From assembly GCA_019510095.1 (NCBI GenBank), contig JAEKLB010000057.1, forward strand, positions 1 to 33,013: a DNA stretch of 33,013 bases. Reading direction: 5' to 3'. The notes beneath the pieces are model-generated. The model had not been told where the DNA came from, did not search any database, and saw only the letters and a program-made list of their open reading frames with translations. The DNA comes from Acidobacteriota bacterium. Lineage in GTDB: Bacteria > Actinomycetota > Acidimicrobiia > Acidimicrobiales > CADCSY01. The first letter of the stretch is position 1; every line of letters begins with the position of its first letter. The position numbers and the translations under genes were made by a program. Shown here piece by piece: positions 1 to 33,013 of the stretch.

Positions 1-488
1 GGGAGCCAGAGGGAACGGTTCCTCACATCGCGACGCTGGGGTGGGCTCGGTTCGCCGAGCGGTCGTCGATCTCGTCAGAGATCCTCGAGCTGCGCGCCCG
101 ACCGTGGCCACTGGTCGGCGCGCTCGGTCATCTCCCCCAGACGCTCCTGCACGGCGATTGGAAGATGGGCAACCTCGGCAGCAGTCCCGACGGCCGCACC
201 GTCCTGCTCGACTGGGCGGTCCCGGGCGCGGGCGTGTGCACCAGCGACCTGCTGTGGTACCTCGCCGTCAACCGCGCTCGCCTTCCCCACACCAAGGAGG
301 ACGCCATCGATGCCTACCGAGCGTCGCTGGAACGAGCGGGCATCGACACGGACCAGTGGTGGGACAGGGCCATCGGCCTCACGCTCGTCGGCGCCCTCGT
401 GCAGTTCGGGTGGGAGAAGGCGCTGGGCGACGCCGATGAGCTCGCCTGGTGGGAACAGGGCGCCCGCCGCCACCTGGGCTTTCTTTGA
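1..488 (+). CDS. Aminoglycoside-phosphotransferase-fold kinase, C-terminal part
   Basis: The gene enters from the left edge, so its start and N-lobe are missing; about 161 codons remain in frame 3. The kinase-like catalytic loop HGDWKMGN is seen at bases 150-173, with the catalytic Asp codon at 156-158 and the metal-binding Asn at 171-173. The second metal-binding Asp lies in LLDWAV (codon 210-212). These are the hallmarks of the APH/choline kinase family (known of the family), which phosphorylates small hydroxylated substrates with ATP. The substrate cannot be told from this part; antibiotic resistance should not be assumed because most chromosomal members of this family have other or unknown substrates. 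The stop is TGA at 486-488, and a small acidic protein follows 40 bases downstream on the same strand. Confidence 0.75.
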   Translation, partial: EPEGTVPHIATLGWARFAERSSISSEILELRARPWPLVGALGHLPQTLLHGDWKMGNLGSSPDGRTVLLDWAVPGAGVCTSDLLWYLAVNRARLPHTKEDAIDAYRASLERAGIDTDQWWDRAIGLTLVGALVQFGWEKALGDADELAWWEQGARRHLGFL

Positions 489-528
489 GCGAAGCGTCGG
501 AGGAGTCGGTCATGGGCACACCCCTGCC

Positions 529-738
529 ATGCCCGAGAAGCGAGTCGCGACCCGCGCCGAGAAGCTGACGCCAGAGGAGAAGGTGGCCGGGAGCGACGAC
601 CCGGGCGAGCAGGCAAGGCTGATCCTCGAGGACTCCGACATTCGCAGCGCCGACCGTGACGCCTCGCCGGGCACCTTCCAGGAGCACCGCACCTCGGAGG
701 TGGCGACCGCGCCGCCTACCGACGAGGTGCCCGACTGA
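529..738 (+). CDS. Small acidic hypothetical protein
   Basis: This 69-residue protein starts at ATG 529. It is polar and charged, with no membrane segment or signal peptide, and has a central EKLTPEEKVAGSDDPGEQA stretch followed by an acidic tail, so it is probably largely helical or disordered and cytoplasmic. A GGAGGAG element at about 499-505 is too far (over 20 bases) to be a normal ribosome binding site for this ATG; the ATG at 512 that it would suit is out of frame and leads to a very short peptide. It resembles short uncharacterised proteins common in actinobacteria, but I cannot name a function. It converges on the HAD gene with a 6-base gap. Confidence 0.55.
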   Translation: MPEKRVATRAEKLTPEEKVAGSDDPGEQARLILEDSDIRSADRDASPGTFQEHRTSEVATAPPTDEVPD

Positions 739-744
739 CCGACC

Positions 745-1206
745 TCACTCGGCGCCGAGGGCGGCGGCCACGTGCTCGTCGAACTCGGGATGCCGGGCTC
801 GCCAGCGCGGATTGGTCGACCTGCCGGTCTCGACCTGTTCGCAGATGACTTGGTAGACGGTCTCGATCTCGTCGTCGTCATCGCGCTGCAGGTAGAAGTC
901 CTTGATGTGGTAGCCGCCGAAGAACTCCACGATCTGCGGGTAGTCGTCGATGATGAAGTCGGGCACCGGGTCGACCTCGTACCGCTTCAGCCCCTTGGCG
1001 TAATCGACGATCGGCTTGGCGAACACGCCGGTCACATAGGGCTCGAGCCCATGGTCCTTCACGACCTTGTGCCGCTTGCCCTCGCCCGACCACACATGGA
1101 CCTGATGGCCGTCCTCGACGAGCCGGGCGAACACCTCGCGCGTGTGCCGACGCAACGACCAGTCGGCCGACAGGATCGTGTAGTCGACGTCGAAGAAGAT
1201 GTTCAT
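745..1206 (-). CDS. HAD-superfamily hydrolase-like protein
   Basis: The protein has 153 residues. The HAD nucleophile motif DVDYT places Asp6 and Asp8 at the N-terminus, motif II is the Ser in VWSG (Ser40), a Lys in FAKP (Lys64) fits motif III, and the acidic pair IIDD (Asp87-Asp88) fits motif IV. The layout, with no large cap domain, matches small HAD phosphatase-like proteins; the substrate is unknown. The C-terminal third (after about residue 105) is acidic and then basic. It starts 13 bases downstream of the LLM oxidoreductase stop, so the two may be cotranscribed. A TAGTTT box ends 10 bases before its ATG, so a nearly leaderless promoter of its own is also possible. Confidence 0.75.
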   Translation of the reverse strand: MNIFFDVDYTILSADWSLRRHTREVFARLVEDGHQVHVWSGEGKRHKVVKDHGLEPYVTGVFAKPIVDYAKGLKRYEVDPVPDFIIDDYPQIVEFFGGYHIKDFYLQRDDDDEIETVYQVICEQVETGRSTNPRWRARHPEFDEHVAAALGAE

Positions 1207-1219
1207 TAGGAAGACAAAA

Positions 1220-2254
1220 CTAACCGGCGAGCAGGGGGCGGATGCGGTCTGGCCGCAGGCCCTCGATGGTTCCCAGCACCGGCTCGATCCCGGGACGGGC
1301 CGTGATCACCCGGACGACCGTCTCGTCGAGGCCGGCGCTGAGTCGGGCATAGGCCGCCGGAGCGCCCTCGGCGGAGCCGTAGTACCCCACCGCGGTGAGC
1401 AGCTCGTCGGGGGCGGCGTCGACCAGGTCGTCCATCGACATGCCCCCGTCGCGCTTGGCCTCCAGGTCGGTCAGGACGTCGTCGAAGCCCATCTGCCCGA
1501 ACATCCCGCGGTACCCGGCCGTGTTGGCGATGCCCGACCGACCCATGGCGTAGCCCAGCACCTGGGTCCCGAGGGCCCGGCGGGCGGCGTCGACGTCGTC
1601 GTCGATGCAGACGCGGATGTACATCGACATCGTGACCTCGGAGGCGTCGCGGCCGGCCTTGGCCGCGCCAGCAGCGACGATGGCCCGGGCCTCGGCGATC
1701 CGCGCCGGCGTGGCCCAGTTGAGCAGGGCACCGTCGGCGCACTCCCCCGCGAGCCGCAGCATCTGGGGACCGAGCGTTGCCAGGTACACCGGTACGGCCG
1801 GGAGATCAGTGGCGCCGAGCGAGGTTCGGCAAAGGGTGAAGGCCACGCCCTCGTGGTCGACGGTCTCGCCGGCGAGCAGGCGGCGAAGCACGACGGCGTA
1901 GTCGCGCATGACCGCCACCGGGCGGTCGGCGACACCCAGCGACTTCCAGAACCCGGTGCCGTAGCCGCCGGTGCCGAGGCCGAGGACGAAGCGACCGCCC
2001 GAGATCAGCCCGACGGTGGCCGCCTGGAAGGCCAGCGCCAGCGGCGTCCACATGCGGGCGGCGGGCACGACCGAGATCCCGGTGCGCAGGGCGGTGTCCT
2101 GCGACCATGCCGAGCACACGTGGAAGGCATCGGGAACCCCGATGGCCGGGGTCCAGGCACTCTCGAACCCCTGGCGGGCCGCCTCCCGGGCCGCGAGGCG
2201 AAGGTCGTCGAACGACAAGCCGAGTCGGGAGTCGAGACCGATGCCGATGATCAC
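1220..2254 (-). CDS. LLM-class F420-type oxidoreductase
   Basis: With GTG 2254 as start the protein is 344 residues, the usual length for bacterial luciferase-like (LLM) F420-dependent oxidoreductases. It has the family's N-terminal IIGIGL strand, then a GRFVLGLGTGG loop near residue 100 and a RDYAVVLRRLLAGE segment, as in F420-dependent members. The open frame continues upstream of 2254, but that part reads as antisense of the MarR gene and is not protein-like. A CAGACT box 6 bases before the GTG supports a leaderless start; an AAGGAG at about 2277-2282 is 20 bases away, too far to serve. The predicted role is hydride transfer with F420H2 (or flavin) to an unknown organic substrate. The divergent MarR gene is a plausible regulator. 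Confidence 0.8.
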   Translation of the reverse strand: MIIGIGLDSRLGLSFDDLRLAAREAARQGFESAWTPAIGVPDAFHVCSAWSQDTALRTGISVVPAARMWTPLALAFQAATVGLISGGRFVLGLGTGGYGTGFWKSLGVADRPVAVMRDYAVVLRRLLAGETVDHEGVAFTLCRTSLGATDLPAVPVYLATLGPQMLRLAGECADGALLNWATPARIAEARAIVAAGAAKAGRDASEVTMSMYIRVCIDDDVDAARRALGTQVLGYAMGRSGIANTAGYRGMFGQMGFDDVLTDLEAKRDGGMSMDDLVDAAPDELLTAVGYYGSAEGAPAAYARLSAGLDETVVRVITARPGIEPVLGTIEGLRPDRIRPLLAG

Positions 2255-2260
2255 CGCCGC

Positions 2261-2266
2261 AGTCTG
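2261..2266 (-). promoter_or_regulatory. Candidate -10 box for leaderless LLM oxidoreductase
   Basis: CAGACT on the minus strand lies 6 bases before GTG 2254. The same hexamer and spacing precede the ThyX-like gene at 30061. It fits the actinobacterial TAnnnT consensus except for the first base. Confidence 0.35.
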
Positions 2267-2289
2267 CCAGTTGTACTCCTTGCCCTTGC

Positions 2290-2299
2290 TAATTATCCT
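2290..2299. promoter_or_regulatory. Shared AT-rich divergent promoter element (LLM / MarR)
   Basis: The only AT-rich spot in the 54-base divergent spacer contains the symmetric core TAATTA (2290-2295). It reads as a -10-like TAATTAT or TATCCT toward MarR, and as GATAAT toward the LLM gene. GCTAA is directly repeated on both sides (2288-2292 and 2301-2305, 13-base period). With TATCCT as -10 the MarR mRNA would be nearly leaderless. A MarR protein bound here could control both directions; that is inference. Confidence 0.4.
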
Positions 2300-2308
2300 G
2301 GCTAAGGA

Positions 2309-2767
2309 ATGGCCCCCAAGGCGACAGCCGCGACCAAGCCAGCCCCCGCCACCGACGTCACCCGGCTGCGCATGGCGCTGGCCCGGCTCGGCCGCCGGTT
2401 GCGGCAGGAGGGCACGGCGATCGACGACGTCACGCCGTCGCAGGTCTCGGCCATGGCGTCGCTCGACCAGCTGGGCGCGGCAACGCTCGGCGAGCTGGCG
2501 GCGGCCGAACGCATCCAACCGCCGAGCATGACGAGGATCGTCGCCCGGCTCGAGGAGGGTGGCTTCGTCTCCCGGACCGTCGATCAAACCGATCGCCGCT
2601 GCGTTCGGGTCGAGCTCACGCCGGCCGGCAGCGAGTTCCTGACCCGGAGCCGCACCCGCCGCGACGCCTACCTGACCGACCGGGTCGCCGACCTGTCGCC
2701 GGACGAGCAGGCGCTGTTGGCCGATGCCCTCCCGATCCTCGAGCAGCTCCTCGGCGAGGAGCGGTGA
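2309..2767 (+). CDS. MarR-family transcriptional regulator
   Basis: The protein has 152 residues and the MarR winged-helix fold: an N-terminal dimerisation helix (about 15-35), HTH with recognition helix around residues 70-82 (QPPSMTRIVARLEE), and the family's wing with DQTDRRCVRVELTPAG at 92-107. C-terminal helices complete the dimer interface. MarR proteins usually repress their own operon and release DNA when they bind a small aromatic or amphipathic ligand (known of the family). Its stop overlaps the GTG start of the MFS exporter by 4 bases, a typical regulator-efflux pair, and it diverges from a LLM oxidoreductase. The ligand is unknown. Confidence 0.9.
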   Translation: MAPKATAATKPAPATDVTRLRMALARLGRRLRQEGTAIDDVTPSQVSAMASLDQLGAATLGELAAAERIQPPSMTRIVARLEEGGFVSRTVDQTDRRCVRVELTPAGSEFLTRSRTRRDAYLTDRVADLSPDEQALLADALPILEQLLGEER

Positions 2768-4044
2768 ACGCCGCGGCCGCGCGGGCGCGGCTGGCGGACA
2801 ACACGTTCCGGTCGCTCCGCGTCCGCAACTTCCGGCTGTGGTTCATCGGGCAGACGATCTCGATCGCCGGCACGTTCACCCAGATGGTCGCCCAGGCGTG
2901 GCTGGTGCTCGACCTGTCCCACAACAGCTCGGTCGCGGTGGGCACCGTCACCGCCCTCCAGTTCGCCCCCACCCTCGCCTTCGGGCTCTGGGGCGGCCTG
3001 CTGGCCGACCGCCTCGACAAGCGGAAGCTCCTCATCGGCACCCAAGCAGCCATGGCCGTCGTCGCCAGCGTCCTCGCCGTGCTCACCATCACCGGGCTCG
3101 TCCAGCTGTGGATGGTCTACGTGGCCTCGTTCCTCACCGGCATGGCCACCTTTGCCGACACGCCCGCCCGCCAGTCGTTCACCTCGGAGCTGGTGCGCGA
3201 AGACGACCTCGGCAACGCGGTCGGCCTGAACAGCGCCACGTTCAACGCCGCCCGCGTGGTCGGTCCCAGCGTCGCCGGCGTGGTCCTGGTCATCGGTGGT
3301 CCCGGTGCGTGCTTCGCCGTCAACGCGACCTCGTACCTCGCCGTCATCGTGGCGCTCGTGCTGATGCGCCCGGCTGAGCTGCATCGCCAGCCGCCGGTAG
3401 CCAAGGCCAAGGGCCAGCTGCGCGACGGCCTCCGCTACGCCTGGGGCCACTCCGTCCTCCGCGCCCATCTGCTGCTCGCGATCGCGATGGGCAGCTTCGG
3501 CCTGTCGTTCCAGGTCATCATGCCGGTGCTGGCCAAGCTCACCTTCCACGGCGGCGCCAGCACCTTCACCATGCTCATGGTGCTCCAGGGTTTCGGCGCG
3601 TTGGCCGGCTGCCTCGTCCTGGCCAGCCGCCCCGCCACCGGCACGACGGTCGTCGTGTCGGGGATCGCGTTCGGTCTCTGCCAGGTGCTGGCCGGCCTGG
3701 CGCCGAGCCTGGGCTTCGCCCTCGTGCTGATGCCGGTGCTGGGCTACGCCATGATCACCGCGCTCTCCTGCTCGAACGCCATCGTCCAGATGATCGCGGC
3801 GCCAAGCTTCCGGGGCCGGGTGATCGGCACACGGTCGCTGATCATCCTCGGCGGCACGCCGATCGGCAGCATGATCAGCGGTTACATCAGCGACCACCTC
3901 GGGCCCAGATGGGCCCTGGCCATGGCCGGCAGCATCGTCGCTCTCGTCAACCTGGCCTGCGCCAAGGGCCTCCGCAGCGAGCACCGCCCCGCGCTCGTCG
4001 AGGACGAGCATGACGACGACATCCTGGTCGTCGCCGTCGCCTGA
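2764..4044 (+). CDS. MFS exporter, EntS-like (MFS_3 type)
   Basis: The protein has 426 residues with about 12 hydrophobic segments. Loop 2-3 carries the MFS motif A variant GGLLADRLDKRKLL at about residues 77-90. The N-terminus (FRSLRVRNFRLWFIGQTIS) is the pattern seen in EntS/MFS_3 exporters. The GTG start overlaps the MarR stop (GTGA), so translation is coupled. The expected role is proton-driven export of a small molecule across the inner membrane, probably the compound sensed by the MarR protein (inference). The C-terminus is acidic (EDEHDDD). A long hairpin follows the stop by 2 bases. Confidence 0.88.
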   Translation: MNAAAARARLADNTFRSLRVRNFRLWFIGQTISIAGTFTQMVAQAWLVLDLSHNSSVAVGTVTALQFAPTLAFGLWGGLLADRLDKRKLLIGTQAAMAVVASVLAVLTITGLVQLWMVYVASFLTGMATFADTPARQSFTSELVREDDLGNAVGLNSATFNAARVVGPSVAGVVLVIGGPGACFAVNATSYLAVIVALVLMRPAELHRQPPVAKAKGQLRDGLRYAWGHSVLRAHLLLAIAMGSFGLSFQVIMPVLAKLTFHGGASTFTMLMVLQGFGALAGCLVLASRPATGTTVVVSGIAFGLCQVLAGLAPSLGFALVLMPVLGYAMITALSCSNAIVQMIAAPSFRGRVIGTRSLIILGGTPIGSMISGYISDHLGPRWALAMAGSIVALVNLACAKGLRSEHRPALVEDEHDDDILVVAVA

Positions 4045-4046
4045 TC

Positions 4047-4095
4047 GTTCTTCGGCGAGTTCGCCGCACATCGTGCGGGGAACTCGCCAAAGAAC
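4047..4095. terminator. Long hairpin between convergent genes (bidirectional terminator candidate)
   Basis: Two 23-base arms (4047-4069 and 4073-4095) are inverted copies with two mismatches around a 3-base loop. The outer ends are GTTCTT and AAGAAC. It lies between the MFS stop (4044) and the amidohydrolase stop (4111). There is no run of T, so if it terminates it would be as an L-shaped hairpin, as proposed for many actinobacterial terminators. Confidence 0.65.
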
Positions 4096-4110
4096 AGCGA
4101 TGGTGGGTCG

Positions 4111-5385
4111 TCAGGCGGGGACGCCGAGGAAGTTGGCCAGGTTGTCGCGCATGATGCGCTTCTGGTCCTCCTCGGAGAAGGTGGAGAGCTGGGCGCCGAC
4201 GTACTGCGCCGGGTAGGCAAGACCCTCGCCGTGGGGGAAGTCGGAGCCGAACACGATCGGGTCGATGCCGATCTCGGAGACCACCCGCTGCACGTTCTCC
4301 TCGGGGTACGGCGCCACGATGAACCGCTCCTTGAAGATCTCGCTGGGTCGCTGCTCGAGCTTCCCGAAGGTGCCCTTGCGCCCGAGCATGAAGGCGTGGT
4401 CCATCTTGCGGACGGTGTAGGGAACCCACACGGTGCCCATCTCCGACAGGCACACCTTCATGTTGGGGAACCGCCCGAAGAAGTTGTGCAGGATGAGCGA
4501 TGAGGTGAGGTCGATGGCCGGCTTGTCGCCCCAGGCCTGCATCCACTGCAACGCGGTGAAGTGCCCGAAGGTGTGCTCGGGGTCCTCCGACAGGTCGGCG
4601 CTGTACTTCTGGTAGTCGGTGGCGCCGAGGTGGGCGCACAGGCGCACGCCGGCCTCGTTGACCCGCGACCAGATCGGGTCGAAGACGGGGTCGGCCACCG
4701 AGCGACCGCCGAACGGGTTGTCACGGCCGCCATGGGCGTGACCCCCCTTGATCTGGATGATCGGCGCACCGGTCTCGATGAGGACCTCGATCTCCTTCAC
4801 CGCCAGGTCGACGTCGGCCAGGGCGATGTACGGCGGGAGGAACAGCCGGTTGTCGTGGGCGTAACCGATCTCCTCGTAGATCCACCGGTTGAACGCCCGG
4901 ATGTTGGCGTACATGGCGTCGACGTCGTCAGCGAACTCGAACTCGATGTCGTGCGCCGAGGCGGGGAACATGAGCGCCGCCTCGATGCCCTGCTCGTCCA
5001 TCAGCGCCAGCCGCAGGTCGCGGTTGCCATAGGCCTCGGACAAGTGGCGGAACTGCTCGATGACGGACTTGCGCTCCTCGGCCGACAGGCCCTTCAGCGG
5101 GTTGAGCCGGTTGAGCAGCTTGCCCGGCATCTTGAAGTTCTCTTCGTCCTTGTCGATCGCCAGGTTCCCGGCCTCGACCTGCTTGGCGATGATGTTCTCG
5201 CCGAAGCTCTCGACGGTGAACTTCGAGGGACGGCCGGCGAACAGCTGGAGCTGCTTGCCCTCGGCGGTCTCGACGAAGGTGATCGCCTTGTCCTTCTGGG
5301 CCGGGTCGATGTAGTCCTGGTAGAGCGTCGGCGGCTCGGTGAAGTGGTTGTCGGCGTCGAAGATCTTGTACGGCAGCTCGCTCAT
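4111..5385 (-). CDS. Amidohydrolase family 2 (PF04909-type) protein
   Basis: The protein has 424 residues and the amidohydrolase-2 TIM-barrel pattern: N-terminal DADNH (Asp10, Asp12, His14), a strand with LCAHLG holding a likely metal His, and a C-terminal FGSDFPHGEG with the metal Asp at 382. ACMSD-type members of the family have HxH at the first site; here it is DNH. Members are metal-dependent hydrolases or decarboxylases of ring or CoA-linked acids (known of the family). The start at ATG 5385 has GGGGGA five bases upstream. It is the last gene of a minus-strand operon, 42 bases after the thiolase-fold gene. It is clearly paralogous to the gene at 21734-23026. The substrate is unknown. Confidence 0.85.
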   Translation of the reverse strand: MSELPYKIFDADNHFTEPPTLYQDYIDPAQKDKAITFVETAEGKQLQLFAGRPSKFTVESFGENIIAKQVEAGNLAIDKDEENFKMPGKLLNRLNPLKGLSAEERKSVIEQFRHLSEAYGNRDLRLALMDEQGIEAALMFPASAHDIEFEFADDVDAMYANIRAFNRWIYEEIGYAHDNRLFLPPYIALADVDLAVKEIEVLIETGAPIIQIKGGHAHGGRDNPFGGRSVADPVFDPIWSRVNEAGVRLCAHLGATDYQKYSADLSEDPEHTFGHFTALQWMQAWGDKPAIDLTSSLILHNFFGRFPNMKVCLSEMGTVWVPYTVRKMDHAFMLGRKGTFGKLEQRPSEIFKERFIVAPYPEENVQRVVSEIGIDPIVFGSDFPHGEGLAYPAQYVGAQLSTFSEEDQKRIMRDNLANFLGVPA

Positions 5386-5427
5386 GGTTCCCCCGTGTCT
5401 CGGTCTGCTGGAAAGGCTACGCCCGCG

Positions 5428-6615
5428 TCATTCGGTGCGCAGGACCGAGCCCTGGGCGTTGAAGAAGAAGCCCCCCATGGGGAGCAGGGCCTTGGTCGCC
5501 CCCGGCACCTGGCGCTCGCCGGCCAGGCCCTGGAGCTGGTGCACCGCTTCCCGGGTGTGCCCCGAGCCCTGGGTCCCGCCCTCGGACAGGGCGCCGCCAT
5601 GGGGATTCACCGGGATCCGGCCCTTGATCAGGATCCGGTTGGTCTCCTTGTCCCAGTTGTCCTCGATGAAGCCCCTGGCCTCACCGAGACCACACCAGCC
5701 GACGTTCTCGATCCAGCTCACGGTGATGAACGTGAAGCCGTCGTACGGGAAGAAGACGTCGATGTCGTCGATCCAGATGTCGCTCTTGGCCCTGAGCGAC
5801 TCCACCGTGACGTGCTGACCGTGATGGGTCAGGCTCGGTGTCTGGTCCTCTTCGTTCTGGGCGACCTGGCCGTTGGTGCAGGCATGGATCAGCACCGGCT
5901 TGAGCTTCATGTCGCGGGCCCGCTCGGTCGTGGTGATGATGAAGGCGTCGGCGCCATCGATGGGGACGTCCATGTCGAGCATCGACAGTGGCCACCGGAT
6001 CATGCGGGTGTTGAGGTAGTCCTCCATGGTCAGCGGCTCGCCGCGCATCACGGCTGCGGGGTTCCGCTGGGCGTTCGACCTGTCGTTGACGGCGATGTAG
6101 CCGAACAGGTCGCGTGACTCGTTGTACTCATGCAGGTAGCGGCTGGCCCATGCCGTGTAACCGACCGCCCCTCCGACGGTGTCCGGACCGAACCCGTCAC
6201 CCAACGCCTGGGCGTTGGGGTTCGACGCGAAGGCGCGGGCACGGAAGGGGTCGTTGGAAGCCGACCGTGAGTTCGACGCATTGCGGTAGATCGAGTGGTA
6301 CGCCAGCGCGACGTCGCACTGACCAGAGGCCACCGCACCGACGGCGTTGGCGATGCTGAACCCGAAGGGCACCCCCGCACCGACGTAGTAGTTGACCTCG
6401 GGGATGCCGAGCGCCGCCTGGATGTAGCCGTTGTTGGCGCCGATGAGCCCGTTGACCTCGCTCTTGTCGATGCCGGCGGCCTCGATGGCCTTGACACATG
6501 CGTCGAGCGCCAACGACGCCTGGGTGACCTCTCCCGCGCTGCGTGTGAAGCCGGTCGTGGCGGCCGAGGCAAAGGCAACCTGGTCCTTGTTGGGGTTCCG
6601 CTTGGCGATGCTCAT
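5428..6615 (-). CDS. Thiolase-fold protein lacking the nucleophilic Cys (SCP-x/Ltp2-like)
   Basis: With the ATG at 6615 it is 395 residues; this start has GGTGGAGG 8 bases upstream and lies 1 base after the stop of the Zn-ribbon gene. A GTG at 6630 is the alternative. The thiolase layout is visible: VGAVASGQCDVALAYHS (92-108), NVGWCGLGEARG in the C-terminal half, and PHGGALSEGG followed by GSGHTREAVHQL (338 onward). The segment where thiolases carry their nucleophilic Cys (about 80-92, GAGVPFGFSIANA) has none, and the usual GH of the C-terminal motif is GG (346-347). Known Cys-less relatives, such as Ltp2, act as retro-aldolases on acyl-CoA with a DUF35 partner. The neighbouring Zn-ribbon/OB gene makes this role the best guess (inference). 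Confidence 0.83.
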   Translation of the reverse strand: MSIAKRNPNKDQVAFASAATTGFTRSAGEVTQASLALDACVKAIEAAGIDKSEVNGLIGANNGYIQAALGIPEVNYYVGAGVPFGFSIANAVGAVASGQCDVALAYHSIYRNASNSRSASNDPFRARAFASNPNAQALGDGFGPDTVGGAVGYTAWASRYLHEYNESRDLFGYIAVNDRSNAQRNPAAVMRGEPLTMEDYLNTRMIRWPLSMLDMDVPIDGADAFIITTTERARDMKLKPVLIHACTNGQVAQNEEDQTPSLTHHGQHVTVESLRAKSDIWIDDIDVFFPYDGFTFITVSWIENVGWCGLGEARGFIEDNWDKETNRILIKGRIPVNPHGGALSEGGTQGSGHTREAVHQLQGLAGERQVPGATKALLPMGGFFFNAQGSVLRTE

Positions 6616-6616
6616 C

Positions 6617-7081
6617 TCAGCGACCTCCACCGTCGTTTGCCAACCGCCACACCGGATAGGGCTTTCCGTTGCGCTCGATCCAGTCGAGCTCGACCCGCTT
6701 GCCGATCTCGAGGTCGTCGTTGTCGGCGCCGACGACCGTGCTGGTGAACCGCAGACCTTCCTGCTCGTCGAGCTCGACCGTCGCCACCGGATGCGGCGTC
6801 GAGTAGTCGACGCCCTCGGCAGGCGGACCCTGGTGCAGCAGGATCAGCAGATGAATGGTGCCGGTGCCGGCGACCGGTGTCGCCACCAGGTTCTTCGACC
6901 AGCAGTTGGGGCAGATCGGCTTCGGGCGGTGGTGCCACCAGCCGCAGTCGCTACAGCGGCTGAGCCGTAGCTCCTTGTGCAGCAGGCCCCGGTAGAGGTG
7001 CTTGTTGATGTGGTCGAGCCGGACGTTGTCGAACCGCTCGAGCAGCTCCGCGTCGCTCTCTTCGGTGCTGGTTGCCGCCAT
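6617..7081 (-). CDS. Zn-ribbon / OB-fold (DUF35) protein
   Basis: The protein has 154 residues. An N-terminal helix leads into a rubredoxin-like zinc ribbon with Cys43, Cys46, Cys57 and Cys60 (CSDC, then CPNC), followed by an OB-fold domain from about residue 65 to 150 with PHPVATVELDEQEGLRF. This is the DUF35 architecture. Such proteins form complexes with thiolase-fold enzymes (acetyl-CoA acetyltransferases, or Ltp2-ChsH2 aldolases) and help acyl-CoA binding (known of the family). The gene sits directly upstream of, and nearly touches, the thiolase-fold gene, so the two probably form one complex. A GGGGGAT ribosome binding site precedes ATG 7081. Confidence 0.88.
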   Translation of the reverse strand: MAATSTEESDAELLERFDNVRLDHINKHLYRGLLHKELRLSRCSDCGWWHHRPKPICPNCWSKNLVATPVAGTGTIHLLILLHQGPPAEGVDYSTPHPVATVELDEQEGLRFTSTVVGADNDDLEIGKRVELDWIERNGKPYPVWRLANDGGGR

Positions 7082-7121
7082 ACGTGATCCCCCTTGGTGA
7101 GAACTGGGGGGAGTCTGACAG

Positions 7122-7691
7122 CTACGCCGACGCCATGCGCCGGTCGCCGGGAGCCGGCCACCGCGAGCGAAGCAAGGGGATCACCAGCACGGCAACCAAC
7201 GTCATCCACGCCTTGCCGATGATCTGGCCCTGCCAGAAGGCGAGCGAGTGGAACGCGATCTGGAGGAACACCACGGTGTCGACCACCAGTCCCACGCTGT
7301 TGGACAGCAGGACCGCGGCGACCACCCGGCCGCGGTCGACCAGCGGCGTGTAGACCGCGAAGTCGAGCGCCTCCGAGATGAGGAAGGCCACCGCCGACGC
7401 CCACGCCAACGAGGGCGCCACGGCGTAGGAGAGGACCGCTCCGAGCAGGATCGCGCCCACTGTCGCCCACCGGCCGAGGGTCGACTGCACGACGTCGCGC
7501 ACGGTGAACGCCAGGCCCACCCAGAGCACACCCGAGGGTGCCCGGTAGCCGAAGCCGACGGGGATGGTGTGCGGTCCTCCGGGGAACGTCTGGCTGCCGA
7601 TGTGCTGCACGAACCAGTTGGCGGCGACCACCGTCCCCACGTAGAGGACGAGAGCCGGCAGCCCGATCTGCACTCGCGAACGGTCACCCAC
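7122..7691 (-). CDS. VUT-family queuosine-precursor transporter (YhhQ-like)
   Basis: The protein has 189 residues with about six hydrophobic helices and the VUT/YhhQ signatures: TVVAANWFVQHIG near the N-terminus, GVLWVGLAFTVRDVVQSTLGR (about 54-74), an EALDFAVYTPL segment with acidic residues in a membrane helix, and SNSVGLVVDTVVF. The family imports preQ0/preQ1 or related deazapurines (known of the family). The start is GTG 7691, which overlaps the 3' end of queF by 8 bases, so the two are translationally coupled and this context strongly supports the substrate. No other queuosine genes are visible in the window. Confidence 0.82.
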   Translation of the reverse strand: MGDRSRVQIGLPALVLYVGTVVAANWFVQHIGSQTFPGGPHTIPVGFGYRAPSGVLWVGLAFTVRDVVQSTLGRWATVGAILLGAVLSYAVAPSLAWASAVAFLISEALDFAVYTPLVDRGRVVAAVLLSNSVGLVVDTVVFLQIAFHSLAFWQGQIIGKAWMTLVAVLVIPLLRSRWPAPGDRRMASA

Positions 7692-8049
7692 GGGGCGGCG
7701 GGCTGCCTCGCTCGGCGGTGCACTCGGTCACGATGCCGCCCCGGACGTGCTGGGTGACGATCACCCGGAGGCCGGACGCACCGGTGGCACGGGCGACCTC
7801 GTCGGCGATCTCCACGGCGAGTGCCTCGGCGAAGACCCCCCGGTCGCGGAACGACCACAGATACCGCTTCAAGGACTTCGACTCGATGCACTGGCCAGCG
7901 GGCACGTAATCGATCTCCAGCGACGAGATGTCGGGCTGGCCCGTCATGGGGCACACCGACGACAGCTCGTCGGTGGTGAACCGCACCCGCGTGCAGCCGC
8001 GAGGTGCATCGAAGGTCTCGAGGTGATCGAGCGGGCCGCGGTCGTCCAT
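7684..8049 (-). CDS. queF: NADPH-dependent 7-cyano-7-deazaguanine reductase QueF (type I)
   Basis: The protein has 121 residues from ATG 8049 (a TTG at 8052 is just upstream). It carries the type I QueF (YkvM) signatures: catalytic Cys33 in SVCPMTGQPD, Asp40 of the same motif as proton donor, and the QueF NADPH motif ESKSLKRYL beginning at Glu56. It reduces preQ0 to preQ1 with two NADPH in the queuosine tRNA-modification pathway, in the cytoplasm. The C-terminus is shorter than in Bacillus QueF. It is the first gene of an overlapping pair with a VUT-family transporter, so preQ0 uptake plus reduction is a likely unit. The DinB-like gene ends 22 bases upstream. Confidence 0.92.
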   Translation of the reverse strand: MDDRGPLDHLETFDAPRGCTRVRFTTDELSSVCPMTGQPDISSLEIDYVPAGQCIESKSLKRYLWSFRDRGVFAEALAVEIADEVARATGASGLRVIVTQHVRGGIVTECTAERGSPPPRG

Positions 8050-8074
8050 CAAGCCGGGCAGCGTAGAGGTCGCG

Positions 8075-8602
8075 TCAGCGGGCCCTGACGTCCCAGACGT
8101 GGTGGATGGTGTCGTGCACCATGTAGCGGGCGATGGAGGCGACCGTGAAGGCCCTGTCGTCGGAGCGACGCCCCGGTCGGTCCCACTGCTCGGGGGTCAG
8201 GCCGTCGAGCCGGTTCGCCAACGCACCGGCGGCAGCGACGAGCTCGCCGGCGACGACTTCTGGCTCCTGCTCGTGGTACCGCTCGTCGATGGCGGTGACG
8301 TCCTGGTCCCAGTTGGGATAGAGCGGATCGTCCTCGGCGAGCATCCTGCCGATGCGCCAGTCGTAGAGCCGATACACGTCACGCACGTGGCAGCCGTATT
8401 CGAGCGGCGACCAGGTCGCCTCGTCAGGCCGCCGGGCGAGGTCGTTGCCGCCCGCTGTCAGCACCTTCGACCATGCGAGAGCGTTGCCGCGGACGAGCGC
8501 GGCCACCGCCGTGGGCAGACAGGTGCTGGCGTCGAAGCCGCAGTCGGGGCACGACTCGGCCAGCACCCACGTCCAGTCCTTGTCGTCCGGCGTGATCGGC
8601 AC
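8075..8602 (-). CDS. DinB-like (four-helix) metal protein
   Basis: With GTG 8602 as start the protein is 175 residues. A short CPDCGFDAS Cys pair near residue 18 is followed by a DinB/YfiT-like four-helix pattern: WSPLEYGCHVRDVYRL with a metal-type His, and near the C-terminus ARYMVHDTIHHVWDV with two or three more His, the usual His triad of the superfamily. Actinobacterial members are thiol-dependent transferases or of unknown role (known of the superfamily). The open frame runs on upstream to 9019, but that part is antisense to the HNH gene. A TACCGT box 8 bases before the GTG supports this start and a leaderless mRNA. QueF follows 25 bases downstream. Confidence 0.78.
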   Translation of the reverse strand: MPITPDDKDWTWVLAESCPDCGFDASTCLPTAVAALVRGNALAWSKVLTAGGNDLARRPDEATWSPLEYGCHVRDVYRLYDWRIGRMLAEDDPLYPNWDQDVTAIDERYHEQEPEVVAGELVAAAGALANRLDGLTPEQWDRPGRRSDDRAFTVASIARYMVHDTIHHVWDVRAR

Positions 8603-8610
8603 AGGCCGCG

Positions 8611-8616
8611 ACGGTA
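8611..8616 (-). promoter_or_regulatory. Candidate -10 box (TACCGT) for leaderless DinB-like gene
   Basis: TACCGT on the minus strand ends 8 bases before GTG 8602, which helps decide that start inside a much longer open frame. Confidence 0.45.
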
Positions 8617-8635
8617 GGTGCCCAGAACTCTCTGA

Positions 8636-9724
8636 CGAAGGGGTTTCTCGGCGATCGAGAAGATCGCTGCGGTCGGCAAGTTGCTGGCTGCGCAGCGGGT
8701 CGTGCAGACAGGGGCGTGGCATGGCCACGGCCGGTCGGAGGCGGACTGGCTCGCGAAGCAGTCGGGTGTGTCCCATGGGCGGGCCCGGTCGATCTTGGAC
8801 GCCGCGGACAAGTTGGGCGCCGTGCCCGAGGTGGAGGCGGCCGCCCGCAACGGCGAGTTGAGCGAGGCCCAGGTGCGGGAGATCGCGCCGGCCGCCGCTG
8901 CGGATCCGAGCGCCACGAACCAGTTGTTGGACTCCGCGAGGAACGAGGCGTTCGGCAAGACGAAAGAGAAGTGCGCGCGGGTCCGGAACGCGGCCGCTGG
9001 GGACGACGCGGCGCGGCATCAGCGGATCAAGGACAACCGGTTCTTGCGGATCTGGCAGGACCAGTTCGGCGCCGGACGCCTCGAAGCGTCAGGGGCGCCG
9101 GAGGTCATCGCCCGGTTCCGGGCCGCGCTCGAACCGTTCCGGGAACGGGCATTCAAGCAAGCCCGGGCCGAGGGACGGAAGGAACGCCCCGAGGCCTACG
9201 CATTTGACGCCCTCGAGCTCTGGTTGAACGAGCAAGCCGGTCATGTGTGCGGCGGTGCGCCGAAGCGGCGGCGACGCCAGCGCACCCCCGACGCCGAAGC
9301 GATCCTCCTGATCGACATCGGCGCCCTCAAGAGAGGCCACACCGAACCAGGGGAGAGCTGCGAGATCGCCGGGCTCGGCCCGGTCCCGGTGCAGTCAGCC
9401 CGGGAGCTCATGGGCGACGCCCTCTTGCGGATCGTGCTCAAGGGCGGCGTCGACATCCGAACCGTGACGCACAGCAAGAGGACGATCAACGAGGTCCTCC
9501 AGACCGCGTTGCTGGCCTCCGGGTGGGCCTGCGACAACCCCGAGTGCCCCAACCGGCATCGCCTTGAACGCGACCATCTCGAAGCAGTTGCACTCGGTGG
9601 GGTCACCGCGCTGTTCAACCTGAGACCGAAGTGCAAAGGCGGGTGCCACCAAGACAAGACCCGCGACGACATGACCAAGCTGCGCGAACGCCGCCGGCCT
9701 CCACCCAAGGCCGCCGCGGCATGA
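8636..9724 (+). pseudogene. DUF222-HNH endonuclease, 5'-truncated
   Basis: The open frame begins just after a TGA at 8633; the first usable start is TTG 8681 (347 residues). Yet the family-like sequence already runs upstream of it (FSAIEKIAAVGKLLAAQRV into VVQTGAWHG), so the N-terminal 40-70 residues of the family have been lost. The rest is typical: a helical DUF222 region with RSEADWLAKQSG and ARSILDAADKL, and a C-terminal HNH nuclease with Cys pairs around CDNPECPN, then Asp298-His299, Asn313 and His323 (numbering from TTG). These proteins are very numerous in actinobacteria and probably mobile, with few known functions. The TTG form could still be translated, since the catalytic end is intact. 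Confidence 0.65.
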
Positions 9725-9747
9725 GTGCCGGCGTGGGAGATCGGCGG

Positions 9748-10218
9748 CTAGCCGAGCATGGGCGGGGGTGGCGGGGTGTAGCCGGGTGGGCCGAGGTCAC
9801 CGATGAGCCAGCCTTCGACCTGGTCCATCCGCACCCGTACGTAGCCGCCCTCATCGGGCACTGGGCCCACGGCGGTGACCACCCGGGCGTTGCGGAGGTG
9901 GAGGTGGAACGGCCGGAGGTCGGCGGCGTCGCCTTCCTTCTCGGTCTTGGCGCCGCCGGTGCCGCGGATCTCCAGCTCCGATTCCGAGGGGAACCAGCTG
10001 CGGCCGATGGTCTTGAAGAAGGTCTGGATGCTCTGGGCTCCGTCGCCCGCCGCCTCGAGGACGTACTCGCCCAGCTCCTCGGTGAACATCCGGGGCGGGA
10101 TGAGGGTGCCCGACAGCCAGGTACCGCCGACCAGGACGCTGACCCCGAGCTGCACGCCGGCCCCGTTCATCACGTCGACGAATGCCTGCAGCATGGGATC
10201 GACCGTGCGCTCGGTCAC
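9748..10218 (-). CDS. GvpU-like gas-vesicle accessory family protein
   Basis: The protein has 156 residues from GTG 10218. The N-terminal half (LQAFVDVMNGAGVQLGVSV, then a GGTWLSGTLIPP strand) and the segment LHLRNARVV followed by VRMDQVEGWLIGDLG match the pattern I remember for GvpU of Bacillus megaterium: an N-terminal helix, a beta strand ending in GTLI, and a C-terminal beta region. A variable acidic/Lys-rich part lies between (about 85-100). The C-terminus is a short Pro tail (TPPPPPMLG). No other gas-vesicle gene (gvpA, F, G, K, N and so on) is present in the window, so a role in gas vesicles is doubtful. A TACGTT box lies 21 bases upstream. It converges on the HNH remnant. Confidence 0.62.
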   Translation of the reverse strand: MTERTVDPMLQAFVDVMNGAGVQLGVSVLVGGTWLSGTLIPPRMFTEELGEYVLEAAGDGAQSIQTFFKTIGRSWFPSESELEIRGTGGAKTEKEGDAADLRPFHLHLRNARVVTAVGPVPDEGGYVRVRMDQVEGWLIGDLGPPGYTPPPPPMLG

Positions 10219-10274
10219 CGATCGTCACCCACCTGCCAGAACGTAGGCGATGGATCGACCAGGATCGGGGGGCC

Positions 10275-12047
10275 GTGCACCTGCGCTATCCGCCCCAGCT
10301 ACCGATCACCGACCGCAAGGACGAGATCGTGGCCGCCATCGACGACCACCAGGTCGTGGTGCTCGCTGGCGAGACCGGCTCGGGCAAGAGCACCCAGCTG
10401 CCGAAGATGTGCCTGGAGCTCGGGTTGGGCGACGAGGGGCTCATCGGCCACACCCAGCCCCGTCGGCTGGCCGCCCGCACGGTGGCCGAGCGGGTCGCCG
10501 AGGAGCTCGGCACCACCGTCGGCGAGCTCGTTGGTTATACGGTCAGGTTCACCGATCGGGTCGGGGAGCAGACGTTGGTGAAGGTGATGACCGACGGGAT
10601 CCTGCTGACCGAGATCCAACGTGACCCGCTCCTGCGCCGCTACTCGACCCTGATCGTCGACGAGGCCCACGAGCGCAGCCTCAACATCGACTTCATCCTC
10701 GGCTACCTCAAGCAGCTGCTCCCCCGTCGGCCCGACCTGAAGCTGGTCATCACGTCGGCGACCATCGACACGGCGCGCTTCGCCGCCCACTTCGGCGACG
10801 CCCCGGTGATCGAGGTGTCCGGCCGCACCTATCCGGTCGAGGTTCGCTACCGCCCGCTGGTCGACCCCGACCAGTCGCTAGAGCGCGATCAGACCGAAGC
10901 CGTGTGCGAGGCGGTGGAAGAGCTCCGCGCCGAGGGCCCCGGCGACGTGCTGGTCTTCCTGAGCGGCGAGCGGGAGATCCACGACACGGCCGACGCACTC
11001 CGAGCGCTCGATCTGCCGGGCACCGAGCTGCTGCCGCTCTATGCCCGGCTGTCGGCAGCTGAGCAGCACCGCGTGTTCCAGCCTCATGCTGGCCGACGGA
11101 TCGTGCTGGCCACCAACGTGGCCGAGACGTCGCTCACCGTTCCCGGCATCAGGTACGTGGTCGATGCCGGAACCGCCCGGGTGTCGAGGTACAACCGCCG
11201 AACCAAGGTGCAACGCCTCCCCATCGAGCCGGTGTCCCAAGCCGCCGCCAACCAGCGGGCCGGTCGGTGCGGGCGGGTGGCACCGGGGATCTGCATCCGG
11301 CTCTACGCCGAGGACGACTTCGAGGCCCGGCCACCCTTCACCGAGCCGGAGATCCTCCGGACCAACCTCGCCTCGGTGATCCTCCAGATGGAGTCACTCG
11401 GGCTCGGTGAGGTCGCCGAGTTCCCCTTCCTCGATCCGCCCGATGCCCGCAGCGTCAAGGACGGCGTCACGTTGCTCGAGGAGCTCGGCGCGCTGGCACC
11501 GGGGGAACAGTCCGGCCGCCGGCTCACCCGGCTCGGCCGCAGGCTGGCGCAGCTGCCGGTTGATCCCCGGCTCGGGCGCATGGTGCTCGAAGCCGACCGC
11601 CACGGGTGCGTGCGCGAGGTGCTGGTGATCGCGGCTGCCTTGTCGATCCAGGATCCCCGCGAGCGGCCGCCGGGCAAGCAGCAGGTCGCCGATCAACACC
11701 ACGCCCGCTTCACCGACCCCGACTCCGACTTCCTCTCACTGCTCAACCTGTGGCACCACCTGCGCGAGCGCCAGCGGGAGCTGTCGTCGAACCAGTTCCG
11801 GCGGCTGTGCCGGGACGAGTTCCTCAACCACCTCCGGATACGGGAGTGGATGGACATCTACAGCCAGCTCCGCCAGGTCGCAGGCGGTCTCGGTGTGCGC
11901 CTGGGAACCCCGAGCTGGTGGAGACCAACCGCCTCTGGGCACGCACCGTGGCCCGCATCCAGCCGGAGTGGGTCGAGCGTGCCGGCTCGCACCTGGTCCA
12001 GCGCACCTACAGCGAGCCGACATGGGACGCCGGGCGCGGCGCGGTGA
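10275..12047 (+). CDS. hrpA: HrpA-type DEAH RNA helicase, N-terminal fragment (frame broken)
   Basis: This frame encodes the helicase core: Walker A GETGSGKS (32-39 from GTG 10275), DEAH (129-132), SAT (161-163), the second RecA domain with FLSGEREI and QRAGRCGR, then the winged-helix and ratchet region up to REWMDIYSQLRQVAGGLG. It is very close to E. coli HrpA in order and motif. At about 11905 the HrpA-like sequence stops; the frame then reads nonsense to 12047. The GTG start is the best one close to the homologous region; relative to E. coli the N-terminus is about 70 residues shorter. The continuation is in another frame at 11906-13768. HrpA is an ATP-dependent 3'-5' RNA helicase involved in ribosome rescue (known of the family). 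Confidence 0.85.
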   Translation: MHLRYPPQLPITDRKDEIVAAIDDHQVVVLAGETGSGKSTQLPKMCLELGLGDEGLIGHTQPRRLAARTVAERVAEELGTTVGELVGYTVRFTDRVGEQTLVKVMTDGILLTEIQRDPLLRRYSTLIVDEAHERSLNIDFILGYLKQLLPRRPDLKLVITSATIDTARFAAHFGDAPVIEVSGRTYPVEVRYRPLVDPDQSLERDQTEAVCEAVEELRAEGPGDVLVFLSGEREIHDTADALRALDLPGTELLPLYARLSAAEQHRVFQPHAGRRIVLATNVAETSLTVPGIRYVVDAGTARVSRYNRRTKVQRLPIEPVSQAAANQRAGRCGRVAPGICIRLYAEDDFEARPPFTEPEILRTNLASVILQMESLGLGEVAEFPFLDPPDARSVKDGVTLLEELGALAPGEQSGRRLTRLGRRLAQLPVDPRLGRMVLEADRHGCVREVLVIAAALSIQDPRERPPGKQQVADQHHARFTDPDSDFLSLLNLWHHLRERQRELSSNQFRRLCRDEFLNHLRIREWMDIYSQLRQVAGGLGVRLGTPSWWRPTASGHAPWPASSRSGSSVPARTWSSAPTASRHGTPGAAR

Positions 12048-13768
12048 TGGCCATCGAGCGGGTGACGCTGTACGGGCTGCCGATCGTCGCCGGGCGCCGG
12101 GTCGACTACGGACGGGTCGACCCGGCCCTCGCGCGTGAGCTGTTCATACGCCACGCCCTCGTGGACGGCGATTGGGAGACCCACCATCGCTTCTTCCACG
12201 ACAACGCCGCGTTGATCGACGACGTGCTCGCCCTCGAGGCACGGGCCCGCCGGCGCGACATCCTCGTCGACGACGACGTGCTGTTCGACTTCTACGACCA
12301 GCGCCTCCCGAGCGACGTGCGGTCGGCGCGCCACTTCGACCGGTGGTGGAAGAAGGCCAGCGCGGGTGAGCCGGGAATGCTCGACTTCACCCTCGAGCTG
12401 CTGACCGGCGACGACCGCGGTCAGCTGGATCCTCACGACTTCCCCGACGCCTGGCGCCAGCGAGATCTGCTGCTGCCGATCACCTACGAGCTCGACCCGG
12501 CATCGGCGATCGACGGTGTCACCGTGCACGTCCCGCTGGCCGTGCTCAACCGGGTGCAGCCCACCGGCTTCGACTGGCTGGTGCCGGGACGGCGGGCCGA
12601 GCTGGTGGCCGCCCTCATCCGCTCGCTGCCCAAGCAGGTCCGCCGCCACGTGACGCCGGCCGCCGAGCACGCCGCCTCCTTCCTCGAGCTCACCTCGCCC
12701 GCCGACGGCCCCCTCCTCGAGGTGCTCGCCCGCCATCTCGCCCGGCGGGCGGGCATCGAGGTCATGGCCGACGACTTCGACATCACGCGCCTGCCGCCAC
12801 ATCTCGTCGTCACCTTCCAGGTGGACGACGATGCCGGCGAGCCCCTCGCCATGGGCAAGGACCTCGTCTCGCTCCAGCACCAGCTGTCACCGCAGGTGAA
12901 GGCCGCCATCAGCGAGGCGGCCGGCGGCCTGGAGCGGACCGGCCTGGCTCAGTGGGAGGTCGGTGACCTGCCGAGCGTCGTCGAGGTCGAGCGCTCGGGC
13001 CAGACCGTCCGCGGCTACCCGGCCCTGGTCGACGAGGGCCAGACGGTGGGGCTGCGGGTCCTGTCGACCCGGGCCGAGCAGCGGGTGGCCCACTGGGGCG
13101 GCACCCGCCGACTCCTTCGACTGGCGGTCCCGACGTCGACCAAGGCCCTCTCCCGCCAGCTCGGGCGGGACTCGACACTGGCGCTGACCTACGCACCCCA
13201 CGACAGCACACGGGCGCTGATCGACGACTGCACGACCAGCGCGCTCAACAGCCTCATGGCCCGCCACGGCGGGTTGGTGTGGGACGAGGCTGGCTTCGAC
13301 GAGCTGCGGGCTCAGGTGCAGACCGAGCTCCCCGGCACGCTCCTCGAGATCGTCGAGACCGTGGCGCGGCTCCTCCATGCCGCCCGTCGCATCGAGCAAC
13401 GAGTCGACGAGCTGGCATCGCCCGGCCTGCTCGACGCCCTGACCGACGCCCGGGTCCAGCTCGCCCGGCTCGTCTACCCCGGCTTCGTCGCCGCCAGCGG
13501 CGCCGACCGCCTCCGTCACCTCGAGCGCTACCTGCGAGCCATCGAGCGCCGCCTCGATGCCCTGCCCACCAACCCGGCGCGTGACGCCGACCGCATGCGC
13601 CGGATCCAACAGCTGTGGTCGCGCTACCAGGCAGTGGCCCGCACCCGCTCCGGCCCGGAGATCCGGTGGATGATCGAGGAGCTGCGGGTCAGCCTGTTCG
13701 CCCAGTCGCTGGGTACCGCGCACCCGGTGAGCGAGAAGCGCATCCTCGACGCCATCGCCGCCGCCTGA
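11906..13768 (+). CDS. hrpA: HrpA-type RNA helicase, C-terminal fragment (frame broken)
   Basis: In frame 2 the HrpA sequence resumes at ELVETNRLWAR and runs to the natural end ILDAIAAA. It includes the TLYGLPIVAGRRVDYG and RELFIRHALVDGDWETHH blocks, the DILVDDDVLFDFYDQR block, and the HrpA-specific C-terminal domain (DUF3418) ending in EIRWMIEELRVSLFAQSLGT. There is no start codon or ribosome binding site at the junction, so this is the rest of one gene rather than a separate one. Between the two parts about 60 residues of the family (including the GLLSHIG and FPGS blocks) are missing. Together the visible parts give about 1160 codons against about 1300 in E. coli HrpA. Confidence 0.82.
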   Translation, partial: NPELVETNRLWARTVARIQPEWVERAGSHLVQRTYSEPTWDAGRGAVMAIERVTLYGLPIVAGRRVDYGRVDPALARELFIRHALVDGDWETHHRFFHDNAALIDDVLALEARARRRDILVDDDVLFDFYDQRLPSDVRSARHFDRWWKKASAGEPGMLDFTLELLTGDDRGQLDPHDFPDAWRQRDLLLPITYELDPASAIDGVTVHVPLAVLNRVQPTGFDWLVPGRRAELVAALIRSLPKQVRRHVTPAAEHAASFLELTSPADGPLLEVLARHLARRAGIEVMADDFDITRLPPHLVVTFQVDDDAGEPLAMGKDLVSLQHQLSPQVKAAISEAAGGLERTGLAQWEVGDLPSVVEVERSGQTVRGYPALVDEGQTVGLRVLSTRAEQRVAHWGGTRRLLRLAVPTSTKALSRQLGRDSTLALTYAPHDSTRALIDDCTTSALNSLMARHGGLVWDEAGFDELRAQVQTELPGTLLEIVETVARLLHAARRIEQRVDELASPGLLDALTDARVQLARLVYPGFVAASGADRLRHLERYLRAIERRLDALPTNPARDADRMRRIQQLWSRYQAVARTRSGPEIRWMIEELRVSLFAQSLGTAHPVSEKRILDAIAAA

Positions 13769-13775
13769 TGCCGGC

Positions 13776-14600
13776 TCAGGGGTAGCCGGCTCCCGGCGTG
13801 CTGACGCCGACGGCTTCGATGCGGCCGCCCATGGCGGCGCGGCCTTCGTCGGACGGACCGGGTGCGGTGCAGAGCAGGAGCGTGCGGCGGTCGGCGCCGC
13901 CGAGGGCGCATGCGTACGCCGGCTGCGAGGCGACCACCGTCTCCAGGACGTCGCCGCCCTCGGCGACTCGGCGCACCTCGGGATGGTCGGCCCATGCCAC
14001 CCAGACCGCGCCATCGGCGTCGAGGCAGATGCCGTCGGGCGTGCTGCCCGGGAGCTCGGCCCACGTGCGGCGAGAACCGAGCTCACCCCACTCGCCAATG
14101 GTGAACGCGGTGAGCCGGTGAGCTTCGTACTCGGCGACGATGAGCGTGGCACCGTCGGCAGTGATGGCCATGCCGTTGGGCGACGCCATGCCAGCCACCA
14201 CGACCCGGGCCTTGCCGGCGGCGTCGACCATCACCAGGTCGGCGGGATTGCCGACGGCGCCGACGTAGAGCCAGCCGGCCGGGTGGCGGACGGCGTCGTT
14301 GCGCCACCCGCCCCCGAACTCGGAGAGCGAGGCGAGCTCGGTGAGCTGTTCACCGCCGTCGTCCCGGTACACCGCGGCCCGCGCCATCGAGACCACGAGC
14401 ATCCGCCCCTGGTCGTCCCACGTCAGGCCCGACGGCGCCCCGGGCACCCGATCGCAACGGGTGGCGACCTCGCCGGTCGCGATGTCGATCGACACGACCT
14501 TTCGAGTCCCCATGTCGGAGATGTACAGCCGGCCGTCCCGCCAACGGGGCGATTCCGGAAAGCTCAGCCCGCCGACCACGGTCGACGTCGAACCAGTCAT
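13776..14600 (-). CDS. SMP-30/gluconolactonase-family lactonase
   Basis: The protein has 274 residues and the SMP-30 six-bladed propeller pattern: FPESPRW with metal-binding Glu16, WRNDAV with Asn101, SPNGMA with Asn142, and TPDGIC with Asp189. These match the four divalent-metal/catalytic positions of SMP-30 and gluconolactonases (known of the family). Expected activity is hydrolysis of a sugar lactone or similar lactone in the cytoplasm; no signal peptide is seen. ATG 14600 is preceded by TACATT with a 7-base gap, so the mRNA is probably leaderless. The 3' end is only 7 bases from the hrpA stop, leaving no room for a separate terminator. Confidence 0.87.
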   Translation of the reverse strand: MTGSTSTVVGGLSFPESPRWRDGRLYISDMGTRKVVSIDIATGEVATRCDRVPGAPSGLTWDDQGRMLVVSMARAAVYRDDGGEQLTELASLSEFGGGWRNDAVRHPAGWLYVGAVGNPADLVMVDAAGKARVVVAGMASPNGMAITADGATLIVAEYEAHRLTAFTIGEWGELGSRRTWAELPGSTPDGICLDADGAVWVAWADHPEVRRVAEGGDVLETVVASQPAYACALGGADRRTLLLCTAPGPSDEGRAAMGGRIEAVGVSTPGAGYP

Positions 14601-14607
14601 CGCCGGG

Positions 14608-14613
14608 AATGTA
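14608..14613 (-). promoter_or_regulatory. Candidate -10 box (TACATT) for leaderless SMP-30 gene
   Basis: TACATT on the minus strand ends 7 bases before ATG 14600, the spacing expected if transcription begins at the start codon. Confidence 0.45.
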
Positions 14614-14651
14614 TCGATGACGCCTGGTCGGCGGGCCGAGAGTCGAGCGAC

Positions 14652-15455
14652 CTACTCCCGGGCGTCCCGCTCCGCTTGTGCCCGTTCCCGCTCCTGCCGC
14701 TTGCGCTCCTGCTCCTGGCGCCTGCGCTCCCGCTCGGCCGCCTTCCGGCCCTGCTTGGCCGTGGTCGTCGAGGTGGTCGAGGTCGTGGTGGGGCTGGTGA
14801 GCGGCCGGGTCAGGTACACCGGGTTGGCGTCGGGATGGGCGCCCTGGGCACCCAGGTAGATGTCGGCAACCGCCATCCTGGCGCCGTCACGGCTCAGGTC
14901 GAGCCACATCGAGCTGGCGCAGGGTGACCGCCAGTCGACGCCGTCGATCTTGCCGTAGTTGCGGAACACGAAGGAGAACGACCTGCGATCGCGGCCGCCG
15001 CGCAGCTTGTCGTTCTTCTCGTTCTTCACCGCGTGGTCACGGATGGGGCGGTTCGACCGCACCACGCCGCTGAAGGTGACCTTGTTCGATCCCGGGTGGG
15101 TGACCCGCAGGTGCCAGCCCTTGCGGTCGTGCCAGAGATAGACGCCCGAGGCGGCACCAGCTCGGAAGCTCGCCGTCTGGCCGACGACCGCGGCGGGCCA
15201 CGCGCCGGTGGCGCACGCGTTGCTCGGCATCGCCGTGGTGGTCGTGGTGGTGGGCGGGGCGGTCGTCGAGGTGGTGCTCGTGGTGGTGCTGGTCGGAAGG
15301 TCGACGAGGGTCGTCGAGGTCGAGGTGGTCGACGTGGTCGACGTGGTCGTGGAGCTGGTGGTGGTCTGGGCTGCGGCACCCGGCACGAGACCGAAGAGGA
15401 TCGACGTGGCGGCAGCAGCTGCGGCGGTGAGTGTGAGCGTGAACTTGGCGCGCAT
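14652..15455 (-). CDS. Secreted protein with Thr-rich linkers and charged C-terminal helix
   Basis: The protein has 267 residues from ATG 15455, which has AGGAGG 8 bases upstream. Residues 1-30 form a signal peptide (basic start, Ala-rich hydrophobic core, GAAAQ cleavage region). Residues 31-75 are a Thr/Ser linker. A folded domain with two likely disulfide Cys pairs (first Cys81) spans about 78-215 and contains GVYLWHDRKGWHLRVTHPG and DGVDWRSPC. A second short Thr linker is followed by a C-terminal stretch of about 35 residues made almost only of Arg, Glu, Gln, Lys and Ala, likely a long single helix. There is no LPXTG anchor or final membrane helix. I do not recognise the central domain; the protein is probably exported by Sec. 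The divergent gene is the small GNAT at 15545. Confidence 0.75.
   Translation of the reverse strand: MRAKFTLTLTAAAAAATSILFGLVPGAAAQTTTSSTTTSTTSTTSTSTTLVDLPTSTTTSTTSTTAPPTTTTTTAMPSNACATGAWPAAVVGQTASFRAGAASGVYLWHDRKGWHLRVTHPGSNKVTFSGVVRSNRPIRDHAVKNEKNDKLRGGRDRRSFSFVFRNYGKIDGVDWRSPCASSMWLDLSRDGARMAVADIYLGAQGAHPDANPVYLTRPLTSPTTTSTTSTTTAKQGRKAAERERRRQEQERKRQERERAQAERDARE
15231..15365 (-). repeat. Low-complexity Thr-linker coding repeat
   Basis: This is a run of near-identical ACC, ACG and TCG codons encoding residues 31-75 of the secreted protein. Imperfect tandem repetition of ACC/ACG triplets makes it prone to slippage and length change. It explains the spurious Val-rich open frame on the plus strand. 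Confidence 0.6.
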
Positions 15456-15544
15456 GTAGGGCCCTCCTTCAGGGTCCACCATTCCTTCGACACGGGCGCG
15501 GCCAAACCTCCCGGCGGCGCGAGGATCTGGGTAGAGGAGCGGCG

Positions 15545-15862
15545 ATGCCCACCAACCCGACAAATGGGATCATCGGCGAACCGGTCGTTGACGACAATCC
15601 CGAACGGAGCCGGTACGAGCTGAAGATCGACGGCCACGTCGTCGGTGTGGCCGACTACCAGCGCGACGGCGAGAACCGCCTGGTGTTCCCCCACACCGAG
15701 ATCGACGGCTCGCGACGGGGCCAGGGACTCGGCGCGGTGCTGGTCAAGGCGGCTCTCGACGACGTACGCAGCCAGGGCAAGCAGATCATCGCCCGCTGCT
15801 GGTACGTGGCCGAGTTCATCGACCTGCACCCCGAGTACCGGGACCTCCTGGTCAGGCCGTGA
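15545..15862 (+). CDS. Small GNAT-like acetyltransferase (YjdJ-type, PF14542)
   Basis: The protein has 105 residues, the length of the single-domain Acetyltransf_CG/YjdJ group. It shows YELKIDGHVVGVADY, the LVFPHTEI strand, and the acetyl-CoA loop GSRRGQGLGAVLVKAAL (about 55-71, R-x-x-G-x-G-L/A type), then ARCWYVAEFIDLHPEYRDLL. Such proteins bind acetyl-CoA and probably acetylate a small substrate or protein; none is known here. The ATG has AGGAG 5 bases upstream. Its last 11 bases overlap the 3' end of the convergent VOC gene. Confidence 0.87.
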   Translation: MPTNPTNGIIGEPVVDDNPERSRYELKIDGHVVGVADYQRDGENRLVFPHTEIDGSRRGQGLGAVLVKAALDDVRSQGKQIIARCWYVAEFIDLHPEYRDLLVRP

Positions 15863-16667
15863 CCCACTCCATGCGCAGGCCGAAGGTGGCAGCGGGATCG
15901 GTCCAGAGCCGGGTGTCCTCGCGCTCGAGGACCGGCAGGCCGGTGGCGACGACAGCATCGAGGTCGGTCACCTGCACCGCGAACGAGTGCAGCCGCTCGC
16001 CCACCCGGTCGAGGAATGTCGCGTAGCGACTGCTGACCGATCGGGGCGTCACCAGCCGCAGCACCATGTCACTGATCCGGAGGTCCAGCGTGTCCTCCTC
16101 ACCCCTCGGCCCGGCGGGAAGCCCATCGACGACGGTCGCGCCGGTGAGGTCCTCGAGGAAGGAGCGGACCTCCTTGACGTTGCGAACGACGGCGGTGACC
16201 CACCCAACGCCGAGGACCGGCCCCGACGCCGGTGCCACCGTGTTCGCCGCCGGGGTCGCTCCCCGGTCGGTCCAGGCCATGAGGAGCCCGAACGTGTCCT
16301 TGGGATGGGTGAAGAAGCGACGGGCCGCGAGGTTGGTGTCGCCCACGTGGATGCCGCGCTGGCGGATGAGGTTCTCGGCGACCCAGAGATCGTCGACCCG
16401 CCACGCAACGGAATGCAGACCAGGGCCGAACCGCTCGACGTACTGGCCGAGGGGCCCGCGCGGGCCGGCCGCCGCCAACAACGCCACCTGGGTGTGGCCG
16501 AGGCGAGCCGTGGTCACCTGCTGCTCGCCACCCGGTTCCTCGAACGACGGCTGCACGTCGGCGCTGAGCACCTCGGCGAGCCACGGGGCCGGGTCGTCCT
16601 GGCCGAGCTTGGTGGCGATGCCCAACTGGTGAAAGGAGTCGACGGCGACGGGCTCGGTGGTGGCCAA
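15852..16667 (-). CDS. Double VOC (glyoxalase/dioxygenase superfamily) protein
   Basis: The start chosen is TTG 16667, which has GAGGAG 6 bases upstream, giving 271 residues; the open frame reaches 16802 without an ATG/GTG in a good context. Two VOC modules follow each other: residues about 5-130 (with FGPGLHSVAWRVDDL and ending in FGLLMAWTD) and about 145-270 (VGWVTAVVRNVKEV, then GERLHSFAVQVTDL and ending in FGLRMEWV). Each has the beta-alpha-beta-beta-beta pattern and a His and Glu where VOC enzymes often place metal ligands. It may be a dioxygenase, lyase or binding protein; the substrate cannot be read. It overlaps the GNAT stop and diverges from the nitroreductase with about 100 bases between. 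Confidence 0.75.
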   Translation of the reverse strand: MATTEPVAVDSFHQLGIATKLGQDDPAPWLAEVLSADVQPSFEEPGGEQQVTTARLGHTQVALLAAAGPRGPLGQYVERFGPGLHSVAWRVDDLWVAENLIRQRGIHVGDTNLAARRFFTHPKDTFGLLMAWTDRGATPAANTVAPASGPVLGVGWVTAVVRNVKEVRSFLEDLTGATVVDGLPAGPRGEEDTLDLRISDMVLRLVTPRSVSSRYATFLDRVGERLHSFAVQVTDLDAVVATGLPVLEREDTRLWTDPAATFGLRMEWVTA

Positions 16668-16771
16668 GGTGATCTCCTCGCGGTCGGCGATGTGGTCAAC
16701 CGTGCCGATGATGGCACTCCAGGCGCCAGGCCCAGGCCCCGGCGACCGCCCTGCTGCTTGACTGAGACGCC

Positions 16772-17449
16772 ATGGACCTGCTCGACGCCATGCGCACCAC
16801 ACCCGCTACTCGGGCGTTCACCGACGACGACATCCCCGACGAGGTCGTGTACGAGATCCTCGACGCCGCCCGCTTTGCGCCCAACGGAGGCAACCGCCAG
16901 GCGTGGAAGGTCGTCATCGTCCGCGATCCCGCGGTCAAGGAGGAGATCGCCCGGCTCTACGACCTCGGCGCGCGCGAGTACAGCGCCCACGCCCAAGCAG
17001 GGCTTGTGCCGTTCTCAGCCGGCGAGGCCCACTGGCGCACCGAGCCGGCGGTCGACCTCGAGGCCGCCCGCCAGACGCCGACGACCATGTCGAGCCGCCA
17101 CATCGCAACCGCGCCGGTGCTGGTGGTCATCCTCCTCGACCTCGACCGCTGCTCGGCCGTCGACAGCGGGCTCGACCGGCTGAGCATCTCGGCCGGGGCA
17201 TCGGTCTATCCGTTCGCCCACAACATCCTCCTGGCTGCCCGGAGCCGGGGCTTCGGCGGGCACTTCACGTCGGTGCTGGCCCGCCAAGAGCACGCCTTGC
17301 GCACGTTGCTCAACATCCCCGAGAACGTGGCGCTGGCGACCATGCTGCCCCTCGGCAAGCCCGAGAAGGAGCTGAGCAAGCTGAAGCGGGCCCCCGTCGA
17401 GGAGTTCACCACCGTCGGCACCTACGACGGCCCCGCCTTCACGAAGTGA
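16772..17449 (+). CDS. Nitroreductase-family FMN oxidoreductase
   Basis: The protein has 225 residues. The N-terminus MDLLDAMRTTPATRAFTDDDIP and the following LDAARFAPNGGNRQAWKVVIV contain the FMN phosphate-binding Arg/Ser-type signature of the nitroreductase family. The C-terminal half has ISAGASVYPFAHNILLAARSRGFGGHF and then LPLGKPE, the second FMN-binding region. A 40-residue insertion (about 65-105) is longer than in small nitroreductases. It should reduce a nitro, quinone or enone substrate with NAD(P)H through bound FMN in the cytoplasm. It is divergent from the double VOC gene and converges on an SDR gene with a 15-base gap. Confidence 0.87.
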   Translation: MDLLDAMRTTPATRAFTDDDIPDEVVYEILDAARFAPNGGNRQAWKVVIVRDPAVKEEIARLYDLGAREYSAHAQAGLVPFSAGEAHWRTEPAVDLEAARQTPTTMSSRHIATAPVLVVILLDLDRCSAVDSGLDRLSISAGASVYPFAHNILLAARSRGFGGHFTSVLARQEHALRTLLNIPENVALATMLPLGKPEKELSKLKRAPVEEFTTVGTYDGPAFTK

Positions 17450-17464
17450 CGGGTCTGCTCGCGC

Positions 17465-18283
17465 TCACGCCCTCCGCTTGACCAGCGCGTCGACCATCGG
17501 TCCCTCGAGCGCCCCGGTCATGCCGCCACCGATGAAGCCGGCGTCGACGATGAGGCAGGTCCCGCTCACGAAGGACGCTGCGTCGCTGGCCAGGAAGACG
17601 AGCGGGTAGGCCTGCTCGTCGGCCGTCGAGCCAGGGCGACCCATCATCGCCTGGAAGCCGGTCTCGAAGCCCTGCCAGCCCTCCGTCGATGCCATGAGCG
17701 GCGTCATCGTCGGCCCCGGCGCGGTGGCGTTGATCCTGATGCCACGGCGCATCAGATCGGGAGCCTGCCGCCCGCAGTAGGCGATCATCACCCGCTTGAA
17801 GAACGAGTAGTCGTTGCGTTCTGGGTTGGCCTCGATCCACTTCACCGCGGTCTCGTAATCGGGCGTGTCGAGCACCTCACCGATGGCGTCGAGATCGTGC
17901 TCCCAACCCATCCCCCCGATCGAGGCGATCATGGCGATCGACGCCCCACGCGTGAGCAGACCGCGGTCGAGGGCGCTCTCGATCAGATGGCGCTGGCCGA
18001 TGAAGTTGATCTGGGGCAGGGGCGCACCGCCGGAGATGCCGGCGCAGGAGAAGAGGGCGTGCACCGGGTCCGTGACCTGATCGAGGGCGGCGTCGATCGA
18101 GGCCTTGTCCACGAGATCGAGCTGGATGAAGCGGTCATGAGCGCCGAGTGGCTCCTTCACGTCCATCACGGTGACCGTGCCACCCAGCTCCTTGACCAGG
18201 TCGCCGGTGGCCTGACCCATGCCGCTGGCGCCGCCCACGACGAGCGCGTGCTTGCCGTCGAACCGGAACGCCTCGATGCCCAT
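17465..18283 (-). CDS. Short-chain dehydrogenase (3-alpha-HSD-like arrangement)
   Basis: The protein has 272 residues from ATG 18283, with GAGGG 6 bases upstream. The Rossmann motif is GGASGMG (17-23), followed by a dinucleotide acidic residue in VMDVKEP (Asp41). Catalytic residues are Ser121 in IASIGG and Tyr159-x3-Lys163 in YSFFK. A long insert between the Ser and the Tyr (GWEHDLDAIGEVLDTPDYE and on) is the layout of 3-alpha-hydroxysteroid dehydrogenase/carbonyl reductases (known of that group). The NAPGPTMTPL motif follows. The expected reaction is NAD(P)-dependent oxidation of an alcohol, possibly on a steroid or similar ring. A MFS gene ends 41 bases upstream on the same strand. Confidence 0.87.
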   Translation of the reverse strand: MGIEAFRFDGKHALVVGGASGMGQATGDLVKELGGTVTVMDVKEPLGAHDRFIQLDLVDKASIDAALDQVTDPVHALFSCAGISGGAPLPQINFIGQRHLIESALDRGLLTRGASIAMIASIGGMGWEHDLDAIGEVLDTPDYETAVKWIEANPERNDYSFFKRVMIAYCGRQAPDLMRRGIRINATAPGPTMTPLMASTEGWQGFETGFQAMMGRPGSTADEQAYPLVFLASDAASFVSGTCLIVDAGFIGGGMTGALEGPMVDALVKRRA

Positions 18284-18324
18284 GCGTGCCCTCCCTCGTT
18301 GCCACCCCACCGTGCGGGTCCTGT

Positions 18325-19647
18325 CTACTGCAACCTCTCCGTCGGCTCCAGGGCCTCACCAGGGGTGGCAACGTCACCCAACGACATCGACAGGGCGACG
18401 GCGTTGGCCGTCTCAGTGAGGTCCTCGACGTCGGCGAGATCGACCGGCGCCGGCGGGCGGGCGAGGACGAGGATGACGAAGCCAGCGGTGCCCACGTAGG
18501 CCAGGAGACCGAAGGCGAATGGCCGGATCGTGCCGTCGAAGGCGTCGTCCACCAACGAGCCGAGCAGGGCTCCCCCGCCGGTGGACACGGTGCCGAGGAT
18601 CGCCGCCGCCATGCCCGCGACATGGGGCAGCGGCGCCATGGCGGCGGTGTTGCAGTTGGGAACGAGCGACGTGACGCCAGGCAACAGCACGGCCAGGCAC
18701 AGGCAGAACACCAGCAGCGGGGGCTTGCCGCCGGTGACGAGGGCAACGACCGCGAGGAGCCCGGCCGCCGACACCGCGTGGAGGGCACCGTTGCGCACCA
18801 GCCGGGCGAGCCCGAGCCGCATCACCAACCGGGCGCTGGCCAGTGATCCGATCCCCAGCGTGCAGGCCAGCAGCCCGAAGATGACGGCGAAGTGGTGGCT
18901 CTGCCCGAAGACCTCGTCGATGATGATCTCGGAGCTTCCGATGTACGAGGTCATCGCCCCGAACAGGCACGTGACCGCCAAGCCGAAGGCCAAAGCCTGG
19001 CGATTGCCCGCGACGGCACGGGCCGCGTCGACCAGCGCGCCTGGCGACACCGAGCGCCGTCGCGCAACAGGCAGGGTCTCGGGCAAGCGCGTCGCCCACA
19101 CGGCCAGACCGACGGCGGCCATCACGGGCAACCAGAGCACGACGCGCCACGGAAAGACCGTCATCAAGGCCGAACCGAGACCGGGGGCGAACACGGGCAC
19201 GAGGATGAACGTCGCCATCACGTGCGACATGGTCCTGGCCATTCGGTCACCCTCGTGGGTGTCACGGACCATGGCCAGCGCCAGTGAACGGGGTCCCGCC
19301 GCGCCGAACCCCCAGACGAACCGGCAGACGACGAGGCCGGTGAGGGTCGTCATGGTCGCTGACGCGGCCGCCCCGGCGACGAAGACGCCGAGACCGATGT
19401 AGAGCAGCCGCTTGCGGCCGTAGCGGTCGGAGAGCGGCCCGTAGAACAGTTGGCCGAGAGCGAGCCCGAAGAAGAACGTGGTGATGATGCGGGAGACCTC
19501 GGTCGAGTCGGGCGCCAGCCCGAACGAATGCCGCATGTCCGGAAACGCCGGCAGCATCACGTCGATCGACATGGCCGCCATGGCGATGCACGTGGCGATG
19601 AGGGCGACGAACTCCTTGCCGCCGACTTCGACCTTTCGGCGCGCCAT
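18325..19647 (-). CDS. MFS transporter, Bcr/CflA-type drug/metabolite exporter
   Basis: The protein has 440 residues with about 12 membrane helices. The N-terminus shows IDVMLPAFPDM and the Bcr/CflA-like EVSRIITTFFFGLALGQLFYGPLSDRYGRKRLL, where GPLSDRYGRK is MFS motif A. FVWGFGAAGPRSLALAMVRD matches the helix-4 motif of the same group. The C-terminal 30 residues are acidic and cytoplasmic. It is expected to export a small molecule with proton antiport. It lies between an SDR gene downstream and the GGDEF gene upstream (29-base gap), so the three may be cotranscribed. Confidence 0.88.
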   Translation of the reverse strand: MARRKVEVGGKEFVALIATCIAMAAMSIDVMLPAFPDMRHSFGLAPDSTEVSRIITTFFFGLALGQLFYGPLSDRYGRKRLLYIGLGVFVAGAAASATMTTLTGLVVCRFVWGFGAAGPRSLALAMVRDTHEGDRMARTMSHVMATFILVPVFAPGLGSALMTVFPWRVVLWLPVMAAVGLAVWATRLPETLPVARRRSVSPGALVDAARAVAGNRQALAFGLAVTCLFGAMTSYIGSSEIIIDEVFGQSHHFAVIFGLLACTLGIGSLASARLVMRLGLARLVRNGALHAVSAAGLLAVVALVTGGKPPLLVFCLCLAVLLPGVTSLVPNCNTAAMAPLPHVAGMAAAILGTVSTGGGALLGSLVDDAFDGTIRPFAFGLLAYVGTAGFVILVLARPPAPVDLADVEDLTETANAVALSMSLGDVATPGEALEPTERLQ

Positions 19648-19676
19648 CCGGCGATCCTGGCACAGTCCGCGATCGG

Positions 19677-20300
19677 TCAGCCGGGCGCAGCAACCATCCG
19701 GTCGCGACCAGCGCGCTTGGCGTCGAGCAGGGCAGCGTCAGCCATGGTCAGGAGCGACTCGAAGTCCTCGCCGTGGTACCGGGAGTCGGCGAGGCCGTAC
19801 GACGCGGTGAAGCCGGGCGTGGCTCCAGTGACGAGGGCGAGAACGAGGGAGTCGCGGAGACGCTCGGTCACTCGCTCCGCCTCCTGCAGATCGCAGTCGG
19901 GGAGCACCAGCAGGAACTCCTCCCCACCGAGGCGGCACGCGAGGTCACCGGGACGGAGCGCCCGCTTCACGACACCGGCGAAGAGCCGCAGGGCGCGATC
20001 GCCGGTCTCGTGCCCGTGGGTGTCGTTGAGGACCTTGAAGTGGTCGAGATCAGCCTCCACGACTGCGTACTGGCGCCCCTCGCGCAGGACCGGGCGGAGG
20101 GCATCCTCCAGGCTGCGCCGGTTGAGCAGCCCGGTGAGGGAATCGGTTGACGCCTGCACCTGGGAGCAGGTCAGGGCCCGGATCATCCCGATGCGGGCGC
20201 CGGCCTCGTTGGCGACTGCCTCGAGACCGGCGACGACCTCGGTGCTCGGCGGCGCGCCAGGGCGCACCTGTCGCATGCAGGACGCCGACGGTGTTCCCAA
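19677..20300 (-). CDS. Diguanylate cyclase, GGDEF part (frame broken)
   Basis: This frame holds the complete GGDEF domain: STDSLTGLLNRRSLED at its start, then ADLDHFKVLNDTHGHETGD with the metal Asp, RLGGEEF as the active loop, and an RPGD motif five residues before it, the RxxD inhibitory I-site. A degenerate start codon at 20300 is not credible, since the GAF part of the same protein lies upstream in the next frame. The GAF/GGDEF linker (PPSTEVVAGLEAVANEAG) is read in this frame. It should make c-di-GMP from two GTP if expressed. The break is at about 20260-20262. Confidence 0.85.
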   Translation of the reverse strand: MGTPSASCMRQVRPGAPPSTEVVAGLEAVANEAGARIGMIRALTCSQVQASTDSLTGLLNRRSLEDALRPVLREGRQYAVVEADLDHFKVLNDTHGHETGDRALRLFAGVVKRALRPGDLACRLGGEEFLLVLPDCDLQEAERVTERLRDSLVLALVTGATPGFTASYGLADSRYHGEDFESLLTMADAALLDAKRAGRDRMVAAPG

Positions 20301-20916
20301 GGATGGTCACCGGCACACAGGCGGCCGAGACATCCCCGGCTGGGCGGTCCCGCAGGTGCGGGCAGCAATCGAGCTCTTGGCCGGAAGCGAACACCGCGGT
20401 CTGGCCACGGCGCACCGCAGCACAGCCGTGGGGAGAGGCGACGGGGCAGCCGGGGCCACCGCCCGCCGGATGATCGGCCACCTTGTGAAGATGAGCGCGG
20501 CTCGAGTCGGCCAGCAGGAGCTCGCCGGGGTGGTCGCCGCTGATCATGGCCAGCGAGCGGGTGACGACGGCCAGCGCGTCGGTCTCGTCGTCCGCGAGCT
20601 CGAGGGCGCGGTGCAGGCGGGCCTCGAAGTCCTGGCGCCGGGCCTCGGCCTGTAGGAGGACGCGCTCGCCAGCCTTGGCCGCCGCCCGCTCCCGGGCCTG
20701 GCGCGCGTAAGGACGGGTCACCAGCGTGTGCTCGAGCGGATAGAAGAGCGCCGTGGTCAGCAGACCGATGACGACGGCATGGGACACGACCAGCCCGCCG
20801 ACGACGACGGCGAAGCCGAGACAGGCGATTGCATACGAGGCGGCGGCCAGCGCCACCATCCGGATGGTGAAGAAGCGCGGCCGCAGCCGGTCCAGCGCCC
20901 TGGAGAACAGTCCCAC
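20050..20916 (-). CDS. Membrane-anchored GAF-like sensor part of the same GGDEF protein (frame broken)
   Basis: From GTG 20916 (GAAGAAGAG upstream) the protein begins with a basic segment and two membrane helices (about 20-65), an Arg/Glu helix with coiled-coil character (about 70-110), and a GAF-like domain (about 115-215) rich in Cys: GCPVASPHGCAAVRRGQ, LDCCPH, AACVPV. Related GAF-GGDEF proteins carry the same Cys pattern, which could bind a metal or act as a redox switch (inference). The good sequence ends at LGNTVGVLHATGAP; after that the frame turns into Arg-rich nonsense to 20050. Removing one base of the CCC at 20260-20262 joins it to the GGDEF domain as one protein of 412 residues. 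Confidence 0.78.
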   Translation of the reverse strand: MGLFSRALDRLRPRFFTIRMVALAAASYAIACLGFAVVVGGLVVSHAVVIGLLTTALFYPLEHTLVTRPYARQARERAAAKAGERVLLQAEARRQDFEARLHRALELADDETDALAVVTRSLAMISGDHPGELLLADSSRAHLHKVADHPAGGGPGCPVASPHGCAAVRRGQTAVFASGQELDCCPHLRDRPAGDVSAACVPVTILGNTVGVLHATGAPWRAAEHRGRRRSRGSRQRGRRPHRDDPGPDLLPGAGVNRFPHRAAQPAQPGGCPPPGPARGAPVRSRGG

Positions 20917-21026
20917 AGCTCTTCTTCGACCGCCCCCACCCGCCAATTGAGCGGCAATGAGGCCTCAGAATCGCCCGGACCAGGTCATTCGCCTTGATTC
21001 GCCGACGAAAAACGACACCGCACACT

Positions 21027-21032
21027 TACCAT
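21027..21032 (+). promoter_or_regulatory. Candidate -10 box (TACCAT) for TetR gene
   Basis: TACCAT lies 7 bases before TTG 21040. It supports the TTG as the start, though leaderless translation from TTG is usually weak. Confidence 0.35.
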
Positions 21033-21039
21033 CGCACCG

Positions 21040-21645
21040 TTGACCGCCATTCCGAACGACGACGAGGCCGCAGCCGAGCGGGCCAGCCTCCTCGCCGCAG
21101 CCTGGGCGGTCCTCGAGACCACCGGTTACGAGAACCTGAAGGTGCAGGTCGTCCTGCGCCGGGCCGGGCTCTCGACTCGGGCCTTCTACCGGCACTTCAA
21201 GGGGAAGGACGACCTCCTGCTGGCGCTGGCCGTCCAGGAGCGGGGGCGAGCTGAGGCGATCCTCATCGAGAAGACGGCCGAAGGATCGCCGGAGGAGCGG
21301 GTCCGAGCATGGATCGACGCGGTGGTGAGCCTGTTGTACGGGCGCCACGCCGGGCCGCGTGCCCGGCTCATCAGCTCACTGCCGGCCGTCGTGCGACCGA
21401 ACCTGTCCGACGCCGATGACGTCGGACCTGCAGTCGGCCCCTCGACGACCACGCCGCTGCGGGCAGCGATCGCGGCAGGCCAGGCAGCGGGCGACTTTCC
21501 CAACGCTGATCCCGAGGGCGACGCCAATCTCATTGCCGCCCTCTGCGGTCGACTGACGGAGATGACCCATCCCTGGATGCCCGACGATCGCCGCGACGGC
21601 GTGGCCTTCGTCACCGACTTCGTGCTCCGGAGCCTCCGGGCCTGA
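21040..21645 (+). CDS. TetR-family transcriptional regulator
   Basis: The protein has 201 residues from TTG 21040; no ATG or GTG is available before the HTH. The TetR N-terminal HTH spans about residues 15-60: AAAWAVLETTGYENLKVQVVLRRAGLSTRAFYRHFKGKDDLLLAL, in which STRAFYRHFKGKDDL is the classic recognition helix and following tail. The C-terminal ligand domain is all-helical with a TEMTHPW segment near the end. It lies 88 bases upstream of the amidohydrolase-SDR pair on the same strand and may control them, a common arrangement for catabolic operons (inference). The ligand is unknown. Confidence 0.87.
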   Translation: MTAIPNDDEAAAERASLLAAAWAVLETTGYENLKVQVVLRRAGLSTRAFYRHFKGKDDLLLALAVQERGRAEAILIEKTAEGSPEERVRAWIDAVVSLLYGRHAGPRARLISSLPAVVRPNLSDADDVGPAVGPSTTTPLRAAIAAGQAAGDFPNADPEGDANLIAALCGRLTEMTHPWMPDDRRDGVAFVTDFVLRSLRA

Positions 21646-21690
21646 AACGACGTTCTCGCGCCCGCCCGGCGTCGGGATCAGGTTGCCTCC

Positions 21691-21705
21691 TACAGTCGTG
21701 ACGAC
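21691..21705 (+). promoter_or_regulatory. Candidate promoter/operator upstream of amidohydrolase
   Basis: TACAGT (21691-21696) fits the TAnnnT -10 consensus and would give a leader of about 30 bases that contains the GGAGGG ribosome binding site. A small inverted repeat GTCGT-G-ACGAC (21695-21705) overlaps the likely start of transcription and could be an operator half-site pair for the upstream TetR protein. The evidence is weak. Confidence 0.25.
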
Positions 21706-21733
21706 CGGTGCAGCCGGAAATGGAGGGCACGCG

Positions 21734-23026
21734 ATGGCGACGACCGAGACTGGCGAGCGGGGCATCTACGTCTCCGACAAGGAAGCGAAGCTCCCGTACC
21801 GCGTCTACGACGCTGACAACCACATCTACGCGCCGGACGACGCGCGGATCAGGCACCTGCCGAAGAAGTACCACGACCAGCTCCAGGCGGCAGCGGGGAG
21901 GATCACCCCCGAGGTCGAGGGTGACGACGACGTCGAGCACGTGGCAACCACGATCGGCACCCACCCCGTGCCCGAGGGCGGGCATGGCGGTGTCGACCTC
22001 AAGGAGCTGCCGGGCATGAGGGGCAACATCCCCATCCCCGGGGCCATGCTCAACCGGCTGAACCCCATGCGCGACCTCGACCAGCTGAGCCGCATCGACC
22101 TGATCGAGCGCTACAACGAGATGCGCCCCGCCTTCGAGAAGAACGGGCCCCGGCTGCAGCTCATGGACGTGCAGGGCGTCGAGGCCGCGGTGGTCTTCAC
22201 CGGCGGCTTCAACAACGAGGCGGGGTTCAAGGGCGGCGTCGAGCTGGGCGCCGCGTGCACGCGCGCCTGGAACGAGTACATCCTCGAGGACTGGGGCTTC
22301 AACACCGACGACCGCATCTACTGCCCGCTGATGGTGCCGTTCGACGACGTCGACACCGCCATCAAGGAGCTGGAGTGGGGCATCGACCACGGCGCCAAGT
22401 TCATCAACCTCCCGGTCGAGCCCACCTCACAAGGCCTGTCGCCGTTCGATCCCAAGTTCGACCCGATCTGGGCCCGGGTCAGCGAGGCCGACCTCCGCGT
22501 CGCCACCCACCTGCACGGCCGGGCCCGCCACGAGGGCATGGCCGGGTGGGGCGAGGACCCGACGACGCCGTATCCGCGCTACGACGCGTTCCAGTGGACG
22601 ATGTGGTGGAGCGACCGGCCGGTCATGGAGATGACGGCGGCCATGATCTTCCACGACCTCTTCGGCCGGTTCCCCAAGGTGAAGGTGCTCATCGCCGAGT
22701 ACGGCAGCGTGTGGCTCCCGTACCTGCTCCGGAAGATGGACCACGCCCACATGCTCGGCCGGAAGGGCACGTTCACCAAGCTCACCGAGCGGCCGTCGCA
22801 GACCTTCAAGGAGCACGTCGTGGTGGCGCCGTACCCGGAGGAGAACATCGCCCGGGTCGCCGAGGTCACCGGTTGGGACTGCCTGGTCTTCGGCTCTGAC
22901 TTCCCGCACTCCGAGGGCCTGCCCGATCCGGTGCAGTACGTCAGCCAGCTCGGGAAGCTCGACGACGGCATCATCCGCAAGGTGATGCGTGACAACCTGC
23001 ACGACTTCATCCACGGATCTGCTTGA
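21734..23026 (+). CDS. Amidohydrolase family 2 (PF04909-type) protein, second copy
   Basis: From ATG 21734, with GGAGGG 6 bases upstream, it has 430 residues; the open frame starts earlier at 21683, but those codons lack a binding site. The family pattern is N-terminal DADNH (Asp26, Asp28, His30), VATHLHGRA, and C-terminal FGSDFPHSEG with the metal Asp at 389. It is clearly paralogous to the gene at 4111-5385: the blocks LNRLNP, RKMDHA-MLGRKGTF, VAPYPEEN and FGSDFPH occur in the same order. As there, the family's usual first HxH is DNH. The gene is followed 32 bases later by an SDR, so the pair likely acts on one pathway. The reaction (ring or C-C bond hydrolysis, or decarboxylation) is inferred only at family level. 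Confidence 0.86.
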   Translation: MATTETGERGIYVSDKEAKLPYRVYDADNHIYAPDDARIRHLPKKYHDQLQAAAGRITPEVEGDDDVEHVATTIGTHPVPEGGHGGVDLKELPGMRGNIPIPGAMLNRLNPMRDLDQLSRIDLIERYNEMRPAFEKNGPRLQLMDVQGVEAAVVFTGGFNNEAGFKGGVELGAACTRAWNEYILEDWGFNTDDRIYCPLMVPFDDVDTAIKELEWGIDHGAKFINLPVEPTSQGLSPFDPKFDPIWARVSEADLRVATHLHGRARHEGMAGWGEDPTTPYPRYDAFQWTMWWSDRPVMEMTAAMIFHDLFGRFPKVKVLIAEYGSVWLPYLLRKMDHAHMLGRKGTFTKLTERPSQTFKEHVVVAPYPEENIARVAEVTGWDCLVFGSDFPHSEGLPDPVQYVSQLGKLDDGIIRKVMRDNLHDFIHGSA

Positions 23027-23058
23027 CCCGACCCGGCAACGCCACGAGAGGGAGTCAG

Positions 23059-23817
23059 ATGACCGACCAGTTCAGGCTCGACGGCAAGACGGCGCTCATC
23101 ACCGGCGCCACCGGCAGCATGGGCTCCGAGTTCAGCCGGACGCTGTCGGCTGCCGGGGCCGACGTCATCCTCGCCAGCCGGACGGTGGAGACGCTCGAGA
23201 AGCTGGCCGCCGAGATCAACGGCGAAACCGGCGGGCGGGCGAGCATCCTTCCGTGCGACCTCTCTGATGCCGCCCAGGCTGCCGGCCTGGCCGAGCGAGC
23301 GCTGGCCCTGGCCGACATCGACGTCGTCCTCCACAACGGCATCACGGCCCACGACAGCGCCAGCCTCCTCGACACACCCGATCACCAGTGGTCGGCCGCG
23401 TTCGACCTGATCGTCTGGGGATGCCTCGCCCTGTGCAAGGGCTTGGTCCCGTCGATGATGGAGCGCGGTCGCGGGTCGATCATCACGGTCGTCTCCTCCA
23501 CGGGCATCAACCCCACGCCCGGCTACGCCGCCTATGGCATGGCCAAGGGGTCGCTGCTGCTCCTCACCAAGTACATGGCCAAGGAGTGGGGCCCGAGCGG
23601 GATCCGGGCCAACTGCCTCAACCCTGGCGGCATCGCCCGGCCCGGCGAGGAGGAGCACATGCAGGAGATGACCAAGAAGACCGGCGTGGCCGATCGCATC
23701 TCGATGCGTCGCGTCGGCCTCCAGCACGAGGTCATGGGCACCGCGGTCTTCCTCGCCAGCGACGCGTCGAGCTACATCTCGGGACAGGTCATCAACATCG
23801 ACGGCGGAAGGATCTGA
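23059..23817 (+). CDS. Short-chain dehydrogenase/reductase (SDR)
   Basis: The protein has 252 residues from ATG 23059, with GAGAGGGAG upstream. It is a classical SDR: GATGSMG at 16-22 for NAD(P) binding, Asn in HNGIT (93), Ser146-147 in VVSSTG, and Tyr159-x3-Lys163 in YGMAK. The substrate loop LNPGGIARPGEEEHMQEM and the closing SYISGQVINIDGG follow, as in FabG-like enzymes. Arg41 after ILAS suggests a preference for NADP(H). The substrate is unknown; it follows the amidohydrolase closely, so it probably oxidises or reduces a product or substrate of that enzyme (inference). Confidence 0.9.
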   Translation: MTDQFRLDGKTALITGATGSMGSEFSRTLSAAGADVILASRTVETLEKLAAEINGETGGRASILPCDLSDAAQAAGLAERALALADIDVVLHNGITAHDSASLLDTPDHQWSAAFDLIVWGCLALCKGLVPSMMERGRGSIITVVSSTGINPTPGYAAYGMAKGSLLLLTKYMAKEWGPSGIRANCLNPGGIARPGEEEHMQEMTKKTGVADRISMRRVGLQHEVMGTAVFLASDASSYISGQVINIDGGRI

Positions 23818-23825
23818 GCAGCCGC

Positions 23826-23831
23826 GATACT
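23826..23831 (+). promoter_or_regulatory. Candidate -10 box (GATACT) for leaderless DUF2237 gene
   Basis: GATACT lies 6 bases before GTG 23838 and only 8 bases after the SDR stop. The DUF2237 gene may therefore have its own leaderless mRNA. Confidence 0.35.
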
Positions 23832-23837
23832 GGCGCG

Positions 23838-24227
23838 GTGACCGACCACAACGTCCTGGGCGGCGACCTCGAGCCCTGTGGGGACGACCCCGTCACCGGC
23901 TTCTACCGCGACGGCTGCTGCACGTCGGGCCCCGAGGATCTCGGGAGCCACACCATCTGCGCGGTCATGACGTCGGAGTTCCTCGAGCACCAGCGGTCGA
24001 TCGGCAACGACCTGATCACTGCCATGCCGCAGTACCGCTTCCCCGGGCTGGTGCCGGGCGACCGTTGGTGCGTGACTGCCGCCAACTGGCTGCGCGCCCA
24101 TCACGATGGGGCAGCGGCCCCCGTGGTGTTGGCCTCGACCCACGAGCGCGCCCTGGAGATCGTTCCCCTCGACGCCCTCCGCCAGCACGCCGTCGACGTC
24201 CCCCAGGACCCGGGCGCGCTGACCTGA
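23838..24227 (+). CDS. DUF2237 family protein
   Basis: The protein has 129 residues from GTG 23838. It matches DUF2237 along its length: NVLGGDLEPCGDDPVTGFYRDGCC, then GSHTICAVMTSEFLEHQRSIGNDL, then FPGLVPGDRWCVTAANW and VVLASTHERALEIVPLDALRQHAVD. Conserved Cys14, Cys27, Cys28 and Cys41 could bind metal. The family is widespread in bacteria and has no established function. The gene lies 20 bases after the SDR and is followed by a long hairpin. Confidence 0.88.
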   Translation: MTDHNVLGGDLEPCGDDPVTGFYRDGCCTSGPEDLGSHTICAVMTSEFLEHQRSIGNDLITAMPQYRFPGLVPGDRWCVTAANWLRAHHDGAAAPVVLASTHERALEIVPLDALRQHAVDVPQDPGALT

Positions 24228-24230
24228 CCC

Positions 24231-24279
24231 GTTCTGTGTCGTCTGGTAGCCCGTAGAGGGCCACCAGACGACACAGAAC
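24231..24279. terminator. Long hairpin between convergent genes (bidirectional terminator candidate)
   Basis: Two 22-base arms (24231-24252 and 24258-24279) are inverted copies with a single mismatch and a 5-base loop GTAGA. The outer ends are GTTCTGTG and CACAGAAC. It lies between the DUF2237 stop (24227) and the ArsC-like stop (24285). No T run follows. Confidence 0.7.
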
Positions 24280-24284
24280 ACGGA

Positions 24285-24635
24285 TCACAACAGGTCGAGG
24301 AGCTTCTCCGAGGGGCGGGCGATGATGGCCCGGCCGTCGCGAATGATGATCGGTCGCTGCATGAGCACGGGGTGCTCGAGCAGCACCTCGACGACCTGCT
24401 CGCGGGTCTGGTAGTCGGCCTCGTCGAGACCGAGGGCGGCGAACTGCTTGTCCTTGCGCACCAGGTCGGCCGCCGGGTCCTCGAGGATGTCGAGGACGCT
24501 CTCGAAGTCGGCCCGGGTCAATGGGTGGTCGAGGTACTCGACGATCTCGACATCGGCGCCCCGCTCCCGGAGGATCTCCTCCGCGCCGCGGGAGAACTTG
24601 CAGCCAGGGTTGTGGTACATCCGGATGTCAGGCAC
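24285..24635 (-). CDS. arsC: ArsC-type (glutaredoxin-linked) arsenate reductase-like protein
   Basis: From GTG 24635 it has 116 residues, and the active Cys of HNPGCKFSRG then falls at position 12, exactly as in E. coli ArsC. Other ArsC positions are present: Arg in VRKDKQF, Arg in LMQRPIIIRDG, and Arg in IARPSEKL. The ArsC/Spx thioredoxin-like fold is thus well supported. The family reduces arsenate to arsenite with glutathione/glutaredoxin, but many actinobacterial homologues lie outside ars operons and have unknown substrates; no other ars gene is present here. A TAGGCT box 7 bases before the GTG supports this start over the upstream TTG 24659 and the internal ATG 24620. Confidence 0.82.
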   Translation of the reverse strand: MPDIRMYHNPGCKFSRGAEEILRERGADVEIVEYLDHPLTRADFESVLDILEDPAADLVRKDKQFAALGLDEADYQTREQVVEVLLEHPVLMQRPIIIRDGRAIIARPSEKLLDLL

Positions 24636-24642
24636 CTGTCCG

Positions 24643-24648
24643 AGCCTA
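24643..24648 (-). promoter_or_regulatory. Candidate -10 box (TAGGCT) for leaderless arsC-like gene
   Basis: TAGGCT on the minus strand ends 7 bases before GTG 24635. It is part of a compact divergent pair with the TAGGGT at 24661-24666. Confidence 0.45.
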
Positions 24649-24660
24649 GGAGGGCACAAC

Positions 24661-24666
24661 TAGGGT
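24661..24666 (+). promoter_or_regulatory. Candidate -10 box (TAGGGT) for leaderless amidohydrolase
   Basis: TAGGGT lies 6 bases before ATG 24673, and no ribosome binding site is visible in between, so transcription probably begins at the A of the ATG. Confidence 0.5.
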
Positions 24667-24672
24667 CGCGAC

Positions 24673-25764
24673 ATGGCCAAGATCTGGGCGAACTCCGGCG
24701 ATTCCCACCTCCTCGAGCCCGAGGATCTCTGGTACCAGGTGCTCCCCAAGCGGCTGGCCGACAGGACGCCTCGCACCGTCACCGAGGGCAACGAGCAGAT
24801 CACCTACATCGGCGACCAGGTGATGACCCGCACCATCCCGAGTCCCCGCCGCCAGCAGTGGAACGAGCTGTTCCGCCCGCCCGGCGCGCTCAAGACCGAG
24901 ACCCGGCTGAAGGATCTCGACGAGCAGGGCGTGTTCGGCGAGATCTGCTTCCCGTCGGCGGGCTTCTTCACGTCGAACGTCGAGGACCCGGAGATGGCGC
25001 GCGAGATGTCGCGGGGCTGGAACGACTGGGCCAAGGCCGACGTGATCGACGCGTCCAAGGGACGGCTGTTCCCCAGCGCCATCGTGTCGGTCTACGACAC
25101 CGGCGACGCCGTGGCCGAGCTCCAACGGGCGGCCGGCATGGGGTTCAAGCTGATCTACATGCCGACCACGCCACCAGCCGACCGCCAGTACAACGACGAG
25201 GTGTGGGCGCCGCTGTGGGACGCCGCCGACGAAGCCGGCATCGTGCCCGCCTTCCACATCGGCACCGGCCTCAACCCGGTGCAGTTCCGAGGCGCTGGCG
25301 GTGCGGTCATCAACTATGTGGAGACCGCCCTACCCGGCATCCGGACGCTCACCATGTTGGTCGCCAGCGGCGTGCTCGACCAGCATCCCGACCTCAACGT
25401 GCTGGTCGCCGAGGGCGGTGGGTCGTGGATCCCCGCCATGGCCGACCGCATGACCGAGGCCTACCGGCAGCACTCGCTCTTCGTCCGTCCCACGCTCTCC
25501 AAGCTGCCGAAGGAGATCGTGTACCGCCAGGTGTACACGTCGTTCCAGCACGACGAGAGCGCGATCCCGACCGTGATGCACCTCGGCTACGAGAACATGC
25601 TGTGGGGTAGCGACTACCCCCACGTCGAGGGCACGTTCCCGGAGACGCAGAAGGTGCTGCACGAGCTGTTCGACGACGTCCCCGAGGCCACTCGTCGACT
25701 GATCACCATCGACGCCTTCAACCGCCTGCTCGGCGTCGACTTCGAGCCGCCCGCCGGCGACTGA
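24673..25764 (+). CDS. Amidohydrolase family 2 protein, third copy (divergent)
   Basis: The protein has 363 residues, shorter than the other two copies. The first metal motif is GDSHLLEP (Asp10, His12); a central PAFHIGTG provides a likely metal His; and the C-terminal motif is WGSDYPHVEG (Asp314). The block CFPSAGFF and the ordering of strands fit PF04909. It has fewer shared blocks with the copies at 4111 and 21734 than they share with each other. Hydrolysis or decarboxylation of a ring or acyl compound is the family-level expectation. It is divergent from the ArsC-like gene and converges on the acyl-CoA ligase gene with a 17-base gap. Confidence 0.85.
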   Translation: MAKIWANSGDSHLLEPEDLWYQVLPKRLADRTPRTVTEGNEQITYIGDQVMTRTIPSPRRQQWNELFRPPGALKTETRLKDLDEQGVFGEICFPSAGFFTSNVEDPEMAREMSRGWNDWAKADVIDASKGRLFPSAIVSVYDTGDAVAELQRAAGMGFKLIYMPTTPPADRQYNDEVWAPLWDAADEAGIVPAFHIGTGLNPVQFRGAGGAVINYVETALPGIRTLTMLVASGVLDQHPDLNVLVAEGGGSWIPAMADRMTEAYRQHSLFVRPTLSKLPKEIVYRQVYTSFQHDESAIPTVMHLGYENMLWGSDYPHVEGTFPETQKVLHELFDDVPEATRRLITIDAFNRLLGVDFEPPAGD

Positions 25765-25781
25765 CGACCGGACCCGCCCGT

Positions 25782-27725
25782 TCAGCTGCCTTCCAGCAAC
25801 CCTGGCAGCGTCGCCAACAGGTCGGGATCGCGCACGGTGCCGAGGTCGACGGCACGCTCGGGGGGCGTCCCCATCAGGACCCGCTTGATCGGCACCTCGA
25901 GTCGCTTGCCGTTGAGCGTGCGGGGCAGGCCCGGGCACCACACGATCGTGTCGGGCACGTGCCGTGGTGACGCCCGACGGCGCAGCCCCTGGCGGATCTC
26001 CTGCTCCACCGAGGCATGGTCGGCACCGTCTGCCGCCACCGCGAAGAGGACAAGGCCTCGCCCGCCCGCGTTGGTCCCGATGTCGACGACGACCGAGTCG
26101 AGCACCGCAGGGATGTCCTCGAGCACCCGATAGACCTCGGCGGTCCCGATGCGCACACCGCCGCGGTTGAGGGTCGCGTCGGAGCGCCCGAGCACGACCG
26201 AGGAGCCATCCTCGTAGATGCACGCCCAGTCGCCGTGCCGCCACACGCCCGGGTACTTGTCGAAGTAGGCGTCGCGGTATCGGGTGCCGTCGTGGTCACC
26301 CCAGATGAACAGCGGCATCGAGGGCATGGGCGCGGTGACGACGAGCTCGCCCTCCTGCCCCACCACCTCGGCGCCGTCGTCGTCGAAGACGGCTGCAGCA
26401 ACGCCGAGCGGGCGCCGTTGGAGCTCACCGCTCCTCACCGGCAGGGTTGGCACCGAGCCGAGCAGCCCCGAGCACACATCGGTGCCTCCGCTGTTCGAGC
26501 GGAGATAGAGGTCGTCCTTGATGGCGTCGTAGATCCAGCGGTACGCCTCCGGCGGGAGCGCGGCCCCGGTCGATCCGAGCGAGCGCAACGCGCCGAGGTC
26601 GTGGTCGACGCCTGGCTTGGCATCTCGCTTCATGGCGTCGACGAGGAAGACGGCGCCGACGGCGAGATCGGTGACACCGAGCTCCGCGCACAGCCTCCAG
26701 ATCACCTCGCTGTCGGGATGGTTGGGCGCGCCGTCGTAGCTCACGATCGTCGCACCGGTGGCCAACGCGCTGATCAACAGGTTCCACATGACCCAGCCGG
26801 TGGACGTGTACTGGAAGAACCGTTGCCCAGGCCCGAGGTCGTAGTGCAGGGAGAGCGCCTTGAGGTGCTCGACCAGGATGCCGCCGTGGCCCTGCACGAT
26901 GGCCTTGGGCGGCCCGGTGGTACCGCTGGTGTAGACGATCCAGAGCGGGTGCGAGAAGGCGAGCGGCTCCGGCTCGACCGGCGCTCCTGAGCCCAACAGG
27001 TCGTCCCACGACAGGTCGCCGAGCTCGGCCGACTCCTCGAGCCGGTGGACGGCGACGGTCGCCCGCAGGTTCGGCAAGCCGCGGCGCACCTCCTCGACCA
27101 CCGGGCGACGGTCGAACCAGCGGCCGCCGAAGCGGTAGCCGTCGACCGTGATCAGGACGGTCGGATCGATCTGTCGCAGCCGGTCGAGGGTGGCGCCCGG
27201 CCCGAAGTCGGGAGCGCAGCACGACCAGACCGCGCCGATGCTCGCGGCGGCGAGCATGGCCACTGCTGCCTCCGGGATGTTCGGGAGATAGGCGGCCACC
27301 CGGTCGCCGGGGCCCACCCCCAGCGCCCGCAAGCCGCCGGCCGCCGCCGCGACGAGCTGGCGGAGGTCGTTCCCGCTGATGCTCCGGGCCGGCCCCGACT
27401 CGTCGACGGCGATGATCGCCTCGCCGTCCCCGAGCCGCTCGAGCACGGTCTGCGCGTAGTTGAGCGTGACGTTGGGGAACCAACGCGCCTCTGGCATCTT
27501 CCCGACCAGCGCCGGTTGTGAGGACCCCGTGCTCCGGACGTCGAAGTAGTCGAGCACGGCAGTCCACAGCTCAGCGGGCTGCGCCACCGACCAGTCCCAA
27601 AGAGGGTCGTAACCGGGCCCATCGATCGAGAAGCGGGCCCGGGCCCACTCCTCGAAGTGGGTCATCCGGGATGCCGCCACCCGATCAGGCGATGGGACCC
27701 AGAGCACCTCGCCGTGGTTCACCAC
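25782..27725 (-). CDS. aacS: Acetoacetyl-CoA synthetase-like acyl-CoA ligase
   Basis: The protein has 647 residues, the usual size of acetoacetyl-CoA synthetases. It shows the adenylate-forming motifs in order: N-terminal NVTLNYAQTVL, the P-loop YTSGTTGPPKA (265-275), LYLRSNSGGTD, YPGVWRHGDWACI, GRSDATLNRGGVRIG, and the catalytic Lys607 in LNGKRLEVPIK. The N-terminal LWVPSPDRVAASRMTHFEEW block is the AacS signature. It should activate acetoacetate (or a similar short 3-oxo acid) to its CoA ester with ATP to AMP (known of the family); close homologues may prefer other acids. GTG 27725 is preceded by TACGGT with an 8-base gap. A second GTG follows at once. Confidence 0.86.
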   Translation of the reverse strand: MVNHGEVLWVPSPDRVAASRMTHFEEWARARFSIDGPGYDPLWDWSVAQPAELWTAVLDYFDVRSTGSSQPALVGKMPEARWFPNVTLNYAQTVLERLGDGEAIIAVDESGPARSISGNDLRQLVAAAAGGLRALGVGPGDRVAAYLPNIPEAAVAMLAAASIGAVWSCCAPDFGPGATLDRLRQIDPTVLITVDGYRFGGRWFDRRPVVEEVRRGLPNLRATVAVHRLEESAELGDLSWDDLLGSGAPVEPEPLAFSHPLWIVYTSGTTGPPKAIVQGHGGILVEHLKALSLHYDLGPGQRFFQYTSTGWVMWNLLISALATGATIVSYDGAPNHPDSEVIWRLCAELGVTDLAVGAVFLVDAMKRDAKPGVDHDLGALRSLGSTGAALPPEAYRWIYDAIKDDLYLRSNSGGTDVCSGLLGSVPTLPVRSGELQRRPLGVAAAVFDDDGAEVVGQEGELVVTAPMPSMPLFIWGDHDGTRYRDAYFDKYPGVWRHGDWACIYEDGSSVVLGRSDATLNRGGVRIGTAEVYRVLEDIPAVLDSVVVDIGTNAGGRGLVLFAVAADGADHASVEQEIRQGLRRRASPRHVPDTIVWCPGLPRTLNGKRLEVPIKRVLMGTPPERAVDLGTVRDPDLLATLPGLLEGS

Positions 27726-27733
27726 GAGCGAGG

Positions 27734-27739
27734 ACCGTA
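27734..27739 (-). promoter_or_regulatory. Candidate -10 box (TACGGT) for leaderless ligase gene
   Basis: TACGGT on the minus strand ends 8 bases before GTG 27725 and lies between the stop of the small basic protein and the ligase start. Confidence 0.4.
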
Positions 27740-27753
27740 GTCAGCCGCCGAGA

Positions 27754-27870
27754 TCAGCGGCCGAGGATGGCCGGCGAGCCGTCCTTCTTGACGCGCTTCG
27801 CTTCGCGCTTCTCCTTGAGCGACTTCCCGGCCTTCTTGCCGGAGGGCTTCTGTGGTGACTTGTCGGGCAT
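27754..27870 (-). CDS. Small basic MPDKSP-type actinobacterial protein
   Basis: The peptide has 38 residues from ATG 27870, with GAGGAG 4 bases upstream; the longer frame to 27969 is Pro/Arg noise. The sequence begins MPDKSPQKPSGKK, continues with a very basic helix (SLKEKREAKRVKK) and ends in DGSPAILGR. Fourteen of 38 residues are Lys or Arg. I recall similar short proteins in mycobacteria and other actinobacteria, all uncharacterised. The charge suggests binding to nucleic acid or ribosome (inference only). It precedes the ligase gene by 28 bases on the same strand. Confidence 0.7.
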   Translation of the reverse strand: MPDKSPQKPSGKKAGKSLKEKREAKRVKKDGSPAILGR

Positions 27871-28019
27871 GGGTCTCCTCGTGGGTGGGCTCGGTCGAGG
27901 CGTCGAACCTGCACGGGGCGACAGCGGGGGCCTGACGGCCGTCCTGCCCAAGCGAGGCGACTCTCCCAAGGAGATGCCAGGCGAGGCTACTGGTCAGCCG
28001 TCGCGACGCTGCGAACCGC
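27871..28019. other. 149-base intergenic stretch upstream of the small basic protein
   Basis: It lies between the DUF664 stop and the start of the 38-residue protein, so it should hold the promoter for that peptide. I see GAGGAG next to the start codon but no convincing -10 box, and no hairpin of note. Confidence 0.3.
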
Positions 28020-28535
28020 CTACCAACCGACCTGCCCGTCGACGAGCTCGCGGATCAGGTCGGCATGGCCGTTGTGGCGGGCGTACTCCTCGATCATGTG
28101 CATGTAGATCCACCGCAGCGAGCACGGCTCACCGTCCCGGAGCCCGGTGTCATCGAGCTGGTGGGCTCCAGCGATCGCGCGGCTCTCCCCACACGCCGCC
28201 TGCCAGGTGGCCAGATCGGCCTCCCAATCGGCGTCGTCGACGCGTTCGAACTCGCCATCCTCCTCCGGGCCTCCCCACAGGAGCGGAAGATCCGCCTCGC
28301 GCGCGAGGGCCCGCCGGAACCAGCCGTGCTCGACCTCGGCCATGTGGCGGACCAGGCCGTGCAACGACAGCAACGAGGTCGGGATGGGTCGCGCCTTGCG
28401 AGCGGCGTCACCCATGCCCTCGCACTTGAGCAGCAGCGTGGTGCGGTGGAACTCGAGCCATGCCTCGAGCATCTCCCGCTCGCCCAGCACGAACGGCGGC
28501 TCCTCCCGGCGGGGATCTGTGAGGTCTCCAACCAC
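28020..28535 (-). CDS. DUF664 / DinB-superfamily protein
   Basis: The protein has 171 residues from GTG 28535. The N-terminal part [28 protein letters not shown] leads into the DinB fold with [17 protein letters not shown] (first His pair) and closes with [22 protein letters not shown], which supplies the remaining His of the metal site. This is the DUF664 signature of actinobacteria. Members are thought to be thiol (for example mycothiol) dependent or metal-binding enzymes; none of the substrates is known here. TAGGTT 7 bases before the GTG supports this start. It diverges from a GNAT gene. Confidence 0.87.
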
Positions 28536-28542
28536 AGTCGCG

Positions 28543-28548
28543 AACCTA
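28543..28548 (-). promoter_or_regulatory. Candidate -10 box (TAGGTT) for leaderless DUF664 gene
   Basis: TAGGTT on the minus strand ends 7 bases before GTG 28535. Confidence 0.45.
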
Positions 28549-28604
28549 GGTGCCCTGTCATCCCGGGCCGGAGAAAATCCCCGAGGTACACCGCCGGCGG
28601 ATGG

Positions 28605-28610
28605 CAGGGT
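28605..28610 (+). promoter_or_regulatory. Candidate -10 box (CAGGGT) for leaderless GNAT gene
   Basis: CAGGGT ends 6 bases before ATG 28617. It differs by one base from the TAGGGT in front of the amidohydrolase at 24673. Confidence 0.35.
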
Positions 28611-28616
28611 CTACGG

Positions 28617-29252
28617 ATGGCCGTCGTGCTCGACACGCCCACGCTGGTCGGTCGGCTGGTGCGACTGGAGCCGCTGACGGTCGCTCACGCCGAGAGCCTG
28701 TCGGTCGCATCGGCGGCGAATCGGGAGACCTACGGCTGGACCAGCGTGCCCCACGGGCCCGAGGCCGCCGCCGACTACGTACGCACCCAGCTGGCCCTCC
28801 GCGACTGCGGTGAGCGGATGCCGTTCGCGCAGGTCCGACAAGTCGACAACGCGGCCGTCGGCTGCACGTCGTTCCTCACCTTCCGCCATCGCGACGACAG
28901 CCTCCTCCCCTTCGCGGTCGAGATCGGCGCCACCTGGCTGGCAGCCGGCGCCCAGCGCACCGGCATCAACCTCGAGGCCAAGCTGCTGCTCCTGACCCAC
29001 GCGTTCGACACCTGGCGCGTGGGACGCGTCGACCTCAAGACCGATGCCAGAAACCAGCGGTCGCGTTCGGCGATCGAAGGTCTCGGGGCTCACCTCGAGG
29101 GTGTGCTCCGCGCCTGGCAGCCATCGCAGGCCCCGGGCGAGGCCGACCTGCTGCGCGACTCGGCCATGTACTCGATCCTAACGACCGAGTGGCCCGATGT
29201 GCGAGCACGCATCGAGACGCGACTCGCCCGCGTCGGGGAGCCGAACGGCTAG
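28617..29252 (+). CDS. RimJ/RimL-type GNAT N-acetyltransferase
   Basis: The protein has 211 residues from ATG 28617; the frame is open far upstream but those codons are antisense to the DUF664 gene. The RimL-like pattern is seen: [20 protein letters not shown] at the start, VGCTSFLTF and [30 protein letters not shown] (the strand and acetyl-CoA helix), then [29 protein letters not shown]. The last block is the conserved RimJ/L C-terminal motif. It probably acetylates an N-terminus or small amine with acetyl-CoA in the cytoplasm. Its TAG stop and the stop of the convergent ThyX-like gene share the palindrome CTAG at 29249-29252. Confidence 0.86.
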
Positions 29253-30061
29253 CTGGCGAGCACCAGGTGGCGCAGCTGCGTCCAGTGGCGGAAGTTGCCA
29301 GCGACGACGGTGGCGGCGCCGGCCGGCGTGGCCACGTGCTCGAGGGGCGACGCATGGGCCGGCTGGGCGGTGACGAACCGCTCGTAGAGCCGGAGATCGT
29401 CGTCGAGGTCGCGCTGCCCGTCATGGTTGAGGTACGAGACCCGACCGCAGCGGGCTGCCGAGACCTTGCGGAGGAGCGCCGGATCCGCAATCGCGGCTCG
29501 GTCCTCGCCGTCGACATAGGGAAGGTGCCACTCCCCTGGCTCGCAGCTCCTCGGTGCCGACTGCTGCATGGCGGCGCGCATGGCCTCTGCCGCGAGACGG
29601 ATCTCGGGCTGGGCGAGCGGCGAGCACCGTTGGAACCAGAAGCCGTCCCAGTCGGTGGCGCTGACGATCACGGTGTGCCACATGAACGGCTCCAACAGCC
29701 GGTTGGCGACCTGCTTGTGCACGCCGAGATCGAGCAACCGCTGGGCGCCGGCGACGGCATCGTCGCGGGCACGGAGCCAGGCGCCCTCGGCGGCGACCCG
29801 GGCGTTGCCCTCCAACGCCGGCCCGGCCTGCATCCCGCCGCGCTTGCCGCCGAACTCGACGGGGATGGCCGGGTCGGCCATGACCCGGGCGATCTGCTTG
29901 GCCACCGGCACTGCCCTGCTCGAGGCGCTGTTGCGACTGAAGAGCCGGTGCGTGTTCAGCTCGGCGAGCACGAACCGGTGGATCGTGGCCTCGATCGTGG
30001 TCAGCCGGACGCCGTCGGAACTGACCGAGTCGGCGATCACCCGGGCGGCCGGTCCAGTCAT
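29249..30061 (-). CDS. thyX: ThyX-like FAD-dependent thymidylate synthase family protein
   Basis: The protein has 270 residues from ATG 30061. The ThyX signature RHRxxSxNxxSxR is present as [13 protein letters not shown] (37-49), with Thr in place of the first Arg. The C-terminal block HASPLEH (236-242) and [10 protein letters not shown] are further ThyX-type features. ThyX makes dTMP from dUMP with methylene-tetrahydrofolate, NADPH and FAD (known of the family). The same variant signature occurs in phage and actinobacterial ThyX-like proteins, so full activity is likely but not certain. CAGACT 6 bases before the ATG suggests a leaderless start. It diverges from the molybdopterin oxidoreductase. 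Confidence 0.78.
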
Positions 30062-30067
30062 GGATGC

Positions 30068-30073
30068 AGTCTG
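30068..30073 (-). promoter_or_regulatory. Candidate -10 box (CAGACT) for leaderless thyX-like gene
   Basis: CAGACT on the minus strand ends 6 bases before ATG 30061, the same box and gap as at the LLM oxidoreductase (2261-2266). Confidence 0.35.
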
Positions 30074-30121
30074 CGCGCGGCCGACCTCCGCAGCGGCGGA
30101 CCCCTTCCCACCAGCGACGAC

Positions 30122-30138
30122 GACACCATGGCGGTGTC
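30122..30138. promoter_or_regulatory. Inverted repeat in divergent spacer (possible operator)
   Basis: GACACC and GGTGTC arms flank a 5-base centre in the thyX / molybdopterin-oxidoreductase spacer. The arms are perfect but short, and no regulator gene lies next to it. Confidence 0.2.
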
Positions 30139-30164
30139 CCCGGTCGCCCACCACCCGGGTTCAG

Positions 30165-30170
30165 TACCGT
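30165..30170 (+). promoter_or_regulatory. Candidate -10 box (TACCGT) for leaderless molybdopterin oxidoreductase
   Basis: TACCGT ends 6 bases before ATG 30177 with no Shine-Dalgarno in between, which settles the start within an open frame that reaches far upstream. Confidence 0.5.
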
Positions 30171-30176
30171 TTGCCC

Positions 30177-32405
30177 ATGAGCTCCCGGGCGACGTCGCCG
30201 AGGCCCCGCCGGTGCCATCTGTGCGAGGCGGCCTGCGGCCTCGACATCGAGTTCGAGGGCGACCGACCGGTGGGGGCCCGCGGCCGTCGCACCGCGGTGC
30301 TCAGCGCCGGCTACGTGTGCGCCAAGGGCTCCGCCCTGCTTGACATCGACGCCGACCCTGACCGACTGCGGCGCCCCCTCGTGCGGCGGGACGGCGAGCT
30401 GGTCGAGGTGTCGTGGGAGGAGGCGTTCGCCGAGGCCGCTGCCCGGCTCCGGCCGGTCATCGAGGAGCACGGGCGCCACACGGTGGCGGTCTACAGCGGC
30501 AACCCGGGCGGCTCGACGGAGCTCTTCTTCAAGGCCGCGCTGATCCACGCCCTGTCGACGCCTCACATCTACAGCGCGGCCTCGGTCGACGCCTCCTCGA
30601 AGGCCTTCGCCTCCGGGCTGCTGTTCGGCGTGCCGTGGTCGACAGCTGTCCCCGACCTCGACAACACGGACCACCTGCTCATCGTCGGCGCCAACCCGGT
30701 CGACTCGAACGGCAGCCTCCTCACCGCTCCCAACATGGCAGCCCGGCTGCGCGCCATTCGCGCTAGCGGCGGCAAGGTGGTCGTGCTCGATCCCCGGCGC
30801 ACGCGCACTGCCGAGCAAGCCGACGAGCACCACTTCATCCGGCCCGGCACCGACGCCCTCGCCCTGTTCGCCATGGTCCACACCCTCTTCGAGGAGGGTC
30901 TGGTCGACCTGCGCCATCTCGACGGAAGGGTCGAGGGCGTCGCCGAGCTCGGGGCGCTGGCATCGCCCTTCACTCCCGAGGCCGTGGCCGACCGCTGCGG
31001 CATCCCAGCACCCACGCTGCGGCGCCTCGCCCGTGACCTGGCGGCGGCCCCCAGCGCCGCGGTCTACGGACGGGTCGGTACCTCGACCCAGGCGTTCGGG
31101 ATGCTCGCCAGCTTCCTCATCGACGCCCTCAACGTGCTGACCGGCAACCTCGACCGGCGAGGTGGGGCGATGTTCCCGCTTCCGGCCCAGGGCAGCCCGA
31201 CCACCCATGGCAAGCCGGGACCCGGCCGGGGCATGCGGTGGGGACGGTGGCAGAGCCGGGTGCGCGGGCTCAAGGAGTTCGCCGGGGAGCTGCCCGTGGC
31301 GGCGTTGGCCGAGGAGATCGACACGCCCGGCGACGATCGGGTGCGGGCCGCCATCTTCATCGCCGGCAACCCGGTGCTCTCGACGCCGAACGGAGGGCGG
31401 CTCGATGCCGCCCTGCCGATGCTCGACTGCCAGATCAGCATCGACATCTACCTCAACGAGACCTCACGGCACGCGCACGTCGTGTTCCCCTCGCCGCGGC
31501 TGCTCACCCGCGGGCACGCGCAGGGCTTCGCCACCTGGAACGCCTGCCAGAACTTCTACGACTACTCCCCGCCCCTGCTGGCACGCGAGCCAGGCGAGCT
31601 GGGCGACGGCGAGATCCTCATGCGACTGACGGCCATCGTCGAGGGCCGCGACCCCAATGCCGAGGATGTCGACGACCGCATGGCAGCGTTCGTGGCCCAA
31701 CGGGCCGCGGCCGCCGCCCAGCAGTTCGGCATCACCGCCGACGACGTGCTCGCGTCGCTGGATGCCGGCGAGCCGGCCGAGCAGCTCGTCGAGCTCAACA
31801 TCCGCTCCGGCCCGTACGGCGATCGGTTCGGGCAATGGCCCGAGGGTCTGACGTTCCGGCAGCTGCGGGAGGCGCCCGACGGGGTCGATCTCGGCCCGTT
31901 GCAACCTCGCGTCGACGAGATCCTGCGCACGGCGAGCGGGAAGATCGAGCTGGCGCCAGAACCGGTCGCCATCGACAGCACCCGCCTCGCCGCCGCGCTT
32001 GCCGAGCCCGTTCCCGGCCTGCTGCTCTTCGGTCGCCGCGACCGCCGCTCGATGAACTCCTGGCTGCACAACGTCGGGCGGCTCACGACCGAGAGTGACC
32101 GCTGCACCGTGCAGCTTCACCCGCTCGACGCGGCCGAGGCCGGCGTCGTCTCGGGGCAGGCCGTCGTCGTCACCAGCCGGGTCGGCAGCGTCACCGCCCC
32201 GGTCGAGGTGACCGATGCGGTGATGCCGGGCTCGGTGTGCGTGCCGCACGGCTTCGGGCACGGCAAGGCCGCCGACAGCCTGCGGGTCGCGGCCCTCACC
32301 CCCGGCGCCAGCGCCAACGACCTCACCGACGACGGCGTCGTCGAGCCGTGGTCGAGCGTGGCCGTCTTCAGCGGCGTGCCGGTTCAGGTGGCCCCGGCGA
32401 CCTGA
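30177..32405 (+). CDS. Molybdopterin-dependent oxidoreductase (DMSO-reductase family)
   Basis: The protein has 742 residues from ATG 30177. The N-terminus binds a [4Fe-4S] cluster through Cys13, Cys16, Cys20 and Cys48, followed by Lys50, the usual electron-relay Lys. The Mo-bis-MGD domains follow: VYSGNPGGS (106-113), LLIVGANPVDSNGS (167-180), RPGTDALALFAMVHTL, VYGRVGTSTQAFG, and the C-terminal dinucleotide domain with LFGRRDRRSMNSWLHN and VTDAVMPGSVCVPHGFGHG. Where formate dehydrogenases have Cys/Sec, the sequence reads SASVDASSKAF, with Asp138 the likely Mo ligand. There is no twin-Arg signal, so the enzyme is cytoplasmic. No partner subunit is encoded nearby; the substrate is unknown. Its 3' end overlaps the convergent DUF480 gene by 22 bases. 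Confidence 0.87.
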   Translation: MSSRATSPRPRRCHLCEAACGLDIEFEGDRPVGARGRRTAVLSAGYVCAKGSALLDIDADPDRLRRPLVRRDGELVEVSWEEAFAEAAARLRPVIEEHGRHTVAVYSGNPGGSTELFFKAALIHALSTPHIYSAASVDASSKAFASGLLFGVPWSTAVPDLDNTDHLLIVGANPVDSNGSLLTAPNMAARLRAIRASGGKVVVLDPRRTRTAEQADEHHFIRPGTDALALFAMVHTLFEEGLVDLRHLDGRVEGVAELGALASPFTPEAVADRCGIPAPTLRRLARDLAAAPSAAVYGRVGTSTQAFGMLASFLIDALNVLTGNLDRRGGAMFPLPAQGSPTTHGKPGPGRGMRWGRWQSRVRGLKEFAGELPVAALAEEIDTPGDDRVRAAIFIAGNPVLSTPNGGRLDAALPMLDCQISIDIYLNETSRHAHVVFPSPRLLTRGHAQGFATWNACQNFYDYSPPLLAREPGELGDGEILMRLTAIVEGRDPNAEDVDDRMAAFVAQRAAAAAQQFGITADDVLASLDAGEPAEQLVELNIRSGPYGDRFGQWPEGLTFRQLREAPDGVDLGPLQPRVDEILRTASGKIELAPEPVAIDSTRLAAALAEPVPGLLLFGRRDRRSMNSWLHNVGRLTTESDRCTVQLHPLDAAEAGVVSGQAVVVTSRVGSVTAPVEVTDAVMPGSVCVPHGFGHGKAADSLRVAALTPGASANDLTDDGVVEPWSSVAVFSGVPVQVAPAT

Positions 32406-33013
32406 CCCTCCTCGTCGCCAAGCGCGTCGAGCAGCCGGGCCAGGCGGTCCTCCAACACAACGACGCGGGCCTCGAGCTCATCCAGCCGACTGGTCGATCG
32501 ACCACCAGGCGCAGCGCCAGGCTCGGCCGGCGACACCGACGCCCGCTCCTCGGCGCCGACCTCCAGCAGCTGGATCCAGCGCCCTTCCTTCTGGCCCGCC
32601 CGGCGCTCGACCTGGGCGACGAGCGGGGGCTCCCGCTCGCCAAGGGCCGACAACGACGACTCCACCTCGGCAGCCGACGCGAAGCCATGGAGCCGCTCGG
32701 TCCGACTCCGCAGCTCGGCCACGGTCTGGGCGCCCCGCAGCAAGAGCACGCACAGGAGCGCCTCGTCGGCAGCGGTGAGGCCCAACACCTCGTCGAGCAC
32801 CTGCCGGTAGCGAGTGGCCCGCTCGCCCGCCCCTGGGTGCACCACCCGCGCCAGACCCTTCGCCTTCAGGGCCAAGACCGCGGTTTCGACAGCCTGAGGC
32901 TCGTGCTGCACGACCGGATCGCGATTCGACGTCTGGTTGCACGCGGCCAGCAATGCGTTCAGGGTCAACGGATAGGCGTCGGGCGTCGCCAGCTTCTTCT
33001 CCAGGAGCGCGCC
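32384..33013 (-). CDS. DUF480 / YceH family protein, N-terminus beyond window
   Basis: The gene enters from the right edge and its start lies outside; 209 codons are visible. The reading frame continues to the edge as GALLEKKLATPDAYP then LTLNALLAACNQTSNRDPVV, the strongly conserved YceH (DUF480) winged-helix region; the TTG at 32968 is therefore not the start. A second winged-helix part follows (about ADEALLCVLLLRGAQTVAELRSRTERLHGF). The C-terminal 45 residues are Leu/Arg/Glu-rich with coiled-coil character (RLDELEARVVVLEDRLARLL). Function is not established; the domain suggests DNA binding. Confidence 0.87.
   Translation of the reverse strand, partial: GALLEKKLATPDAYPLTLNALLAACNQTSNRDPVVQHEPQAVETAVLALKAKGLARVVHPGAGERATRYRQVLDEVLGLTAADEALLCVLLLRGAQTVAELRSRTERLHGFASAAEVESSLSALGEREPPLVAQVERRAGQKEGRWIQLLEVGAEERASVSPAEPGAAPGGRSTSRLDELEARVVVLEDRLARLLDALGDEEGQVAGAT

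Follow-up and report, generated by a model that had tools for sequence, protein, structure and literature searches.

Within a window of 33,013 nucleotides (positions 1 to 33,013 of contig JAEKLB010000057.1), three neighbouring genes on the minus strand point to a third active-site class in the clan of aldolases that combine a thiolase-fold subunit with a DUF35 protein, accompanied by a recurrent oxygenase-type neighbour. The class is assigned from sequence, and the thiolase-fold protein is regarded here as a putative aldolase. As a working explanation, held tentatively and at somewhat less than even confidence, the thiolase-fold/DUF35 pair would act as a retro-aldolase and the adjoining Amidohydro_2 protein as a beta-hydroxylating oxygenase; what was observed is the gene content, the residue patterns, the clade, the predicted folds and the recurrence of the linkage, and the complex, its activity, the substrate and the order of the steps are what we infer. 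A related but distinct C-C cleavage module, as which the locus was tentatively described in an earlier sequence-only reading, is a plausible description of it.

In the literature surveyed, thiolase-fold aldolases are represented by enzymes of steroid side chains that employ two catalytic solutions, and a widespread third class, present in Actinomycetota, Myxococcota and three Pseudomonadota loci, would show how tolerant the fold is. Linkage to dinuclear oxygenases would furthermore suggest substrates for a largely uncharacterised oxygenase family, give a role to the Cys-less thiolase-like gene found beside PtmU3, and offer one possible route for the 5-hydroxylated resin acids (described in the available text of PMC13063091). 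Among open-licence PMC titles and abstract openings, none was found that joins dinuclear oxygenases with thiolase-fold aldolases, subscription literature lying outside this scope.

Organization of the Locus

Along the minus strand, the DUF35 gene is followed by the thiolase-fold gene and then by the Amidohydro_2 gene, at coordinates that agree with those read initially (Table 1), and third-position GC is of the coding type in all three ORFs. A single base separates the DUF35 stop codon from the thiolase-fold ATG at position 6615, upstream of which lies a GGAGG motif (an alternative GTG start is located at 6630), and the amidohydrolase gene starts 42 bases past the thiolase-fold stop. Pfam assigns zf-ChsH2 and OB_ChsH2_C to the first product, Thiolase_C_1 to the second and Amidohydro_2 to the third, confirming the zinc-ribbon/OB-fold gene that had been proposed directly upstream of the thiolase-fold gene. 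The best solved relatives of the first two proteins come from one structure: Ltp2 (6ok1, E 2e-38) for the thiolase-fold protein and the DUF35 part of ChsH2, the partner of Ltp2 (6ok1_B, E 3e-16), for the DUF35 protein, with E-values that set both matches apart from chance.

Table 1. Features of the window discussed in the text.
Feature	Coordinates	Strand	Evidence
395-aa Cys-less thiolase-fold protein of the YDGF...SEGG class, proposed as a subunit of a retro-aldolase	5428..6615	-	profile and structure-relative search, alignment, tree, predicted model
Codons Y291-D-G-F294; Tyr291 matches the catalytic-base position of Ltp2 (Tyr294) and Sal (Tyr302); Gly293 replaces His/Cys	5734..5745	-	alignment; residue roles from available text of PMC12329534
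Codons Gly346-Gly347; residue 347 corresponds to the His of thiolases and to Tyr344 of Ltp2	5575..5580	-	alignment
Stand-alone DUF35 partner (zinc ribbon and OB fold), 154 aa	6617..7081	-	Pfam zf-ChsH2 and OB_ChsH2_C; match to 6ok1_B
C4 zinc ribbon CSDCGWWHHRPKPICPNC	6902..6955	-	C-x2-C-x10-C-x2-C from residue 43
Amidohydro_2 protein, 424 aa, full ligand set of amidohydrolase-related dinuclear oxygenases (D12, H14, H252, E315, D382, H385, plus E387)	4111..5385	-	Pfam, alignment, predicted model
SDFPHGE motif: ligands D382 and H385, and E387 (aligns with PtmU3 Glu313)	4225..4245	-	alignment; motif meaning from parts of PMC7782822 and PMC10127204
Third Amidohydro_2 gene of the oxygenase type (42% identity to 4111-5385), with an SDR gene after it	21683..23026	+	alignment
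Second Amidohydro_2 gene of the oxygenase type (57% identity to PtmU3)	24673..25764	+	alignment

Active-Site Residues of the Thiolase-Fold Protein

According to the sequence-only reading, the nucleophile region of this protein is devoid of Cys and Gly-Gly stands where thiolases carry Gly-His, and both observations withstand alignment. Across residues 76-95, Cys is absent from the window protein and from 85 of 88 aligned rows including the window (one row is gapped there), and Gly346-Gly347 are found in place of the Gly-His of the three HDCF thiolase rows of the clan alignment. The 88 rows comprise the window protein, 80 loci from genome contigs and seven others (L040, a partial match of 267 bits, was dropped), and they represent fewer independent rows than their number indicates, because the same contig occurs twice in three cases (L037/L082, L038/L111 and L039/L113) and L061 and L112 are near-identical. 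Without a Cys nucleophile the usual thiolytic mechanism is not possible, and an active Cys thiolase of the SCP2 type is ruled out, since the nucleophilic Cys and Gly-His are both absent and the protein is separate from the HDCF rows.

In the accessible part of PMC12329534, Tyr294 of Ltp2 is assigned as base, His296 to the oxyanion hole and Tyr344 as acid, the residues given for Sal being Tyr302 and Cys304. The catalytic-base Tyr of the YDxF motif is kept in the window protein as Tyr291, and Tyr291, Gly293 and Phe294 are present in all 88 rows. Gly293 thus takes the place both of the oxyanion His of Ltp2 (YDHF) and of Cys304 of Sal (YDCY), whereas the Ltp2 general acid Tyr344 gives way at position 347 to Ala in 51 rows and to Gly in the remaining 37. 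Conserved as well are His339 (84 of 88 rows), Glu345 (82), His353 (82), Asp122 (84) and Arg125 (87). With Gly or Gly/Ala at the places of the Ltp2 His and Tyr344 and of the Sal Cys in every row, the protein is not an orthologue of Ltp2, and strict orthology to either Ltp2 or Sal is ruled out by active-site residues and clade. From the retention of the Tyr, the other Ltp2/Sal places being occupied by Gly or Ala, we infer a retro-aldol role, and because the general acid of Ltp2 and Sal and the oxyanion His of Ltp2 are missing, the chemistry may differ. The window class may represent a third active-site version of Ltp2/Sal chemistry.

Phylogenetic Position and Predicted Fold

The best 80 of 88 relatives in the genome-contig scan share 46-68% identity with the window protein over the best segment and are hosted by Actinomycetota, Myxococcota/Deltaproteobacteria and, at three loci, Pseudomonadota. 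The wider clan, as sampled in a 166-row alignment that omitted sequences shorter than 300 aa, those containing X and those whose cores were identical, falls into the motif classes HDCF+GH (thiolase), YDHF+EAY (Ltp2), YDCY (Sal), YDSF, YDAF, YENF, QDTD/E and others. The clan trees omitted rows more than 66% identical to a retained row, and in the resulting 77-row tree the window class forms a single clade (support 100/100) that joins the YDGF...GR class at 100/99 and then the Ltp2 group at 97/91, the Ltp2 group being itself weakly supported (86/83) and two HDCF rows lying outside. The window protein is not inside the Ltp2 clade, and the window class is separate from the HDCF thiolase rows, which supports the earlier reading to that extent.

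An AlphaFold model of the protein (pLDDT 88.6) has Ltp2 as its top structural match (6ok1; Z 47.7, rmsd 2.5, 365 residues aligned), followed by Sal (9myr; Z 44.7, rmsd 3.0, 366 residues), 4u4e (Z 44.0) and the DUF35-linked acetoacetyl-CoA thiolase 6et9 (Z 43.4), with SCP2 thiolases at about 38-41 and classical thiolases at about 32. In this ranking 6et9 nearly equals Sal, and Ltp2 alone is clearly ahead; a match of fold speaks for kinship only, not for activity. Taking sequence, tree and predicted fold together, the protein is a member of the clan that contains Ltp2 and Sal, Cys-less proteins of the thiolase fold with DUF35 partners; it is nearest to the Ltp2 group and stands in a clade of its own. 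The earlier label "Ltp2 type" therefore stands with regard to the nearest fold, the DUF35 partner and the catalytic Tyr, but not in the strict sense, given the Gly replacements of His296 and Tyr344, the position outside the Ltp2 clade and a DUF35 protein without MaoC domain.

The same ranking bears on the idea that the pair makes bonds or performs other CoA chemistry in a remodelled site, be it Claisen-type acylation as in PhlABC or a water-driven retro-Claisen reaction. PhlABC, other DUF35-type acyltransferases and 6et9 do share the fold (Z about 40-43), and the absence of the Ltp2 acid and oxyanion residues is compatible with such chemistry; nevertheless, there is no Cys acyl carrier, the PhlABC entries score under Ltp2 and Sal, and acyl-CoA breakdown genes are present in many of the loci, all of which makes this explanation very unlikely.

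When compared with characterized systems, the window protein resembles the steroid side-chain aldolase Ltp2-ChsH2(DUF35) in fold, Cys-less nucleophile loop, DUF35 partner and base Tyr (31% identity over 350 columns), and departs from it by YDGF instead of YDHF, Gly347 instead of Tyr344, a stand-alone DUF35 gene and a separate clade. The bile acid aldolase Sal-Shy(DUF35) likewise shares fold, Tyr base, DUF35 partner and lack of a nucleophilic Cys (26% identity), whereas the window protein has neither Cys304 nor Gln352 and its partner has a zinc ribbon of the C4 rather than the C3H1 type. In Mycolicibacterium neoaurum, Atf1-ChsH4 also consists of a thiolase-fold aldolase and a stand-alone DUF35 protein, both key genes in vivo; Atf1, however, is Sal-like, with 56% identity to Sal1, and is set apart from the window protein on the strength of this description (available text of PMC10398937). 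Finally, 4u4e, a thiolase-like protein of Sphaerobacter thermophilus with the title "putative thiolase", has the same fold and 32% identity but belongs to the YDSF class and carries another C-terminal motif.

The DUF35 Partner

The four-Cys zinc ribbon recognized at first sight in the DUF35 protein is real at the level of the pattern CxxC-x10-CxxC, which takes the place of the Sal-type Cys3His1 zinc finger, and a CxxC...CxxC pattern is found in the DUF35 proteins of 71 of 77 relatives. No MaoC domain is detected in the window protein by Pfam. The pairing itself, also part of the sequence-only reading, extends to the relatives: among the best 80 of 88, 78 have a same-strand DUF35 gene at most 2 kb upstream, and in 77 of the 80 its start is less than 700 bases away. 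The two relatives lacking an upstream DUF35 gene are L096, a contig-edge match, and L099, which is partial.

The Amidohydro_2 Protein as a Candidate Oxygenase

Initially taken for an amidohydrolase, the third gene product is better read, from its six ligands and its predicted fold, as a PtmU3-like dinuclear oxygenase. The six metal ligands (Table 1) are among the ten invariant columns of a 37-row alignment, and an acidic residue, Glu387, follows two positions past the last His. The oxygenase group of PF04909 is defined in PMC10811679 and PMC10401708, the ligands of AibH2 and the acidic residue of binuclear members are described in PMC7782822, and the same metal ligands in LynB7, as well as the hydroxylation of C-5 of diterpenoid-CoA intermediates by PtmU3, are described in PMC10127204 (excerpts in each case). 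The closest structure to the AlphaFold model of the protein (pLDDT 81.9) is 4dzi (Z 42.3), a structural-genomics entry. Ranks 2-13 are occupied by PtmU3 (6omp; Z 35.4, rmsd 3.0, 350 residues aligned, 26% identity), DitZ (32.7) and SfbO, TruffO and AibH1H2 (29.7-31.7, where some chains may be the mononuclear AibH1), with ACMSD decarboxylases at 29.2 and below. Thus, the protein is likely to be a PtmU3-like dinuclear metal monooxygenase rather than a hydrolase. It has the ligand set and fold of PtmU3, a non-heme diiron monooxygenase acting on diterpenoid-CoA, but belongs to a different subfamily, and the thiolase-like neighbour of PtmU3 falls into another class (YDPN).

A plain hydrolase is disfavoured by the ligand set and is retained here within a broader rival, namely that the protein acts before or after the aldolase as a hydratase, hydrolase or decarboxylase, like mononuclear PF04909 enzymes, without any oxygen chemistry. 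Characterized PF04909 enzymes outside the oxygenases are indeed non-redox, with a mononuclear metal or none (excerpts of PMC10811679 and PMC10401708), the 40 window ORFs scanned contain no reductase gene and no Rieske or other electron-donor domain, the title of 4dzi names no function, and the oxygenase rows at the bottom of their range (29.7) are level with ACMSD (29.2). The presence of all six dinuclear ligands together with the acidic residue at PtmU3 Glu313, and a PtmU3 score clear of ACMSD, render this rival quite unlikely. A pterin as electron donor was considered because, at three loci (L033, L198 and L203), stretches of 19-25 kb contain both FolE and oxygenase-type genes; it was dropped, since none of the best 80 of 88 relatives has a gene labelled FolE within 6.5 kb.

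The ligand set gives the enzyme type and not by itself a special partnership, since it is common in the genome of the window: 10 of the 12 complete PF04909 ORFs found outside the window by a custom profile carry the same ligands, a count in which three PF04909 stretches were missed (L178, L179 and L183) and three more left out, three ORFs being cut by contig ends and L188 being without a start. Within the window, the second oxygenase-type gene possibly belongs to the same metabolism as the trio, to which it has no positional link.

Linkage between the Pair and Amidohydro_2 Genes

When the three-gene order raised in the sequence-only reading is followed through the relatives, the exact order proves not to be conserved; instead, several arrangements with different amidohydrolase subfamilies recur. 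A trio of such genes is carried, for example, by a plasmid of Rhodococcus sp. BH4. Of the best 80 of 88 relatives, 42 have an Amidohydro_2 gene no more than 6.5 kb from the pair; in 20 such a gene adjoins the pair on the same strand with a gap of less than 450 bp (14 upstream and 6 downstream), four more being divergent, and at one locus (L047) the amidohydrolase and pair genes overlap. In these 80 loci, Amidohydro_2 is the commonest neighbour after DUF35 among the gene labels tried. In seven host genomes with 32.6 Mb in total, 241 PF04909 matches were counted, at densities between 3.4 and 16.7 per Mb (25 in 2.95 Mb in the genome of the window itself). A stretch of 14 kb would accordingly be expected to contain about 0.1 match on average, or 0.23 in the richest genome, and the observed neighbourhood is markedly denser. 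The six ligands are present in each of the 47 neighbouring amidohydrolases inspected, and Asp or Glu occupies the seventh place in 38 and is missing in nine; these proteins comprise L031-like, PtmU3-like and DitZ-like lineages and a mostly myxococcal group.

In a clan control with flanks of 2.9 kb, an amidohydrolase was near 33 of 66 window-class genes versus nine of 39 other clan genes (three of these nine share their locus with a window-class pair), and on the same strand within 600 bp of 19 of 66 versus five of 39, with an amidohydrolase profile that was built from window-class neighbours and hence favours the window class. The link is therefore strongest for the window class and not confined to it, on counts that ignore kinship among relatives that are not independent. 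The lineage of the window oxygenase itself was not met again beside a pair, none of 52 amidohydrolase ORFs from the 80 loci (best of 88 relatives) having this lineage as best query. Its four paralogues in the same genome lie on contigs without thiolase-clan matches, two of them at contig ends. Linkage in the window alone would thus not carry the argument, most of the work being done by recurrence in other loci.

These figures also weigh on a simpler explanation, in which the pair is a retro-aldolase, the amidohydrolase an unrelated neighbour, and the beta-hydroxyl is supplied by an ordinary enoyl-CoA hydratase encoded elsewhere, as in steroid pathways. Such a view fits the 38 of the best 80 of 88 relatives that have no amidohydrolase within 6.5 kb and the nearest relative, L045 (65%), with none labelled in 13.9 kb. 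It also fits the enoyl-CoA hydratase and acyl-CoA dehydrogenase genes near 19 and 33 of the 80, respectively, and the M. neoaurum precedent, in which a stand-alone DUF35 protein and the aldolase Atf1 act on 22-OH-BNC-CoA (available text of PMC10398937). Even so, the rank of Amidohydro_2 among the neighbours, its frequency well above genome density and the recurrent same-strand adjacency make this explanation unlikely.

Proposed Reaction Sequence

In the oxygenase-aldolase explanation, the thiolase-fold and DUF35 proteins would form one hetero-oligomeric enzyme, as suggested by linkage and by the Ltp2-ChsH2 and Sal-Shy precedents. The PtmU3-like oxygenase would hydroxylate the beta-carbon of an acyl-CoA with O2, and the pair would cleave the resulting beta-hydroxyacyl-CoA by a retro-aldol reaction to a ketone or aldehyde and a shortened acyl-CoA. 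Tyr291, which shares its alignment column with Tyr294 of Ltp2 and Tyr302 of Sal, would on that ground deprotonate the beta-hydroxyl. The enolate would have to be protonated by something other than an equivalent of Tyr344 of Ltp2 or Cys304 of Sal, because both places are Gly or Gly/Ala; the conserved His339, Glu345 and His353, the D122-P-x-R125 motif of the family and water are the candidates. Such a route would be useful where normal beta-oxidation is blocked, for instance by a quaternary alpha-carbon.

PtmU3-Type Loci and Resin Acids

A more general and doubtful proposition is that PtmU3-like dinuclear oxygenases add a hydroxyl group beta to a thioester and that DUF35/thiolase-fold lyases, including the YDGF...G[G/A] class with neither the Ltp2 nor the Sal acid, cut the bond by a retro-aldol reaction. 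This would be a route, so far unrecognised, for degrading acyl-CoAs that are beyond the reach of beta-oxidation, and it would account for the opening of a ring in pathways of the platensimycin type and possibly for the degradation of resin acids. At one locus, a 99% match to PtmU3 over 281 residues is found with an AMP-binding gene, a Cys-less thiolase-like gene (YDPN) and a DUF35 gene on one strand within about 4.3 kb, and from this identity the locus is taken as a platensimycin-type cluster. PtmU3 relatives were found at 1e-75 in 20 of 392 genomes, and stretches of 12 were taken. A thiolase-like/DUF35 pair is present in 11 of these 12, with QDTD in place of YDxF in eight, YDPN in one, YDGF plus HDCF in one (L225) and YDHF+EAY in one (L226). 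In the last, the oxygenase-type gene abuts the gene with this full Ltp2 pattern, and DUF35 follows.

By the usual numbering, C-5 of dehydroabietic acid is beta to the carboxyl group. The participation of a dinuclear oxygenase in resin-acid 5-hydroxylation is a speculation. In the available text of PMC13063091, Pseudomonas abietaniphila makes 5-hydroxy-dehydroabietic acid by an enzyme unknown to the authors, who suspected a P450, and requires the sterol carrier-like ditF for growth. A link of DitZ (8uyr) to the Pseudomonas dit cluster was rejected as one of name only, the PDB title giving Rhodococcus rhodochrous. A search at 1e-60 in 369 genomes of the class of Hydrocarboniphaga effusa returned no DitZ relatives and, lacking a positive control, is uninformative. 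In Massilia putida, a DitZ-like gene is followed by a gene of the YDGF...GR class.

Paralogues and wider gene context

The amidohydrolase of the window (4111-5385) has four close paralogues within its own genome, on contigs C99, C1, C53 and C132, the closest being 70% identical; the set looks like a lineage-specific expansion. The same genome encodes a second thiolase-fold protein with YDGF and Gly/Ala at position 347 (table), whose gene has a DUF35 gene upstream and lies close to homoserine dehydrogenase and threonine synthase genes; an amidohydrolase was looked for in the 11.5 kb around it (stretch L034), and none was found.

In eight Streptomyces genomes (stretches L216-L222 and L224), a relative of the dinuclear metal monooxygenase PtmU3 shares one stretch with a thiolase-like gene of the class carrying QDTD in place of YDxF, a class devoid of the Tyr base, and these stretches also carry DUF35, SDR, acyl-CoA dehydrogenase and PaaI genes. 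GTP cyclohydrolase FolE occurs together with oxygenase-type amidohydrolases in three further stretches (L198, L203 and L033), with pterin carbinolamine dehydratase in addition in L203; a pterin might conceivably serve as electron donor there.

As for the window itself, the operon of the DUF35 gene could extend to the queuosine-related pair listed below. The two overlapping helicase-type frames, whose domains belong together in a single HrpA-type helicase, appear as if one gene had been broken by a frameshift, either genuine or from an assembly error.

Further features in the window and the second thiolase-fold gene
Feature	Position	Strand	Remark
Luciferase-like flavin monooxygenase	1220-2587	-	window
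QueF and queuosine-precursor transporter	7122-8052	-	immediately upstream of DUF35, same strand
Helicase_C/HA2 and DUF3418 domains	10182-12047 and 11606-13768	+	domain matches in two overlapping frames
Molybdopterin oxidoreductase	29568-32405	+	window
Second window-class gene, own genome	L034:7144-8319	-	56% identical to window gene
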